A DNA stretch of 64,000 nt, from contig JPOM01000001.1 in assembly GCA_000733915.1 (NCBI GenBank), positions 1,798,001-1,862,000 of the forward strand, given 5' to 3'. The notes below the pieces were generated by a model. That model was not told the DNA's origin. It made no database searches and saw only the letters and a program-made list of their open reading frames with translations. Within the stretch, counting starts at the first letter, position 1, and each line of letters starts with the position of its first letter. Shown piece by piece: positions 1 through 64,000 of the stretch. The DNA is from Caulobacteraceae bacterium PMMR1 (GTDB lineage Bacteria > Pseudomonadota > Alphaproteobacteria > Caulobacterales > Caulobacteraceae). The translations under genes and the position numbers were made by a program.

Positions 1-132
1 GATCGGACCTTGTCGACCATGCGACCTCACGGAGGGGAGCGGCGGAAGGCCGCTCTCTCGCGCAGAAGCGCGGCGAGTTCAACGGGGGCGCGCCGCCTTG
101 AACCCGGGGCCCGCGCTTGCGACATTGGCGCG

Positions 133-948
133 ATGAGCAACTCCCTGGTCGTCGACGCCGAGACCACCCGCACGGGCGAGATCAAGCTGCACGGTCCGGA
201 GGGCTTCGAGGGCATGCGTCGCGCCGGCCGGCTGGCGGCGGAGTGCCTGGACGCGCTGTCGCCCCTGGTCGCGCCGGGGGCCGTGACCGACGAACTCGAT
301 CGCATCGCGCGGGAGTTCATCTTGGACCACGGGGCCCTGCCCGCCTGCCTGCTCTATCGCGGCTACCCCAAGGCCACGTGCATCTCCATCAACCACGTCG
401 TTTGCCACGGCATCCCGGGCCCGCGGCAGCTGCGCGAGGGCGACGTGGTCAACATCGACGTGACCGTGATCGTGGACGGCTGGCACGGCGATCACAGCCG
501 CATGTGGGGCGTCGGCGCCATCTCGCCCCGCGCCCAGCGCCTGATCGACGTGACCTACGAGGGCCTGGCGCGGGGGCTCGCCGCTATCCGGCCCGGTGCG
601 CGCACCGGCGACATCGGCCACGCCATCCAGAGCTTCGTGGAGCAGCAGCGCTGCTCCGTGGTGACCGACTTCTGCGGCCATGGCTTGGGCCGCGTGTTCC
701 ACGACGCGCCCAACATCTTGCACTTTGGCAAGGCCGACACGGGCGAGCTGCTGCGTCCGGGCATGTTCTTCACCGTGGAGCCGATGGTGAACCTCGGCCG
801 TCCGCAGGTGAAGGTGCTGGCTGACGGCTGGACCGCGGTGACGCGCGACAAGTCTCTCTCCGCCCAGTGCGAGCACAGCGTGGGCGTCACCGAGACGGGC
901 GTGGAGATTTTCACGGAGTCCCCCGCGGGGCTGTTCAAGCCCACCTGA
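133..948 (+). CDS. map: type I methionine aminopeptidase
   Basis: Removes the initiator methionine from nascent cytosolic proteins. The 271-residue product has the complete dimetal site of the family: Asp109, Asp120, His183, Glu216 (in FTVEP) and Glu247, plus His92 in the substrate pocket. An upstream in-frame ATG at 10 would add 41 Arg/Ala-rich residues with no family resemblance, so the ATG at 133 is preferred; after it the reading TRTGEIKLHGPE is typical of alphaproteobacterial MetAP. No strong Shine-Dalgarno precedes it. It stands alone, convergent with the aldehyde dehydrogenase. Confidence 0.95.
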   Translation: MSNSLVVDAETTRTGEIKLHGPEGFEGMRRAGRLAAECLDALSPLVAPGAVTDELDRIAREFILDHGALPACLLYRGYPKATCISINHVVCHGIPGPRQLREGDVVNIDVTVIVDGWHGDHSRMWGVGAISPRAQRLIDVTYEGLARGLAAIRPGARTGDIGHAIQSFVEQQRCSVVTDFCGHGLGRVFHDAPNILHFGKADTGELLRPGMFFTVEPMVNLGRPQVKVLADGWTAVTRDKSLSAQCEHSVGVTETGVEIFTESPAGLFKPT

Positions 949-1006
949 GCCCCGCACGTGGGCGAGGGCGGGTCGCGGCGACGGGGGCAGGGACGCCCCC
1001 CGAGCG

Positions 1007-2461
1007 TCAGCCCTTGATCGCCCCCGCCAGATACTTGGCGACGCCCTCGCCATAGGGCGGGCGAAGCGCCTGCATCGGGCCGAGGTCCTTCTTCAGCTGG
1101 GTGTAGATCGCCCGGCGATGGCTGAACTCCTTGAAGCCGTCGTGGCCGTGGTAGGCGCCCATGCCCGAGGGCCCGACGCCGCCGAAGGGCAGCTCCTCCT
1201 GCGCCACGTGGAAGACGACGTCGTTGATCGTCACCCCGCCGGAGAGGGTGCGGGACAGCACGCGCTCGCGCTCCTCGGCGTCGGCCCCGAACCAGTAGAG
1301 CCCGAGCGGGCGGTCGTGGGCGTTGACGTAGTCGATCGCCTCCTCGACCTGGCGATAGCTCTTCACCGGCAGCACGGGGCCAAAGATTTCCTCCTGCATG
1401 ACCTTCATGTCGTCGGTCGGGTTCAGGACCAGCGTCGGCGGGATCTTGCGGTGCTCCTGCTGGCGGAAGTCCTCGCCGGCGGGGTTGATCTCCATGATCT
1501 CGGCGCCCTTGGCGCGGGCGTCCTCGAGGTAGCCCTGGATGCGGTCGTAGTGCCGTTGCGCCACCACGGCGGTGTAGTCGGGGTTGTCGCGGATCGTCGG
1601 GAACATGCGCGCCACCGCCTGGCGGCTCTGGTCGACGAACTCGCCGATCCGGTCGTCGGGGGCGATGACATAGTCGGGGGCCAGGCAGATCTGGCCCGCG
1701 TTCAGCGTCTTGCCCGCCATGATGCGCGCCGCGGCGGTCTCCATGTCCGCCGAGCGGGACAGGATCACCGGGCTCTTCCCGCCGAGCTCCAGCGTCACCG
1801 GGACGAGGTTCTCGGCTGCGGCGCGCATGACATGGCGCCCGACCGAGGTCGCGCCGGTGAAGATCAGGTGGTCGAAAGGCAGGCCGGCGAAGGCGGAGCC
1901 CACCTCCGGCCCGCCGGTCACGACCGCGATCTCGTCCTCGCCGAAGGCGGAGCGGAACATCTGGGCCAGCAGCTCGGAGGTGGCGGGCGTGTGCTCCGAC
2001 GGCTTGATCATGGCCCGGTTGCCGGCCGCCAGTATGCCGGCGAGCGGGGCGAAGGTCAGGTTGACCGGGAAGTTCCAGGGGCTGATCACACCGACCACGC
2101 CCTTGGGCTGCCAGCGGATTTCCGCCTTGGCCCCGAGCAGGCCCAAAAGCGCCGGGGTCGTCTTGCGCCGCTCGGACCGCATCCACTTGGCGAGGTTGTC
2201 GCGGGCGTGCTTCAAAGGCCCGATCGAGCCCGCGATGTCGGTCACCGCGGTCACCTGGGGCGCGCGGCAGCCGAAGTCTGCGTTCAGCGCCGCTTCGATC
2301 TTCGCGCGGTTGTCGACCAGCAGGGCGATGCAGCGGTTCAGCCGGTCAATGCGCCGTTCGGCCGAGGGCGCTCCCTCGCGCAGCTGGGCCGCCTTCTGCG
2401 CCTCCAGGATGCGCAGGAGCGGGGTCTTGACGTCGAGGGTGTCGAACTGCGGCGCGTCCAT
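1007..2461 (-). CDS. coniferyl-aldehyde-type NAD(P)-dependent aldehyde dehydrogenase
   Basis: Oxidises an aldehyde to its carboxylic acid with NAD(P)+. The 484-residue protein has the aldehyde dehydrogenase fold signatures: cofactor loop FTGATSVG (201-208), general base Glu225 in LELGGKSP, catalytic Cys259 in NAGQIC, and the oxyanion region around SPWNFP (127-132). The sequence around the catalytic cysteine (GQICLAPDYV) and the compact length place it in the class 3 / coniferyl aldehyde dehydrogenase (CalB-like) group; the true substrate is not determined by sequence. It is divergent from the GGDEF gene, with 174 bases between the two starts. Confidence 0.93.
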   Translation of the reverse strand: MDAPQFDTLDVKTPLLRILEAQKAAQLREGAPSAERRIDRLNRCIALLVDNRAKIEAALNADFGCRAPQVTAVTDIAGSIGPLKHARDNLAKWMRSERRKTTPALLGLLGAKAEIRWQPKGVVGVISPWNFPVNLTFAPLAGILAAGNRAMIKPSEHTPATSELLAQMFRSAFGEDEIAVVTGGPEVGSAFAGLPFDHLIFTGATSVGRHVMRAAAENLVPVTLELGGKSPVILSRSADMETAAARIMAGKTLNAGQICLAPDYVIAPDDRIGEFVDQSRQAVARMFPTIRDNPDYTAVVAQRHYDRIQGYLEDARAKGAEIMEINPAGEDFRQQEHRKIPPTLVLNPTDDMKVMQEEIFGPVLPVKSYRQVEEAIDYVNAHDRPLGLYWFGADAEERERVLSRTLSGGVTINDVVFHVAQEELPFGGVGPSGMGAYHGHDGFKEFSHRRAIYTQLKKDLGPMQALRPPYGEGVAKYLAGAIKG

Positions 2462-2554
2462 TCCAGTCGTTCTCCCAATGCTTTAGCCGGTCAAGCTACC
2501 AATCTTGAGGGGATAGTCTGATCTCTTGCTGGAGAAGCGGCAAGTCTTTGCGTC

Positions 2555-2560
2555 TTAACC
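2555..2560 (+). promoter_or_regulatory. possible CtrA half site upstream of GGDEF gene
   Basis: The intergenic region between the divergent aldehyde dehydrogenase and GGDEF genes contains TTAACC, followed at the correct N7 spacing by TTTG rather than TTAA. This resembles one good and one poor half of the Caulobacter CtrA box (TTAA-N7-TTAA). It lies about 75 bases before the GGDEF start. A single half site can occur by chance, so this is only suggestive. Confidence 0.3.
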
Positions 2561-2635
2561 CTGCATTTGGCTCTTTGCTTTAGACGTGCGCTGACACGCG
2601 GCACCGAACGTCGACGATAAGGGTTTTCAAGCGCC

Positions 2636-3703
2636 ATGACCGCTGAAGTCGAGATCTCCGTCCGAGGTCCGGAAGCCTATATCCTTGCGCGTCGGGCTGT
2701 CGAGCAGATGGAGGCGCACCAGGTCTGGCCGACGCCGCTTAATTTCGAGCTGTGGCTGCACTATGTCGGCAACCCGGAGGGCGCGCTCGGCCAGGAGATC
2801 CAGGCGCTTCTGAAAGCGGGAGAGACGATCATCGACTCCGTCAGCGAGATGCTGGCCCACAAGCACCTGCCGCGCTTCCGCCTGAACGATGAGATTCGTG
2901 ACGCCGGCGACCGTCTGAGCGCCCAGCTCGAGAGCGTCGCCCGCGCGGTCGAGACCGCCCAGCGCTCCAGCGCGGCCTACGGCAAGACCCTGGACGGCGC
3001 TCAGCGCCAACTCGACGACGCGGTGGAGCCCCTCGCCTTGCAGCGCCTCGTGGAGGGCCTGTCTGTTGCGACGCAGCGGGTGCAGCGCGAGAACGCCACG
3101 CTCCAAGACCGCCTGCAGTCCTCCACCGAGGAGGTGCGGCGCCTGCGCGAGCACCTGGAGCAGGTGCGTCGGGACGCCATGACCGACGCCCTGACCAATC
3201 TCGCCAACCGAAAGGCCTTCGACGAGGGGCTGAACAAGTTCTGCCAAGAGGCTGAGGGCGCGGGTCGCACCGTCACCCTGGCGGTGATCGACATCGACCA
3301 TTTCAAGCGGTTCAACGACACCTGGGGCCACCAGACCGGCGACCAGGTGCTGCGCTATGTGGCGAACGTCATCGGCCGCGTGGGCGAGCCGCCGCGCCTG
3401 GCCGCCCGCTACGGCGGCGAGGAGTTCGCGATCCTGTTCCCGGGGGAGCGCGCCGCCAAGGTCGCCAAGATGCTGGACGGCGTGCGCGAAGAAATCAGCT
3501 CGCGCCTGCTCAAGCGGCGCTCCACCCACGAGAACCTCGGCGCGGTCACCGTGTCGATGGGGGTGGCCGAGCTGCACGCGGGCGAACCGCCGGCCTCGCT
3601 GGTCGAACGCGCCGACGCGGCCCTCTACGTCTCCAAGCGCACCGGCCGCAACCGCGTCACCAACGCCGAGCTCGCGCGCAAGTCGGCAGTCCAGGCCGCC
3701 TGA
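2636..3703 (+). CDS. GGDEF-domain diguanylate cyclase, cytosolic
   Basis: Predicted to make cyclic di-GMP from two GTP. The 355-residue protein has no signal peptide or membrane segment. Residues 1-185 are a helical region with a likely coiled coil just before the catalytic domain (QRVQRENATLQDRL and onward); residues 185-345 form the GGDEF domain with an intact active-site loop RYGGEEF near residue 260 and a metal-binding DIDHFKRFND. The allosteric I-site RxxD expected five residues before GGEEF reads EPPR, so product inhibition through this site is probably absent. The layout recalls Caulobacter DgcB, but orthology is not proved. Confidence 0.9.
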   Translation: MTAEVEISVRGPEAYILARRAVEQMEAHQVWPTPLNFELWLHYVGNPEGALGQEIQALLKAGETIIDSVSEMLAHKHLPRFRLNDEIRDAGDRLSAQLESVARAVETAQRSSAAYGKTLDGAQRQLDDAVEPLALQRLVEGLSVATQRVQRENATLQDRLQSSTEEVRRLREHLEQVRRDAMTDALTNLANRKAFDEGLNKFCQEAEGAGRTVTLAVIDIDHFKRFNDTWGHQTGDQVLRYVANVIGRVGEPPRLAARYGGEEFAILFPGERAAKVAKMLDGVREEISSRLLKRRSTHENLGAVTVSMGVAELHAGEPPASLVERADAALYVSKRTGRNRVTNAELARKSAVQAA

Positions 3704-3795
3704 GGCGAAGAAAGTCGTCGCCTTGACGTAAGGGCGCGGCTTTTCGGGGCCGCTCGGGCGTGCCTATGCTTCCCCAGAGGGACCGGGAGGCCGCC

Positions 3796-4596
3796 ATGGA
3801 CTATGCCAAGATCAAGACCGCGCAGGACGGCGCAGTTCTGACCATCGCGCTGAGCGACCCCGCCACCCTGAACGCGGCGGGCATCGACCTGGCCAAGGAG
3901 CTGACCCACGTTCTCCAGCGCGTCGAGAGCGGCGACCTGGCCGCGCGCGCGATCGTGCTGACCGGCGAGGGCCGGGGGTTCTGCTCGGGCGCGAACCTGC
4001 AAGCGGGGCCTGGCGGCGGGGCGGTGGACGCCGACGGAAAGCCGGACGCCGGCGCGGCGCTCCAGGCCGTCTACAATCCCCTGATGACCGCCATGCGCGA
4101 TCTGCCCGTGCCGCTCGTGACGGCGGTGAACGGGGCCGCAGCAGGCGTCGGGTGCTCCATCGCGCTCATGGGCGACCTGATCGTGGCGGCGGAGAGCGCC
4201 TACTTCCTGCAGGCGTTCCGGCGCATCGGCCTGGTGCCCGACGGCGGCTCGACCTACCTCTTGCCCCGCATGATCGGGCGCGCCCGGGCCATGGAGATGG
4301 CGCTGCTGGGCGAGAAGCTGCCGGCGAGGACCGCGCTCGATTGGGGCCTGATCAACCGGTGCGTCCCGGATGCAGAGCTGATGTCGACCGCTCGCGCCCT
4401 GGCGCAGGAGCTGGCGCAAGGGCCGAAGTCGCTGGCCCTGATCCGCCGCCTCATGTGGGAGAGCCTCGACGCAGACTGGACGCGCCAACTGCACGCCGAG
4501 CGCCAGGCCCAGCGCACTGCCGGCAAGACCGAAGACTTCCGAGAGGGCGTCGCCGCCTTCCTGCAGAAGCGCCCGGCGGCCTTCAAGGGCGCTTGA
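3796..4596 (+). CDS. enoyl-CoA hydratase/isomerase family protein
   Basis: Crotonase-fold enzyme of 266 residues, probably hydrating or isomerising an enoyl-CoA in fatty-acid or aromatic-acid degradation. The CoA/oxyanion-hole segments are visible as GRGFCSGANL and VNGAAAGVGCSIALMGD, and the DG pair in RIGLVPDGGSTYLL matches the PaaG/PaaB-like subgroup (2,3-dehydroadipyl-CoA hydratase or ring-epoxide isomerase) better than the two-glutamate hydratase EchA. The start at 3796 follows GGGAGG with a 5-base spacer and is preferred to an ATG at 3760. No other catabolic genes flank it. Confidence 0.88.
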   Translation: MDYAKIKTAQDGAVLTIALSDPATLNAAGIDLAKELTHVLQRVESGDLAARAIVLTGEGRGFCSGANLQAGPGGGAVDADGKPDAGAALQAVYNPLMTAMRDLPVPLVTAVNGAAAGVGCSIALMGDLIVAAESAYFLQAFRRIGLVPDGGSTYLLPRMIGRARAMEMALLGEKLPARTALDWGLINRCVPDAELMSTARALAQELAQGPKSLALIRRLMWESLDADWTRQLHAERQAQRTAGKTEDFREGVAAFLQKRPAAFKGA

Positions 4597-4599
4597 GGC

Positions 4600-5232
4600 T
4601 CATCGGGCGGGCGGGACCGCCGCCTCGGTCCAGGCCGCCACGTCCGCGATCACCTGGCCCGCGGCCGCGTCGAACGCCTGGACCACCGCCCCGGCGCGGT
4701 TCTCCGCCGCGGGCTGGCGCGCCGCGAAGGTCCGCTCGTCCAGGATCGAACCGTCCGGGCGCGAGAGCCGGGCCCGCATGACGATCACCACCGTGGGCGG
4801 GGCGCCCGGGCTCGCATAGCGCGCCTCGAAGCTGCGCCCGTCGAGCCTGAGCAGGGCGCCGGCCTTGGCGATGTCCCCCCGGTGCAGCAGCCGCACGCGC
4901 CGCGCCCGCGCTTCGAACGCCCGCTCCAGCGCGTCCTGGAAGAGCGAGGGCGCCGGCGCCGTCCAGCGCGCCCCTCCGATGTAGGCGGCCTGGTTGCCGG
5001 TGAAGGTCAGGATGCCGTCTCCGGCCTCGGCCCGCGGGAGACTGACCCCCTGCAGCACCACGCCGACCTGCGACGCCGCCGAGCCGGGCGGCGCGGCGGC
5101 CGCGCCCTCCCCGCCTCCGGTAGGCGTGAGGCCGAAGGCGTAGAGCTGGGCGGGCGGCGTCTTGGGAAAGACCGAGATGCAGCCGGCGAGCAGCAGCGGC
5201 GCGGCCACAAGGGCGAGGGCGGGACGCCTCAT
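4600..5232 (-). CDS. ABC-type transport auxiliary lipoprotein (PqiC/MlaC-like role)
   Basis: A 210-residue lipoprotein: the N-terminus MRRPALALVAAPLLLAGC ends in a clear LAGC lipobox with Cys18. It belongs to the ABC_trans_aux (DUF330) family that accompanies MCE transporters and is thought to sit on the outer membrane or in the periplasm as partner of the MCE protein. It is the last gene of the Mla-type operon; its start overlaps the stop of the MCE gene (ATGA), which suggests translational coupling. Confidence 0.88.
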   Translation of the reverse strand: MRRPALALVAAPLLLAGCISVFPKTPPAQLYAFGLTPTGGGEGAAAAPPGSAASQVGVVLQGVSLPRAEAGDGILTFTGNQAAYIGGARWTAPAPSLFQDALERAFEARARRVRLLHRGDIAKAGALLRLDGRSFEARYASPGAPPTVVIVMRARLSRPDGSILDERTFAARQPAAENRAGAVVQAFDAAAGQVIADVAAWTEAAVPPAR

Positions 5233-6167
5233 GGCTTCAGCTCCACGGTGCGGGCGGGGGCTTTGGAGATCAGCCCCCTGGGGTTCTGCTCGATGTCGCC
5301 GACGACCCGGTCCAGCGACTCCGCCGCCTGCTGCAGGGCGATGACCGCGCGGGTCAGCTGCGGCAGACCGGTGGTGGCGAAGTCGGTCGTGGGGCCCTGC
5401 AGCTTGCCGACGATGCCCCGCACGTCGGTCGCTGCGCCCTTGATCTCGGCGGCTGCGTCCGAGGCGTTGCGCACCGCCAGCTTCACATCGCCGTTCATGA
5501 TCCGGTCGGCGTCGTCGGTGAGCCGGCCGATCTTCTGGGCGGTCAGGTCGGCGGTGCGGATGGTGCGGTCGAGGTCGTCGATCATCTGCTTGCGGCTGCG
5601 CAGCGTCGTCGTGATGTCGTGCACATCCTCAAGCGTGCCCGACAGCTGGGCGATGTTGCGGTCTGAGAGCACGCGGTTGACCCGGTCCAGAGCGTCGACT
5701 GTGCGCGCCAGCACATCGCCGCCCCCCTGCAGCAGCCCCTCCAAGGCGCCGACCTTGGTGCGGATCACGGGGATCTGGTTTGGGGGCGTCACGTCCCGGA
5801 GCAAGGGCTTGGACGTCGTGCCCGCCGTGATCTGGATATAGTTGACGCCCGTCACCCCGAGCGGTTCCAGGCTGCCGTAGGAGTCCACGCGCACGGGGGT
5901 GTCGGCCGTGGTGCGGATGCGCGCCACGACCCGGTTCGGATTGGCCTTGTCCAGGCTGAGCTTGGTGACCTCGCCGACCTTGATGCCGTTGAAGAACACC
6001 TGGCCCCCGGCCGACAGGCCGCGCACCGGCCCGGCGAAGTCGACGTCGTAGAGCGAGTACTGGGCGGCGAACTGCACCTTCGCCAGCCAGATGGCGAAGA
6101 CCGCTGCGCCCACGAAGATCATGAGCGAGATCAGGCCCACCAGGGCGTAGTGCGCATTGCGCTCCAT
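5229..6167 (-). CDS. MlaD-family MCE protein of lipid ABC transporter
   Basis: Periplasmic substrate-binding component of a phospholipid ABC transporter. The 312-residue protein has one N-terminal membrane helix (residues 9-28, ALVGLISLMIFVGAAVFAIW) followed by a single MCE domain (about 38-115: FAGPVRGLSAGGQVFFNGIK, then PLGVTGVNYIQI) and a long C-terminal helical part that is expected to form the central tunnel of the hexamer. It is third in a four-gene operon, abutting the ATPase gene. It is longer than E. coli MlaD (about 183 residues) and more like the PqiB/MlaD-with-helical-tail alphaproteobacterial type. Confidence 0.92.
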   Translation of the reverse strand: MERNAHYALVGLISLMIFVGAAVFAIWLAKVQFAAQYSLYDVDFAGPVRGLSAGGQVFFNGIKVGEVTKLSLDKANPNRVVARIRTTADTPVRVDSYGSLEPLGVTGVNYIQITAGTTSKPLLRDVTPPNQIPVIRTKVGALEGLLQGGGDVLARTVDALDRVNRVLSDRNIAQLSGTLEDVHDITTTLRSRKQMIDDLDRTIRTADLTAQKIGRLTDDADRIMNGDVKLAVRNASDAAAEIKGAATDVRGIVGKLQGPTTDFATTGLPQLTRAVIALQQAAESLDRVVGDIEQNPRGLISKAPARTVELKP

Positions 6168-6949
6168 CAGGCGGCTCCTTTGGCGGCGGCGCGGCCGCGG
6201 GGGCCCAGGAAATACTCGCGGATCCAGGGATGATCTGAACGCTCAAGCTCGGCAAGGGTCCCGACCGCCGCGATGCGCTTGTCCGCGATCACGCCCACGC
6301 GGTCGCAAAGCGCGTACAGACTATCGAGGTCGTGGGTGATCATGAACACGGTCAGCCCCAATGCGTCGCGCAGGTCCTTGATCAGGGAGTCGAACCCCTC
6401 CGCACCGATCGGGTCCAGGCCAGCGGTGGGCTCGTCGAGGAAGAGGAGCTCGGGGTCCAAGGCCAGCGCCCGCGCCAGGCCGGCGCGCTTGCGCATCCCG
6501 CCGGAGAGTTCCGCCGGCCGCAGCGCTCCCGCCGAGGGCTCAAGCCCCACCAGGGCCAGCTTCAGGTCCGCCACGGCGGCGATCTGGCGACGGCTGAGGC
6601 GCGTGTGCTCATAGAGCGGCGCGGCGACATTGTCGCGCACCGACAGGGAGGAGAACAGCGCCCCGCTCTGGAACAGCACGCCCCACCGGCGCTCCAGGTC
6701 CAATCGCTCATGCTCCGGCGCGCGGTGGACATCCACGCCCAGCACCTCGACGGAGCCGCCGTCGGGCTCCTTGAGGTCGATGACGGTGTTCAGCAGCACC
6801 GACTTGCCCGCGCCCGACCCGCCCACCAGGCCGAAGATTTCGCCGCGCTCGACCGTGAGGTCCAGGCCATCGTGCACCAGATGATCGCCGAAGCGCGAGA
6901 CAAGCCCGCGCACCTGCACGGCCGGGGTCTGGTCGCGCGGCCCGCTCAC
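6167..6949 (-). CDS. MlaF-like ABC transporter ATP-binding protein
   Basis: Cytosolic ATPase that drives the MCE-type lipid transporter. The 260-residue protein has all ABC elements: Walker A GGSGAGKS (43-50), Q-loop FQSGALFS (93-100), signature LSGGM (148-152), Walker B LLFLDEPT (168-175) and the switch histidine in MITHDLDS. The FQSGALF Q-loop and SGGMRKR signature are diagnostic for the Mla (Ttg2A) subfamily. It is second in the operon after the permease, with which it shares a 4-base overlap. Confidence 0.94.
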   Translation of the reverse strand: MSGPRDQTPAVQVRGLVSRFGDHLVHDGLDLTVERGEIFGLVGGSGAGKSVLLNTVIDLKEPDGGSVEVLGVDVHRAPEHERLDLERRWGVLFQSGALFSSLSVRDNVAAPLYEHTRLSRRQIAAVADLKLALVGLEPSAGALRPAELSGGMRKRAGLARALALDPELLFLDEPTAGLDPIGAEGFDSLIKDLRDALGLTVFMITHDLDSLYALCDRVGVIADKRIAAVGTLAELERSDHPWIREYFLGPRGRAAAKGAA

Positions 6950-8070
6950 AGGCCGATCGCCAGGAAGAGCACGGCGAAGACCGCGTCCACCAGAATGATG
7001 GCGAAGATCGCCTGCACCACCGAGCTCGTGACCCGGCGGCCGAGCTGCTCGACGTCGCCCCCGACCTCGAAGCCTTGCCGGCAGCCGATCGCGGCGATGA
7101 TCACCGCCAGCACCGGCGCCTTGACCATGCCGAGCCAGAAGTGGCGGATGCCGACGTTGTCGAGCAGGCGCTGCAGGAAGAAGGCGGGGCTAAGGCCCAC
7201 CACCGTCCAGACCACCAAGATGCCGCCCGCCAGGCCCGAGATCATAGCCACGAAGGTCAGCAGGGGCTCCATCAGAAGCATCGCCACGAAGCGGGGCAGG
7301 ACCAGGGCCTCGAAGGGGTCCACGCCGATCACCTGCATGGCGTCAACCTCCTGGTTCATCTTCATGGCCCCCAGTTCGGCGGCGAAGCTCGACCCGGATC
7401 GGCCGGCCAGGAGCACCGCGGTGATCAGGACGCCGAACTCGCGCAGCACCGCCACCCCGATCAGCTCCACGGTGAAGATTTGGGCGCCGAACTGGGCCAG
7501 CAGGTCCGCCCCCAGGAACGCGATGGTCGCGCCGACGAACAGGTTCGTGATGGCCACGATGGGCAAGGCGTCCAGGCCCGCCCGCTCCATCAGCGCCGTC
7601 GTGGGCGCAAGGCGGAACCGGCTCGGGTGCACGGCCAGCCGCGCCAGCGCCGCCAGCAGACGGCCGTAGAAGGCGAAGGTGTAGAAGGCGTCAACGAGGA
7701 AATGCACCGTGCCATGGCCGAGCCGCTCCAGCACGTGCCAGTCGTGGCGGCGCTCGGCGGGCTTGGGCGCGGGCCCGTCCGCCTGCTCGGGGTAGCGGGC
7801 CTCGACCAGAGCGAGCAGGCGCGCGACATCGGGCCGGGCGTCGAGGCCGGACGTCTGGGGCGTCGCCCGCCCCTGCCGGGCCAAGACCAGGGCGCCGGAG
7901 GTGTCGAACCGCCCGAGCCCGCTGAGATCCAGGCGCCCTGCGACCTCGCCCCTCAACGCGGCCGCCAGTCGTTCGGGCGCCCGTCCAAGGCCGGTCGCGG
8001 TCCAATCGCCCGTCAGCGCCAGGACCGGCTCGCGACGCCCCTCGATCCTGAAGTCCGCCGGCTGGTCCAT
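6946..8070 (-). CDS. MlaE-family permease with N-terminal STAS domain
   Basis: Inner-membrane permease of the lipid transporter, 374 residues. Residues 1-100 form a STAS-like domain (DLSGLGRFDTSGALVL), fused to an MlaE permease domain whose hydrophobic helices begin near residue 130; conserved MlaE motifs are visible (REFGVLITAVLLAGRSGSSFAAELG and MKMNQEVDAM). In E. coli the STAS role is a separate protein (MlaB); the fusion is usual in alphaproteobacteria. The ATG at 8070 follows GGCGGAGG with a short spacer; the ATG at 8130 would add 20 unrelated residues. First gene of the mlaE-mlaF-mlaD-lipoprotein operon. Confidence 0.92.
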   Translation of the reverse strand: MDQPADFRIEGRREPVLALTGDWTATGLGRAPERLAAALRGEVAGRLDLSGLGRFDTSGALVLARQGRATPQTSGLDARPDVARLLALVEARYPEQADGPAPKPAERRHDWHVLERLGHGTVHFLVDAFYTFAFYGRLLAALARLAVHPSRFRLAPTTALMERAGLDALPIVAITNLFVGATIAFLGADLLAQFGAQIFTVELIGVAVLREFGVLITAVLLAGRSGSSFAAELGAMKMNQEVDAMQVIGVDPFEALVLPRFVAMLLMEPLLTFVAMISGLAGGILVVWTVVGLSPAFFLQRLLDNVGIRHFWLGMVKAPVLAVIIAAIGCRQGFEVGGDVEQLGRRVTSSVVQAIFAIILVDAVFAVLFLAIGL

Positions 8071-8377
8071 GCGCCTCCGCCCTGAGCCTTGGCCGTAAAG
8101 CACAGGGCCGCCTGAGGTTGCCAGCTTCATGCGTCGCGCGGAACCCGGACGCGGGCGCCGCGTTACGCAAGTTGTCGACGGGGGGCGTCCTCCGCGGACC
8201 GCTGAGCTGTGGTCCGCGCCCGCGACCCTGCGACCCGCTACTCTCGACCCGGGGCATCTAAGCCGCGGTGCGCGAGACTACTCGCACGTGTCGTTTGCTA
8301 TGAGTGTCGATCCTGTGCTTGCCGACAAGTATCACGAACAGTTCAGCGGGGAACTCTGAGCGTATTGGATCGTTGCG
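8071..8377. other. divergent intergenic region between Mla operon and GT-Glf gene
   Basis: About 307 bases without a convincing gene. It must hold the promoter of the minus-strand Mla operon and that of the plus-strand glycosyltransferase-mutase gene. The right half (about 8280-8400) is less GC-rich than the surrounding DNA, as expected for a promoter, but no clear -35/-10 pair or operator can be assigned. Small open frames crossing it (for example 8129-8359) have no start signal or recognisable product. Confidence 0.5.
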
Positions 8378-10834
8378 ATGCAGAACGTTTCATCGGCTTC
8401 AGTGAGGAAAATGGCCTTGTACGATAAGCACGCCCGCGCCGTGGCGCCCGTTGCGTCCTCGACGATCGTGGCGCCGCCCGTCTTCGGCGATCGCGGGGGC
8501 GACGTCCTGATCTGCTTCAGCCATCTGCGCTGGGACTTCGTGTTCCAGCGGCCCCAGCACCTTCTTTCTCGCTTCGCCAAGGCGCGGCGGGTGATCGTGT
8601 GGGAGGAGCCCATGGCCGCGCCTGGCGGCGCAGGGCCCTCGCTGAAGCAGCATCTGGACGAGAAGACCAACGTCACCGTCGTCCAGCCTCAGCTGCCCCC
8701 CGGCCTGGACGAGGCCGCGAGCGAGGCGACGCTGGAGAGGCTCCTCGACGGTTTCCTGGCCGAGCAGGCCATCAAGAAGCCGGTCGTGTGGTTCTACACG
8801 CCCATGATGCTGCCCTTCGCGCGCAAGCTGACCGACCAGGCCGCAGCCGTCGTGTTCGACTGCATGGACGAGCTGGCCAGCTTCAAGTTCGCGCCGCAGC
8901 GCCTGAAGGACCTGGAGCGCGAGCTTGTCAGCCGCGCCGACGTGGTCTTCACCGGCGGCTATTCGCTCTACGAGGCCAAGCGCGGCTGGCATGCCAACAT
9001 CCACCCGTTCCCCTCGAGCGTGGACCGGGCGCACTTCGCCCAGGCGCGCACCCTGACGCGGGACCCCGAGGACCAAGCCGCCATCCCCCGCCCGCGCCTC
9101 GGCTTCTACGGCGTCATCGACGAGCGGATGGACCTGGAGCTGCTCGCCGCGCTCGCCGACGCGCACCCGGACTGGTCGATCGTCATGGTCGGACCGGTGG
9201 TGAAGATCGACGCCGCAGACCTGCCCCGGCGGGCGAACCTGCATTACCTCGGCGGCAAGTCCTATGCCGACCTGCCGCGCTACCTGTCCGGCTGGGACGT
9301 GGCGCTGATGCCCTTCGCAATCAACGAGAGCACCCGCTTCATCAGCCCGACGAAGACGCCTGAATACCTGGCCGGCGGCCGCCCGGTGGTCTCCACCGCC
9401 ATCGTGGACGTGAAGCGCCACTACGGCGACCTGGAAGGGGTGATCGTCGCCGACACGCACGCCAACTTCATCGCAGGCTGCGAGGCCGCGCTGCAGATGG
9501 CCGAGACCGGCAAGGGCGTCAGCGGCAAGGACTGGCTGGACGAGGTCGACAAGACCCTGGCCGAGCTCTCCTGGGACAACACCTACCAGCAGATGGCGGC
9601 CTTCGTGGACGAGGCCATCGTGCGACGCGACCAGGCCGGGCACCGCGCCAGCGTTCCGGCGCCCGCGGTGATGACCGCCAGCCGGCGCAGCCACTACGAC
9701 GTCCTGGTCGTGGGGGCGGGCTATGCGGGCTCGATCATCGCCGAGCGCCTGGCCGCGGGGTCCAACAAGCGCGTGCTGCTGATCGACCGCCGACCGCATG
9801 TGGCCGGCAACGCCTATGACGTGCACGACGCCGCCGGCGTGCTGATCCACCAGTACGGACCGCATATCTTCCACACCAACTCCGACGAGATCGTGCGCTA
9901 CCTGTCGCGCTTCACCGCGTGGCGGACCTACGAGCATCGGGTGCTGGCGTCGGTCGACGGTAAGCTGGTGCCGATCCCCATCAATCGGACTACGCTCAAC
10001 GCCCTCTATGGCCTGAACCTGACCAGCGACGAGCAGGCCGCCGCCTTCCTGGCCTCCCGCGCCGAGCCGGTGGCGCAGATCAAGACCTCGGAGGACGTCG
10101 TCGTCTCCGCCGTCGGGCGAGAACTCTACGAGAAGTTTTTCCAGGGCTACACCCGCAAGCAGTGGGGCGTGGATCCGTCCGAGCTCGACAAGTCGGTGAC
10201 CAGCCGGGTGCCGACCCGGACCAACACCGACGACCGCTACTTCGGCGACAGCTTCCAGGCGATGCCGAAGCTCGGCTTCACCCACATGTTCGAGAACATC
10301 GTCGACCATCCGAACATCACGATTTCGACCTCTACCGAGTGGGAGGACGTGCGCGACGACGTGCTCTACGACAGGCTGGTCTTCACCGGTCCCGTGGACG
10401 AGTTCTTCGATCACCGCTACGGCCCGCTGCCCTATCGCTCGCTGCGCTTCCAGCACGAAACGCACAATGTGGAGCAGTTCCAGCCGGTGGCGGTGGTGAA
10501 CTATCCGTCGCCGGACGTGCCCTACACCCGCATAAGCGAGTACAAGCACCTGACGGGGCAGAAGCACCCGAAGACCTCGATCACCTACGAGTATCCGAGC
10601 GCCGAAGGCGATCCGTACTATCCGATCCCACGCCCGGAGAACCAGGCGCTCTACAAGAAGTACGAGGCGCTGGCGCTGACTCGACCGGACGTCGCGTTCA
10701 TCGGGCGGCTTGCGACCTACAAGTACTACAACATGGATCAGGTCGCCGGTCAGGCCTTGGCCACTTATCGCAAGGTGCTGGAGCGGGACGCCCTGCCCTC
10801 CTCGCGGGAGGTCACCGCGGCGGCGAGCGCCTGA
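8378..10834 (+). CDS. bifunctional glycosyltransferase / UDP-galactopyranose mutase fusion
   Basis: An 818-residue two-domain protein. Residues about 35-410 resemble a GT-B glycosyltransferase (TuaH-like; VVFDCMDELASFKFAP, then FPSSVDRAHF and ISPTKTPEYLAGGRPVVST near the C-terminal nucleotide-sugar site). Residues about 437-805 are a complete UDP-galactopyranose mutase: FAD motif VVGAGYAGSIIAERLA, the YGPHIFHTN stretch, FFQGYTRKQWG, and the arginine region YTRISEYKHL. The mutase makes UDP-galactofuranose; the transferase could then use it or act in the same polysaccharide. An alternative start at 8411 directly follows GAGGAAA and would remove 11 residues. Fusion, not two genes: the reading frame is continuous. 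Confidence 0.9.
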   Translation: MQNVSSASVRKMALYDKHARAVAPVASSTIVAPPVFGDRGGDVLICFSHLRWDFVFQRPQHLLSRFAKARRVIVWEEPMAAPGGAGPSLKQHLDEKTNVTVVQPQLPPGLDEAASEATLERLLDGFLAEQAIKKPVVWFYTPMMLPFARKLTDQAAAVVFDCMDELASFKFAPQRLKDLERELVSRADVVFTGGYSLYEAKRGWHANIHPFPSSVDRAHFAQARTLTRDPEDQAAIPRPRLGFYGVIDERMDLELLAALADAHPDWSIVMVGPVVKIDAADLPRRANLHYLGGKSYADLPRYLSGWDVALMPFAINESTRFISPTKTPEYLAGGRPVVSTAIVDVKRHYGDLEGVIVADTHANFIAGCEAALQMAETGKGVSGKDWLDEVDKTLAELSWDNTYQQMAAFVDEAIVRRDQAGHRASVPAPAVMTASRRSHYDVLVVGAGYAGSIIAERLAAGSNKRVLLIDRRPHVAGNAYDVHDAAGVLIHQYGPHIFHTNSDEIVRYLSRFTAWRTYEHRVLASVDGKLVPIPINRTTLNALYGLNLTSDEQAAAFLASRAEPVAQIKTSEDVVVSAVGRELYEKFFQGYTRKQWGVDPSELDKSVTSRVPTRTNTDDRYFGDSFQAMPKLGFTHMFENIVDHPNITISTSTEWEDVRDDVLYDRLVFTGPVDEFFDHRYGPLPYRSLRFQHETHNVEQFQPVAVVNYPSPDVPYTRISEYKHLTGQKHPKTSITYEYPSAEGDPYYPIPRPENQALYKKYEALALTRPDVAFIGRLATYKYYNMDQVAGQALATYRKVLERDALPSSREVTAAASA

Positions 10835-10864
10835 GAAGGCTCGCGCCCGCCTGCGCCAGGGGGC

Positions 10865-11680
10865 CTATGGCGCCGGCTTCGCAGCCTGCGCCATGAGGCC
10901 GGCGGCGAGGGCGTCGGTGAACGGGGACCGCGGCCGCTCATCGCCGAGCAGCAGGTCCACCAGCATGGTCTGGGTGCGCAGGCGCTCCAGCCGGCCCGCG
11001 CCGGCGTAGGCGGCGAAGGCGCCCTCGCCCGGATCGTTGGCGATCGGCCCGCCCGCGGCCGGGTTCGGGCCGCCGGTGGCGCTGAGATTGTCGTAGAGTT
11101 CCGACACCGAGACCGGCCGTCCGGCCTTGAAGAACACGCTGCGATTGGACGCGGCCGCGTCGGGGAACAGGCTCGACGCCGGCGCGGCCGGGCGGGAATA
11201 GGCCGCCTCGATCAGCCGAGCCGAGCCCTCCGGCCCCAGGAAGTGCGCCGCATAGAGCTCGCCGCCGGTGGGATTGCGCCCCATGCGCCCGCGCAGGTAG
11301 GCGGCGTGGTCGGAGGCGAGCTCGGCCGCCATGACGGCAGAGGCGTGCGGATCCAGGCGAAGGTCCATGACGGTGCGCCGCGCCTCCTCGCCCCCCGGCA
11401 CCGTCCAGCGCCCGTCCGCGCCCTTGCCGATCAGCTCGGCATAGCGGGCGTAGCCGTGGGCTGGGCCGTGGCGCTTCAGCGTCGCCAGCCAGGTCTGCTC
11501 GGTGAACTGGAACAGCCCCGCGGCGCTGGACGTCGCGGCCTTGGCGTTTGGGTTCAAGCCGCTCTCGCGCTTGGCGGCGTGCAGCAGAAAATCGAAGTCC
11601 ACGCCGGTGGCGTTGGCCGCGCGACGCACGGCCCCCTCCACCATCGCCAGACCGGTCACGACTCCGACGCCCATGGGCAA
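10865..11680 (-). CDS. SLT-domain lytic transglycosylase
   Basis: Predicted peptidoglycan lytic transglycosylase of 271 residues. The soluble lytic transglycosylase domain lies at residues 15-150, with catalytic Glu39 in AAKRESGLNP and the SAAGLFQFTEQTW motif (GLMQ-type) after it. The C-terminal 110 residues are Ala/Pro-rich and unrecognised. No cleavable signal peptide is evident, so export may be non-Sec, or the protein may belong to a specialised assembly such as a flagellum or pilus; this is inference. It converges on the GT-Glf gene, 30 bases away. Confidence 0.82.
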   Translation of the reverse strand: MPMGVGVVTGLAMVEGAVRRAANATGVDFDFLLHAAKRESGLNPNAKAATSSAAGLFQFTEQTWLATLKRHGPAHGYARYAELIGKGADGRWTVPGGEEARRTVMDLRLDPHASAVMAAELASDHAAYLRGRMGRNPTGGELYAAHFLGPEGSARLIEAAYSRPAAPASSLFPDAAASNRSVFFKAGRPVSVSELYDNLSATGGPNPAAGGPIANDPGEGAFAAYAGAGRLERLRTQTMLVDLLLGDERPRSPFTDALAAGLMAQAAKPAP

Positions 11681-11719
11681 TTTCTGCCGGGCGCGTGGTT
11701 AACAGGGCGTTGACAGGCC

Positions 11720-13849
<2,130 letters not shown>

Positions 13850-13929
13850 CTAGCGCGGCGCGGCGCGGAGGGCAGCGGCCTCAGCCGTCCCCGAGCACGA
13901 CGTCGAAGGTCAGCACCTTAGCGGCGGGA

Positions 13930-14505
13930 TCACGGATGCCCCTTGCCGCCTCCCGCGTTATAGACGTTGCCCGTCGTGTAGGTGGCGTCCGCCGCGGCCA
14001 GCTGGACGAAGATCGAGGCCAATTCCGCCGGCTGCCCGGGGCGCTTCAGCGGCGTGCCGCCCCCGAACTGCTCGAGCTTTTCCATCGAGGCGCCGCCAGA
14101 GACCTGCAGCGGAGTCGATATCGGCCCGGGCGCGACGCCGTTCACGCGGATGCCGCGGTCGGCCAGCTGCTTGGCCAGGGAGCGGACGTAGTTGGTCGTC
14201 GCCGCCTTGGTCATGGCGTAGTGGTAGAGTTCCGGGCTCGGGTCCTCGGCCTGCTCCGAGGTGAGGCCGATGATCACGCTGCCGGGCTTCAAGTGAGGCA
14301 GCGCCGCTTTGATGATCCAGAACGGCGCGTAGATGTTGGTCTTCATCGTCGCGTCGAACTCTTCGGTGGAGAGGTCCAGGATCGACGGCGTCTGCTGCTG
14401 GCGACCGGCGTTGCAGACGACGATGTCGAGCCGGATCGTTTCAGTGGCGTCCCAACCCTGGAGTCTCCGCGATGGTTGCGGGGTGCGGGCGGCGCGCCCG
14501 CTCAA
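13930..14505 (-). pseudogene. 5'-truncated short-chain dehydrogenase (YghA-like) remnant
   Basis: The open frame encodes the C-terminal two thirds of an SDR oxidoreductase: RLDIVVCNAGRQQ (about residue 27 onward), the catalytic Ser/Tyr-x3-Lys (SEQAEDPSPELYHYAMTKA) and the PGPISTPL segment. The N-terminal Rossmann part with the TGxxxGIG dinucleotide motif is missing, and the first 25 residues are unlike any SDR, so the protein could not bind NAD(P) normally. Real homology runs from about 14424 down to 13930. The break lies almost at the gmk stop codon. Downstream, 13881-13930 also encodes a short orphan peptide tail in another frame. This looks like a deletion scar between gmk and ligA. Confidence 0.75.
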
Positions 14506-15173
14506 GCGTCCTCGGCCAGGAGCCCGTCGACGAAGGGCTGGAGCCAGGGATTGCGGGCGCGGCGCAGGCGCTCGGCATGGTAGATGTGCGCGAGGTCCGC
14601 ATAGGCGCGGTCGAAGTCGTCGTTCACGATCACATAGTCGTAGGCCTGCCAGCGCTTGATCTCGCCCTTGGAGCGCGCCAGCCGCCGCTCGATCACGTCG
14701 GAGGCGTCCTGGGCGCGGGCGTAAAGGCGCCGTCGCAGGTCCGGCATCGACGGCGGCAGGATGAAGACGCGGACCACATCAGCGGCGGCCTGCTCGGCGA
14801 TCTGCATCCCGCCCTGCCAGTCGATGTCGAACAGCACGTCGCGCCCCGCGGCCAGGGCCTGCATCACCGGCGCGCGAGGACTTCCGTAGCGATGCTCGTG
14901 CACCTCGGCCCACTCCAGGAAGGCGTCCTCGGCGATCAGGGCGTCGAAGCGCTCGCGCGGCACGAAGTAGTACTCCCGGCCCTCCTGCTCGCCGGGGCGG
15001 GGCGCGCGGGTGGTGCAGGAGATCGACAGGCTGAGCTCGGCGTGATCGGCCACCAGACGCCGCGACAGCGAGGTCTTGCCCGCGCCGGAGGGGCTGGAGA
15101 TGACTAGCATGAGGCCGCGCCGGCCCGCGCGCTCGCCCGCTCTCCCCTCGGACGGCCCGCGCTCACTCGACAT
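14502..15173 (-). CDS. gmk: guanylate kinase
   Basis: Phosphorylates GMP to GDP in purine nucleotide synthesis. The P-loop SSPSGAGKTS lies at residues 26-35 and the GMP-binding segment TTRAPRPGEQEGREYYFV follows, with SVSxTTR here as SISCTTR. The ATG at 15173 overlaps the end of yicC by 11 bases and gives 223 residues; starting at 15110 (MLVISSPSG) would give a family-length protein without the charged 21-residue leader. Last gene of the fabD...gmk run. Confidence 0.95.
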   Translation of the reverse strand: MSSERGPSEGRAGERAGRRGLMLVISSPSGAGKTSLSRRLVADHAELSLSISCTTRAPRPGEQEGREYYFVPRERFDALIAEDAFLEWAEVHEHRYGSPRAPVMQALAAGRDVLFDIDWQGGMQIAEQAAADVVRVFILPPSMPDLRRRLYARAQDASDVIERRLARSKGEIKRWQAYDYVIVNDDFDRAYADLAHIYHAERLRRARNPWLQPFVDGLLAEDA

Positions 15174-15828
15174 TCTGCACCTGCTCCCGAAACTGCTCGA
15201 TCACCGCCTTCAGCTTCAGCCCGAGGCCGGTCAGGGCCGTGGACGCGGACTTGGCGCAGAGCGTGTTCGCCTCGCGCATGAACTCCTGGCACAGGAAGTC
15301 CAGCCGCCGGCCCACGCCCGCGCGCTCCGCAGGCAAGGCCGCCAGCAGGGAGGCGAGCGCGGCGCCTTCGGCCCGCCGGGCCTCGCGGAGCCGATCGAAG
15401 GCTTGGGCCAGAAGCGCGGTCGCGGCGTCTTCCAGGCGTGCGCGCGCCTCCGCGCTCGGGGCGGCGTCCTCGGTCTGGATCACGCCCGGAAGCGCCAGCA
15501 GGCCGTCGAAGCGCGGCTTCTCCGCCTTTCCCGCCATCAGATCGGGCCGGGCGGCGGCGAGGTAGGCGTCCAGCCTCGGGGTGTCGATGCGCACACCCTC
15601 GCTCCCGGCCTCGCGGGTCGCCGTCAGGCCCGCGCTGACCTGGCCGCGGGCGAAGCGCGACTGGGCCAGCTCGCGGGCCGCCCGGTCCAGCGCTTCGAAC
15701 CCGGGCGGGGCGCGCAGCCGCACCTTCAGGCTCCGCCCGTTCACCGAGCGCGCCGCGATCGCCAGCGCGACGCCTTCCGCCTCGCCCTCGACCCGGGCGA
15801 AGCCGGTCATGCCGCAGAGCGCGCTCAC
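15163..15828 (-). CDS. yicC: YicC/YloC family endoribonuclease, internally shortened
   Basis: The YicC family is linked to RNA turnover and stationary-phase survival. The N-terminal domain (MTGFAR, then ARSVNGRSLKVRLRAP) and the C-terminal motif GRRLDFLCQEFMREANT...QFREQVQNVE are both well conserved, but the protein is only 221 residues against about 290 for the family. What is absent is the central segment normally found just before GRRLDFL, including the EELDRL(x)SH helix; here AALPAERAG joins directly to VGRRLDFL in frame. About 60-70 residues are missing. The start overlaps the mltG stop (ATGA). Confidence 0.85.
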   Translation of the reverse strand: MSALCGMTGFARVEGEAEGVALAIAARSVNGRSLKVRLRAPPGFEALDRAARELAQSRFARGQVSAGLTATREAGSEGVRIDTPRLDAYLAAARPDLMAGKAEKPRFDGLLALPGVIQTEDAAPSAEARARLEDAATALLAQAFDRLREARRAEGAALASLLAALPAERAGVGRRLDFLCQEFMREANTLCAKSASTALTGLGLKLKAVIEQFREQVQNVE

Positions 15829-16834
15829 CTGCGCGCGGCCCGCTCGATCTTGCGCCAGCGAGCGACGTTGGCCGACTGCTCTTCCAGCGTCCGCGCGAAG
15901 ACGTGCCCGCCCGTGCCGTCGGCGACGAAGTAGAGGTCCTGGGTGTCGGGCGGGTCCAAGACCGCGGCGAGGGACGCGCGCCCCGGATTGTCGATCGGCC
16001 CCGGCGGCAGGCCGGCCTGGACGTAGGTGTTGTAGGGGTTGGGCGACTGGAGCTCCGCCCGGGTCAGGCCGCGGCCGAGCGGCAGTCCGCCGGTCACGCC
16101 GTAGATCACGGTCGGGTCCGCATCGAGCTTCATGCCGATCCTGAGCCGATTCAGATAGACGGCCGCGACGCGGGGACGCTCGGCCGCAAGGCGCGTCTCC
16201 TTCTCCACGATCGAGGCGAGGGTCACGGCCTGCTCGGGGTCGGTGAAGGGCAGCCCGGGCTTGCGGTGCGTCCAGAGCGCAGCCAGCGTGCGGTCGCGGG
16301 CGTCCATCATGCGCTGGAGCACGGCGGAGCGCGTCTCGCCGCGGGTCACCTCGTAGGTCTCGGGCAGGACGGCGCCCTCGGGCGGGGTCGGCGCATCGCC
16401 GGTCAGCACGTCGGACGCGTTCAGGATCGCCATCACCTGCTTGGAGCTCAGCCCCTCGGGGATGGTGATGCGGTGGTGGACGATATCGCCGCTGCGGATC
16501 TTGCGGAGGATCTCGGCCAGGGACGCCCGCGAGGGGATGTCGTACTCGCCGGCCCTGAGGCGGCGCGCCGCGCCGGTCAGCTCGGCGGCGGCGACGAAGA
16601 GCTGGGGCGCGCGGATCACGCCGGCCTGGGCGAGCGCGGCGCCCATGACGTAGACGCCGCTGCCGCGCTTGAGCACCACTGTGGTGCTGTCGCCCCGGCG
16701 CGCGACCGGGCCGGGACCGAAGTAGACGAGGGCGGCCAGGACCGCGCCCAGGACGCTGATCACCGCCAGGGTCACGGCCCCGGCCGCCAGCCCGGCGATG
16801 AGGCTCCGCCCCTGACCTGCGCCGCCCCCGCCAC
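15825..16834 (-). CDS. mltG: endolytic murein transglycosylase MltG (5' frameshift)
   Basis: Inner-membrane endolytic transglycosylase that cuts nascent peptidoglycan and sets glycan length. The YceG fold is clear: catalytic Glu in ASIVEKETRLAAERPRVAAVYLNRL, then LDADPTVIYG and YNTYVQAGLPPGPI. An open frame begins at a GTG at 16775, but that cuts through the single membrane helix. A much better start is the GTG at 16834, 7 bases after the strong ribosome site TGAGGAG, if one base is added to the C5 run at 16825-16829 (plus strand); this restores a basic/Gly leader plus the complete helix SLIAGLAAGAVTLAVISVL and about 336 residues. Either a true frameshift or a dropped base. Confidence 0.85.
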
Positions 16835-16841
16835 GGCGCGG

Positions 16842-16848
16842 CTCCTCA
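16842..16848 (-). promoter_or_regulatory. ribosome-binding site of mltG (TGAGGAG)
   Basis: On the minus strand TGAGGAG lies 7 bases upstream of a GTG at 16834, and its TGA is the stop codon of fabF. This is the best Shine-Dalgarno in the area and points to a start in a frame one base off the downstream mltG frame, which is the main evidence for a frameshift at 16825-16829. Confidence 0.65.
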
Positions 16849-18126
16849 GGCGACCTTGCGGAAGAGCACCGCCGCGTTGGTGCCCCCGAAGCCGAAGCTG
16901 TTGGACAGCGCCACCTCGATCGGCATGGGCTTGGCGATCTTGGGCACGAGGTCGAGCGCCGTCTCCACGTCAGGGTTGTCGAGGTTGATCGTCGGCGGGG
17001 CGATCTGGTCGCGGATCGCGAGCACGGAGAAGATGGCTTCGACCGCGCCGGCCGCCCCCAACAGGTGGCCGGTCATGGACTTGGTCGAGCTCATGGCGAC
17101 CTTGCCCGCCGCATTGCCGAGCAGGCGCTCGACCGCGCCGGCCTCGATGCCGTCGGCCATGGTGGAGGTGCCGTGGGCGTTGACGTAGTCGATGGCGGCG
17201 GGCTCCAGCCGGGCGTCCTTCAGCGCCGCCTTCATGGCGCGGAAGCCGCCGTCGCCGTCCGACGCCGGGGCCGTGATGTGGTAGGCGTCGCCGGACAGAC
17301 CGTATCCCGCCACCTCGGCGTAGATCTTCGCGCCCCGCGCCCGGGCGTGCTCGTATTCCTCGAGCACCAGCACGCCGGCGCCCTCCCCCATGACGAAGCC
17401 GTCCCGGTCCTTGTCGTAGGGCCGCGACGCCGCGTCCGGCCGGTCGTTGAAGGCGGTCGCCATGGCGCGGCAGGCGACGAAGCCCGCGATGCCGAGCTTG
17501 CAGACCGCCGCCTCGGCGCCGCCGGCGATCATCACGTCCGCGTCGCCGTAGCGGATGATCCTTGCCGCATCGCCGATGGCGTGCGCGCCGGTGGCGCAGG
17601 CCGTCACGACGGAATGGTTCGGGCCCTTGAAGCCGTAGCGGATCGAAACGTGGCCGGAGGCCAGATTGATCAGGGCGGAGGGGATGAAGAACGGGCTGAC
17701 GCGGCGGGGCCCCTTGGCCTCCAGCTCCAGAGTGGTCTCAGCGATGGTGTTCAGCCCGCCGATGCCTGAGCCGATGATGACGCCCGTCCGCTCGCGCTGG
17801 CCCTCGTCCTGCGGCGTCCAGCCCGCGTCGCGCACCGCCTCGTCCGCGGCGGCGATGGCGTAGAGGATGAAGTCGTCGATGCGCCGCTGCTCCCGGGGCG
17901 GCAGAACCGCGTCGGGGTCGAACGCCCCCTCGACGTCCGCGCCGCCCCCGCCCCGCCCGTCCACGCGCGGCACCTCGCCGGCGATCTGGCAGGCGTAGTC
18001 GGCGGGATCGAAGGCGGTGATCCGGCCGATGCCCGACTGGCCCGCCAGGATCTTCTTCCAGCTCAGCTCCACCCCGTTCGCGAGGGGCGAAACGAGGCCG
18101 AGGCCGGTGACGACGACGCGACGCAT
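16846..18126 (-). CDS. fabF: beta-ketoacyl-ACP synthase II
   Basis: Condenses malonyl-ACP with acyl-ACP in fatty-acid elongation. The 426-residue protein starts MRRVVVTGLGLVSP and carries the Cys-His-His triad: Cys in VVTACATGAHA, His in VNAHGTSTMADG, and His in KSMTGHLLGAAGAVEA, with the C-terminal glycine-rich SNSFGFGGTNAAVLF. Its position downstream of fabD, fabG and acpP supports FabF rather than a polyketide synthase domain. Confidence 0.96.
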   Translation of the reverse strand: MRRVVVTGLGLVSPLANGVELSWKKILAGQSGIGRITAFDPADYACQIAGEVPRVDGRGGGGADVEGAFDPDAVLPPREQRRIDDFILYAIAAADEAVRDAGWTPQDEGQRERTGVIIGSGIGGLNTIAETTLELEAKGPRRVSPFFIPSALINLASGHVSIRYGFKGPNHSVVTACATGAHAIGDAARIIRYGDADVMIAGGAEAAVCKLGIAGFVACRAMATAFNDRPDAASRPYDKDRDGFVMGEGAGVLVLEEYEHARARGAKIYAEVAGYGLSGDAYHITAPASDGDGGFRAMKAALKDARLEPAAIDYVNAHGTSTMADGIEAGAVERLLGNAAGKVAMSSTKSMTGHLLGAAGAVEAIFSVLAIRDQIAPPTINLDNPDVETALDLVPKIAKPMPIEVALSNSFGFGGTNAAVLFRKVA

Positions 18127-18278
18127 GGTCTTGCGATCCTGGGCTTGCGGTCTGGGTTAGAAGTCGAGGGCTTGCGATCCTGAAGCTTATGTCCTGGATT
18201 TGGGTCCGGGCGGGAGCGCGACCCTCGCCCGGACGGATCCGGAAGCCAGCCCTCGTCCCGCGCGACGCCTTGCCCGGA

Positions 18279-18518
18279 CTACTGGTTCAGACGCTCGTCG
18301 ATGAACTTCACCGCGTCGCCGACAGTCTGGATGTGTTCGGCCGCGTCGTCGGGGATTTCGATGTCGAACTCTTCCTCGAAGGCCATGACCAGCTCGACGT
18401 TGTCGAGACTGTCGGCGCCCAGGTCGTCGATGAAGCTCGCCTTCTCGGTCACCTTTTCCGGATCGGCGTCCAGGTGTTCGATGACGATCTTGCGCACGCG
18501 TTCGAGAGTATCGGACAT
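18279..18518 (-). CDS. acpP: acyl carrier protein
   Basis: Carries growing acyl chains on a phosphopantetheine arm attached to Ser37 of the DSL motif ([18 protein letters not shown]). The 79-residue acidic protein has the expected four-helix pattern and length. It lies between fabG and fabF on the minus strand, with a 200-base leader upstream that may give it its own promoter, as is usual for this highly expressed gene. Confidence 0.97.
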
Positions 18519-18655
18519 TCGGCCAAAGCCCCTTTTGAGTTAGTTCGACTGAGGCGGTCGCTTAAGGCTGATCCGCTTCGTCTGACGGTGATCGCCGCAA
18601 AGCCACAGCGGCGTTTCGACAGGTTCCGCCCACGTCGAGGCGAGGCCTATCACAC

Positions 18656-18680
18656 AAAAATCGGGGCGACTAGCACCCCC
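18656..18680 (-). terminator. weak candidate intrinsic terminator downstream of fabG
   Basis: Read on the minus strand after the fabG stop, a GGGG...CCCC stem with a nine- or ten-base loop is followed by GATTTTT. The stem is short but the T-tract is the only one in the fabG-acpP gap. It could separate fabDG from an independently transcribed acpP, or reduce read-through. Confidence 0.35.
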
Positions 18681-18718
18681 TCTGGAGCGGGCGGCGGCCC
18701 CGCTTGGACCCTCCTGCG

Positions 18719-19510
18719 TCAGATCATCGCCATGCCGCCGTTCACGTGCAGCGTCTGCCCGGTGACATAGGCGGCCTGCTCGCTGGCGAGGTAGAGGCAG
18801 GCGGCCGCGACGTCCTCGCCCGCGCCCAGCCGGCCGGCCGGAATGCGGGACAGGATGGCGCTGCGCTGCTGCTCGTTCAGGGCGTCGGTCATGGGGCTGG
18901 CGATGAAGCCCGGCGCGACGCAGTTCACGGTGATGTTGCGGGCCGCGACTTCCTGCGCCAGGGCCTTGGAGAAGCCGATCATGCCGGCCTTGGACGCGGC
19001 GTAGTTCGCCTGGCCGGGGTTGCCGGTTACGCCCACCACCGAGGCGATGCCGATGATGCGGCCCCAGCGACGCTTGAACATGCCCTTGAGCGCCGCGCGG
19101 CTGAGGCGGAAGTAGGCCTCCAGGTTCACGCGCTGAACCGTCTCCCAGTCGTCGTCCTTCATCCGCAGCAGCAGGCTGTCGCGGGTCAGGCCGGCGTTGG
19201 AGACCAGAATGTCGACCTCGCCGGCGGCGGCCTCGGCGCGACCGATGAGGCCGTCCACGCTCTCCACCGAGCCGAGGTCGGCGGCGGCGACCTTGGCGCG
19301 CTCGCCAAGCTCGCCGGCGAGGGCTTGCAGCGCCGGCTCCCGCGTGCCGGAGAGGACGACCGTCGCGCCCCGGGCGTGCAGCATCCGGGCGATCGCGCCG
19401 CCTAAGCCTCCGGAGGCGCCGGTGACCAGCGCGGTGCGGCCCGTCAGGTCGAATAGGCCGCCGGGGGCGGGGGCGGCGGCTTCATGCTTGTGGGCTGTGG
19501 TCTCGGTCAT
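18719..19510 (-). CDS. fabG: 3-oxoacyl-ACP reductase
   Basis: NADPH-dependent reduction of 3-oxoacyl-ACP in fatty-acid synthesis. The 263-residue SDR has the dinucleotide motif TGASGGLG (30-37), NAG (105-107), and the catalytic Ser157, Tyr170 and Lys174 in the FabG-typical ANYAASKAG. The start at 19510 overlaps the fabD stop as ATGA; a longer in-frame reading from 19657 lies wholly inside fabD. The N-terminal 18 residues are a His/Ala-rich extension. Confidence 0.95.
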   Translation of the reverse strand: MTETTAHKHEAAAPAPGGLFDLTGRTALVTGASGGLGGAIARMLHARGATVVLSGTREPALQALAGELGERAKVAAADLGSVESVDGLIGRAEAAAGEVDILVSNAGLTRDSLLLRMKDDDWETVQRVNLEAYFRLSRAALKGMFKRRWGRIIGIASVVGVTGNPGQANYAASKAGMIGFSKALAQEVAARNITVNCVAPGFIASPMTDALNEQQRSAILSRIPAGRLGAGEDVAAACLYLASEQAAYVTGQTLHVNGGMAMI

Positions 19511-20451
19511 AGAGCGTTTGCGAAGGCTTCGAGATCCTGCGGCGTGTTCAGCGCCAGGGCGTCGACCTCGGGGGCGATGCGTTTGGCCATGCCGGTCAGC
19601 ACCTTGCCTGCGCCCGCCTCGGCGAAGCGGGTCACGCCGCCCTCGCCGGCCAGCCACTGGATCGACTCGCGCCAGCGCACGCGGCCGGTGACCTGCTCGA
19701 CCAGCAGCCGCCGGATGACGTCCGGATCGCTCACAGGACGGGCGGTGACATTGGCGACCACCGGAGCCAGCGGCGCTGCGATCTCCACCGCCGCCAGCGC
19801 CTCGGCCATCTCGTCGGCGGCGGGCTGCATGAGCGGGCAGTGGAAGGGCGCCGAGACGTTCAGCGGGATGGCGCGGGCGCCTAACGCCTTGGCCGCCTCG
19901 ATAGCGCGCTCGACAGCCGCCGCGTCCCCGGAGATGACGACGTTTCCCTGGTTGTTGTCGTTGGCCACGACACAGACGCCCACCTTGGCGCCTTCGGCCG
20001 CCGCCTGCTCGGCCAGGGCCACGTCCACCTTGGGGCCGATGAGGGACGCCATGGCTCCCCGCCCGACCGGCACGGCGCGTTGCATGGCCTGGCCGCGGCG
20101 TTTCAGCAGACGCGCCGCGTCCGCCAGGCTGATCGCCTCCGCGGCCGCCAGGGCCGAGTACTCCCCGAGCGAGTGTCCCGCGACATAGGCCGCGCCCTCC
20201 ACGCCGACGCCGAAGTCCTCGTCCAGGGTGCGGATCACCGCCAGGCTCACCGCCATCAGCGCCGGCTGGGCGTTCTCGGTGAGGGTGAGCTGCTCCTCGG
20301 GGCCCTCGCGCATGAGACGCGACAGCTTCTGCCCCAGCGCCTCGTCCACCTGCTCGAAGACCTGCCGCGCGCAGGCGAAGGTGTCGGCGAGCGCCGCGCC
20401 CATGCCGACGCTCTGGCTGCCCTGGCCGGGGAAGAGGAAAGCGAGGCTCAT
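19507..20451 (-). CDS. fabD: malonyl-CoA:ACP transacylase
   Basis: Loads malonyl groups from CoA to ACP, the entry point of fatty-acid elongation. The 314-residue protein starts MSLAFLFPGQGSQ and has nucleophile Ser94 in GHSLGE, with the ANDNNQGNVVISG segment and the active-site His in SAPFHCPLM. A longer frame from 20514 adds 21 residues with no family match. It heads the fabD-fabG-acpP-fabF run. Confidence 0.95.
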   Translation of the reverse strand: MSLAFLFPGQGSQSVGMGAALADTFACARQVFEQVDEALGQKLSRLMREGPEEQLTLTENAQPALMAVSLAVIRTLDEDFGVGVEGAAYVAGHSLGEYSALAAAEAISLADAARLLKRRGQAMQRAVPVGRGAMASLIGPKVDVALAEQAAAEGAKVGVCVVANDNNQGNVVISGDAAAVERAIEAAKALGARAIPLNVSAPFHCPLMQPAADEMAEALAAVEIAAPLAPVVANVTARPVSDPDVIRRLLVEQVTGRVRWRESIQWLAGEGGVTRFAEAGAGKVLTGMAKRIAPEVDALALNTPQDLEAFANAL

Positions 20452-20546
20452 GGTCCGCGGTCGACGCTCCGGAATCGCGGCGCGAGCGTTAGGCGAAAGC
20501 TCCGCACCCGGCAAGCCGGAGCCCCGACCTGCCCAAAATCGAACGC

Positions 20547-21683
20547 TCAGGCGGCCGCGCGGCGCTCCACGAAGCGGCGGACTGCGGCGACGACCAGGTC
20601 CTGGCGGGCCTCGTCCAGGTCGGCGTGCATGGGCAGGCTGACCACCCGGCCGGCCTTGGCGTCGGTCACCGGCAGGCCGTTCCCGCCCACGGGATAGCGC
20701 CGGTAGGCGCTCTGACGATGGATCGGCTTGGGGTAGTAGGCCGCCGTGGGAATGCCGTCCTCGCGCAGGGACGCCATGAGGCCGTCGCGATCGTCCGCCT
20801 CCACCGTGTACTGCGCCCAGGTGGACACGCCGCCCGCGATCACCGCAGGCGTGCGAACATAGCCGGCCAGGAGCTCGCCATATCGGGCGGCGACGGCGTT
20901 GCGGCGCTCGATCTCGTCCGGGAAGGCCTTCAGCTTCTCGATCAGGATCGCGGCCTGGATCGTGTCCAGCCGGCTGTTCATGCCGATCCGGACGTTGTCG
21001 TACTTGTCGCCCCCCGCCCCATGGTTACGCAGGCTGAGCAGGACCGCGTGCAGCTCGCTGTCGTCGGTCAGGACCGCCCCGCCGTCGCCGTAGGCGCCGA
21101 GCGGCTTGGCCGGGAAGAAGCTGGTGGTGGCGACGTCCGCCCAGCTCAGCGGATGGCGGCCGTGCAGGGTGCAGCCAAAGCCCTGGGCGCTGTCGGCGAT
21201 CAGCTTCAGCCCCTCGCGCCGCGCGATCTCGGCGATCTTCGGATAGTCCGCGGGCTGGCCGAACAGGTCGACGGCGATGATCACCCGGGGCGTCAGCTCG
21301 CCCTTGGCCTTCACCTCGGCGATGGCGCGCTCCAGGTGCGCCGGATCGAGGTTGTATGTCTCCTCCAGCACGTCCACGAAGACCGGCGCGGCGCCGAGCC
21401 AGGGCACGACCTCCGCCGTCGCAGCGAAGGAGAAGCTCGGGCAAAAGACGGCGTCGCCGGGCCCGATCCCCCAGGCCATTAGCGGCAGGACGATCGCCTC
21501 CGTGCCGTTGGCGCAGGAGAGCACGTGCCGGGCCTCGCCGAAGGCGGCGAGGTCGGCTTCCAGCCGGCTCACTTCCGGCCCCAGGATGAACTGTCCGTGC
21601 TCCAGCACCCGCGCGATGGCGCGGTCGATGTCGGACTTCAGTCGCGCGCGCTGGGACTGCAAGTCGATGAAGGGCATCAGCAT
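20547..21683 (-). CDS. DegT/DnrJ/EryC1 (WbpE-like) sugar aminotransferase
   Basis: PLP-dependent aminotransferase of 378 residues acting on a nucleotide-linked keto-sugar, probably for LPS or capsule precursors. Lys193 in FFPAKPLG is the PLP Schiff-base lysine; DSAQ (164-167) and the N-terminal PFIDLQSQRARL with GPEVSRLE are typical of the WbpE/UDP-3-keto-sugar aminotransferase branch. It could start at 21683 or two codons later. No other sugar-pathway gene is adjacent. Confidence 0.9.
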   Translation of the reverse strand: MLMPFIDLQSQRARLKSDIDRAIARVLEHGQFILGPEVSRLEADLAAFGEARHVLSCANGTEAIVLPLMAWGIGPGDAVFCPSFSFAATAEVVPWLGAAPVFVDVLEETYNLDPAHLERAIAEVKAKGELTPRVIIAVDLFGQPADYPKIAEIARREGLKLIADSAQGFGCTLHGRHPLSWADVATTSFFPAKPLGAYGDGGAVLTDDSELHAVLLSLRNHGAGGDKYDNVRIGMNSRLDTIQAAILIEKLKAFPDEIERRNAVAARYGELLAGYVRTPAVIAGGVSTWAQYTVEADDRDGLMASLREDGIPTAAYYPKPIHRQSAYRRYPVGGNGLPVTDAKAGRVVSLPMHADLDEARQDLVVAAVRRFVERRAAA

Positions 21684-21743
21684 GGCCGCGCCCTTTAGAG
21701 GGATGCGGTCGCAGGCGAAACCTGCTCCGAAGTCACATCGGGG

Positions 21744-22478
21744 TCACATCGTGTGTCGGATTGCGTCGAACCAGGCCTGCAGCATCGCGGCGTCCCGGCG
21801 CAGGCGCGCGGTGCGCTCGGCGGCCTCGTGGTCCACGCCCCACTGCTCCTCCTGGAAGCGCTCGTCCAGACGCGAAGCCTCGAAGGCGTCCACCGCGCCG
21901 AGCGCGCCCCTCTGCACCGCGAACGCCAGCACGATGGAGCCGTAGAGCGGGCCGGAGAACCCCAGCCCCATCAGGGCGAAATCGTCGAGCGCTCCCGCGA
22001 GCGCCTCCACGCGGAGGAGGCTTTCCGCCGGCTGGGGCTGGTGCACCACGCCCGAGGCCCGCACGAGCCGCACGCCAAGCTCGCGCGCCGCCCAATCGAG
22101 CCACGGCCCCCAAACGGCCTCCTGGCGCGCGACCAGCTCGCGAGGGCCCTCGGCGAAGTAGCAGAGCGCGTCGGCCTCGGCCAGGCGGGCGGCCTCGCGC
22201 ACCAGGCCCGGGCGGGCGTCCTCGCCGCGGTCGATGACGGTGCAGGCCAGGCGCGTCGCCGCCATGCCGGCGATGTCGAGGCGCTCGCCCTGAGCGGCCC
22301 ACTCCTGCGCGACCAGCTCGGCCAGGGCCGCCGTCGGCAGGGTCAGGGAGCGCTTCAGGGGCGTGCGCGCCGCGCGGCTGTCCAGGCGCACGGTGAAGCC
22401 GCCGCCCTCTTCGGTCACGCTGACGGATTTGTAGAACCGGCGCGGGCGTTCGTCGGCCGTCGGCGCGCTGAGGGTCAT
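21744..22478 (-). CDS. ATP12 family F1-ATPase assembly chaperone
   Basis: Homologue of mitochondrial Atp12, which binds the F1 alpha subunit during ATP synthase assembly; common in alphaproteobacteria. The 244-residue product has the family N-terminus RRFYKSVSVTEEGGGFTVRLDSR and the LAEADALCYFAEGPRELVARQEAVW motif. A huge open frame extends upstream to 24101 but that part is antisense to the DUF1800 gene and is not protein-like, so the ATG at 22478 is the start. Confidence 0.92.
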   Translation of the reverse strand: MTLSAPTADERPRRFYKSVSVTEEGGGFTVRLDSRAARTPLKRSLTLPTAALAELVAQEWAAQGERLDIAGMAATRLACTVIDRGEDARPGLVREAARLAEADALCYFAEGPRELVARQEAVWGPWLDWAARELGVRLVRASGVVHQPQPAESLLRVEALAGALDDFALMGLGFSGPLYGSIVLAFAVQRGALGAVDAFEASRLDERFQEEQWGVDHEAAERTARLRRDAAMLQAWFDAIRHTM

Positions 22479-22565
22479 GGGACGGGCGATCCTGGTCCGC
22501 TCACGACGGAAACGCAGCGAGCCGACGTTAGGTAGCGCGGAGGGGGCCGTTGTCGAGGAGCAGTC

Positions 22566-24110
22566 ATGGCGGGTTCGCAAGACCGCGCGCTGGAGGCGGC
22601 TATCGCGGCCACGCGGTTCGGCCTGGGCGCGCGCCCGGGCGAGATCGCGGAGGCGGGCGCCGATCCCCGCGGCTGGCTGAAGGCGCAGATCCGCCGCGGG
22701 GGCGGCGACGATCCGGCCCCGGCGCTCCAGGGCGCCGAGGCCCTGCAGATGCCGAACGCCGCGCCCAAGCCGGCTGCGGCCGCGCCAGGCGGGGTGGCGA
22801 TGGCGGAAGGGCGGATGGCGGAAGGGGCGGCGATGGACGCTGCGCCCGCCGCGTCGCCGCAGCCTGCGCCCGCTCCCTACGCCATCCCCGAGGGGCTGGC
22901 CTCCATGCGCCAGGCCGAGCAGACCTTCCTCGACTATCAGGCCGCGACCAAGGCCGCGAAAGACGACCCCGAGGCCCGCCGCCTCGCCGCCGCGCCTCTG
23001 CTGATCGAGATCGGCCACGACGTGCTCGCGCGGGTGCGCCTGGCGTGCCTCACTCCCGCCTCGTTCCGCGAGCGCTGGACCCTGTTCTGGTGCAATCATT
23101 TCACGGTCGCAGCGAAGGCGCTCTACGTGGCCGTCGCGGTCGGGCCTTTCGAGCGCGAGGCGATCCGGCCGCACGTCTTCGGCCGCTTCGAGGACCTGCT
23201 GGTCGCCTCCACCCGCCATCCCGGCATGCTGCTTTACCTGGATCAGGCGCAGTCGGTGGGGCCGAACAGCCCGGCGGGGCGACGCAATCCCAAGGCGGGG
23301 CTGAACGAGAACCTCGGCCGGGAGATCCTGGAGTTGCATACGGTGGGGGCCGACGCCGGCTACACCCAGGCGGACGTGACCGAGTTCGCCCGGGCGCTCA
23401 CCGGCTGGTCGGTCGGACGGGGCGCCGTGCCGATCGAGCGGCAGGGCGAGTTCATGTTCCGCCCTCAGGTCCACGAGCCCGGCGCGCGGACCATCCTGGG
23501 CCGCACCTACGCCGACTCCGGCGAGGGCCAGGCCCGGGCGGTGCTGGCCGACCTCGCCAACGATCCGCGAACGGCGCGGCGGCTGGCGCGCAAGATCGCG
23601 GCGCACTTCATCGCCGACGAGCCGCCGCCCTCCGCCGTCGCGCGGCTCGAGCGGGCCTGGACGAGCAGCCGCGGGGACCTGGCGACCGTCGCCGCCGCCC
23701 TGATCGACTGCCCCGAGGCCTGGTCGCCCGCGGGACTGAAGTTCAAGACCCCCTACGAGTTCCTGGTCTCCGGCTATCGCGCCGCGGGAGCGGCGCCGCG
23801 GGAAGCGCAGAAGGAAGTCACCGGCCCGCTGAACACCCTTGGCCAGAAGGTGTTCGGGGCGCCGCAGCCGAACGGCTGGTCCGACCTCGCCGCCGACTGG
23901 GCGGCGCCGGACGCCATCGTGAAGCGCCTCACCTGGGCGCAGGCCTTCGCCAACGTCTACACGCCCCAGGGCCTGCAGCCGGTGGACGTCGCCGTTCAGG
24001 CGCTGGGCGAGCGGCTCTCCACCCCCGTCCGCACGGCCATCGCCCGCGCCGAAACCCGCCAGGAGGCCTTCGCCCTCCTGCTCATGTCGCCGGAGTTCCA
24101 ACGCCGATGA
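22566..24110 (+). CDS. DUF1800 family protein
   Basis: A 514-residue protein of the DUF1800 family, whose biochemical role is not established. Family features are AIAATRFGLGARPGEI at the N-terminus, FWCNHFTVAAKA, and the NENLGREILELHTVGADAGYTQADVTEFARALTGW core. It is translationally coupled by an ATGA overlap to the DUF1501 gene; the two families occur as a pair in many bacteria, which suggests that they act together, probably in the envelope. No clear signal peptide is seen. Confidence 0.9.
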   Translation: MAGSQDRALEAAIAATRFGLGARPGEIAEAGADPRGWLKAQIRRGGGDDPAPALQGAEALQMPNAAPKPAAAAPGGVAMAEGRMAEGAAMDAAPAASPQPAPAPYAIPEGLASMRQAEQTFLDYQAATKAAKDDPEARRLAAAPLLIEIGHDVLARVRLACLTPASFRERWTLFWCNHFTVAAKALYVAVAVGPFEREAIRPHVFGRFEDLLVASTRHPGMLLYLDQAQSVGPNSPAGRRNPKAGLNENLGREILELHTVGADAGYTQADVTEFARALTGWSVGRGAVPIERQGEFMFRPQVHEPGARTILGRTYADSGEGQARAVLADLANDPRTARRLARKIAAHFIADEPPPSAVARLERAWTSSRGDLATVAAALIDCPEAWSPAGLKFKTPYEFLVSGYRAAGAAPREAQKEVTGPLNTLGQKVFGAPQPNGWSDLAADWAAPDAIVKRLTWAQAFANVYTPQGLQPVDVAVQALGERLSTPVRTAIARAETRQEAFALLLMSPEFQRR

Positions 24111-25294
24111 GCGAACGCACCGCCCTCACCCGCCGCTCGGCCCTGCTGTCCGGAGCCGGGCTCGGCTTCACCCTCCTCGCCAGCCGGTCCGGTGCGGAGC
24201 AGGCCGCCTTCGGCGACCGCAAGCTGGTCGTGCTCGTCCTGCGCGGCGCCATGGACGGGCTGAGCTTCATGCCGCCGCTGGCCGATCCGGACTATCCGGC
24301 GCTGCGGGGCGAGATCGCGATTGCGCCGAACCAGGCCCTGAAGCTCGACGGCCAGTTCGGCCTTCACCCCAAGCTGACCAAGGTGCACGAGCTCGCCGGC
24401 ATGGGCCAGGCGCGCTTCGCCCCTGCCGCCGCGATTCCGCAGCGCATCCGCTCTCACTTCGAGGCGCAGGATCTGCTGGAGACGGGCGGGGCGCAGCTCT
24501 ACGCCGCTAGCACCGGCTGGCTGAACCGGGCGCTGCAGGTCGCCCAACGCCGCCAGGCGATCAGGGCGCTGTCGGTCGGGGGCGAGACGCCGCTGATCCT
24601 GCGCGGGCCGGTGCAACCGGACAGCTGGTCGCCGGGCGGCAAGCTGAACGCCAACTCGGGCCGGGTCGCGACCACGCTGCAGGACCTCTACGCCAAGGAC
24701 CCCCTGCTGGGGCCGGCCCTCGCCTCGGGGCTGAAGACCGAAGCCATGGCGGACGCGCTGAACGGCGGCGCGCCGCTGAGGGGCAATGACGTCAAGGCCT
24801 TCGCGGCGACCGCGGCCAAGTTCCTGGTTGCGCCCGGCGGTCCCTCCATCGCCGTGCTGTCGCTCGACGGCTTCGACACCCACGCCCGCCAGGGCGCGGC
24901 GAACGGCCTGCTCGCCTCGCGGCTGCAGATCTTGGACGACGTGGTGGACGGCCTGCGCCAGGGCCTCGGCCCGGCCTGGTCCAAGGCCGTCGTGGTCGCC
25001 GCCACCGAGTTCGGCCGCACCGCGCGCATCAACGGGACCGGCGGCACCGACCACGGCACCGCCTCCACCGTCCTGGTCGCCGGCGGCGCGCTGAAGGCCG
25101 GCGCGATCCTGGGCGACTGGCCGACGCTGCAGCAGGCCAAGCTGTTCGAAAACCGGGATCTCGCGCCGACGCTGGACGTGCGCTCGGTGTTCAAGACGGT
25201 GCTGGCCGAGCACATGGGCCTGCCCCGGCGGGACCTTGACCTCGCCGTCTTTCCCAACAGCGAGGGCGCGCCCTATCTCGCCGGGCTGGTCTGA
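24107..25294 (+). CDS. DUF1501 family protein, probable Tat substrate
   Basis: A 395-residue member of DUF1501, related to the alkaline phosphatase/sulfatase superfamily but without a known reaction. The N-terminus ALTRRSALLSGAGLGFTLLAS has a twin-arginine followed by a hydrophobic segment, suggesting Tat export. Core motifs are LVVLVLRGAMDGLS, SLDGFDTHARQG and VAATEFGRTARINGTGGTDHGTA, where the Asp/His residues may bind metal. Overlaps the DUF1800 stop. Confidence 0.9.
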   Translation: MSERTALTRRSALLSGAGLGFTLLASRSGAEQAAFGDRKLVVLVLRGAMDGLSFMPPLADPDYPALRGEIAIAPNQALKLDGQFGLHPKLTKVHELAGMGQARFAPAAAIPQRIRSHFEAQDLLETGGAQLYAASTGWLNRALQVAQRRQAIRALSVGGETPLILRGPVQPDSWSPGGKLNANSGRVATTLQDLYAKDPLLGPALASGLKTEAMADALNGGAPLRGNDVKAFAATAAKFLVAPGGPSIAVLSLDGFDTHARQGAANGLLASRLQILDDVVDGLRQGLGPAWSKAVVVAATEFGRTARINGTGGTDHGTASTVLVAGGALKAGAILGDWPTLQQAKLFENRDLAPTLDVRSVFKTVLAEHMGLPRRDLDLAVFPNSEGAPYLAGLV

Positions 25295-25330
25295 GCGCCG
25301 CCCGGCCGGAGTGCGGCCGCGGCCGGCGCG

Positions 25331-25822
25331 CTAGCCGCAGGTGACGGAGGTCACGATCCCGGTCGTGGCGTCGAAGAGGATGGTTTGGCGGTCGGTGCGC
25401 GTCGTCCCGTCCAGGGGGCAGGCTGTGCAGATCACCCGCCGGCGCGACAGATCGGGCGTGACAGGGATTTCGGTCTTCGGCTTTCCGACCAAGTCCTGCA
25501 GCACCGAGGCGCCGCAGGTGTCCCCGGGCTTCAGCACCTTCTTCTGGGCCTCATAGCTGTCCGCGGCCCCCGGAGGGCTATAGCCGGGCAGGTAGCCGGT
25601 CGGCGCAGGCCTGGCGGTGACGCCCGCATCGACGGCCGGAGGCGCAGCAGGGGGCGCGGCGGGGGAAGCGGTAGGGGTCTTGAGCTGACTCCGCGGCGCC
25701 TCGGCGGCGGGCAGAGGGGCCGGAGCCGGAGCGGGCGTCGCGACGGGTTCGCTGGCGCAGGCGCCGAGCAGCAGGAGCGCGCCGCCCATCGCGGCCGCCC
25801 GCCTCACGCCTGCTTGGCCCAT
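25331..25822 (-). CDS. lipoprotein with peptidase-inhibitor I78-like domain
   Basis: A 163-residue exported lipoprotein: an RR-containing n-region and GGALLLLGAC give a lipobox, then a long Pro/Ala linker (about residues 28-95), then a C-terminal domain with the I78 pattern (DTCGASVLQDLVGKP ... RRRVICTACPLDGTTR ... LFDATTGIVTSVTCG). I78 proteins are small serine-protease inhibitors such as Aspergillus elastase inhibitor; whether this one inhibits a protease is unknown. The start at 25822 overlaps holC by 19 bases; an internal ATG at 25789 would still leave a signal peptide. Confidence 0.7.
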   Translation of the reverse strand: MGQAGVRRAAAMGGALLLLGACASEPVATPAPAPAPLPAAEAPRSQLKTPTASPAAPPAAPPAVDAGVTARPAPTGYLPGYSPPGAADSYEAQKKVLKPGDTCGASVLQDLVGKPKTEIPVTPDLSRRRVICTACPLDGTTRTDRQTILFDATTGIVTSVTCG

Positions 25823-26250
25823 CCGCGCTCGGTCTGTCGCCAGTAGGTCGCCGCCAGGCCCTGCGCCTTGACCTCGCGCCAGCGTCGGCGCGCGGCGGTC
25901 AGCGCCGCCTCGTCCCGGCCATCGAAGAGAAGCACGCATCGCTCAAATCCCTGCAATTCGCCCGGCTCGGCCCCGTCTACCAGAAACAGCGCATCGGCGC
26001 CGTTCGGGTTGTCCTGGCCGATGGCGAGCAGGACCGGCTGGCGCGCCGCCTCGGGCTCGTCCGCCCGCCCGTGCGGCAGGAAGCTGTCGTCGCGGTAGCG
26101 CCAGAGCCAGTCGTCCAGGTGCTCCAGCCGGTCCGGGTCGGGAGTGCGCACCAGCGCCCTCCAGCCGCGCTGCAGCGTGCGCTCCAGGAGCTCGGGCAGC
26201 ACCTCGTCCAGGCCCGACCGCTCCAGGTGGTAGAACCAGACCTCGGTCAT
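25804..26250 (-). CDS. holC: DNA polymerase III chi subunit
   Basis: Links the clamp loader to SSB in the replisome. The 148-residue protein fits the HolC family by its start (TEVWFYHLER), the LERTLQRGWRALVRTPDPDRLEHLDDWLW segment, and FLPHGRADEPEAARQPVLL. Sits 13 bases downstream of pepA, the usual pepA-holC pairing in proteobacteria. Confidence 0.93.
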   Translation of the reverse strand: MTEVWFYHLERSGLDEVLPELLERTLQRGWRALVRTPDPDRLEHLDDWLWRYRDDSFLPHGRADEPEAARQPVLLAIGQDNPNGADALFLVDGAEPGELQGFERCVLLFDGRDEAALTAARRRWREVKAQGLAATYWRQTERGWAKQA

Positions 26251-26263
26251 GAGCTCGACCGGC

Positions 26264-27742
26264 TCACCCCTCGTAGCCTTGGCAGAGGCGGTTCAGGAGC
26301 CGCACGCCAAAGCCGGTGGCGCCTTGCGGCACAGTGGGCCAGCCAGAGTCCTTGCGCCAGGCGACGGCGGCGATGTCGAGGTGCGCCCAAGGCAGGCCGT
26401 TGACGAACTTCTGCAGGAAGAGCGCCGCAGTGATCGAGCCCGCCGGCCGTCCGCCGATGTTCTTCATGTCCGCGATCGGGCTTTCGATCTGCTTTTCGTA
26501 GGCCGCCGGCAGCGGCAGGCGCCAGAGCTTCTCGCCCTCAACGGTCCCCGCCTGGGTCAGCGCCTCGGCGAGGCCGTCGTCGTTGGCGAACAGCCCCGCA
26601 TAGTCGTGCCCCAGCGAGATGATGATCGCCCCGGTCAGGGTGGCGAGGTCGACCATGAAGCGCGGCTTGAACCGCTCCTGGCAGTACCAGAGCGCGTCGG
26701 CCAGCACGAGGCGGCCCTCCGCGTCCGTGTTGATCACCTCGATGGTCTGGCCCGAGAGGCTCTTGACCACGTCGCCCGGGCGCTGGGCCGCCCCGTCCGG
26801 CATGTTCTCGACCAGGCCCAGCAGGCCGACCGCGTTCACCTTGGCCTTGCGCAGCGCCAGGGTCTTCATGAGGCCTGCGACCGCGCCTGCGCCGCCCATG
26901 TCCCACTTCATATCCTCCATGCCCTCCGCGGGCTTGATGGAGATGCCGCCGGTGTCGAAGCAGACGCCCTTGCCCACGAAGGCGAGCGGCTGGGCGTCGC
27001 CGCCGCCCCGCCACTGGGCCACCACCAGGCGGCTGTCGCGCACGCTGCCCTGCCCCACCCCCAGGAGGGCGCCCATGCCCAGGCGCGCCATCTCAGCCTC
27101 GTCCAGCACCTCGACCTCGAGGCCGATGTCGGTCAGGGCCTGGACGCGGCGGGCGAATTCGTCGGGATAGAGAACGTTGGCGGGCTCGGAGGCGAGGTCG
27201 CGCGCGAATTCGACGCCCTCGGCCAGGGCGGCGAGGGGCGCATAGGCGGTCTCCGCGGCGCCGGCGTCCTCGGCCGCCACCACGACCCGCTTCAGCGTCG
27301 GCTTCTGCTCCGGCTTCTCTGTGGTGCGGTAGCGGTCGAAGCGATAGGCGGCCAGCCGGGCGCCCATCGCCGCCCGGGCGGCGAACTCCGCGCTGCGGGC
27401 GGGCAGCAGGATCGCCAGGGTCTCCGCGCCGCTCGACTTGGCGGCGGCGTAGGCGTGGGCCGCGGCGGCCTCTACGCCGGCGGCGTCCAGCGCCTCGCGC
27501 TTGCCCGCACCCACCATGACCACGAGCGGCCCGGCGATCCCCTCCACGCCCCAGACCGACAGCGTCTTGCCCGACGCGCCCGTGAAGCGACCCGCGTTCA
27601 GGGAGCGCCCCAGCGCGCCGCCCGTGCGCCGATCGACCGCGTCCGCCACGCTCGAGGGCGCGTCCTCGAACACCAGCACGGCCAGGGCGGCCTGCCCGTC
27701 TTCAAAGAGGGCGGTCTCGTCGGCGACGAAGGCGATCTGCAT
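26264..27742 (-). CDS. pepA: leucyl aminopeptidase
   Basis: Dimetal cytosolic aminopeptidase (M17) of 492 residues releasing N-terminal amino acids. The C-terminal catalytic domain carries FVGKGVCFDTGGISIKP, the metal-binding MKWDMGGAGAV segment and the diagnostic NTDAEGRLVLADAL. The start at 27742 (MQIAFVADE) is chosen because the longer in-frame extension to 28372 is antisense to lptF and not protein-like. Divergent from lptF. Confidence 0.95.
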   Translation of the reverse strand: MQIAFVADETALFEDGQAALAVLVFEDAPSSVADAVDRRTGGALGRSLNAGRFTGASGKTLSVWGVEGIAGPLVVMVGAGKREALDAAGVEAAAAHAYAAAKSSGAETLAILLPARSAEFAARAAMGARLAAYRFDRYRTTEKPEQKPTLKRVVVAAEDAGAAETAYAPLAALAEGVEFARDLASEPANVLYPDEFARRVQALTDIGLEVEVLDEAEMARLGMGALLGVGQGSVRDSRLVVAQWRGGGDAQPLAFVGKGVCFDTGGISIKPAEGMEDMKWDMGGAGAVAGLMKTLALRKAKVNAVGLLGLVENMPDGAAQRPGDVVKSLSGQTIEVINTDAEGRLVLADALWYCQERFKPRFMVDLATLTGAIIISLGHDYAGLFANDDGLAEALTQAGTVEGEKLWRLPLPAAYEKQIESPIADMKNIGGRPAGSITAALFLQKFVNGLPWAHLDIAAVAWRKDSGWPTVPQGATGFGVRLLNRLCQGYEG

Positions 27743-27886
27743 CGGGGGCTCCAAGGCGGGGGTGTCGGGGCGAGGGTGAAGCGCACGCGCGCGGTTCAGG
27801 CAACCTCCGACATTGTGAGCGGGTGCGCTTGCGGCTAGACCTGCCGGTGCGGTCCGCGTCCCGATCGGCCGAGCCCCCGCCCCCCC

Positions 27887-29026
27887 ATGCGCCTGATCCC
27901 GTCCTACCTTTTCCGACAGATGCTGGGGCCGACCCTGGCGGCGGTGGCCGCGCTCGGCGGCGTCGCCCTGCTCAGCCAGACGCTCGCCACCCTCGACATC
28001 ATCATCGACCACCGTCAGAGCGTGCTGACCTTCGCCAAGATCGTCGCCCTGACCATGCCGCAGATGATCGCCATGGTGCTGCCGATCGCGCTGTTCGTCG
28101 CGGCGCTGGTGACGCTGAACCGGCTGCACACCGAGCACGAGATCGTGGTCTGCTATTCCGCGGGCATGAGCCGGTGGGAGGTGAACTCGCCCTTCTTCCG
28201 CCTGGCCTCCTTGGCGGCGCTGGTCACCCTGCTGGTGAACCTCTGGGTGCAGCCCTGGTGCGAGCGGGCCATGCGCGACGAGTTGTTCAAGGTGAAGACC
28301 GACCTCGCCGCGAGCCTCGTTCGCCCAGGCGAGTTCGTGCAGCCGTCCCCCGGCCTGACCGTCTATGCGCAATCCACCGATCCCTCAGGACAGCTGCGCA
28401 ACGTCTTCATTCATCAGCAGAATCCGGATGGCGCATCAGCGACCTTCTCCGCCAAGTACGGCCGGATCGAGAAGCACGGCGACAAGCCGGTCCTGGTGCT
28501 GCGTCAGGGCTCAAACCAACGCTACAACCAGCGCGGCGTGCTGAACTATTTGGCTTTCGACGAGTACGGCTTTGATCTGGCGCCGTACCTGAAGGACGAC
28601 CAGCAGGTTCACTACAAGATCAGCGATCGGTACATGCACGAGCTGGTCTTCCCGGACCTGACCGGCGAGTGGGAGCGCGCGAACAGAAAGCGCATGCTGG
28701 CCGAGGCGCACTACCGCCTCTCGACCCCGATCTACAACCTGACCTTTATGGCGTTGGCGCTCTGGGCGGTGATCGGCGGTTCGTTCAGCCGGGTGGGCTA
28801 CATGCAGCGGATCGCGGCGGCGGCGGCCATCGCGGGCGCGGCGCGGGTGCTGGGCTTCGGAGCGCAGGCGGCCTGCGACAACAACGTCGGCCTCAACGTC
28901 CTGCAGTACCTGATCCCGCTCGGACCGCTCTGGTGGTCCACGCGCAAGCTCTTCGCGCCGAACATCCACAACTACCGCCAGACGCAGGGGCCGACCTTGG
29001 CCCCGCTGCAGCCGGCGCTGGGCTGA
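27887..29026 (+). CDS. lptF: LPS export ABC transporter permease LptF
   Basis: One of the two inner-membrane permeases of the Lpt machine that moves LPS to the outer membrane. The 379-residue protein has three N-terminal membrane helices (residues about 15-115), a periplasmic beta-jellyroll domain, and three C-terminal helices (about 280-360). The IPSYLFRQML start and LPIALFVAALVTLNRLHTEHEIV segment are typical. It precedes lptG by 4 bases. Confidence 0.94.
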   Translation: MRLIPSYLFRQMLGPTLAAVAALGGVALLSQTLATLDIIIDHRQSVLTFAKIVALTMPQMIAMVLPIALFVAALVTLNRLHTEHEIVVCYSAGMSRWEVNSPFFRLASLAALVTLLVNLWVQPWCERAMRDELFKVKTDLAASLVRPGEFVQPSPGLTVYAQSTDPSGQLRNVFIHQQNPDGASATFSAKYGRIEKHGDKPVLVLRQGSNQRYNQRGVLNYLAFDEYGFDLAPYLKDDQQVHYKISDRYMHELVFPDLTGEWERANRKRMLAEAHYRLSTPIYNLTFMALALWAVIGGSFSRVGYMQRIAAAAAIAGAARVLGFGAQAACDNNVGLNVLQYLIPLGPLWWSTRKLFAPNIHNYRQTQGPTLAPLQPALG

Positions 29027-29030
29027 GCCG

Positions 29031-30133
29031 ATGCGCCGCCTGACCCTGATCGAAGCCTATGTGCTGCGTCAGATGCTGATCGGCGTGGCTGCCGCGACCC
29101 TGGTGATCGCCTCGATCATCGTGCTGATCAACGTCGTGGAGCTGTCGCGCACCATCGGCGTGCGCGCACACGAGACGTCGGCCGCCTCGGTCTTCGGCCT
29201 TACGCTGCTGAAGTCGCCGTCGCTGATCCTGCTCCTGATGCCGTTCTGCTTCCTGTTCGGGGTGCTGGGCGCCTATGTGAATCTGAACCGTCGCGGCGAG
29301 CTGGTCGCCATGCGCGCCGCGGGCGTCTCGGCCTGGCGCTTCATCTTCCCCGCCGCGGCCGCGGCCGCGGTGATCGGGGTCGTGACGGTGCTGGTGTTCA
29401 ACCCCATCGCCTCGTCCCTGAACAACGTCTACGAGCGGCTCTCCAAGTCGATGCTGGAGACCTTCTCGGGCCAGGACTCCAAGACGATCTGGCTCCGGCA
29501 GGGCGACGGCCGCACCCAGATCATCATCCAGGCCAGGGCGCGCGCGCCGGGCCCCGGCGTACGGCTGAAGGACGTGACGCTCTATCGCTACAGCCTGGAC
29601 CGGTCCGGGTCGCAGACCTTCGAGAGCCGCATCGACGCCGCCGAGGCGCGGCTGGAGGACGGGCAGTGGAAGCTGTTCAACGCGCGGGAGGGCCGCCGCG
29701 CGGAGGAGGCTCAGACCTACCAGCTGCTGACCGTGCCCTCCACGCTGAACGTGCGCACGGCGCTGGAGCCCTTCGCCAGCCCGCAGGCCGTGCCGTTCTG
29801 GGCGCTGCCGGGCGTGATCGCGCGCACGGAGAAGGCGGGCTTCTCGGCGACGGGCTATCGGCTGCAGTTCGATCAGCTGCTGGCCACTCCCCTGATGTTC
29901 GCCGCCATGTCGGTGGTGGCGGCGGCGTTCTCGCTGCGCCTGCTGCGGCTCGGGGACTGGCGGGGTTGGCGGGCGCGGGCGTGGCGCTGGGCTTCCTGTT
30001 CTATTTCCTGAACGCGCTCTGCAACGCGCTTGGCAAGTCCGAGGTGATCCCGCCGGTGCTGGCCGCCTGGACGCCGCCGGTGCTCGCCCTGCTGTGCGGC
30101 TTCACCCTGCTTTGCTACACGGAAGACGGTTGA
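29031..30133 (+). CDS. lptG: LPS export ABC transporter permease LptG (frameshifted)
   Basis: Second Lpt permease. The frame from 29031 gives the N-terminal helices (YVLRQMLIGVAAATLVIAS), the NLNRRGELVAMRAAGVSAWRF motif and the periplasmic domain, but after SLRLLRLG it turns into Arg/Trp-rich nonsense ending at 30011. The missing C-terminus (GLAGLAGAGVALGFLFYFLN ... FTLLCYTEDG) is present in another frame to 30133. Adding one G to the run at 29952-29955 joins them into a normal 367-residue LptG. As LptG is usually essential where LPS is made, a dropped base in the sequence is more likely than a real mutation. Confidence 0.9.
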
Positions 30134-30152
30134 GGGTGGCGTGGGTCGAGTC

Positions 30153-30158
30153 GGGAGG
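30153..30158 (+). promoter_or_regulatory. ribosome-binding site fixing a TTG start for lptD
   Basis: GGGAGG lies 5 bases before a TTG at 30164. No ATG or GTG with a comparable site is found before the predicted signal peptide, so TTG is the likely initiator of lptD. Confidence 0.65.
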
Positions 30159-30163
30159 TCGCC

Positions 30164-32680
30164 TTGAGGCTTGAGGCTGGGGCTGCACCGGAGCGGCTGA
30201 GCCGGACGGCGCGTGCGCTGTTCGGCGGCGCGAGCCGTCGCGTGCTGGCGGCCGCGGCGCTGGGCGCGATGGCCCTGGCCCTGGGCGGCGAGGCGCTCGC
30301 CAAGCCCGGCAGCCTGCCCGCCCTGCCCGGCCACGCGCCGCCGCCCAAGGCGGCGCCGCCGCCGGTCGTGGACGACGGCCTGGGTCCCAAGGACGTCTAC
30401 CTCGAAGCCGACCAGATGGCGGACGACCGCGACAACCACCTGGTCTCCGCCGACGGCCACGCCATCGCGCGCTACCAGGGCCGGACGATCCGCGCCGACC
30501 ACATCGTCTACGACACCGTCAGCGGGGCGGCGCACGCGCGGGGCAATGTCTCGATCCTGAACGCGGACGGCACCTCGCAGTACGGCCAAGACGTCGAGCT
30601 CGACAATCAGCTGCGCTCGGGCGTGGCGCTGGGCTTCGCCGCCCGCCTGCAGGACAACGTCACCATCGTCGCGGGCGCGGCCATCCGGCGCTCGGAGACG
30701 GTCAACCAGCTGAACAGCGCCGAATACACCGCCTGCAATATCTGCAAGCCGAACGGCCAGCCTAAGGCCCCGACCTTCTCCATCCGGGCCAGCCGGATCG
30801 TGCAGGACCAGGACCACCACGTGGTCTACTACCAGAACACCGTGATCAAGGTGCTGGGCGTGCCGGTGCTGTACTCGCCGGTATTCTGGCACCCCGACCC
30901 GACGGCGGACCGTCGCTCGGGCCTGCTCGTCCCGCGGCTGGAGATCTCCAAGCGCCGCGGCTTCAGCTTCGAACAGCCGTTCTACTGGGCGATCTCGCCC
31001 TACGCCGACCTGACCGTCGCCCCGCAGCTGAACTCCCGCGTCAATCCCTTCCTAGACCTCAGGTATCGGGAACGGTTCTACTCGGGCGAGATCGACCTGC
31101 GCGCGGGCTACACCTACGAGCAGGATTTCGACAATCACGCCTTCTACGGCAAGTCGACGAACCGCAGCTACATCCTGGGCACGGGCTCGTTCAACATCGA
31201 CCGACACTGGCGCTGGGGCTTCGGGGCGGAGCGGGTGACCGACCCGACCTTCTTCCGCCGCTACAGCGTCCGCGACGTGTTCTCCGACCGCGGCCCCTAC
31301 AGCGCGGACACCGACCGGCTGATCTCCCAGCTCTATTCGGTGCGCCAGGACAGCAACACCTATGTCTCGGTGGCCGCGGCCAGCTTCCAGAGCCTGCGGG
31401 TCTATGTGCGCGACGCCAACGGCAACCTGATCCGCGAGAGCGAGCACGCCTTTCCGGTCGTCGCGCCCCTGATCGAGGCGCGCTATGCCCCCGAGCGCCT
31501 GGTGCTGGGCGGCCGGCTGGACGTGAAGGCGAGCGCGGTGGCGCTGAACCGCGACGCGCTGGTGCAGAACGTGATCGACCCCCAGGGCTTGACCACGCCT
31601 GGGCCGCTCCTGCCCTCCGGGGCCACCAACGGTCAGCCGGCGGTCGCCTACACCGACAGCGACCGCGCGAGCCTGGAGGCGAACTGGCGCGCGACCCTGA
31701 CCACGCCCCAGGGCCTGCGCCTGTCGCCGTTCCTGAAGGCGCGGGGCGACGCCTACAGCATCAGCGACCTCGGCACGGTGGCTCTGGTCGGAGGTCGCCT
31801 GACCTCCGTGGGCGCTAGGACCCAGGCCACCACCCGCGGCTACGGCACGGTCGGGGCGGAGGTCAGCTATCCGCTCATCCGGGGCGCGGGAACGTCCAGC
31901 ATCATCCTGGAGCCGATCGTACAGATCCTGGCGTCGCCGCGGGAGAAGCCCACCGCCTCGATCCCCAACGAAGACAGCGTCGCCTACGTCTTCGACGAGA
32001 CCAACCTCTTCTCCGACAACCGCTTCCCCGGCTACGACCGCATCGAGGGCGGGGTGCGGGCCAATGTCGGCGGGCGGCTCAGCGCCTATTGGGGCGGGGG
32101 TCGCACGGCCAGCGTGACCCTTGGCCGCGTGTTCCGCGACCGCGCCGAGACGCAGTTCGATCCGCGCTCGGGCCTGCGCGGTCCCTCGTCGGACTGGATC
32201 GTGGCGGTGAGCGCCTCGCCCCTGCCTGGACTGTCGTTCTACAGCCGCTCGCGCCTGGACTCCGGCGACCTCTCCGTCCGGCGGGAGGAGGCGGGCCTGA
32301 ACGTGTCCAGCGGCCGTCTGAACCTTGGGGCGCACTACATCTACGACGAGTTCGGTCTGGTGCCGGCCAGTCCGGTCAACGGGGTCTTCACGGCCAGCAA
32401 CATCGGCAAGGTGGAGTCTGCCGATGTCACCGCCGCCCTGTCCCTGACACGGCACTGGGGCGTGGAGGCGATCGCGACCCGGGACCTGCAGCTTCAGATC
32501 TGGCCCCAGGCGCAATTCGGTCTGGTCTATCAGGACGAGTGCGTCAGGCTCGACCTGCTCTACACCCATGACGAGACCTATCGCGCGACCATCGGCTCAT
32601 CTGACGCGGTGACCGTTCGCCTAACCCTCGCCACATTAGGCGGTACACCGAGTGAGCGACCCAAGGCAGGCGTGCGATGA
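30164..32680 (+). CDS. lptD: LPS-assembly protein LptD
   Basis: Outer-membrane beta-barrel translocon that inserts LPS into the outer leaflet. The 838-residue protein has a basic n-region and hydrophobic segment (RRVLAAAALGAMALALGGEALA), an N-terminal LptA-like jellyroll domain (about 75-230; LEADQMADDRDNHLVSADG), and a C-terminal barrel with many aromatic-rich strands, including DPTADRRSGLLVPR, a hallmark of LptD. The start is a TTG. Between lptG and surA, the usual alphaproteobacterial order. Confidence 0.95.
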   Translation: MRLEAGAAPERLSRTARALFGGASRRVLAAAALGAMALALGGEALAKPGSLPALPGHAPPPKAAPPPVVDDGLGPKDVYLEADQMADDRDNHLVSADGHAIARYQGRTIRADHIVYDTVSGAAHARGNVSILNADGTSQYGQDVELDNQLRSGVALGFAARLQDNVTIVAGAAIRRSETVNQLNSAEYTACNICKPNGQPKAPTFSIRASRIVQDQDHHVVYYQNTVIKVLGVPVLYSPVFWHPDPTADRRSGLLVPRLEISKRRGFSFEQPFYWAISPYADLTVAPQLNSRVNPFLDLRYRERFYSGEIDLRAGYTYEQDFDNHAFYGKSTNRSYILGTGSFNIDRHWRWGFGAERVTDPTFFRRYSVRDVFSDRGPYSADTDRLISQLYSVRQDSNTYVSVAAASFQSLRVYVRDANGNLIRESEHAFPVVAPLIEARYAPERLVLGGRLDVKASAVALNRDALVQNVIDPQGLTTPGPLLPSGATNGQPAVAYTDSDRASLEANWRATLTTPQGLRLSPFLKARGDAYSISDLGTVALVGGRLTSVGARTQATTRGYGTVGAEVSYPLIRGAGTSSIILEPIVQILASPREKPTASIPNEDSVAYVFDETNLFSDNRFPGYDRIEGGVRANVGGRLSAYWGGGRTASVTLGRVFRDRAETQFDPRSGLRGPSSDWIVAVSASPLPGLSFYSRSRLDSGDLSVRREEAGLNVSSGRLNLGAHYIYDEFGLVPASPVNGVFTASNIGKVESADVTAALSLTRHWGVEAIATRDLQLQIWPQAQFGLVYQDECVRLDLLYTHDETYRATIGSSDAVTVRLTLATLGGTPSERPKAGVR

Positions 32681-34071
32681 GCCCCCTCCACGGCGTTCGG
32701 GCGAAGGACAGGGTTCGTAATATGAGGTTTCTGCTTAGCGTCGCGGCCACGGCTGCGGCGACGATGGTCGTAGGCGGCGGGCTGAGCCTGGCCCAGGCCC
32801 CGTCCGTCTCGCCCGACGCCCTGACGCCCGCGTCCGCGCCGACCTCGGACCCGGTCGCGCCGGCGCGGCCCCAACTGCGCGAGAGCGTGGCGGCGGTGGT
32901 CAATGACGAGATCATCTCAACCTATGACCTGCGCCAGCGAACCCTGCTGCTGCTGATCTCCTCCGGGGTGCAGCCCAACGAGCAGACCCTCCCGGCCATC
33001 GAGCGCGAGGCGCTGCGCGGGCTCATCGACGAGCATCTGCAGTCGCAGGAGCTCCGCTCCATCATGGAGCGCAACAAGGGCGCCAAGCTCTACCCCACCG
33101 AGAAAGAGCTCGACGCCGAAATCGACGACATGGCTGCGCGCATGCGCATGGACCGTAAAAGCTTCACCGAAGCGCTGCGCCGTGCGGGCGTGGACGTGCG
33201 CACGCTGCGCGAGCGGAACAAGATCGACATCGCCTGGCAGCGCTACATCGTGGGCCGCTTCAGCGACAACATCCACATCTCCGACGACCAGGTCCGCGCC
33301 GAGCTGGCCCGCGCCAATGCCCTCGCCGCCAAGCCGCAGTACAACATCAGCGAGGTCTTCATCGACGCCTCGCACGCGGGCGGGATGGCTCAGGCGCTGG
33401 AAGGCGCGCGCCAGCTCTACGACCAGATCCAGAAGGGCGCGCCCTTCGCAGCGGTGGCCCAGCAGTTCTCGGCCCTGCCGACGGCGGCCAACGGCGGCGA
33501 CGCCGGCTGGCTGACGGTCGCCGCCATGCCGAAGGAGATCGTCTCCGCGGTGGAGAGCCTGCGCCCAGGCGAGGTCTCCCAGCCGATCCCGGCGCAGGAC
33601 GGGGTCTATCTTGTCCTGCTCAAGGACAAGCGCGCGGGCGGCAAGGCCACCGTGCTGAACCTGAAGCAGGCCGCGATCCAGCTCCAGCCGAATGCAGACG
33701 CCGCGACGGTCGCCAACGCGCAGAAGACGCTGGAAGAGCTGCGCGGCCGCATCAAGGGCTGCGACGACCTGGAGGCGCAGGCGGCCAAGGCGCCGGGCGT
33801 AGTCGCGGGCGACCTCGGGGACACGGACGTCGCGGAGCTTCGCCCCGAGTTCCAGGCGGCGGTCCAGAACCTCCAGCCCGGCCAGGTCTCGCCTCCCGTG
33901 CGCACCCAAATCGGCCTGCACCTGCTCGCCGTCTGCGGGCGGCGCGTCGCGGGCGCACAGCCGATCACGCGGGAGGACATCGAGAACCGGATCCGCGGCG
34001 AGCAGTACAGCATGATCGCGCGTCGCTACATGCGCGACCTGCGCAACTCCGCCAACATCGAGAGCCGGTAG
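32677..34071 (+). CDS. surA: peptidylprolyl isomerase / periplasmic chaperone SurA
   Basis: Periplasmic chaperone assisting outer-membrane proteins such as LptD. The N-terminal SurA domain (ESVAAVVNDEIISTYDLRQR near residue 68) is followed by parvulin-type domains (SEVFID..., GGDAGWLTVAAMPKEIVSAVESLRPGEVSQPI). An ATG at 32677 overlaps the lptD stop as ATGA and gives 464 residues; the ATG at 32722 begins a cleaner signal peptide (MRFLLSVAATAAATMVVGG) and may be the true start. Followed by pdxA 10 bases on. Confidence 0.93.
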   Translation: MSPLHGVRAKDRVRNMRFLLSVAATAAATMVVGGGLSLAQAPSVSPDALTPASAPTSDPVAPARPQLRESVAAVVNDEIISTYDLRQRTLLLLISSGVQPNEQTLPAIEREALRGLIDEHLQSQELRSIMERNKGAKLYPTEKELDAEIDDMAARMRMDRKSFTEALRRAGVDVRTLRERNKIDIAWQRYIVGRFSDNIHISDDQVRAELARANALAAKPQYNISEVFIDASHAGGMAQALEGARQLYDQIQKGAPFAAVAQQFSALPTAANGGDAGWLTVAAMPKEIVSAVESLRPGEVSQPIPAQDGVYLVLLKDKRAGGKATVLNLKQAAIQLQPNADAATVANAQKTLEELRGRIKGCDDLEAQAAKAPGVVAGDLGDTDVAELRPEFQAAVQNLQPGQVSPPVRTQIGLHLLAVCGRRVAGAQPITREDIENRIRGEQYSMIARRYMRDLRNSANIESR

Positions 34072-34080
34072 GCTCCAGCC

Positions 34081-35096
34081 GTGGCGCCTCTGGCCCTGTC
34101 GCTGGGGGACCCGGCGGGAATCGGGCCGGAGATCGTGGTCAAGGCGTGGGCGGCGCTTCGGGGCGGCGGCCCGGCGTTCTTCGTGGTCGGCGACGCCGCA
34201 GCGCTGGCGGCCGCCCCTGGCGCCCGCCGCACGCCGCTGGCCCCGATCGCCGTACCGGAGCAGGCCGAGGCCGCCTTTGCAGACGCCCTGCCGGTGCTGA
34301 ACCTGCCGCTCACCGCGCCAGTGGTGGCCGGCCATCCCGACCCGGCCCACGCCAAGGCCGTCGTGCGCTGGATCGAGACCGGAGCGGGCCTGGCGCTCAG
34401 CGGCCAAGCCTCGGGCCTGGTCACCTGCCCGATCGCAAAGAAGCCGCTTTATGACGCGGGCTTCGGATTTCCAGGCCACACCGAGTTCCTGGCCGAGCTC
34501 ACCGGCCAGGCCCCCTGCCCGGCCCTCGCGGCCCGGTGATGATGCTGATCGCCCAGGACCTGCGGGCGGTCCTGGTGACCATCCATACGCCGCTGGCGTC
34601 AGTGGCCGGCGCGGTCACGGCGGAGGCGCTGATGCGGGTCGCGCGGGTGACGGCGGCGGCGCTGCAGCGCGATTTCGGCATCGCCCAGCCTCGGCTGGCG
34701 CTCGCCGGGCTGAACCCCCACGCGGGCGAGGACGGGAGCCTGGGCCGCGAGGAGATCGAGGTGCTGAACCCCGCCGCCGCCGCGCTCAGGGCCGAGGGCC
34801 TCGCCATCACCGACGCGCGCCCGGCCGACACGCTCTTCCATGCCCAAGCCCGCAAGGACTATGACGCGGTCGTCTGCCTCTATCACGACCAGGCGCTGAT
34901 CCCGGTGAAGACGCTTGACTTCTGGGGCGGGGTGAACTGCACCCTGGGCCTTCCCATCGTGCGCACCTCGCCGGACCACGGGACCGGCTTCGATATCGCA
35001 GGGCGAGGGGTGGCGCGCCCCGACAGCCTGATCGCGGCGCTCCGGCTCGCGGGCGAGATCGCGGCCCGGCGGGCGAGCACGGCAAGGGCCGCGTGA
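34081..35096 (+). CDS. pdxA: 4-hydroxythreonine-4-phosphate dehydrogenase PdxA (frameshifted)
   Basis: Enzyme of pyridoxal-phosphate synthesis. From a GTG at 34081 the frame reads LSLGDPAGIGPEIVVKA and then the metal His of GFPGHTEFLAELTG before stopping at 34539. The rest (VMMLIAQDLRAVLVTIHTPL, NPHAGEDG and CLYHDQALIPVKTL with the other metal ligands) is in another frame from 34536 to 35096. One added C in the C5 run at 34511-34515 gives an uninterrupted 338-residue PdxA (TGQAPLPGPRGPVMML). The surA-pdxA-rsmA order is conserved. Confidence 0.9.
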
Positions 35097-35929
35097 GCCT
35101 CGACGCCCTGCCCTCGCTGCGGGAGAGCCTGGACGCCCACGGCCTCCTCGCCCGCAAGAGCTTTGGGCAGCACTTCCTCCTGGACCTGAACGTCACACGC
35201 AAGATCGTGCGTCTGGCCGGACCGCTCGCAGGCCAGGTGATCGTCGAGGTCGGACCGGGGCCGGGCGGGCTCACGCGCGCCCTGCTGGAGAGCGACGCCC
35301 TCTGCGTCCTCGCCATCGAGAAGGACGCGCGCTTCCTGCCGCTGCTCGCCGAACTGGCCGAGGCCGCGCCCGGCCGCCTCTCGGTGATCGAGGGCGATGC
35401 GCTCGCCGTCGACGTCCTGGCCGCCGCGCGCGCGGTCGCGCCCGAGGCTCCCGTCAGCATCGTCGCCAACCTGCCCTATAACGTCGGCACGCCGCTGCTG
35501 ATCGCATGGCTGACCGCGCCCGCGCCGCCCGCGTCGCTGACGCTCATGTTCCAGAAGGAGGTCGCTGAGCGGATCACCGCCGCGCCCGGCGAAGAGGCCT
35601 ATGGCCGGCTTGCGGTGCTCTGCGAGACGCTCGCCCGCGCCGAGGTGGTCATGAGCCTGCCCGCCCGCGCCTTCACGCCGCCGCCGAAGGTGGAGTCTGC
35701 GGTCGTGCGTCTGGTCCCGCGGCAGGACCGCCCGCCTGCGGCCCTCGTTTCGGCGCTGGAGCGCGTCACCGGCGCCGCCTTCGGTCAGCGGCGTAAGATG
35801 CTGCGGTCCTCGCTGAAGTCGCTGGGCGGCGAGGCGCTGATTGCGCAGGCCGGGATCGACCCCAGCCTGCGGGCGGAGGCCATCGACGGGACGGCCTTCC
35901 TCCGCCTGGCCCAGGCGCTCCAGCCCTAG
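35093..35929 (+). CDS. rsmA: 16S rRNA dimethyladenosine transferase
   Basis: Dimethylates two adjacent adenines near the 3' end of 16S rRNA (KsgA). The 278-residue protein has KSFGQHFLLDLN, the SAM motif VEVGPGPGGLTRALLE and the catalytic NLPYNVGTPLL (NLPY). It starts at a GTG overlapping the pdxA stop (GTGA). Its own stop overlaps that of the convergent acyl-CoA dehydrogenase within CTAG at 35926-35929. Confidence 0.95.
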   Translation: MSLDALPSLRESLDAHGLLARKSFGQHFLLDLNVTRKIVRLAGPLAGQVIVEVGPGPGGLTRALLESDALCVLAIEKDARFLPLLAELAEAAPGRLSVIEGDALAVDVLAAARAVAPEAPVSIVANLPYNVGTPLLIAWLTAPAPPASLTLMFQKEVAERITAAPGEEAYGRLAVLCETLARAEVVMSLPARAFTPPPKVESAVVRLVPRQDRPPAALVSALERVTGAAFGQRRKMLRSSLKSLGGEALIAQAGIDPSLRAEAIDGTAFLRLAQALQP

Positions 35930-37149
35930 AGCCCCAGGATGAGCTTCGCCATGATGTTGTGCTGGATCTCGTTGGAGCCGGCGTAGATCGAGGTCTTGCG
36001 ATAGTTGAAGTAGGCGGGGGCGATCGGCCCCGCGTAGTCCGGACCCGGCCGAGGCTCGTTCGTCTCACCGCGCAGATGCGCCCAGGTGTCTTCGACAAAC
36101 GGCGCGGCGTAGACCCCGGCCGCCTCCAGCGCCAGCTCGCTGATCGCCTGCTGCGTCTCCGAGCCGAGGCACTTCAGCATGGAGGAGACCGCACCCACCG
36201 ACTGGCCCGCGCTCCGCCCCATGAAGACGCGCAGCTCCTGGGCGTCCAGCGCGTCGATGCGGATTTCCATGTCGGCGAGCTTGCGGCGGAAATCGCCGTC
36301 GGTGATCAGCGGCGCGCCCGACCCGTCGAGTTCGGCGGACGCGATCTTGCGCACTTTCCGCAGCGCCGCCCTGAGCCCGGGCGCATAGGCGTTGCCGCGC
36401 TCGAACTCGAGCAGGTACTTGGCGTAGGTCCAGCCCTTGTTCTCCTCGCCGATGCGGTTGGAGACGGGCACGCGGACGTTGTCGAAGAAGACCTGATTGA
36501 TCTCCTGCTCGCCCTCAGGCGGGCCGTCGAGGGTCGGCAGCGGCCGGATCGAGATTCCGGGCGTGGTCATGTCGACCAGCAGGAAGCTTATGCCGTTCTG
36601 CGCCTTGCCCGTCGCCTCCGTGCGCACCAGGCAGAACATCCAGTCGGCCCACTGGGCGTGGGTCGTCCAGATCTTGGACCCGTTCAGGACGTAGTCGTCG
36701 CCGTCCCGCACCGCGCTCATCTTCAGCGACGCCAGGTCCGAGCCTGCGCCCGGCTCCGAATAGCCCTGACACCACCAGACATCGGAGCTCAGGATCGGCG
36801 GCAGGTGCTTCGCCTTCTGCGCCTCGTCCCCGAAGGCCATGATCACCGGTGCGACCATCTTCAGCCCCATCGGCGAGGACGTCGGCACGCCGGCCAGGCT
36901 CATCTCCATGTTGAAGATGTAGCGCTGCGAGGGCGTGAAGCCCGGCCCGCCATACTCGACCGGCCAGTCGGGCGCCGCCCAGCCGCGCGCCGCGAGCTTC
37001 TTCTGCCAGCGCACCTGGCCGGCCTTGTCGAGATAGCCGTTCTTGGACTGGGCCATCTGCTCGCGCAGGTCGGAGTCGTAGTTCTCGGCGATCCAGGTGC
37101 GGACCTCGTCGCGGAATGCGAGATCCTCGGGCGCATAGGCGAGGTCCAT
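35926..37149 (-). CDS. acyl-CoA dehydrogenase family protein
   Basis: FAD-dependent dehydrogenation of an acyl-CoA. The 407-residue protein has the three-domain ACAD layout: helical N-domain (RWQKKLAARGWAAPDWPVEYGG), middle beta domain with CQGYSEPGAGSDLASLKMSA and GSKIWTTHAQWADWMFCLVRT, and a C-terminal helical domain ending YAGSNEIQHNIMAKLILGL. The substrate is unknown; the group is common in alphaproteobacterial branched or steroid acyl-CoA degradation. A small monooxygenase-fold gene lies just upstream, probably in the same transcript. Confidence 0.92.
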   Translation of the reverse strand: MDLAYAPEDLAFRDEVRTWIAENYDSDLREQMAQSKNGYLDKAGQVRWQKKLAARGWAAPDWPVEYGGPGFTPSQRYIFNMEMSLAGVPTSSPMGLKMVAPVIMAFGDEAQKAKHLPPILSSDVWWCQGYSEPGAGSDLASLKMSAVRDGDDYVLNGSKIWTTHAQWADWMFCLVRTEATGKAQNGISFLLVDMTTPGISIRPLPTLDGPPEGEQEINQVFFDNVRVPVSNRIGEENKGWTYAKYLLEFERGNAYAPGLRAALRKVRKIASAELDGSGAPLITDGDFRRKLADMEIRIDALDAQELRVFMGRSAGQSVGAVSSMLKCLGSETQQAISELALEAAGVYAAPFVEDTWAHLRGETNEPRPGPDYAGPIAPAYFNYRKTSIYAGSNEIQHNIMAKLILGL

Positions 37150-37164
37150 GGGGCGGCCTTTCGC

Positions 37165-37458
37165 TCAGTCCACCGTGTCGAGGTATTCGATCTCGGGCGG
37201 AGCGGCCAGGGCGGGGCCGATCACGGTGGCGCCGATCTGCTTGAAGTATTCGGTCTGGCCGTGGGCGGTCAGAGCCTCTTGGTCGCGGTAGAGCTCCATC
37301 ACCTTGTAGACGCCGGGCTCCTTGCGGCTCTTGGCGAGCTGATAAAGTAGATTGCCCGGTTCGTTCGCCTTCACCTTGGCCGCAAGGTCCGCGAAACCCG
37401 CCTCGAAGGCCTGCGCCTTGTCAGGCTGAACCCTGAGGGTCGCCACTACGCCGATCAT
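37165..37458 (-). CDS. antibiotic biosynthesis monooxygenase (ABM) domain protein
   Basis: A 97-residue dimeric alpha+beta barrel protein of the ABM/putative quinol monooxygenase group (MIGVVATLRVQPDKAQAFEAGF; NLLYQLAKSRKEPGVYKVMELYRDQEAL; FKQIGA). Members act on small quinols or are unassigned. It is 15 bases upstream of the acyl-CoA dehydrogenase and probably cotranscribed. Confidence 0.8.
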   Translation of the reverse strand: MIGVVATLRVQPDKAQAFEAGFADLAAKVKANEPGNLLYQLAKSRKEPGVYKVMELYRDQEALTAHGQTEYFKQIGATVIGPALAAPPEIEYLDTVD

Positions 37459-37542
37459 GTCCGCCTCGCTCCCGTTGGTGAGTTGCGGGAAGGTTAGGGC
37501 CGATGACGCTGCGGCGCCTAGAGGCGGTGGCGAGGGAACGCG

Positions 37543-37574
37543 AAAAGGCCCCCGAGCGGGTGCTCCAGGGGCCC
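37543..37574 (-). terminator. intrinsic terminator after the amber-interrupted exported protein gene
   Basis: On the minus strand GGCCCC, a loop of about 15 bases, and GGGGCC form a stem directly followed by TTTTCG. It lies 20 bases beyond the TAA at 37596, supporting the view that the gene really ends there rather than at the internal TAG. Confidence 0.65.
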
Positions 37575-37595
37575 TCTTGCGCTGTCGGTCAGCCC

Positions 37596-38024
37596 TTAGC
37601 GACGATAGCGGTAGTCATAGTCGTGGCCGTAGCCGTAGCCATACCCATAGGCGTGGCAGGCGGGGCGGTTCACCGCGGAGTCGATGCGGTCCACGGTCCG
37701 CTCAAGCCTCGCGCGCTCCCAGCCGTTCGCCTGACCGGTCTAGACGCGGAAGGCGAGGGGCTGCACGGAGCGCAGCTGCGCGCGCAGGTTCCTCGCTTCG
37801 TCCCAAGAGATCCGCCCCTCCCGGGCGGCGTTGCTGATCTTCCAGTCCAGCCCGTCGACATAGGAGGTGGGCAGACGGCCGTCGTCGCCGTAGCCGTGCG
37901 CATAGCCGTTGTCGTACCCGCGGTCGTAGCCGCGCCAGCTTTGGGCGGCGGCGGGGAGCGCCGCAGCGCCGAGCGCGGCGGCGGCGACGAGCGCCAGGGC
38001 GGAGGTCTTGCCGAAGGTCTTCAT
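37596..38024 (-). pseudogene. small exported Gly/Tyr-rich protein interrupted by an in-frame amber codon
   Basis: The ATG at 38024 begins a signal peptide (MKTFGKTSALALVAAAALGAAALPAAAQ) and a short domain (SYVDGLDWKISNAAREGRIS) found in small Caulobacterales exported proteins. The frame meets TAG at 37740-37742 after residue 94, but continues in the same frame for 47 more sensible codons (TGQANGWERARLERTVDRID and a GYGYGYGHDYDYRY tail) to TAA at 37596, just before a terminator. A CAG to TAG change in RVQTGQ would explain it. Function unknown. It may still yield a 94-residue truncated protein. Confidence 0.65.
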
Positions 38025-38203
38025 GCGCCCGTCTCCTTGTCTTAAGACGCGGTCGGCCACTGGGTCGGCTGCATCGATCTTCGGAGACTCGCGGCGCGGG
38101 CCTGAGCCCGTCGTCATCTTCACTTCACGGATGGGGCGATACGGCGCCGCCTTGGCTGTTGGCGAGCTTGAGCTCGGCTTGCCGCTGTCGTGCTCAGGTC
38201 GGG

Positions 38204-38237
38204 CGAGGCTCAGGCGCGCTCGAGGCTCAGGCGCGCT
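38204..38237. repeat. 17-base tandem repeat at the 3' end of the sugar dehydrogenase gene
   Basis: CGAGGCTCAGGCGCGCT occurs twice in tandem (38204-38220 and 38221-38237), followed by a degenerate third copy. The repeat contains the C-terminal codons and stop of the dehydrogenase, so one copy is coding and the other is an immediate 3' echo, consistent with a slippage duplication. Confidence 0.8.
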
Positions 38238-39507
38238 CGAGGCCCAGGCGCGCGACGTCGATGGTGCGCGGGGCCGGCTTCAGGCTCAGCTGCTTGGCGT
38301 GTCCGGCCGTATCGATGACGAGGTCGTAGTCCCCGACCTCCGCGGCCGCCTTCGAGACCAGGATCTGGCTGAGGCTCGGCAGGTGCGCATAGGCGTAGCC
38401 GAGGTTCTGGCCCACCAGCTTGGCCGGGTCCACGCTCGGGTCGTAGACTGAAAGCTTGTAGCCCGCCCGCAGCAGCTTGCCCGCGAGGTCCATGTTGGGG
38501 CTCTCGCGCAGGTCGTCGCTGTTGGCCTTGAACGCGAGGCCGAGCAGCAGCACCCGCGCCCCTGGCTTCAGTTCGCGCGTGCAGTAGTCGAAGACGAAGT
38601 GCTTGTGCGCCTCGTTGGAGCGGATCAGCGAGTCGATCAGCGTCGCGCTGGCGCCCACGTCCCCCGCCAGGTGCTGCAGCGCACGCACGTCCTTGGGCAG
38701 GCAGGAGCCGCCGAACGGGCCGCCCGGCCGGGTGTAGTAGGCGGAGATGTTCAGCTTGGTGTCCGACACGAAGATCTCGTGGACCTTGCGGGGGTCGATC
38801 CCGAGCCTGAGGCACACGCGGCCGATCTCGTTGGCGTAGGCGACCTTCACCGCATGCCAGGTGTTGTCGACGAACTTGGTGATCTCGGACTCGCGGTAGC
38901 GCGTGTAGAAGACCGGTGCGTCGAGGCTCGCGTTCAGCGTGTCGAGGTTGGCGCAGGGTCCGCCGTCGTGAGTGCCGATCACGATCTTGGGGGGGGAGAA
39001 AAAATCCTGGATGGCCGAGGCCTCGCGCAGGAACTCCGGATTATAGACGATCTCGACCGCGCGCCTGACGCTCTCGCCGAGCACGGAGCGGAAGATAGGC
39101 AGGATAATCTCCTCGGTAGAGCCTGGCCGGATCGTGGAGCGATAAACCACCGTCAGGGGCTTGGGCCGGTTCGGGTCCACGGCCAGCGCGATCTGGCGGC
39201 TGACCTCGGCGATATGACTCATGTTGTGCGCGCCGTCCGCGGCGCTGGGCGTTCCGACGCAGACGAAGGCGAGGTCCGCGCTCGCGACCTCCTCGCCCGG
39301 GGTCTGCACCGCCTTCAGCAAGCCCGAGCGGACGGCCTGGGAGAGCAGCGCCTCCAGCCCCGGCTCGGCGATCGGGCAGAGGCCGGCGTTGATCTCGCGG
39401 ACCTTGTCCTCGTTCACGTCCACGCCGACGACGCTATGGCCCTCGCGCGTCAGGCAGCCGGCCGCAGTCAGGCCGACATAGCCCATGCCGTAGATCAGGA
39501 TCTTCAA
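38227..39507 (-). CDS. nucleotide-sugar (GDP-mannose/UDP-glucose) 6-dehydrogenase
   Basis: Oxidises an NDP-hexose to the NDP-hexuronate for polysaccharide synthesis. The 426-residue protein has an N-terminal NAD-binding motif (IYGMGYVGLTAAG), the VCVGTPS segment, FVDNTWHAVKVAYANE and the nucleophile Cys269 in GGPFGGSCLPKD. DNTWHAVKVAFANEIGR-like wording and the NMSHI region place it nearer GDP-mannose 6-dehydrogenase (AlgD) than classic UDP-glucose dehydrogenase, but the substrate cannot be fixed from sequence. It is divergent from the fasciclin gene. Confidence 0.88.
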   Translation of the reverse strand: MKILIYGMGYVGLTAAGCLTREGHSVVGVDVNEDKVREINAGLCPIAEPGLEALLSQAVRSGLLKAVQTPGEEVASADLAFVCVGTPSAADGAHNMSHIAEVSRQIALAVDPNRPKPLTVVYRSTIRPGSTEEIILPIFRSVLGESVRRAVEIVYNPEFLREASAIQDFFSPPKIVIGTHDGGPCANLDTLNASLDAPVFYTRYRESEITKFVDNTWHAVKVAYANEIGRVCLRLGIDPRKVHEIFVSDTKLNISAYYTRPGGPFGGSCLPKDVRALQHLAGDVGASATLIDSLIRSNEAHKHFVFDYCTRELKPGARVLLLGLAFKANSDDLRESPNMDLAGKLLRAGYKLSVYDPSVDPAKLVGQNLGYAYAHLPSLSQILVSKAAAEVGDYDLVIDTAGHAKQLSLKPAPRTIDVARLGLERA

Positions 39508-39753
39508 GACTCAGCCCCCACCGCAGCGCGACCGCCGGCTCGCCCCACGCGTCTAACGGTCTTGGCGGCTTGAACCTTGTTCGCCGCACCCTGGCAAGGG
39601 CGAGCGGCCGCATTCACCACGATCGCGCGCCGCGGCTCCAGCCGGCGCTGGGGCTTCGCGGCGAATCGCGTCCCGCCCCGCATCCGGCCGCCCAGCGCCT
39701 CCGTATCTAAGCCGGCGTCCACCTGACGGGACGCGAACAAGGGACCTCAACCC

Positions 39754-40323
39754 ATGCGCATCAAGCTTGCCCTCACCGCCCTGCTCGCCGCCGGCGCCTT
39801 CGCTTCGGCCCAGCCCAGCCTCGCCCAGATGGCCGGCGAGAAGACTGTCATGGTCGGCGGCGCGCCCATGTACCCGTCCAAGACGATCGTGGAGAACGCG
39901 GTCAACTCCAAGGACCACACGACGCTGGTCGCCGCCGTCAAGGCTGCGGGCCTGGTGGACACGCTCAGCGGCCCCGGGCCCTTCACCGTCTTCGCGCCCA
40001 CCAACGCCGCCTTCGCCAAGCTGCCGGCAGGCACGGTGGAGACCCTGCTGAAGCCTGAGAACAAGGCGACCCTCACCAAGATCCTGACCTACCACGTGGT
40101 GGCCGGCCGGCTTTCGGCTCAGGACATCAAGGCCAAGATCAAGGCGGACGGCGGCAAGGCCGTGCTGACCACGGTCCAGGGCGAGCCCCTCACGGCCTCG
40201 CTGTCGGGCAAGCACATCATCCTGACGGACGCCAAGGGCGACCGCTCGGAAGTGACCATCTCCAATGTCTTCCAATCGAACGGCGTGATCCACGTCGTCG
40301 ACACCGTGCTGCTGCCGAACTAA
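39754..40323 (+). CDS. exported fasciclin-domain protein
   Basis: A 189-residue secreted protein: signal peptide MRIKLALTALLAAGAFASAQ..., then one FAS1 domain (about 48-188) with the H1/H2 signatures GPFTVFAPTNAAFAKLP and LTYHVVAGRL and ending NGVIHVVDTVLLPN. Bacterial FAS1 proteins are generally linked to surface adhesion. Single gene followed by a strong terminator. Confidence 0.92.
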   Translation: MRIKLALTALLAAGAFASAQPSLAQMAGEKTVMVGGAPMYPSKTIVENAVNSKDHTTLVAAVKAAGLVDTLSGPGPFTVFAPTNAAFAKLPAGTVETLLKPENKATLTKILTYHVVAGRLSAQDIKAKIKADGGKAVLTTVQGEPLTASLSGKHIILTDAKGDRSEVTISNVFQSNGVIHVVDTVLLPN

Positions 40324-40348
40324 CGCCCCTCCTGAGGCGCAGCACGGG

Positions 40349-40386
40349 GAGCGGGTCGGGCGGCCAGCCCGGCCCGCTCCTTTTTT
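40349..40386 (+). terminator. strong intrinsic terminator after fasciclin gene
   Basis: GAGCGGG at 40349-40355 pairs with CCCGCTC at 40373-40379, with inner GGGC/GCCC pairing, followed by C and six T residues (40381-40386). It lies 26 bases after the fasciclin stop codon. Confidence 0.88.
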
Positions 40387-40415
40387 GCGTTCAGGGACGG
40401 CGCTGGCGAGGAGAT

Positions 40416-40490
40416 TGGTAGGCCGGCTGGGACTCGAACCCAGGACCATTCGATTAAAAGTCGAATGCTCTACCACTGAGCTACCGGCCC
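40416..40490 (-). tRNA. tRNA-Lys (anticodon TTT)
   Basis: The minus strand reads a full cloverleaf: acceptor GGGCCGG paired with CCGGCCT (one G-U), D arm GCTC...GAGC, anticodon loop ACTTTTAATC with anticodon TTT, T arm CTGGG-TTCGAGT-CCCAG, and an encoded CCA end at 40416-40418. It reads AAA/AAG lysine codons. It lies alone between the fasciclin terminator and a lipoprotein gene. Confidence 0.96.
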
Positions 40491-40702
40491 GCGGAGCAGC
40501 CCGCGACGGGCGTGCATATACGGGCCCGCCCACGGCCACAACAGATCGAGACAGGCTGCGAACCGCCGACGTCCGGGCGCCGCGCGCCAAGCGCCCAGGC
40601 TCGCGTGCGGGGAGCAGAACCGATTGCGGCACATTTATCGCATGGACGGGCGCCCAGGGCGCGGGTGATCCTGTATCCTGCACGGTGCGGGGTGGAGCGA
40701 GT

Positions 40703-41436
40703 ATGCGTATGAAGCTTCGGCCGATGTTGGGACGACTGGGCCTTGCGGCAGCCGTTGCGGGGACGGGCGCCTCCCTGTGCGGCTGCGCCAGCTCGCACAG
40801 GGCGATGGACGGCGGCGGCGCCGTGGTGGGCAGGAGCGCCGCCGCGGTCACCGAGACCGCGACCCTGACCTATAACGGCATCGGCACGGCGGTGACCGCT
40901 CCGCTTCGGGACTTCAATCTGATGCATGAAGAGGTGCCGGCGCCGCTCCGTCGCGCCCTGGCCGACCCTTATGACGCCAAGGGGCTGGACGACTGCCAGA
41001 GCATCGCCGGACAGGTCGCGGAGCTCGACCTGCTGCTCGGCCCCGACCTCGACCAGCCGAAGATGAAGGAAAAGCGCGACATGTGGGACAAGGGCGCCGG
41101 CGCCGCCGCCGACGCCGCGCTCCAGGCCGCGACCAGCGCCGCGGTGGGCGTGATCCCCGTGCGCGGCTGGGTGCGACGCCTGTCCGGCGCCAGCAAGGCC
41201 GAAGAACTCGCCAAGCGCGCCTCGCTCGCGGGCTCGGTCCGGCGGGGCTTCCTGAAGGCGCTGGGGCTGCAGAAGAACTGCGGCTGGCCCGCCGCGCCGC
41301 TGGGAGCCGTTCCGGTCACCACCGCTGCGGTCGCCGCCGACCCTGCCGCCTCCGGCGCGTCCCCGCGCCGGCCAAGCCGGCCGGCCAAACCTCTACCGGG
41401 CGCGGCGCTTCGCCCGCCTCGCCGCCGGGCGGCTGA
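40703..41436 (+). CDS. putative lipoprotein of unknown function (probable 3' frameshift)
   Basis: Signal peptide MRMKLRPMLGRLGLAAAVAG...SLCGC with a lipobox (LCGC), then a roughly 150-residue domain with helical Ala-rich stretches (VTETATLTYNGIGTAVTAPLRDFNL, DDCQSIAGQVAELDLLLGPDLD). No family is recognised. The original frame runs to 41473 with an Arg/Pro-rich tail typical of out-of-frame GC-rich DNA; adding one base in the CCCC at 41361-41364 gives instead an Ala/Pro/Lys tail (SPAPAKPAGQTSTGRG) ending at 41436, about 244 residues. The start is preceded by GGAG. An upstream extension to 40385 crosses the tRNA and is rejected. Confidence 0.6.
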
Positions 41437-41527
41437 GCCGCGGCGTCTGCGCCGTCTTGGCGCTTCGTCGTGATTTCGCCGCCCGTTCAGGCATGATGTC
41501 CGCATTTATGTCAGGAGGCCGCGCCCC

Positions 41528-41950
41528 ATGATCCGCACCTTTGGTCTCGCCGTCTTCGCCCTGGCTGGCGCCGCCGCGCCGGCGCTCGCCGCCTCGCCCA
41601 TCGAGGGCCTGTGGCAGACAGAGAGCGAAGGCGCTCAAGTCGAGATCTTCCCCTGCGGCGCGAACGAGTGCGGCCGGATCGTCACCTCCGAGCTCCTTAA
41701 GGCCAATCCCGAGGCGAAGGACGTCCGCAACAAGGACGCGTCGCTGCGCAACCGGCCGCTGAAAGGGCTGGTGTTCTTCCAGACGGTTTCGGGCGACGGC
41801 AAGACCTGGAAGATCGACAAGCTCTATAACGCCGCCGACGGGAACACCTATACCGGCAAGGTGACCTTGGACGGCGCCAATACGCTGAAGCTGCAAGGGT
41901 GCGTGGTGTTCCCCCTCTGCAAGACCCAGACCTGGACCCGGGTGCGGTAG
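41528..41950 (+). CDS. exported DUF2147 domain protein
   Basis: A 140-residue secreted protein: signal peptide ending near ALAAS (residue 22), then a DUF2147 domain starting PIEGLWQTESEGAQVEIFPC and ending GCVVFPLCKTQTWTRVR, with four cysteines that could form disulfides. Function unknown; the family is widespread in proteobacterial periplasms. Single gene. Confidence 0.85.
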   Translation: MIRTFGLAVFALAGAAAPALAASPIEGLWQTESEGAQVEIFPCGANECGRIVTSELLKANPEAKDVRNKDASLRNRPLKGLVFFQTVSGDGKTWKIDKLYNAADGNTYTGKVTLDGANTLKLQGCVVFPLCKTQTWTRVR

Positions 41951-41978
41951 GCCTGCGCCGTCGCGTCGCGCCGCCCGG

Positions 41979-42491
41979 TCAGCCGTCGCAGGCCTTGAAG
42001 AAGCGCGCCAGGCCCTCGTGCTCGGCGGGCCGGGCGATGATCACATAGCGCACCTTGCCCTGCTCCACGGCGATTTCGCTGGTGCGGCGGAACGCCTGCA
42101 GCGCAGGGTGGGCGAGCGGCGCGGTGGCGGTCAGATAGGTCGAGCCCTCGGCGGCTTCGACGTCGGTCTTCAGCTCGAGCCGGCGCGCGCCCGACACCAG
42201 CGCGAGGCTGCGCCCCGGATCAAGCTGCAGGTCGGAGATGCGCACCCGGCGCGAGCCGAGGTCGCACTCCAGCATCAGCCCCACATCATCACTGGCGGCT
42301 GCGCCGAAAGCGAGCTTGGCCGTGCCGTCGCTCTCGTCATAGTGCAGCCCCATGCCGTCCGGCGCGGCCGTGGCCTGCCCCGTGTCAGGCGGCGCAACCC
42401 GCGTCGGCGCGACGGTGCGCCATGCGCCTGCGGCCAGCAGCAGGGTCGCTCCGGCGAGCAGAGCCAGCCTCTTGGTCTGCATGCGTCCCAA
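41979..42491 (-). CDS. exported protein of unknown function, downstream of flgH
   Basis: A 170-residue protein with an N-terminal signal or anchor (KRLALLAGATLLLAAGAW) and a soluble domain of no recognised family (LMLECDLGSRRVRISDLQLDPG; VEQGKVRYVIIARPAEHEGLARFFKACDG). Two cysteines are present, one near residue 76 and one three residues from the C-terminus. It follows flgH by 64 bases on the same strand and may be read through from the flagellar operon, but nothing in the sequence marks it as flagellar. Confidence 0.65.
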   Translation of the reverse strand: MGRMQTKRLALLAGATLLLAAGAWRTVAPTRVAPPDTGQATAAPDGMGLHYDESDGTAKLAFGAAASDDVGLMLECDLGSRRVRISDLQLDPGRSLALVSGARRLELKTDVEAAEGSTYLTATAPLAHPALQAFRRTSEIAVEQGKVRYVIIARPAEHEGLARFFKACDG

Positions 42492-42555
42492 CTCTTGCCT
42501 GCGTCCCGTTGAGAGGAAACCCCGGCTGCGCTGTCGGTTCCCAGGGCTGCGCTGG

Positions 42556-43302
42556 TCAGAAGGGCGAGAACCTCTCGATCAGGGCCTGGCCCGCGGGCGT
42601 GCCCTGGACCCGGCTGACCTGGCCCTGGCCGCCGTAGGAGACGCGCGCCTCGGCGATCTGGGTATGCTTGATGGTGTTGGACGAGCTGATGTCCTCCGGC
42701 CGCACGATCCCGCCCACGGTCAGTTCACGCATTTCCTGGTTGATGCGCACCTCCTGGCGGCCCTGGATGACCAGATTGCCGTTGGGCAGCACGCCGGTGA
42801 CCACTGCGGCGATGGTGAGGCTCACGGCCTCCGAGCGGGCCACCGCGCCCTGGCCGTCGTTGGAGCTGGTCGAGCCGGTGGTGACCAGGTGCGCCGGGTC
42901 CGGATGGTTCGGCAGGAGGTGCGTGATCGCCTTCTCCAGCCCGAAGATGTGGGTCACGCCCGCGTCTGTGGAGCTCTTGCGGCTCGTCGTGGACTGGTTT
43001 TGTAGCTTGGCGTTGTCGTTGATGTCGATCTGGACGGTCAGGATGTCGCCGACGCGGGCGGCGCGCTGGTCGTGGAAGAAAGCGCGCGCGCCGTTGCGCC
43101 AGAGCGAGTTGGACGAGGCCGGGCGGGACGGCTCGGGCGTGGGGCTCAGCACCCGCTGCTCGGTCGGCACGAGGGCGGCCGGATAGGCGATCGGGGTGAG
43201 CTGGGGGGTGGCGGTGGCCGCCCGGATGGAGCCGCAGGCCCCGAGCAGCAGGGCGGGCGCCAGGACGGCGGGGGCGGTCAGGACGAGGGCGCGGATACGC
43301 AT
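42556..43302 (-). CDS. flgH: flagellar L-ring lipoprotein FlgH
   Basis: Forms the outer-membrane L ring around the flagellar rod. The 248-residue protein has a signal peptide with lipobox LLGAC (Cys near 23), the SLWRNGARAFFHDQRAARVGDILTV segment and the C-terminal LTVGGIVRPEDISSSNTI motif diagnostic of FlgH. The ATG at 43302 is preferred over a longer reading that lies inside flgA. Last clear gene of the flgF-flgG-flgA-flgH operon. Confidence 0.95.
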   Translation of the reverse strand: MRIRALVLTAPAVLAPALLLGACGSIRAATATPQLTPIAYPAALVPTEQRVLSPTPEPSRPASSNSLWRNGARAFFHDQRAARVGDILTVQIDINDNAKLQNQSTTSRKSSTDAGVTHIFGLEKAITHLLPNHPDPAHLVTTGSTSSNDGQGAVARSEAVSLTIAAVVTGVLPNGNLVIQGRQEVRINQEMRELTVGGIVRPEDISSSNTIKHTQIAEARVSYGGQGQVSRVQGTPAGQALIERFSPF

Positions 43303-43312
43303 GGGACAGGGC

Positions 43313-44078
43313 TCAGCGGCTGGCGGTGGCGAAGGGGGCGGCGCGCAGGCGGTCCGCCTCGGGACCCACGACCGCGCGGCCGGGCCCGGAGGCGATCGCC
43401 TCGATGATCTTCTTGGACTGGGGGTTTTGGACCTGGACGACGTCGCCCATCCCCGCATCGGCCAGCGCCTTGCCCTGGAGCGTCAGGGAGACGCCGTCCT
43501 GCTCGAAGGCGACGGTGACGGGGTCCTCGCGCTTGATCACCCGCGGGGCGGCGAGGTCGTGCAGCGCCGCGGCCGTGCCGGCGCGGAGCGCCCGGCGGGC
43601 CGCCTTGCCGATGACCTGGTCGGTGTCGGAGACGGCGTCGGCGCCGGCCACCGCCTCTGCGCTCCAGACCAGGTCGGCGGCCTGGACGATCTCGCCGGCG
43701 TTGACGTTGCGCGCCCAGGCCAGCACCTGGCCGGAACGGGCGGCGGCGCGCGCCTTGGCGACCTGCGCCCGGGGCGGCGCCGCGCCGCCGAGGGAGGCGA
43801 CGATCACCCGGCGCTGGCCGGCGGGTTGTCCCAAACCAAGCCCGCGGCGCGCGCAGCAAGCTGCACGCGCCCGGCCTCCAGCACCGTGTCGCCCCCGCCG
43901 GGACCGCGCGCGCGACCGCCACCTGCGCCGCTGGCCCGTCCACCCCGTCGAAGAGGTCGCCCAGGGTGACGCTCGCGCCATGACTGGCCGGAGCAGGCTT
44001 CAGCACGACCGGGGTGGCGGCGAGGGCGGCGGTGTTCAGGCCGAACACAAGGGTCAGGGCGAAGGCGATCGGGCGCAT
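43313..44078 (-). CDS. flgA: flagellar P-ring assembly chaperone FlgA (two frameshifts)
   Basis: Periplasmic chaperone for P-ring formation. The N-terminus (signal peptide, then ASHGASVTLGDLFDGVDGPAAQ) is in one frame from 44078, a middle stretch (GDTVLEAGRVQLAARAAGLVWDN) in a second, and the SAF-like C-terminal domain (NVNAGEIVQAADLVW, IGKAARRALRAGTAAALHDL, LTLQGKALADAGMGDVVQVQN) in a third. One added base in the C5 run at 43892-43896 and one in the G run at 43823-43825 (plus strand) restores a 255-residue FlgA. Two independent hits in one gene argue for dropped bases rather than natural decay, since the rest is intact. Lies between flgG and flgH. Confidence 0.88.
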
Positions 44079-44083
44079 GAGGC

Positions 44084-44872
44084 TTAGGACTTCAGCTGGG
44101 CGGTGGCGGAGAGCATCTGGTCAGCGGCGTTCACCACCTTGGAGTTCATCTCGTAGGCGCGCTGAGCCACGATCAGGGAGGTAACCTCGCTCACCGCGTC
44201 GACGTTGGACGCCTCGGTGAAGCCCTGCTGCACCTGGCCGAAGCCGATCTGGCCCGGCGTGCCGGTCACGGGCTGGCCGGAGGCGCCGGACTGCATGAAG
44301 AGGTTGCCGCCCACCGCCTCCAGTCCCGCCTCGTTGTAGAAGGTCGCGAGCTGCAGGGTGCCGACGAGCTGGGGCGTGGTCTGGCCGGGGATGGTCGCCT
44401 GCACCTGGCCCGACTTGGAGATGGTGATGTCGGTGGCGTTCTGCGGGATGGTGATCTGCGGCTGCACGGCGTAGCCGTCCACCGTCACGATCTGGCCCTG
44501 GTCGTTGACCGAGAAATTGCCCGCGCGGCTGTAGGCCGTCTCGCCCGTGGGCAGCAGCACCTGGAAGAAGCCCTTGCCGTCGATGGCGAGGTCGAGCTTG
44601 TTGCCGGTCTGGGTCAGGCTGCCCTGCTGGGTGATACGGTAGACCGAGCCGGTCTTCACGCCCGAGCCGAGCTGGATGCCTGTCGGCACCACCGTGCCCG
44701 TGTCGGAGGACTGAGCGCCGGGCCGCTCGATGTTCTGGTAGAGGAGGTCCTGGAATTCCGCCCGCTGCCGCTTGAAGCCGACGGTGTTCATGTTGGCGAT
44801 GTTGTTCGAGATGACCTCGACGTTCATCTGCTGGGCGGCCATGCCGGTGGCCGCGATCCTCAAGGCGCGCAT
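44084..44872 (-). CDS. flgG: flagellar distal rod protein FlgG
   Basis: Builds the distal rod of the flagellar basal body. The 262-residue protein has the N-terminal rod signature (RIAATGMAAQQMNVEVISNN), the FlgG-specific core (SVYRITQQGSLTQTGNKLDLAI) and the C-terminal FTEASNVDAVSEVTSLIVAQRAYEMNSKVV. Lies 14 bases after flgF. Confidence 0.97.
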   Translation of the reverse strand: MRALRIAATGMAAQQMNVEVISNNIANMNTVGFKRQRAEFQDLLYQNIERPGAQSSDTGTVVPTGIQLGSGVKTGSVYRITQQGSLTQTGNKLDLAIDGKGFFQVLLPTGETAYSRAGNFSVNDQGQIVTVDGYAVQPQITIPQNATDITISKSGQVQATIPGQTTPQLVGTLQLATFYNEAGLEAVGGNLFMQSGASGQPVTGTPGQIGFGQVQQGFTEASNVDAVSEVTSLIVAQRAYEMNSKVVNAADQMLSATAQLKS

Positions 44873-44886
44873 GGGTCAGGCTCCGG

Positions 44887-45618
44887 TCAGGCCGCCTTGC
44901 CGAGGCGCTGGACGGCCTCAAAGGACAGGTTCTGGGTGTCGTTCATCAGCTGGGCCACGCGCTCATAGGCGCGGCTGATCTGGATCAGATTGGTGATCTC
45001 CAGCACCGGCTGGACGTTGGACTTCTCCACCGCGCCCTGGCGGACCACCGCGTCGGCGGCCACGACCGGCTGGGCGTTGGCCCCGGCGGCGTAGAGGTTG
45101 TCGCCGTCCTTGGAGAGGTCCGACAGGTTCGCGAACCGGGTGACGCCGAGGCGAGCGAGCTTCACCGTCCCCTGGCTGACGGCGCCGTCGCGGCCGATGG
45201 TCGGCTCTCCCTTGGTCGGGTCCAGGACGATCGGCGATCCGGACGCGTCCAGCACCGCCCTGCCCTGGTGATCGACCAGCTGGTTCTGCGCATCCGTGGT
45301 GAAGCGCCCGTCGCGGGTGTAGCGCACGCCCTGAGCGGTCCGGATCGCGAAGAAGCCCTCGCCCTCGATCGCCGCATCATAGGGGTTGCCGGTGACCTCG
45401 ACCGCGCCCTGTCGGAAGTCGCGGCCCAGACCCGCATCGAGCACATAGTCGATCAGCTGGTTCGGCGTCGCGGGCGGCGCGGCCGGGTCCGTGTTCAGGA
45501 GAACCTGCTCGACCTTGAAGCCCGCGGTGTCCAGGTTCGCCACGTTGTTCGCCGTCACGTCCAGCGCGCGCTGGAGCGTGATCTGGCGCGAGAGGCTGAC
45601 GTAGAGCGCGTTGTCCAT
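44887..45618 (-). CDS. flgF: flagellar proximal rod protein FlgF
   Basis: Proximal rod subunit, 243 residues. N-terminal MDNALYVSLSRQITLQRALD and NNVANLDTAGFK are characteristic, as is the C-terminal LEITNLIQISRAYERVAQLMND. The start at 45618 matches the family; the in-frame extension to 45705 does not. First gene of the operon, preceded by a candidate sigma-54 promoter that would leave almost no leader. Confidence 0.96.
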   Translation of the reverse strand: MDNALYVSLSRQITLQRALDVTANNVANLDTAGFKVEQVLLNTDPAAPPATPNQLIDYVLDAGLGRDFRQGAVEVTGNPYDAAIEGEGFFAIRTAQGVRYTRDGRFTTDAQNQLVDHQGRAVLDASGSPIVLDPTKGEPTIGRDGAVSQGTVKLARLGVTRFANLSDLSKDGDNLYAAGANAQPVVAADAVVRQGAVEKSNVQPVLEITNLIQISRAYERVAQLMNDTQNLSFEAVQRLGKAA

Positions 45619-45630
45619 GCGCCGCAAGCC

Positions 45631-45646
45631 TGCAAGCCGCGGGCCA
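45631..45646 (-). promoter_or_regulatory. candidate sigma-54 (-24/-12) promoter of flgF operon
   Basis: The minus strand reads TGGCCCGCGGCTTGCA, matching the sigma-54 consensus TGGCAC-N5-TTGC with GG and GC ten bases apart. Class III basal-body genes in Caulobacter, including flgF, are sigma-54 dependent. If real, transcription would start about two bases before the flgF ATG, giving an essentially leaderless mRNA, a known class in Caulobacter. Confidence 0.55.
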
Positions 45647-45679
45647 GGAAAATGCGAGATAAAACAGGTCCCTCTGTGG

Positions 45680-45756
45680 TTAACGCTTGCCCGGAACCGC
45701 GCCACGACCCGGCAGAAGCTGCCGCCCTGTAAAGATTTCCAAACCGATCCTTAACC
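45680..45756. promoter_or_regulatory. flgF/fliL control region: FlbD-like palindrome with flanking CtrA-like half sites
   Basis: CCCGGCAGAAGCTGCCGCC at 45708-45726 holds the inverted repeat GGCAG-AAG-CTGCC, placed 60-80 bases upstream of the sigma-54 candidate as expected for an FlbD enhancer (ftr). TTAACG at 45680-45685 and TTAACC at 45751-45756 resemble CtrA half sites; the latter is about 55 bases before fliL, a class II gene controlled by CtrA in Caulobacter. The match to exact consensus sequences is from memory and not computed. Confidence 0.45.
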
Positions 45757-45805
45757 AACTCGGGCCTTCATCGCCTCAAGGTCGAAGTCGGGATCGGGCG
45801 GCGCG

Positions 45806-46396
45806 ATGTCGAAGGACAAGGACAAGGCTAAGGACAAGCCGGAAGCGGACGTCGCGGAGGGCGAGGACGGCGCGCCCGCTAAGAAGAAGCTGCCGATGAA
45901 GCTCGTCATCATCGGGGCGGCCGGCGCGGTGCTCGTGCTCGGCGGCGGCGGGGCTGCGGCCATGATGCTGATGGGCGGGCACGGCGGCGCCAAGGGCAAG
46001 GCCGAGAAAAAGCACGAGACGCCCAAAAAGGACGACGCCAAGAAGGAGGGCGGCAAGGGCGCCGTCAGCCCGATCAGCCCGGGCCCCGACGGGGTGGTCT
46101 TCTACACCATGCCCGACATCTTGGTGAACATGCAGGCCACGGATAGTCGGCCGGTCTATCTGAAGCTGAAGCTGGCCTTCGAGCTGCCCGACCGCGAGAC
46201 CGCCGACGCCATCGAGCCCGCCGCGCCGCGCCTGAACGACATGTTCCAGGGCTTCCTGCGCGAGCTCCGCCCGGAAGACCTCTCCGGCTCGGAGGGGAGC
46301 TACCAGCTGCGCCAGGAGATCCAGCGCCGGGTCAACCTGGTCATCGCGCCGGCGAAGGTGAACGCGGTGCTGATACAGGAAATGCTGATCCAGTGA
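45806..46396 (+). CDS. fliL: flagellar basal body-associated protein FliL
   Basis: Inner-membrane protein that supports stator function. The 196-residue product has a charged cytosolic tail (Lys/Asp repeats, residues 1-30), one membrane helix (31-55, LVIIGAAGAVLVLGGGGAAAMML), a Lys-rich linker and a periplasmic SPFH-like domain (FYTMPDILVNMQATDSRPVYLKLKLAFEL ... RRVNLVIAPAKVNAVLIQEMLIQ). It heads the fliL-fliM operon, divergent from flgF. Confidence 0.93.
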   Translation: MSKDKDKAKDKPEADVAEGEDGAPAKKKLPMKLVIIGAAGAVLVLGGGGAAAMMLMGGHGGAKGKAEKKHETPKKDDAKKEGGKGAVSPISPGPDGVVFYTMPDILVNMQATDSRPVYLKLKLAFELPDRETADAIEPAAPRLNDMFQGFLRELRPEDLSGSEGSYQLRQEIQRRVNLVIAPAKVNAVLIQEMLIQ

Positions 46397-46421
46397 CCGG
46401 TCTCAGCGTGCGTGCCCGATC

Positions 46422-47450
46422 ATGAGCGACATCACCCCCGACCTGACGGCCGAGGAGGAAGCGCCCGCCGAGCGCATCCTCAACCAGGACGAAATCGACA
46501 ACCTCCTGGGGTTCGACCTCTCCGATGACGACGGCGGCGAGCGCACTGGTATCCGCGCCATCATCAACTCCGCCCTCGTGTCCTACGAGCGGCTGCCGAT
46601 GCTGGAGATCGTCTTCGACCGCCTGGTGCGATTGATGACGACATCCTTGCGCAATTTCACCTCCGACAATGTCGAGGTGAGCCTCGACAACATTTCTTCG
46701 ATCCGCTTCGGCGATTATCTGAACTCGATCCCGCTGCCGGCGATCTTGGCCGTTTTCCGGGCCGAGGAGCTCGACAACTACGGCCTGATCACCGTGGACT
46801 CCAATCTGATCTATTCGATCGTCGACGTGCTCCTGGGCGGGCGGCGCGGCACCGCGGCCATGCGCATCGAGGGGCGCCCCTACACCACCATAGAGCGGGT
46901 TCTGGTGCAGCGGATGGTGGAGGTCGTGCTGGCCGACGCCAAGGCGGCCTTCGAGCCCCTGACCCCGGTCAGCTTCAACCTCGATCGGCTGGAGACCAAT
47001 CCCCGCTTCGCCGCCATCGCCCGGCCCGCCAACGCCGCCATCCTGGTCAAGCTCCGCATCGACATGGAGGACCGCGGAGGCCGAATCGAGCTTCTGTTGC
47101 CGTACGCGACGCTGGAGCCGATCCGCAAGATGCTGCTGCAGCAGTTCATGGGCGAGAAGTTCGGCCGCGACAACATCTGGGAAGGCCACCTCGCGACCGA
47201 GCTGTGGACCACGCAGATGGACGTGCGCGCCGTGCTCGACGAGCAGGAGGTGAGCCTGCGCCGCGTGCTGGACCTGAAGGTCGGCGACACCCTGATGCTG
47301 CACGCCACCCCCGACAGCCCCGTGGAGGTGCGCGCGGGCCAGGTCTGCCTGACAACCGGCCGCATGGGGCGGCGCAACCAGTCCATCGCGGTGCGGGTCG
47401 ACCGCCCCCTGACGCCGGCCGCCAAGCGGGCGCTGGTCGCCGCCTCGTGA
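46422..47450 (+). CDS. fliM: flagellar motor switch protein FliM
   Basis: C-ring protein that binds CheY-P and sets rotation direction. The 342-residue protein has an N-terminal LNQDEIDNLLGF motif (CheY-binding type, residues 20-31), the CheC-like middle domain with GGRRGTAAMRIEGRPYTTIERVLVQRM, and a C-terminal SpoA domain (LDLKVGDTLMLHATPDSPVEV). Lies 25 bases after fliL. Confidence 0.96.
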   Translation: MSDITPDLTAEEEAPAERILNQDEIDNLLGFDLSDDDGGERTGIRAIINSALVSYERLPMLEIVFDRLVRLMTTSLRNFTSDNVEVSLDNISSIRFGDYLNSIPLPAILAVFRAEELDNYGLITVDSNLIYSIVDVLLGGRRGTAAMRIEGRPYTTIERVLVQRMVEVVLADAKAAFEPLTPVSFNLDRLETNPRFAAIARPANAAILVKLRIDMEDRGGRIELLLPYATLEPIRKMLLQQFMGEKFGRDNIWEGHLATELWTTQMDVRAVLDEQEVSLRRVLDLKVGDTLMLHATPDSPVEVRAGQVCLTTGRMGRRNQSIAVRVDRPLTPAAKRALVAAS

Positions 47451-47474
47451 GGCCCCGGCTGTGAGCCCCCGCCC

Positions 47475-48098
47475 GTGAGCCCCGTCGCCATCGCCCTGGA
47501 CATCCTGCTGGCGGGCCTGCTGATCGCCTCGCTGGTGGTCGGCTATCGCCTGAACGCTCGGCTGAAGCTGCTCCGCGCCGGTCAAGCGGAGTTCGCCAGG
47601 GCGGTGGCGGAGCTGAACGCGGCGGCGACCACGACCGAGCGGGGGCTCTCGGACCTGCGCGCCGCCTCGGAGGAGAGCCACGATTCGCTGCTGGCGCGCA
47701 TCGAGACCGCTCGCCAGCTGACCGCGCGCCTGGAACAGGCCACCCAGCGGGCCGAGAAGGCCGCCGACAAGGTCGAGCGCGCCCTGACCGACATCCAGGC
47801 CGCCCAGATCGCGCCGGCGCGCCCGTCCCCCGCAGCCGCTGCGTCGCGCGACCTCGAGGCCCTGCCGCCCGCTCTGTCGCGCACGGCCGCCGCGCTCAGC
47901 CGCGTTCAGAAAACGCCGGGTCCCGCCGCCCGCCGCCTCGACGCCCTGTTCGAGGCCGAGGTTCCGGAGCCCGCCCTTGCCCGCGCCGCGCCCCAGCCCT
48001 CGCCTCGGCCTGGAGACGCGCCGTCCCGCGCCACGCCGGCGCGCGCGCGGGCGTCGGTGTCCGATCTCGTGCGCCAGGCGCTGGAGGCCGGACGATGA
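47475..48098 (+). CDS. DUF6468-like flagellar-locus protein with membrane anchor and coiled coil
   Basis: A 207-residue protein starting at a GTG. Residues 3-24 form a membrane helix (VAIALDILLAGLLIASLVVGY), followed by a long helical, probably coiled-coil region (LLRAGQAEFARAVAELNAAAT ... TEKAADKVERAL), and a Pro/Ala-rich C-terminal third. It matches the pattern of the DUF6468 proteins found next to fliM in alphaproteobacteria, of unknown role. Overlaps the MotE-like gene by 4 bases. Confidence 0.75.
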   Translation: MSPVAIALDILLAGLLIASLVVGYRLNARLKLLRAGQAEFARAVAELNAAATTTERGLSDLRAASEESHDSLLARIETARQLTARLEQATQRAEKAADKVERALTDIQAAQIAPARPSPAAAASRDLEALPPALSRTAAALSRVQKTPGPAARRLDALFEAEVPEPALARAAPQPSPRPGDAPSRATPARARASVSDLVRQALEAGR

Positions 48099-49003
48099 GC
48101 CGCCTGCCCCGCATCCTCCCGCTGGTCGCGGTGGCCGCCGGCGGCGTGATCGCGGTCAAGGCGCTGGAGGCGGCGCCGGCCCTGCTCTCGCCCACCACCG
48201 CCCACGCGGAGGGCGCGCCCGCCGCGGCCAAGGCCGCGAAGGCGGCGGCGAAGTCCCCTCTGTTCAGCGGAGCCAGCACCTCGGCCGGCGCCGCCGCGGG
48301 GACGAGCCCCCTCCCCGGACAGGCTCCAAAGCCTCCCGGCGTGTGCGCCCCCACCGCGGCGGAGCTCGCCCGCGAGGCGGGTCTGTCTCCCGCCGAGCTG
48401 CAGATCATCCAGAGCCTCGGCCAGCGGCGCGGCCAGCTCGACGAGCGCGAAAAGGCGCTCGACACCCAGATCCAGGTGCTCGCCGCCGCCGAGACCAAGG
48501 TCGACGCCAAGCTGAAGGCGCTCTCCAGCCTCAGGGACGAGATCAAGGGCCTGCTCGGCCAGGCCGACCAGCAGACCCAGGCCGAGGTCGATCGTCTCGT
48601 CGTGGTCTTCGAGAAGATGAAGCCGCGCGAAGCCGCCCCGGTCATGGCGCAGCTCGACGACAAGGTGCGCGTGCCCGTCGCGTCCAAGATGAAGCCCGCG
48701 ATCCTGGCGCAGGTGCTGGGCCAGATGCAGGCGGCCGACGCCAAGAAGCTGACCGAGTTGCTGGCCCATCGCTTCGCCCCCGTGCAGGCCCTCGCCCAGG
48801 CGGCGAACACGGCGGCGAACACGGCGGCCGATCCCAACGCGCCGCCGCCGGCCTCGCCGGCGCCTCAGGTCGAGGCTGGCAAGACGCCCGCTCCAGCCAG
48901 GACCGCCGCCCGGGCCGCCCCTAAGAAGGCCGCTCCCCCGCGGCGACGCCCCCTGGAACCGGCGCCAACACCTAATCCGCAGGGCGCGCCATCCGGCCGA
49001 TAG
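48095..49003 (+). CDS. MotE-like flagellar protein (MgtE N-domain fold)
   Basis: A 302-residue protein with an N-terminal hydrophobic signal (ILPLVAVAAGGVIAVKALEAAPALL), an Ala-rich linker, a coiled coil (GQRRGQLDEREKALDTQIQV, about 110-165) and an MgtE-N-like domain (VVVFEKMKPREAAPVMAQLDD; ILAQVLGQMQAADAKKLTELL). This is the layout of MotE, the periplasmic chaperone of the stator-linked protein MotC in rhizobia; here its exact role is inferred from fold and operon (fliL-fliM-DUF6468-this gene). The C-terminal 70 residues are Pro/Ala/Arg-rich. Confidence 0.78.
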   Translation: MSRLPRILPLVAVAAGGVIAVKALEAAPALLSPTTAHAEGAPAAAKAAKAAAKSPLFSGASTSAGAAAGTSPLPGQAPKPPGVCAPTAAELAREAGLSPAELQIIQSLGQRRGQLDEREKALDTQIQVLAAAETKVDAKLKALSSLRDEIKGLLGQADQQTQAEVDRLVVVFEKMKPREAAPVMAQLDDKVRVPVASKMKPAILAQVLGQMQAADAKKLTELLAHRFAPVQALAQAANTAANTAADPNAPPPASPAPQVEAGKTPAPARTAARAAPKKAAPPRRRPLEPAPTPNPQGAPSGR

Positions 49004-49059
49004 TTTCAACTGTCGCGCGCAGAGGCCGGCGCTGCCCGCCGCCGCGGGCTTCGCGCGCC

Positions 49060-49799
49060 TCACATGAGGCCCAGCGCCTTGAAGCTCGCGACGCCCTCGC
49101 GTCCGACGACCAGGTGATCGTGCACGACGATGTTGAGCGGGCGCCCCGCCTCGACCACCTGACGCGTCATGGCGATGTCCGCCTGGCTGGGCGTGGGATC
49201 CCCGCTCGGGTGGTTGTGGACCAGGATCACGGCGGAGGACGACACCTCCAGCGCCCGCCGCATGATCTCGCGGGGATAGACGGGGGCGTGGTCGACCGTG
49301 CCCCGGTTCATGGTTTCATCCAGGATCAGCTGGTTCTTCTTGTCCAGGTAGAGGACGCGGAACTGCTCGCGGGGCTCGTTGGCGACCGCCACGCGCACAT
49401 AGGCGAGCAGCGCAGACCAGGACGAGATCACCGTGCGTTTGACCACCGGCTCCTTGGCGACCCGGCGGGCGACCTCGTGCAGGGCCATCAGGTCGAGCGC
49501 CGTCTCGGCCCCGACGCTCTTGGTCCGGCCCAGGCTGTCGCTCGCCCGCACCGCCGTCAGCTCCTCGATGGAGGCCGCCAACACCGCCGACAGCGTGCCG
49601 AAGCGCGCCAGCAGCGCCTTGGCCACCGGCTTCACGTCGCCCTGCGGCTGGCTGCGGAACAGGAACAGCTCGAGCAGCTCGTAGTCCGGCAGGGCCGCAA
49701 GCCCCCCGCCCGGGCGCGCTCGCGCAGCCGCTCGCGATGGCCGGCGTGATGCGGCTTCGCCGGCTTGGCGCTCAGGGCTGTCGCGGCCTCGTCCCCCAC
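49060..49799 (-). CDS. radC: JAB/MPN-domain DNA repair protein RadC (frameshifted)
   Basis: RadC-family protein of uncertain role, formerly linked to DNA repair. The frame ending at 49060 carries the JAMM motif (SSSAVILVHNHPSGDPTPSQAD) but its first ATG at 49635 lacks the family N-terminus. Upstream, LPDYELLELFLFRSQPQGDV continues in frame, then the HAGHRERLRERARAG helix lies in another frame. One added base in the C6 run at 49702-49707 (plus strand) joins them into a 246-residue protein from a GTG at 49799. The start codon choice is less sure than the frameshift. Confidence 0.85.
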
Positions 49800-49852
49800 G
49801 CCCGCAGGCTTAAGCCAAGCGGAGCCTGGCGCAAGGGCTCAGACGCAGGGTT

Positions 49853-50767
49853 TCAGGGACGCGCGGCGACCGGGATGGCGGGCGCAGCCGGCGGCTTGGG
49901 CGGCGCGGGCCAGCGGTGCAAGCCGAAGCGCACCCGCTCGACCGCCTGGCGGCAACCGCGCGCGCTCAGCCCCGGTGGCAGGCGGGTCGCACCGTCCGTG
50001 CAGGCGCCGTCGATCTGATCCTGCGTCAGGCCGCGCGCGGAGGACAGGTCCACGCCCCTGAGGTCCGCCGCGGCGAGATCGGCCTTGCTGAAGTCCGCGC
50101 CCGCGAAGTCGCCGCCCTGCAGGCTGGCCGCGGTCATGTCGGCCTTCACGAAGCGGGCGCGCGTGAACCGGCCCGCGAGCACCGCTGCGTTCAGCTCCGC
50201 CCCGCTGAAGTCCACGCCGGCCGCGTCTGCGCCGTCGAACATGACGCCGTGCATGGTGCTTTTCGTCAGGCGCGCTCCGGCCAGCCTGACGCCCTTCAGG
50301 TTGGCGCCGCTGAAGTCCGCGTCCGTCAGGTCCGCCTCGCCAAGGTTCGCGCCCTCGAAGCTGGAGCCCTTGGCGTCGCTGTTGCTGAGCTGGGCGCGAG
50401 TGAAGTTCGCACGCCCGAAATGCGAGCCCATCAGGGCGGCGCCCCTGAGGTCCGCCCGGGAGAAGTCGCTCCCCGCGAAATTGGAGCCCAGGATGCGGGC
50501 GCCGCGCAGGTCCGCCCCGGACAGCTGCGCCTGAACGAACCTGGCTCCGGCGAACATGGCGTCGGTCAGCTTGCGCCCGCTGAGGACGCAGCGTTCGCAC
50601 GCGCCGCCGAGGGACACTGTGCGGCTGACCTCCGGATCGGCGGTGAGGTTCGCATCCGCTACGGCCCAAGCCGGGGGCGCGACCAGCAAGACGGCGATCG
50701 ACAGGGCCGGGACGGCGAGGCGCAGGAGCGCACGAGGGGTGGAAAGCGGAACCATGCCCGCCTTCAT
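49853..50767 (-). CDS. exported pentapeptide-repeat protein (larger paralogue)
   Basis: A 304-residue protein with a signal peptide (ALLRLAVPALSIAVLLVAPPAWA), a CxxC motif (ACERC) at the start of the repeat region, about 35 pentapeptide units of the A(D/N)LxG type (residues about 60-250) forming a right-handed beta-helix, then a capping motif GLTQDQIDGACTDGATRLPPGL and a Pro-rich tail. The function is unknown; a role in the periplasm is likely. The neighbouring 171-residue gene is a shorter paralogue with the same beginning and end motifs. Confidence 0.88.
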   Translation of the reverse strand: MKAGMVPLSTPRALLRLAVPALSIAVLLVAPPAWAVADANLTADPEVSRTVSLGGACERCVLSGRKLTDAMFAGARFVQAQLSGADLRGARILGSNFAGSDFSRADLRGAALMGSHFGRANFTRAQLSNSDAKGSSFEGANLGEADLTDADFSGANLKGVRLAGARLTKSTMHGVMFDGADAAGVDFSGAELNAAVLAGRFTRARFVKADMTAASLQGGDFAGADFSKADLAAADLRGVDLSSARGLTQDQIDGACTDGATRLPPGLSARGCRQAVERVRFGLHRWPAPPKPPAAPAIPVAARP

Positions 50768-50806
50768 GGGGGCGGGCCGGCCCGGACGCCAGTTAATTGA
50801 AGGTAA

Positions 50807-51322
50807 TCAGCGGCAAGGCGGGAGGCTGAGCCCGCGGGGCAGCCGCGTGGAGGCGTCGCCGCACGCCGCGTCGAGCTGCGCCTGGGTCAGCCCCTGCGCC
50901 CGGTCGGCCTCGGCGCCGGAGAGGTTTGCCCCGTCGAGCTTGGCCCCGCTGAGGCGCGCCCCCTGCAGATAGGCGCCGACCAGGCTGGCGTGGGCGAGGT
51001 CGGCCCCGCGCAGGTCCGCTCCGCCCAGCACCGCGCCGTAAGCGTTCAGGTCGCGCAGGTCTGCATGGGCCAGGCGCGCCCGGCTCGCCACCGCGGCGGA
51101 GAGGTCCGCCTGGCGCAGGCGCGCGCCGGTGAAGTCGCGGCCGACCAGCCGCCGGGCCGCGAGGTCCGCCTGGAACAGGTTGCACCGCGGGCAGCTCGCG
51201 CCCGCCCGAACCCTCGCGATCTGGGCGGCGTTCTGGGCCTGGGCGGCGGGGGCGAGGGCCGCGGCCAGCGCCAGGGCGGCCAGCCCGCCCAGGCGTGGCG
51301 CTATGCGTCCGCGCGACCTCAT
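50807..51322 (-). CDS. exported pentapeptide-repeat protein (shorter paralogue)
   Basis: A 171-residue protein: signal peptide ([16 protein letters not shown]), CxxC motif (SCPRC) before the repeats, about 15 pentapeptide units ([20 protein letters not shown] ... [19 protein letters not shown]), and the same capping motif as its neighbour ([22 protein letters not shown]). Its ATG overlaps the stop of the nrdJ-like gene (ATGA), so the two are probably translationally coupled. The longer reading up to 52195 is out-of-frame with the nrdJ-like gene and not a protein. Confidence 0.88.
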
Positions 51323-53651
51323 CCCGCGTCGGCCGCAGCGCCGCAGCGGACGCAGACGGGGCGACCGCTCGCGCCTGAGACCGCGAAGTCGCCGCAGGCC
51401 GGGCACACGTCGAGGGACGCCTGCAGCCGCGCCTGTTCCTCCCGTGCGCCGCGCAGGCTCGGCAGGAAGAGCAGGTTGTCGGGCGCCGCCCCCCGGCTGA
51501 ACCCCTTGGAGATGAAGCGCGCCGCTGGCACCGGCTGGCCCTGCTCGCCCTCCAGCGGCTGGCCTTCTGCTGCGCCGCGTCCCAGGCCGTCGGCGTTCAG
51601 CGCGTCCGCATCCCGGTTCGCCAGGTCGTCGCGGCCCAGGTACGACACCCCCAGCTCGCGGAAGATGTAGTCCAGGATCGAGGTCGCCGAGCGAATGGAG
51701 TCGTTGCCCGTGACCGGGCCCGCGGGCTCGAAGCGCGTGAACACGAAGGCGTCCACGAACTCCTCCAGCGGCACGCCGTACTGCAGCCCGATGGAGATCG
51801 CGATGGCGAAGTTGTTCATCAGGCTGCGGAAGGCGGCGCCTTCCTTGTGCATGTCGATGAAGACCTCGCCCAGCTCGCCGTCGTCGTACTCGCCGGTGTG
51901 CAAATAGACCTTGTGGCCGCCGACCGAGGCCTTCTGGATGTAGCCCTTGCGCCGGTCGGGCAGCTTGCGACGGGCGCGCTCGCGCTCGACGATCCGCTCC
52001 ACGATGCGCTCGCGCGGCGGCTCGGGGGCGGCGGCGCGGGCCGGGGCGGCCTCGGCGGCGGGCGGGGCAGGCGGAGCGCGCGCAGAGCGGTGAGCGGCCG
52101 GCGCAGGGCGAGGCCCTCGAGGTTCGCCGCAAGGGCGGCGGCGAGCAGGGCGGGCAGCGCCTCGCGCGGCGCCTCCACGGTGTGCAGGACCGCAAGGCCG
52201 AGCGGCTGGGCGATCTCCGCGATCATGGCCAGGCGCGCCTCGGCTCCGATCTCCCCGCCGCTCCCATAGGCGGCCCCCTCGATCCGGCCCGTGCCGAGGA
52301 GGGCGGCCTCCGCGGTCGCGACCTGGGCGGGGGTGAAGCCCGCAGCCGCCAGGCTGTCGAAGCCCGGATCGGCGAGGGCGTCCGGGTCCGCCCCCAGCAC
52401 ATCCCGCACGAAGCCGCGGCCAAGCACGGCCGGGGCGAAAGCGTCCTTCAGCGAGCGCGCGTTTAGCAGCGCCACCTCGACATACTTGAGCTCGTGCGCG
52501 GTGAAGCCCCGGGCCAGCAGCGCCGCCCGACTGACCTCCGGCGCGCCGTCGAGCGAGCGCGCGCCCAGCGCCTGCGCCCGCGCCGCGTCCAGCTCGCGCC
52601 CATCCCGCTGCAGGCCCTCAAGCGCGGCGGGGTGCAGGGTGCGCCAGGTGTCGCCGTCGGCGGACTCCGCCACGCCGACTGGCCCCGACCAGGTCCCGGC
52701 CCCAAGGCTCAAGCCGCCCAGGCGAAGCGACAGCTCGGCGTCATCGGCCAAGACCAGCCGCGCCCCCGGCGCCAGAGCCTCGGCGGCGAGACGATGCAGG
52801 GCCAGCGCCCGCGCGCGCCCCTCCGCGCTGTCGTAGGCCACGGCCTCGGCGACCAGCCGTTCGTGCACGCCAGCCAGCACGATCGCCCCGCCGGGCGGCA
52901 GGGCGGCGCTCCACAGGCGCACCAGGCCCGCCAGGCGCTCGGTCTCCCCGTCGCCGACGCTGATCGCGACCAGCGGCGCGCTCGCCATCGCCTGGCGCAC
53001 GAGGCGCACCCCGCCCCGCGCCTCCGCCGCCTGGATCAGCTCGGGCGTCAGGGCGGTCGCCGCGACGGGCAGCGGCTCGGGCGGGGAGCCGGCCTCGGGC
53101 TCCGGCGGCAGCAGGCCGTCGATGGCGTCCAGGATCGCAGAGTCCGTCAGGCCCGCCTCGCGCGCAGCCTGGGCGGTCCGGGCCAGGGCGGGGTTGCTGA
53201 ACGGGTCGCGGCAGTCGCCCGCCGGACCCTCGCAGCGCGCCACCGCATCGGCCACCGCGGCGAGCCTGGCCCTGAGCGCGGGGCCCGCCTGCGCCGCGAG
53301 GTCGGCCGCCGCACGCCGCGCCACGGCGTCGCAGACCGCCGCCCCCTGCGCGGGCTCGCCCCAGCCTGCCAGCCGCCCGGGCGCGGCCAGGCCCAGCAAC
53401 AGCGACGCTGTCAGGTCCGCCCGCGCCGCCTTGCCGGCCCGCAGCCGCGCGACATAGGCCTCGAAGGCGTCGACGAGCCCGAGTTCGGCTGTGTCCGCCG
53501 GCAGGCCCTCCGCCCGGGCCCAGTCCGCCCAGGCTTCCACGCGCGCGGCCGGCCAGGCCGCCGGCGCCAGCAGCTCCACAACGCCCTGCGGCCCTTCGAC
53601 TTGGCGCAGCTCCAGCGCGACCACGCCCGCGAACCGCCGCTCGTTGTCCAT
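51319..53651 (-). CDS. NrdJ-like TSCPD-domain protein lacking the reductase active site (frameshifted)
   Basis: About 777 residues once restored. The C-terminal part (from [29 protein letters not shown] to FISKGF) matches the TSCPD end of B12-dependent ribonucleotide reductase NrdJ, including [34 protein letters not shown], and ends with a CPAC...CVRC zinc-ribbon-like pair. The N-terminal 530 residues resemble NrdJ only weakly ([41 protein letters not shown]) and lack the cysteines and NxCxE active-site motif. The frame breaks between about 52060 and 52085 and is repaired by one added base. Probably a non-catalytic paralogue; role unknown. Confidence 0.7.
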
Positions 53652-53866
53652 GTGGCCCGGCCTCAACAGGGATGCGCCGACGCACGCGCGCCGTCACCGC
53701 AAACGCTAGGCTCCGCCGGCGTGATCCGCAACATCTTGGGGTCAGCTATCCCCAGCTTCGCAAGATGCTGAGTTCCTGGCGGGCAGGCGCCTTCGGCGCG
53801 ACCGCTGGACGCTCCTGCCCCCCGGCCCTATAAGCTCGGGCGATCGCAAGCCTCCCGGCGGACCCC

Positions 53867-54262
53867 GTGCTCGACAAGATCTTCACCTGGTGGAACGGCG
53901 CCACGATCGGCGCCCTGCTCAGCATCAAGGGCAGCTCGAACTTCGTTGGCGAGGACGAGTTCGGCAACCGCTACTTCGAGGCCCGCACCAACCGCGGCAG
54001 CTATGACGGCCGCAAGCGTCGCTATGTCCTCTACAATGGCTATGCGGACGCGTCGAAGGTGCCGCCGGACTGGCATGGCTGGCTGCACTACACCTTCGAG
54101 GAGCCGCCCACCGTGCAGCCGTTCAAGGTCAAGCCCTGGGAGAAGCCGCACGTGCCGAATCTGACCGGAACGCCCTTGGCCTATCGCCCGAAGGGCTCGA
54201 TCCTGCGCGGCGGCGAGCGCGCCCGGGCCACGGGCGACTACGAAGCCTGGAAGCCGGAGTAA
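53867..54262 (+). CDS. NADH:ubiquinone oxidoreductase NDUFA12-type accessory subunit
   Basis: Homologue of the mitochondrial complex I 17.2 kDa subunit (NDUFA12/B17.2), found only in alphaproteobacteria among bacteria with the nuo complex. The 131-residue protein starts at a GTG and shows the family signature VGEDEFGNRYFEART, then RKRRYVLYNGYADASKVPPDWHGWLHYTFEEPP and the C-terminal KPHVPNLTGTPLAYRPKGS. Linked to mlaD and DUF2155 as in many relatives. Confidence 0.96.
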   Translation: MLDKIFTWWNGATIGALLSIKGSSNFVGEDEFGNRYFEARTNRGSYDGRKRRYVLYNGYADASKVPPDWHGWLHYTFEEPPTVQPFKVKPWEKPHVPNLTGTPLAYRPKGSILRGGERARATGDYEAWKPE

Positions 54263-54267
54263 GCGGG

Positions 54268-54810
54268 ATGGCGGGGCAAGGCGCGGGGCGCGGCGAGCAG
54301 TGGGCCGAGACGGGCGTCGGCGCGGTGGTGCTGGCCGCCGCGGGCGCCTTCCTCGTCTATGCGCTGACGCATGTGGGCCATGGCGGATCGGGCGCGGGCT
54401 ATGAGGTGACGGCGCGGTTCGGCGACGTGGGCTCGCTCGCGTCCGGCGCGGACGTCCGGGTGGCGGGGGTGAAGGTCGGGACGGTGTCCAAGGTGGACCT
54501 CGACCCCAAGACCTTCCTCGCGCGCACGCACCTTACCATCGACAGCACCGTGAAGCTGCCCAGCGACACCAGCGCGCGCATCGCGTCGGACGGCCTGCTG
54601 GGCGGGGCGCACGTCGCGCTGTCGCCGGGCGGCGCCGCCGACGACCTGAAGCCCGGGGCGGAGATCTCCAACACCCAGGGGGCGGTCGATCTCTTCGGCC
54701 TGATCGGGCAGTTCGTGCGCGGCGGCGCAGGCGCAGGCGCAAGCGCCCCGTCCAACGCCGCGGCGTCGGGCGCGCCTGCGGCCGATCCCTACCCTGCGGC
54801 GCCCAAGTGA
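54268..54810 (+). CDS. mlaD: MlaD outer-membrane lipid asymmetry MCE protein
   Basis: A 180-residue single-domain MCE protein of classic MlaD size: N-terminal membrane helix (18-35, GAVVLAAAGAFLVYALTHVG), MCE domain (TARFGDVGSLASGADVRVAGVKVGTVSKVDLDP; ASDGLLGGAHVALSPGG) and a short Ala/Pro tail. It is separate from the complete mlaE-F-D operon in this window and has no permease beside it, so it probably works with subunits encoded elsewhere. 5 bases after the NDUFA12 gene; overlaps DUF2155 by 4. Confidence 0.9.
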   Translation: MAGQGAGRGEQWAETGVGAVVLAAAGAFLVYALTHVGHGGSGAGYEVTARFGDVGSLASGADVRVAGVKVGTVSKVDLDPKTFLARTHLTIDSTVKLPSDTSARIASDGLLGGAHVALSPGGAADDLKPGAEISNTQGAVDLFGLIGQFVRGGAGAGASAPSNAAASGAPAADPYPAAPK

Positions 54811-55445
54811 GCCCGCGCGCGGCCCTGGCGGCGGCAGGCGCGCTCGCCCTGGCGATCGCGGCGGCGGGGCTGGGCCTGGTGCAGGCGCAGACGCCGCCGG
54901 GCGGGGCCAACGAGGCCGCTCCGGCCGACCAGACGCCCGCCGCCGCGCCCGCCAAGCCGCCCGCGCTGGCCAACGCCGTGACCCGGACGAGGCCGCCCCG
55001 CCCCCTCCGAAGCGCCCCGCCGCAGGCCGAAGTCGAAGCGCCCCTGGCCGCCGACGCCACCGAGGAGGCCGCCCCGCCGCCCCCTCCCCCGCCGCCGCTG
55101 AAGCGTCCGCGCTATGGCGCCGCGATCCTGCAGGCCGTGGACAAGATCACCGCCCAGACCCTGCGGTTCGAGGCCAAGATCGGCCAGCCCGTGCGCTACC
55201 GCGACCTGGTGCTGACGGTGCACGCCTGCGAGACCACGGCGAGCGATGAGCCCATGCAGGATTCCATCGCCCATCTGCAGGTCGACTCCGAGCCGGTGAC
55301 GGTCTCCGCTGCGCCCGCCGCCCCGCGCCAGGTCTTCAAGGGCTGGATGTTCGCCAGCTCGCCGACCCTGCACCCGTTCGAGCACCCGATCTACGACGTC
55401 TGGCTGATCGCCTGCAAAACCGAGACTGCGCAGCCGTCGGCCTGA
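54807..55445 (+). CDS. DUF2155 domain protein, exported
   Basis: A 212-residue protein starting at a GTG in a GTGA overlap with mlaD. An N-terminal signal ([22 protein letters not shown]) and a Pro/Ala-rich linker (residues 30-105, including a run of prolines near 92-97) precede the DUF2155 domain: [30 protein letters not shown] ... [26 protein letters not shown]. The function is unknown, but the gene is conserved with NDUFA12, mlaD and aat. It converges on aat with a 55-base overlap. Confidence 0.88.
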
Positions 55446-56074
55446 AACGCGTCCCACGCGCCGTGCGCCTGAAGCGCGAGGGAGAGGCGGCGGCGGTAGT
55501 CGGCGCGGGCGATTTCCTCGGCCCCGAACTGGGCGAGGTGCTCGGTCACGAACTGAACGTCTAGAAGGAGATAGCCGCCGAACCTGAGGCGCGCGACGAG
55601 GTGGACGAGCGCGACCTTGCTCGCGTCCCGGGCGCGGGAGAACATGCTTTCGCCGAAGAAGGCGGCCCCGATCGCCACGCCATAGACGCCGCCGACCAGA
55701 GCGCCCTCGCGCCAGACCTCGATGCTGTGCGCCTGCCCCCGCGCGTGCAGCTCGCCGTAGAGGCGCTCGATCTCGGCGTTGATCCAGGTCTCCTCCCGCC
55801 CCGGCCCTGGCGCGGCGCACGCGGCCACCACCTCGCGAAACGCCCGGTCGGTCGTGACCTGATAGGCGCCGCTGCGGATGGTGCGCCCCAGCCGCCGGGG
55901 CAAATGGAAGCGCTCCAGCGGGATCACGCCCCGCCGCTCAGGGTCCACGACGAACAGGCGCGGGTCGTCCCGCCCCTCCGCCATGGGGAAGGTCCCCTCG
56001 AGGTAGAGGGACAGGATGTCCTCCACGCGGATGCGCACGCGGCGAGATAGACCAGCCCCAGGGCCCGGCTTCAA
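55391..56074 (-). CDS. aat: leucyl/phenylalanyl-tRNA--protein transferase
   Basis: N-end rule enzyme that adds Leu or Phe to proteins with N-terminal Arg/Lys, marking them for ClpAP. The 227-residue protein has [27 protein letters not shown] and the core [35 protein letters not shown]. The 3' end overlaps that of the convergent DUF2155 gene by 55 bases (55391-55445). Confidence 0.95.
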
Positions 56075-56118
56075 GGGCCGGGTGACAAGGGCCGCGTCCT
56101 GCCGCTAGAGGTCGCGCC

Positions 56119-56622
56119 ATGACCCCTCTTTCGGGCAGGCGGCTGATCCTGATGCGGCACGGCAAGGCCGAGGCGCGCGCGGCCTCCGGCGAGGATTGCG
56201 ACCGCGACCTGACCGAGCGCGGGCGGCGCGACGTGCGCCTGGTCGCTGACGCCCTGGCTCGCGCCGACGTCCGGCCCGACCTCGCCCTGGTCTCCCCCGC
56301 CGCCCGCGCCAGGGCGACCTGGGAGGCGGTCGCCCCCGCCTTCCCCGGCGCCCGGGCGCAGCTCGACCGCACGCTCTACGACGCCGACGAGAGCGCCCTC
56401 ATGGAGGCGGCGTCGTCGGCGGCGGCCGGCGCGCCGACGCTGATGATCGTGGCGCACAATCCGGGCCTGCACGGCTTGGCGCACCGGCTGGGGCGCGGCG
56501 GGCCCCTGAACGAGGGACTGCCGACCGGCGCTGCGGCCGTGATCGCCTTCGATCGGCACGGCCGGTCGTCCCTGGCCCTCTTCATCCGCCCGAGCGACGT
56601 GGGCGGTGGGCGCGAGCCATGA
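56119..56622 (+). CDS. SixA-like histidine phosphatase
   Basis: Phosphohistidine-type phosphatase of 167 residues with the catalytic [10 protein letters not shown] (RHG, His14) and second histidine in IVAHNPGL. This short SixA branch removes phosphate from His-containing phosphotransfer proteins in E. coli; the target here is unknown. Divergent from aat and coupled by an ATGA overlap to the DUF952 gene. Confidence 0.9.
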
Positions 56623-56963
56623 GCCGCGTCTACAAGATCGTAAGCCTCGCCGAGTGGGAGGCCGCCCTGGCCGCGGGGCGCTTCGACGGCTCGGCCGTGG
56701 ACCTGCGCGACGGCTACATCCACCTTTCCACCGCCGCCCAGGCGCAGGAGACCGCGCGCCTGCACTTCCGCGGTCAGGCGGGTCTGGTCGCGCTGGAGCT
56801 CGACGCCCTAACCCTGGGCGAGACCCTGCGTTGGGAGCCGTCCCGCGGCGGCCAGCTGTTCCCGCACCTCTACGGCCCGCTCGACCCTGCGCAGGTGCTC
56901 CGCGTCCGGGCCGCCCCGCTGGACGGCGACGGCGTGCCGCGCCTGCCCGATCTCGCGCCGTGA
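56619..56963 (+). CDS. DUF952 domain protein
   Basis: A 114-residue cytosolic protein of the DUF952 family ([50 protein letters not shown]). No function is established; the fold resembles ADP-ribosyltransferases, but no catalytic evidence is seen here. Overlaps both neighbours, with GTGA at its stop serving as the pyrD start. Confidence 0.9.
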
Positions 56964-58011
56964 GCCCGGTTTCCGAAGCGGGGGCGCGGGCTTTGCGCCT
57001 GTTGCCCCCCGAGGCCGCGCACCGGGCCACGATCCGCGCCCTCTCCGCCGGGCTCGGCCCCGTCCAGACCGCCGCGGACGATCACGTGCTCGCGACCGAG
57101 ATCGCCGGCCTGCGCCTGCCCAACTGCGTGGGCCTGGCGGCGGGCTTCGACAAGGACGCCGAGGTCGCCGACGCGCTGCTCCGCGCCGGCTTCGGCTTTG
57201 TGGAGTGCGGGACGGTCACGCCCTGCCCCAGGCCGGCAACCCGCGCCCGCGCCTGTTCCGCCTGCCCGAGGACCGGGCGGTCATCAACCGGATGGGATTC
57301 AACAATTTGGGCCTCGAGGTCTTCGCCACGCACCTGCGCGCTCGGAGCCGCTCGGGCGTGGTCGGCGCCAACCTCGGCGCCAACAAGGACTCCGCCGACC
57401 GCATCGGCGACTACGTCACAGGGCTGCGCCGCCTCTGGGGCCTGGCCGACTATTTCACCGTCAACGTGTCCTCGCCCAATACGCCTGGCCTGCGCACGCT
57501 GCAGACCGCCGAAGCCTTGGACGAGCTCGGCCGCAGGCTCGACGAGACCCGCGGCGGGCTTCGCGCCAAGCTCGATCCGCCGCTGTTCCTGAAGGTCGCG
57601 CCCGACCTCGACGACGCGGAGGTCGAGACCATCGTGGAGATCGCGGTGCAGCGCGGGTTTGACGGCCTGATCGTGTCCAACACCACCGTGGACCGGCCGG
57701 CGAGCCTGCGGAGCAAGGCGCGCATTGAGGCCGGGGGCCTGTCCGGGGCGCCCCTGTTCGCCCGCTCCACGCGCCTGCTGAAGCTGTTCGCCGAGGCCGC
57801 GCAGGGCCGGCTGGTCCTGATCGGCGCGGGCGGCGTGGGCTCGGGCGCGGACGCCTTCGCCAAGATCCGCGCCGGCGCCCGTGCGGTCCAGCTCTACACC
57901 GCCCTGGTCTATGGCGGGCCGGGCCTGATCGCGGACATCAAGCGCGACCTCGCCGCGCGCCTGCGCGCCGAAGGTTTCCGCTCCGTCGAGGAGGCGGCGT
58001 CCGCCAAGTGA
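56960..58011 (+). CDS. pyrD: class 2 dihydroorotate dehydrogenase PyrD (frameshifted)
   Basis: Quinone-dependent, membrane-associated step of pyrimidine synthesis. From the GTG at 56960 the frame gives the N-terminal membrane-interaction helices and [15 protein letters not shown] ... [12 protein letters not shown], then goes out of frame. The remaining barrel ([36 protein letters not shown] with the active-site serine of class 2, and GLIVSNTT) is in another frame. One added C in the CCC at 57221-57223 restores [14 protein letters not shown] and a 350-residue PyrD. Stop overlaps the next start. Confidence 0.92.
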
Positions 58012-58979
58012 GCCAGAGCTTCGACCTCAAGGCCTATGTCAGCGCCGCAGGCTTTATCGCCGACAGGGCCGTCTTCGCCCTCGGGGACGGGCGGGTGGTG
58101 TTCGAGGGCGGGGTCGAGCATCCCGCCCACGCCGGCGCGGTGCTGTGCGCGGCGCTGGACCCGGGCGGGCGGGCGCTGCTCACCGGCGGCGACGACGGGC
58201 GGCTGGTGCGCACCACGCCGGAGGGCGGCGAGGTCGTGGCGGACCTCGGGAGCGCGTGGATCGACGCGATCGCGGCCTCTCCCGCCTCGGGCCTGATCGC
58301 CTTCGCCGCCGGGCGGGACGTGCATGTGCGCGATGTGCGCGACCCGGCCTTCGCCCGCACCTTTGGACACGAGCGCTCGGTCGCCGGCCTGGCGTTCGAG
58401 CCCAAGGGACGGCGCCTCGCCTGCGCGACCTACGGCGGGGCGGCCCTTTGGTTCGCCCGCATCGCCGAGCAGAAGCCCGTCCTGCTCCGCTGGGCGGGCT
58501 CGCACATCGCCGCCCTTTTCAGCCCCGCCGGCAGGTTCCTGGTCTCGGCCATGCAAGAGAACGCGCCGCACGGCTGGCGGCTGTCGGACGGCAAGGACAT
58601 GCGCATGGGCGGCTATCCCGCCAAGCCGAAGAGCCTGGTGTTCCTGAGCAAGGGCGCGCTGATGGCCACGTCCGGCGCCCATGGCGCGGTGCTCTGGCCC
58701 TTCACCGGCGCCCAAGGGCCGATGGGGCGGGAGGCGAATCAGCTCGGCTATGACGAGAGCACGCGCACGACGGTCGTGGCGGCGGCGCCGGGCGCCACGC
58801 GTCTTAGCGCCGGTCTGGAGGACGGACGGGTCTGGACGGCGGACGTGACCGCGTCCGATCTCCGTCACCTCAAGGCCGAGAAGGGGGCGCCGATCTCGGC
58901 CCTGGCGGTCTCAGCCGACGGCCGCCGTCTGGCCTGGGGCGACGAGGACGGCGGCGCAGGGGTCGTCGCGCTGGGGTGA
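58008..58979 (+). CDS. WD40-repeat protein
   Basis: A 323-residue cytosolic beta-propeller with about seven WD40-like blades (AHAGAVLCAALDPGGRALLTGGDDGRL; SVAGLAFEPKGRRLACATYGGAALWF; APISALAVSADGRRLAWGDEDGG). No signal peptide or enzyme motif. Likely a protein-interaction scaffold of unknown partner; single WD40 proteins of this type are widespread in Caulobacterales. Starts at a GTG overlapping the pyrD stop. Confidence 0.88.
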   Translation: MSQSFDLKAYVSAAGFIADRAVFALGDGRVVFEGGVEHPAHAGAVLCAALDPGGRALLTGGDDGRLVRTTPEGGEVVADLGSAWIDAIAASPASGLIAFAAGRDVHVRDVRDPAFARTFGHERSVAGLAFEPKGRRLACATYGGAALWFARIAEQKPVLLRWAGSHIAALFSPAGRFLVSAMQENAPHGWRLSDGKDMRMGGYPAKPKSLVFLSKGALMATSGAHGAVLWPFTGAQGPMGREANQLGYDESTRTTVVAAAPGATRLSAGLEDGRVWTADVTASDLRHLKAEKGAPISALAVSADGRRLAWGDEDGGAGVVALG

Positions 58980-58986
58980 GGGCCCT

Positions 58987-59001
58987 CTCCCGCGACGGGA
59001 G
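58987..59001. terminator. hairpin between convergent WD40 and rplQ genes
   Basis: CTCCCG and CGGGAG form a perfect 6-bp inverted repeat around CGA, 8 bases after the WD40 stop and 14 before the rplQ stop. It lacks a T-tract, so it may be a weak bidirectional terminator or a 3'-end protecting hairpin. Confidence 0.35.
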
Positions 59002-59014
59002 CGGGAACAGGCGC

Positions 59015-59428
59015 TCACGCGTCGGCGTCGGCCACCTGGACCGGACCGGAGTCCTTGCCCTTTTCAGCCGGGTCGCGGTCGACGAACTCGATCACCGCCA
59101 ACGGCGCGTTGTCGCCGTAGCGAAAGCCGGCCTTCAGGACGCGGATGTAGCCGCCGTTGCGGTCGCGATAGCGCGGGCCGAGGGTGGCGAACAGCTTGCC
59201 GACCTGGTCCACGTCGCGGACCCGACTGATGGCGATGCGGCGCGCGTGCAGGTCGCCGCGCTTGGCCAGGGTGACCAGCTTTTCGACGAAGGGCCGCAGC
59301 TCCTTCGCCTTGGGCAGGGTGGTGACGATCTGCTCGTGCTTGATCAGGCTCGCCGCCATGTTGGCGAACATGGCGGTGCGGTGAGCCGTGGTGCGGCCGA
59401 GCTTCCGGTGAGCGGCGCCGTGGCGCAT
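59015..59428 (-). CDS. rplQ: 50S ribosomal protein L17
   Basis: Large-subunit protein of 137 residues. [33 protein letters not shown] is the universal L17 N-terminus; the C-terminal 20 residues are acidic. Last gene of the alpha operon, after rpoA, with a 208-base gap. Confidence 0.97.
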
Positions 59429-59636
59429 GGGGTCTACTCCTCAAGGACGGCGGCGGCGCGCGGCCGGATCGTTCGTCCCCCAAAGCCGGCCCGGACGCTC
59501 AGGCCGACGACCCTTTCGGCCGCCCGCCCGGTCCGGACGTCGGCCCCCGCGCGGATCGCGGAAGCCGAAATTGCCGGGACAAGGCTTGGGCGCTTTCCCG
59601 GCAAGGTGCGCGGCGGGCCTGAAGCCCCCGCGCAGG

Positions 59637-60653
59637 TCAGATCTGGTCTTCGAACTTCTTGGCCAGATCCTCGATATTCTCCGGCGGCCAGTTCGGCACG
59701 TCCATCCCAAGGTGCAGACCCATGTTGGTCAGCACTTCCTTGATCTCGTTCAGCGACTTGCGCCCGAAGTTCGGGGTGCGGAGCATTTCCGCCTCGGTCT
59801 TCTGGATCAGGTCGCCGATGTAGACGATGTTGTCGTTCTTCAGGCAATTCGCCGAACGGACCGACAGCTCCAGCTCGTCGACCTTCTTCAGCAGCGCCGG
59901 GTTGAACGGCAGCTCCGGCTTGGCCTCGTCCGCCACCTTCTTCTTCGGCTCGTCGAAGGTGATGAAGAGCTGCAGCTGGTCCTGCAGGATGCGCGCGGCA
60001 TAGGCCACAGCGTCCACCGGCGACACCGCGCCGTTGGTCTCGAGCTCGAGCACGAGCTTGTCGTAGTCGAGGCTCTGGCCCTGGCGGGTCGGCTCGACCC
60101 GGTAGGCGACGCGCTTGACGGGGCTGTAGAGGGCGTCCACGGCGATGAGGCCGATCGGCGCGTCCTCGGGCCGGTTGCGCTCGGCCGGAACATAGCCCTT
60201 GCCGCTCTGGACGGTGAACTCCATGCGCACGGTCGCGCCCTCGTCCAGGGTCATGAGCACGTGGTCCTTGTTGAGGACCTCGATCTCCTGGGGGGCGTCG
60301 ATCTGGCCGGCGGTGACGGGACCTGGTCCGGTGGCGCGCAGGGTCATGCGGCGCGGGCCCTCGGCGTGCATGCGCAGCGCCAGCTGCTTGATGTTGAGGA
60401 TCACGTCCACGACGTCTTCGCGGACGCCCTCGATGGAGGAGAACTCGTGCACCACGCCGTCGATCTGTACTGCGGTGACGGCCGCGCCCTGCAGCGAGGA
60501 CAGCAGCACGCGCCGCAGCGCATTGCCGAGCGTCACGCCGAAGCCGCGCTCAAGGGGCTCGGCCACCATGCGCGCCTTGCGCTGGCTGTCGGAGCCCGGC
60601 TCGATCTGCGGCTTCTCGGGACGGATCAGCTCTTGCCAGTTTCTTTCGATCAT
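59637..60653 (-). CDS. rpoA: RNA polymerase alpha subunit
   Basis: 338 residues: N-terminal assembly domain ([31 protein letters not shown]) and C-terminal DNA/activator-binding domain ([31 protein letters not shown]), joined by a linker near residues 235-250. Lies downstream of rpsK. Confidence 0.98.
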
Positions 60654-60765
60654 CGGGTCTCTCGAACGGGGCTGATCGGCGCGAACGGCGAGGCGAATGT
60701 GCGCCCCGGGCGTCGCGCCCAGCGGAAAAGGCCTTGCGGCCGCCGGGCGGAGAACGCGGGCGGCG

Positions 60766-61155
60766 TCAGACGCGGCGGCGCTTGGGCGGACGGCAGCCGT
60801 TGTGCGGGATCGGGGTCACGTCGCGGATGGTGGTGATGGTGAAGCCGACCGACTGCAAAGCGCGCAGCGCCGACTCCCGGCCCGACCCCGGACCGGCCAC
60901 GTTGACCTCCAGGGTCTTCACGCCATGCTCCATAGCTTTGCGGCCGGCGTCCTCGGCCGCCATCTGGGCGGCGTAGGGGGTCGACTTCCGAGAGCCCTTG
61001 AAGCCCATGGTGCCGGCGCTCGACCAGGAGATGGTGTTCCCCTGGGCGTCGGTGATCGTGACCATGGTGTTGTTGAACGAGGCGTTCACATGCGCCACGC
61101 CCGAGGTGATGTTCTTGCGCTCGCGCTTACGGACGCGCGTCGGTTCCTTGGCCAT
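60766..61155 (-). CDS. rpsK: 30S ribosomal protein S11
   Basis: 129 residues, with [19 protein letters not shown], the GMKAxRxxTPYAAQ-type stretch ([20 protein letters not shown]) and the C-terminal [16 protein letters not shown]. Thirteen bases after rpsM. Confidence 0.98.
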
Positions 61156-61167
61156 GAGGGCGTGCTC

Positions 61168-61536
61168 TTACTTCTTCTTGCCGGCGATGGGCTTGGCGGG
61201 CCCCTTGCGCGTGCGGGCGTTGGTGTGGGTGCGCTGGCCGCGGACGGGCAGGCCCTTGCGGTGGCGCAGGCCGCGGTAGGAGGCGAGGTCCATCAGGCGC
61301 TTGATGTTGACGGCGGTCTCGCGGCGCAGGTCCCCCTCGACGGTGTAGTCGCGGTCGATCGCCTCGCGGATCTGGAGCACTTCCTGGTCGGTCAGCTGGT
61401 TGACCCGGCGCGACTGGTCGATGCCGACCTTCTGCATGATCTCCTTGGCTTTGAAGGGACCGATGCCGTGGATGTACTGCAGCGCGATCTCCACGCGCTT
61501 GTTGGTCGGGATGTTGACGCCTGCGATACGGGCCAC
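61168..61536 (-). CDS. rpsM: 30S ribosomal protein S13
   Basis: 122 residues: [25 protein letters not shown] at the start, helix-turn-helix regions, the [26 protein letters not shown]-terminal rRNA-binding segment and a KKK end. It follows adk with a 234-base gap containing a possible terminator. Confidence 0.98.
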
Positions 61537-61599
61537 GTCCGAAACTCTCCTGGTCGCGCGCCCCCGCCCGAGGCGCCCACTATGCGTGCTCTGAACGCG

Positions 61600-61634
61600 A
61601 AAAGGCCCCGGCCCTGCGGAACGGGAGAGCCGGC
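61600..61634 (-). terminator. possible terminator or attenuator between adk and rpsM
   Basis: On the minus strand CCGGC and GCCGG flank a loop of about 16 bases, followed by GGCCTTTTCGCG. The stem is short and the T-run is four bases. If active it would separate adk from rpsM, as the 234-base gap suggests. Confidence 0.35.
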
Positions 61635-61770
61635 GCTGACCTTCGCGCCCTTTCGCGGAAGGAGGGTGTTATAGGGTTCAAATCGCCTGCGTCAATGCCT
61701 TGTTAGGCCGGCGCGCCAGATTCTGCTTGACTCGCCGGCCCCCGCTGAAAGGGCCGTCGGCAGGCCCGCC

Positions 61771-62334
61771 CTAGTCCCTGAGCGCCGCGTCGATGGCGGC
61801 GGCCACCGCCTCGATAGAGCCCATGCCGTCGACCTCGCGCAGCTTTCCCTGCCGTTGGTAGTAGGGGATCAGCGGCGCGGTCTGGTCCGCATAGGCCTGC
61901 AGGCGCACCTTGAAGCTGTCGGGATTGTCGTCGGCGCGGCCCTCGGCCTGGAAGCGCCGGGTGATGCGGTCCAACAGGGCCGCCTCGTCCACCCTGAGCC
62001 GGATGACACGGTCGATCTGCCGGCCACGGCCCTTCAGCATGAGGTCCAGCGCCTCAGCCTGGGCCGGCGTGCGAGGAAAGCCGTCGAAGATGGCGCCGCC
62101 GGCGGCCTCCGCCTCGGGCAGGCGCGCCTCGATCAGGGCGATGACGATCTCGTCGGAGACCAGTTCGCCGCGATCCATGATGCGGGCCACCCGGCGACCG
62201 AGCTCGGAGCCCGACGCCTTCGCCGCGCGGAGCATGTCGCCGGTCGAGAGCTGCACCATCGCCCGCTGTTCGACGAGACGCTTGGCCTGAGTGCCCTTCC
62301 CCGCCCCCGGGGGTCCGAACAGGATCAGGTTCAT
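61771..62334 (-). CDS. adk: adenylate kinase, short form
   Basis: ATP + AMP to 2 ADP. The 187-residue protein has the P-loop FGPPGAGKGTQA (6-17), the AMP-binding LSTGDMLRAA and DGFPRT. It is the short alphaproteobacterial type with a minimal LID rather than a zinc-binding LID domain. Its start overlaps the secY stop (ATGA). Confidence 0.97.
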   Translation of the reverse strand: MNLILFGPPGAGKGTQAKRLVEQRAMVQLSTGDMLRAAKASGSELGRRVARIMDRGELVSDEIVIALIEARLPEAEAAGGAIFDGFPRTPAQAEALDLMLKGRGRQIDRVIRLRVDEAALLDRITRRFQAEGRADDNPDSFKVRLQAYADQTAPLIPYYQRQGKLREVDGMGSIEAVAAAIDAALRD

Positions 62335-63704
62335 CGCGTCGGCGCGACCCGGGCGGCGCTACGACCGCCCCCTCGCAGCTTCGACTTCTTGATCAGGCCT
62401 TCGTACTGGTGAGCCAGCAGGTGCGACTGGATCTGGGCGACGGTGTCCATGGTCACCGTGACCACGATCAGGACGCTCGTGCCGCCAAGGTAGAACGTCG
62501 GTCCAAGCCAGTTCGTCACCCACTCCGGCAGCAGACAGATGGCGGTGATGTAGGCCGCGCCGATCACCGTCAGGCGGGTCAAGACGTAGTCGATATACTC
62601 CGCCGTGCGCTTGCCCGGCCGGATGCCGGGCAGGAAGCCGCCGTACTTGCGCAGGTTCTCCGCCGTGTCGTCGGGGTTGAAGACGATCGAGGTGTAGAAG
62701 AAGGAGAAGAAGACGATCATCAGGCCATAGGCGACCATGAACAGCGGCTGGCCGTGCTGCAGCTGGCCGACCAGGCCCGGCGCCCACTGCGCCCAGGGGG
62801 GAAGGTTGGCGTTGGACAGGAAGCCCATCACGGTTGTGGGCAGCAGCAGCAGGCTCGAGGCGAAAATCGGCGGGATCACGCCGGCGGTGTTGATCTTCAG
62901 CGGCATGAAGGAGCTCTCGCCGCCATACATACGGTTGCCGACCTGTCGCTTGGGGTACTGCACGAGCAGGCGTCGCTGCGCCCGCTCCATGAAGACGATG
63001 GCCGCCACGATGCCCGCCGACAGGGCCGCGACCACCAGCAGCACCACGGGGCTGAGCTCGCCCGTGCGCGTGAGCTGCAGCCCGCGCCAGACATACCCCG
63101 GCAGCACCGCTACGATGCCCGCGAAGATGATCAGCGACGTACCGTTGCCCACGCCCCGGCTGGTGATCTGCTCGCCCAGCCACATCAGGAACATGGTCCC
63201 GCCGGTGAGCGTCGCCACCGTGGAGATGGTGAAGAACAGGCCCGGATCGTCGATCAGACCGCGCTGGTTCTGCAGCCCGACGGCGATGCCGAAGCTCTGG
63301 ACCAGGGCCAGGACCACGGTCAGGTAGCGGGTGTACTGGTTCAGCTGCTTGCGCCCGGCCTCCCCGCCTTCCTTGCGCAGCTTCTCCCAGGGCGCGTAGA
63401 TCGTGGCCATCAGCTGCACGATGATCGATGCCGAAATGTAGGGCATCACATTCAGCGAGAAGATCGCCATGCGCTGCACCGCGCCGCCCGAGAACATGTT
63501 GAACATGCCCAGGATGCCCTTCGCCTGGCCCTGGAAGGCATGGGCGAACTGCTCGACGTTGATGCCCGGGATGGGGATGTAGGTGCCGAGCCGATAGACG
63601 ATCAGGGCGCCCAGGGTGAACCAGAGGCGCTTGTGCAGGTCCGTCGCCTTGGCGAAGGACCCCACGTTCATGTTGGCGGCGAGCTGTTCTGCGGCGGAGG
63701 CCAT
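62331..63704 (-). CDS. secY: protein translocase channel subunit SecY
   Basis: Ten-helix protein-conducting channel of the inner membrane, 457 residues. Conserved stretches include YRLGTYIPIPGIN (plug/TM1), NVMPYISASIIVQL (TM2), FMERAQRRLLVQYPKRQ (cytosolic loop) and GIRPGKRTAEYIDYVLTRLT (C5 loop). Lies between rplO and adk in the spc operon. Confidence 0.98.
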   Translation of the reverse strand: MASAAEQLAANMNVGSFAKATDLHKRLWFTLGALIVYRLGTYIPIPGINVEQFAHAFQGQAKGILGMFNMFSGGAVQRMAIFSLNVMPYISASIIVQLMATIYAPWEKLRKEGGEAGRKQLNQYTRYLTVVLALVQSFGIAVGLQNQRGLIDDPGLFFTISTVATLTGGTMFLMWLGEQITSRGVGNGTSLIIFAGIVAVLPGYVWRGLQLTRTGELSPVVLLVVAALSAGIVAAIVFMERAQRRLLVQYPKRQVGNRMYGGESSFMPLKINTAGVIPPIFASSLLLLPTTVMGFLSNANLPPWAQWAPGLVGQLQHGQPLFMVAYGLMIVFFSFFYTSIVFNPDDTAENLRKYGGFLPGIRPGKRTAEYIDYVLTRLTVIGAAYITAICLLPEWVTNWLGPTFYLGGTSVLIVVTVTMDTVAQIQSHLLAHQYEGLIKKSKLRGGGRSAARVAPTR

Positions 63705-63846
63705 GGGCCCTCAGGTGTGACGGTCAACGCCCAACATAGGCGGGGCTCCGACGACGTGCGAGGGCGAAAACGCCGCTGACGCGCCGGGCGCCCTGACGAA
63801 GGCGACGCGAGGGCTCCGCCAGGCCGAGGAGCCCCCGCTTCGGGGA

Positions 63847-64000
63847 TCAGGCTTCGGCGGCGACGGGCGCGGGGCGCGTCTCGGTCAGGCTGCCGCCCGC
63901 AGCCTCCACGGCCTGGCGGGCCGAGGCGGTGGCGGAGTGCACGGTCAGGGTCAGCTTGGCGGAGAGCTCGCCATGGCCCAGCAGACGCACGCCATCCTTC
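63847..64000 (-). CDS. rplO: 50S ribosomal protein L15 (3' part; runs off the window)
   Basis: The window edge cuts this gene, leaving the last 50 codons: [36 protein letters not shown] and an Ala/Pro/Glu C-terminal end. The order rplO-secY-adk confirms the spc operon. 142 bases separate its stop from the secY start. Confidence 0.93.

Follow-up and report, generated by a model that had tools for sequence, protein, structure and literature searches.

Galactofuranose (Galf), a rare sugar with a five-membered ring, is mainly known from the cell walls of mycobacteria, fungi and parasites, and the pathway that makes it is a drug target. In a genome of the Caulobacteraceae, strain PMMR1, a single gene seems to join a UDP-galactopyranose mutase (Glf) to a glycosyltransferase. 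The gene is located on the forward strand at positions 8378-10834 of the window, by which the whole analyzed stretch of 64,000 nucleotides is meant, and it raises the questions whether both halves are intact, whether they act together, and in which pathway and under which control they might do so.

One reading frame encodes a glycosyltransferase and a complete mutase

The open frame 8378-10834 has 818 codons and encodes, in one chain, a GT-B glycosyltransferase followed by a complete UDP-galactopyranose mutase. Three Pfam domains were found, i.e., Glyco_trans_1_4 at residues 256-370 (29.0 bits, cut-off 27 bits), an NAD/FAD Rossmann domain (NAD_binding_8) at residues 444-511 and GLF at residues 586-783. 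The N-terminal GT-B domain, for which a GT4-like retaining fold is predicted, extends from 8510 to 9637 (about residues 45-420) and the mutase domain from 9689 to 10783 (residues 438-802). They are separated by a low-confidence linker (9641-9688, residues 422-437), which is variable and gapped in an alignment of relatives; all three features are on the plus strand. The 17 aligned relatives span both domains with identities of 59-77% (51% for one divergent row), and therefore the joint is not a frameshift artifact. The continuous frame with a GT-B transferase and a complete Glf, which had been proposed in a preliminary description, was thus confirmed by the frame itself, by Pfam, by TIGR00031 and by the relatives, while the start codon had to be corrected. 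The promoter-like motif described below ends at 8374, four bases ahead of the ATG at 8378. In 26 relatives the distance from the GGAAC element to the plausible start downstream is about 53-77 bases, and several of them have in-frame stops between motif and start. Because of the motif at 8350-8374 and of this distance, the likely start was moved to ATG 8411 or TTG 8417; one of these probably is the true start instead of 8378, which would give a protein of 805-807 amino acids.

The suggested structure prediction was performed with AlphaFold (mean pLDDT 79, pTM 0.51). It yielded two mostly well-folded domains, whereas their arrangement is unreliable at this pTM and with a pLDDT below 50 for the linker 422-437. 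The idea that UDP-Galf is channeled from one domain to the other was dropped, as the model is too imprecise between the domains. Further low-confidence loops were found in the mutase half at residues 597-613, 682-687, 743-752 and 777-783.

The mutase half retains the residues of characterized enzymes

The fusion scored 362.3 bits against TIGR00031, the equivalog model for UDP-galactopyranose mutase (cut-off 303.75), and 262.9 bits against PF03275 (GLF; cut-off 26.3, E 2.5e-78). The nearest solved relative of the mutase half is 3hdq (residues 438-800, 554 bits), and a Foldseek search with the predicted model retrieved 3hdq, 64% identical over 363 columns, and 3mj4. These entries, together with 3hdy and 3he3, are taken to be the mutase of Deinococcus radiodurans. 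A comparison with the Klebsiella enzyme allowed to map 34 positions in the printed alignment, of which 25 were identical and nine were different (Klebsiella to fusion: F13Y, Q34R, K87L, L175V, N184R, G248P, H284Y, L350Y and D351N). Seven of the nine, including D351N, read as in 3hdq, the exceptions being F13Y and H284Y. The Klebsiella residues H63, Y155, W160, R174 and Y185 correspond to H499, Y591, W596, R610 and Y621 of the fusion, R280, Y314, R343 and Y349 correspond to R718, Y748, R777 and Y783, and the FAD-binding glycines G10 and G15 (Klebsiella numbering) are also kept. These residues are presumably the key residues for FAD binding, substrate binding and catalysis. A loss of FAD or active-site residues, which had been named as an argument against the assignment, was thus not found. 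Judged from its sequence, the C-terminal half is almost certainly a UDP-galactopyranose mutase, and it is the only GLF-family mutase in the genome of PMMR1.

The mutase might also act mainly on another nucleotide sugar, e.g., UDP-GalNAc, and the product would then carry a different furanose. The UDP-N-acetylgalactopyranose mutase of Campylobacter (4mo2) is indeed also related, but it reached only 249 bits, compared to 554 bits for the D. radiodurans UDP-galactopyranose mutase, and this alternative is regarded as very improbable. The D. radiodurans mutase shares with the fusion the asparagine at the position of Klebsiella D351 (printed alignment). In contrast to the fusion, it was solved as a separate chain of 397 residues, and in two other Deinococcus species transferase and mutase are encoded by two neighboring plasmid genes.

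The transferase half has a GT4-like fold

The transferase half did not resemble any sequence of a solved structure at E 0.1. The best named relative is the teichuronic acid glycosyltransferase TuaH (NF047676), which matched residues 121-407 with 66.1 bits; this is far below the cut-off of 550 bits, and the fusion is not a member of that family. Using the predicted model, Foldseek returned MshA (3c4q, TM 0.71 by target length) and sucrose-phosphate synthase as the closest structures. The model thus assigns the half to the GT4-like GT-B transferases with a retaining fold. A donor-site block, SPTKTPEYL, is kept in every row of the 17-relative alignment except that of locus L057, and it is largely invariant in a further comparison. 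Retaining chemistry with UDP-Galf as donor would yield alpha-Galf, counter to the commonly described Galf transferases, which make beta-Galf, and this speaks against the model favored below.

Transferase and mutase were joined or separated repeatedly

The distribution of the fusion was characterized at several levels. In the family survey a full-length fusion was present in 25 of 199 sampled genomes, that of PMMR1 included, and in one further genome it was split over two contigs (26/199). At the class level 19 of 385 genomes passed E 1e-60, 13 of them via the mutase part only; the fusion is therefore rare and patchy. In addition, 104 of 362 matching plasmid records covered at least 80% of the query. 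Entries for the fusion already exist in databases, and the annotated plasmid records are mostly labeled just “UDP-galactopyranose mutase.” The concern that the fusion might be ubiquitous and already assigned was thus justified only in part: it is widespread but patchy, and a search of open-access papers yielded none that assigns it.

A scan of named genomes from many phyla yielded 322 confirmed loci, and the best 80 were classified with a tblastn script. Transferase and mutase formed one frame in 22 loci, two neighboring genes in 42 and genes further apart in one, while 11 loci had the mutase only and four the transferase only. The set was retrieved with an alignment of the fusion and leans towards loci having both parts, and genes in the locus surveys were called by a codon-position GC and length rule, so that some one-frame or two-gene calls may err. 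When 106 mutase domains were placed in a tree, the state fused or unfused changed 10 times, and at least seven changes were forced by well-supported branches; the tree was made with a quick method, has no known root, carries a long-branch warning and omits the mutase fragment of L158. According to this tree, fusion or fission of the two genes occurred repeatedly. Two kinds of unusual architecture were noted among the surveyed loci. A metagenome-derived fusion (L122:4788-7337) has two FAD-binding Rossmann stretches, which may reflect an internal duplication of part of the protein or an error of assembly. Rhizobial cassettes (L147:10025-16769, L155, L157 and L036:11289-16759) contain a transferase gene, with or without fused mutase, which is immediately followed by two further fusion genes, one for a protein of about 1080 residues combining transferase, oxidoreductase and Zn-dehydrogenase and one for a transferase-GH1 protein.

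Do the two halves belong to one reaction sequence? It could be argued that the fusion only keeps two pathway enzymes equal, that the transferase uses UDP-Glc, UDP-Gal or UDP-GalNAc as donor, and that a separate Galf transferase exists. The nearest solved folds, MshA and sucrose-phosphate synthase, presumably use donors other than UDP-Galf, and in Agrobacterium and Rhizobium loci the transferase has other transferase domains as neighbors but no mutase. However, all four genomes with such a transferase have a mutase elsewhere, whereas in 14 control genomes a mutase of any kind was present in four. Plasmids of Pantoea (L169:6834-10562 and L170:6837-10592) encode a triple fusion, in one case tested (L169) a protein of 1242 residues that consists of a GH1 part (39% identical to the GH1 of Skermanella), the same transferase (50% identical) and a mutase of another type. 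The solved relatives of the latter are 4dsg and 3ute, which are eukaryotic-type UDP-galactopyranose mutases, and the bacterial TIGR00031 gave only 18 bits. Mutases of the eukaryotic type are only distantly related to the bacterial-type one in the window, and yet one of them is joined to the same transferase and GH1. Because two distinct mutase lineages are tied to one transferase, it is suggested that the product UDP-Galf is what matters. The repeated fusion or fission and the replacement in Pantoea point to a dependence of the transferase on the mutase product, so that a different donor appears rather doubtful. A functional coupling of transferase and mutase is considered likely from these sequence comparisons.

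GalE and a GH1-RmlD protein are recurrent companions

The fusion gene is flanked by a divergent Mla-type lipid ABC operon (4600-8130, minus strand; auxiliary lipoprotein, MlaD, ATPase and MlaE) on one side and by a DNA ligase gene on the other side. The earlier observation that no polysaccharide genes surround the fusion was thus correct for the immediate neighbors, while likely partners are encoded elsewhere in the genome. Of the 26 genomes of the family that have the fusion, 11 also have an MlaE homolog close to it (25 were examined and G039 was left out; some contigs were short). In some lineages an ABC exporter (ABC_membrane and ABC_tran) adjoins the genes, in PMMR1 a lipid transporter does so, and both kinds of neighbors hint weakly at a lipid-linked product. 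At 15825-21683 the window contains genes for YceG, a ketoacyl synthase, an acyltransferase-domain protein and a DegT aminotransferase; a second DegT match elsewhere in the genome is 68% identical and has one internal stop codon. On contig C1 of the genome, matches in about 1-20000 and 2653561-2673433 recur at an offset of 2653559-2653560, suggesting a terminal redundancy of the assembly of about 20 kb.

Comparison of neighborhoods in combination with Pfam revealed two recurrent companions of the fusion, an NAD-dependent epimerase, which from its sequence was read as GalE, and a GH1-RmlD fusion protein. GalE adjoins the fusion in several loci. In PMMR1 both are encoded far from the window, GalE with 405 bits (cut-off 262) and GH1-RmlD with 64% identity. 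Of the 26 genomes with the fusion, 23 had a match at E 1e-40 to GH1-RmlD (17 genomes) or to its GH1 part only (six genomes), compared to none of the 173 others (Fisher p 3e-27, uncorrected for kinship and with at most five candidates scored per genome). The pathway partner of the fusion, which had been described as unknown, could thus be given two candidates from neighborhoods and co-occurrence. The three fusion genomes without a match at this threshold were G069, G003 and G024. G069 has a weaker GH1 relative (29% identity) beside the fusion. G003 and G024 have a divergent fusion, 53% identical, in which mutase positions including those of Y591 and Y783 are changed (row L057). The divergent copy (L057:8422-10836 and L058:1206-3620), from two genomes in which GH1-RmlD was not found, has lost several conserved residues of mutase and transferase and possibly contains a repurposed or inactive mutase.

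At the class level six genomes had the fusion or parts of it, and GH1-RmlD was found in three of them; a fourth match (G546) comprised the RmlD part only. Among the best 80 loci, the examined stretch included GH1 in 17 of the 22 fused and 25 of the 42 adjacent loci, in two of 11 mutase-only and all four transferase-only loci as well as in the single locus with distant genes; in 22 of the 64 fused or adjacent loci no GH1 above the threshold was found within that stretch. On two Deinococcus plasmids (L171 and L172) the transferase-mutase pair lies by genes for a methyltransferase and a GT2 protein with a PIG-L deacetylase gene near, a possible glycan cluster.

A general-stress promoter motif precedes the gene in most alphaproteobacterial loci

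The homolog of Ewingella sits among stress genes (manganese catalase, ferritin-like), as was later also seen in Mesorhizobium, and because of this location the general-stress consensus was tested. For EcfG promoters, published texts give the consensus GGAAC-N16-CGTT (PMC3892343, PMC7083833) or GGAAC-N17-20-GTT (PMC6599016). A motif GGAAC-N16-CGTT is present at 8350-8374 (plus strand) upstream of the fusion and is conserved before homologs; such a promoter had not been foreseen in the preliminary description. Within 250 bases before the transferase, GGAAC-N17/18-GTT was found in 39 of 51 alphaproteobacterial loci (N17 in 31, N18 in eight), the window not being counted and near-duplicate (L049, L058, L083, L084) or too short (L064) upstream regions being omitted. 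Spacings of N12-N16 and N22 did not occur in these 51 loci, and N19, N20 and N21 occurred once each. The motif was absent from all 44 non-alphaproteobacterial loci, in which N13 and N21 were found once each. Among 700 control genes called in the same loci, 31 were preceded by it (N17 25, N18 six). A looser first count with N15-18 had given 44 of 56 loci (600 bases) compared to 55 of 819 controls (450 bases). In a further set of 17 loci, which includes near relatives of loci in the first set (Azospirillum, Skermanella, Sinorhizobium) and is thus only partly independent, L182 was dropped as it had no upstream DNA, and 14 of the remaining 16 had the motif (exceptions L202 and L189).

The loci with motif span the Caulobacteraceae, Sphingomonadales, Rhizobiaceae, Phyllobacteriaceae, Rhodobacterales, Acetobacteraceae and Azospirillaceae. 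In the 26 relatives the distance of the first base of GGAAC to the start was near-constant (about 53-77 bases), and the upstream DNA around the motif showed little conservation (a mean column identity of 35% in 10 loci). In the genome of PMMR1 NepR was found over the cut-off at two places, and the same motif is located upstream of one copy.

An alternative would be that the motif is incidental and ancestrally inherited, and that an ordinary cell-surface polysaccharide gene lacks stress control. Counts in the single genome were at chance level (27 strict matches compared to 29 in a backward control; four matches compared to 2.3 expected in the window), and because the motif is not enriched genome-wide, the single site in the window draws its whole support from conservation. 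Furthermore, 12 of the 51 loci had no N17/N18 motif, eight of them in the same family (L043, L046, L050, L051, L052, L054, L055, L062). Nevertheless, conservation that is specific for spacing and position across these alphaproteobacterial groups, the absence from non-alphaproteobacterial loci and the poorly conserved surroundings argue against an incidental motif, which is considered improbable. Stress control of the fusion gene in Alphaproteobacteria is considered likely on the basis of these sequence patterns. Before the partner genes the motif was rare (GH1 1/22, GalE 2/13, MlaE 0/8). Mla is not claimed as a carrier of the product, as MlaE was devoid of the motif and the two may be neighbors simply because an ancestral gene order was inherited.

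Discussion

In the favored model, which is considered moderately likely, the fusion would be induced by stress and would act both as UDP-Galf synthase and as Galf transferase, together with GalE and GH1-RmlD. In Alphaproteobacteria, the general-stress sigma factor EcfG (PhyR-NepR) would transcribe the fusion gene. GalE would supply UDP-galactopyranose, the C-terminal mutase would turn it into UDP-Galf, and the tethered N-terminal GT4-like transferase would transfer Galf from UDP-Galf to an acceptor, which probably is a glycoconjugate that is lipid-linked or exported. The GH1-RmlD protein, whose gene lies far from the window, would cooperate with the fusion, so that GalE, mutase, transferase and GH1-RmlD would form a small glycoconjugate pathway. 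The use of UDP-Galf by the transferase, the acceptor, the product, the role of GH1-RmlD and the stress induction are predictions of this model. The previous proposal that the fusion would make UDP-Galf for the transferase is plausible with respect to supply, as a complete Glf and a transferase are predicted in one chain. Much more tentatively, it might be speculated that an alpha-linked Galf glycoconjugate is a general-stress output of Alphaproteobacteria, with the repeatedly evolved fusion as a core and a dedicated GH1(-RmlD) transglycosidase or trimming enzyme, and that the same module is under other regulators in other phyla.

The fusion gene has the promoter motif of the EcfG/PhyR-NepR regulon close before its start, while the main texts found do not name a galactofuranose gene as a member of this regulon. 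The main texts of PMC3892343 and PMC7083833 mention neither a glycosyl- or mutase gene nor a polysaccharide or glucosidase gene, and passages of PMC8103513 concern E. coli RpoE and SigW. Table 1 of PMC6599016 contains an EcfG-dependent “Glycosyltransferase” (#1750) beside “Glycosidases” (#1751). The identity of the two as homologs was not established, and they were not counted as evidence. The label “Glycosidases” usually denotes GH13. No open-access paper was found that combines EcfG and UDP-galactopyranose mutase, and a wider open-access search that linked the mutase to sigma factors, Alphaproteobacteria and stress returned nothing but a phage paper. Nothing on this protein emerged from open-access searches on the fusion, on GH1 clusters, on Galf in Caulobacter, on desiccation or on Rhizobium. 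The idea that cyanobacterial fusions contribute to the heterocyst envelope polysaccharide was dropped, as no open-access paper combining both terms was found. Each domain is known, and the regulatory and pathway context of the fusion is apparently unreported as far as open-access main-text searches reach.

Taken together, the tie between mutase and transferase behind a stress motif leads to a testable role for UDP-Galf in environmental bacteria. An envelope glycan would possibly be added to the outputs of a stress regulon that has many unannotated targets, and the transferase-mutase fusion, GH1-RmlD and GalE are a marker set for seeking the product.
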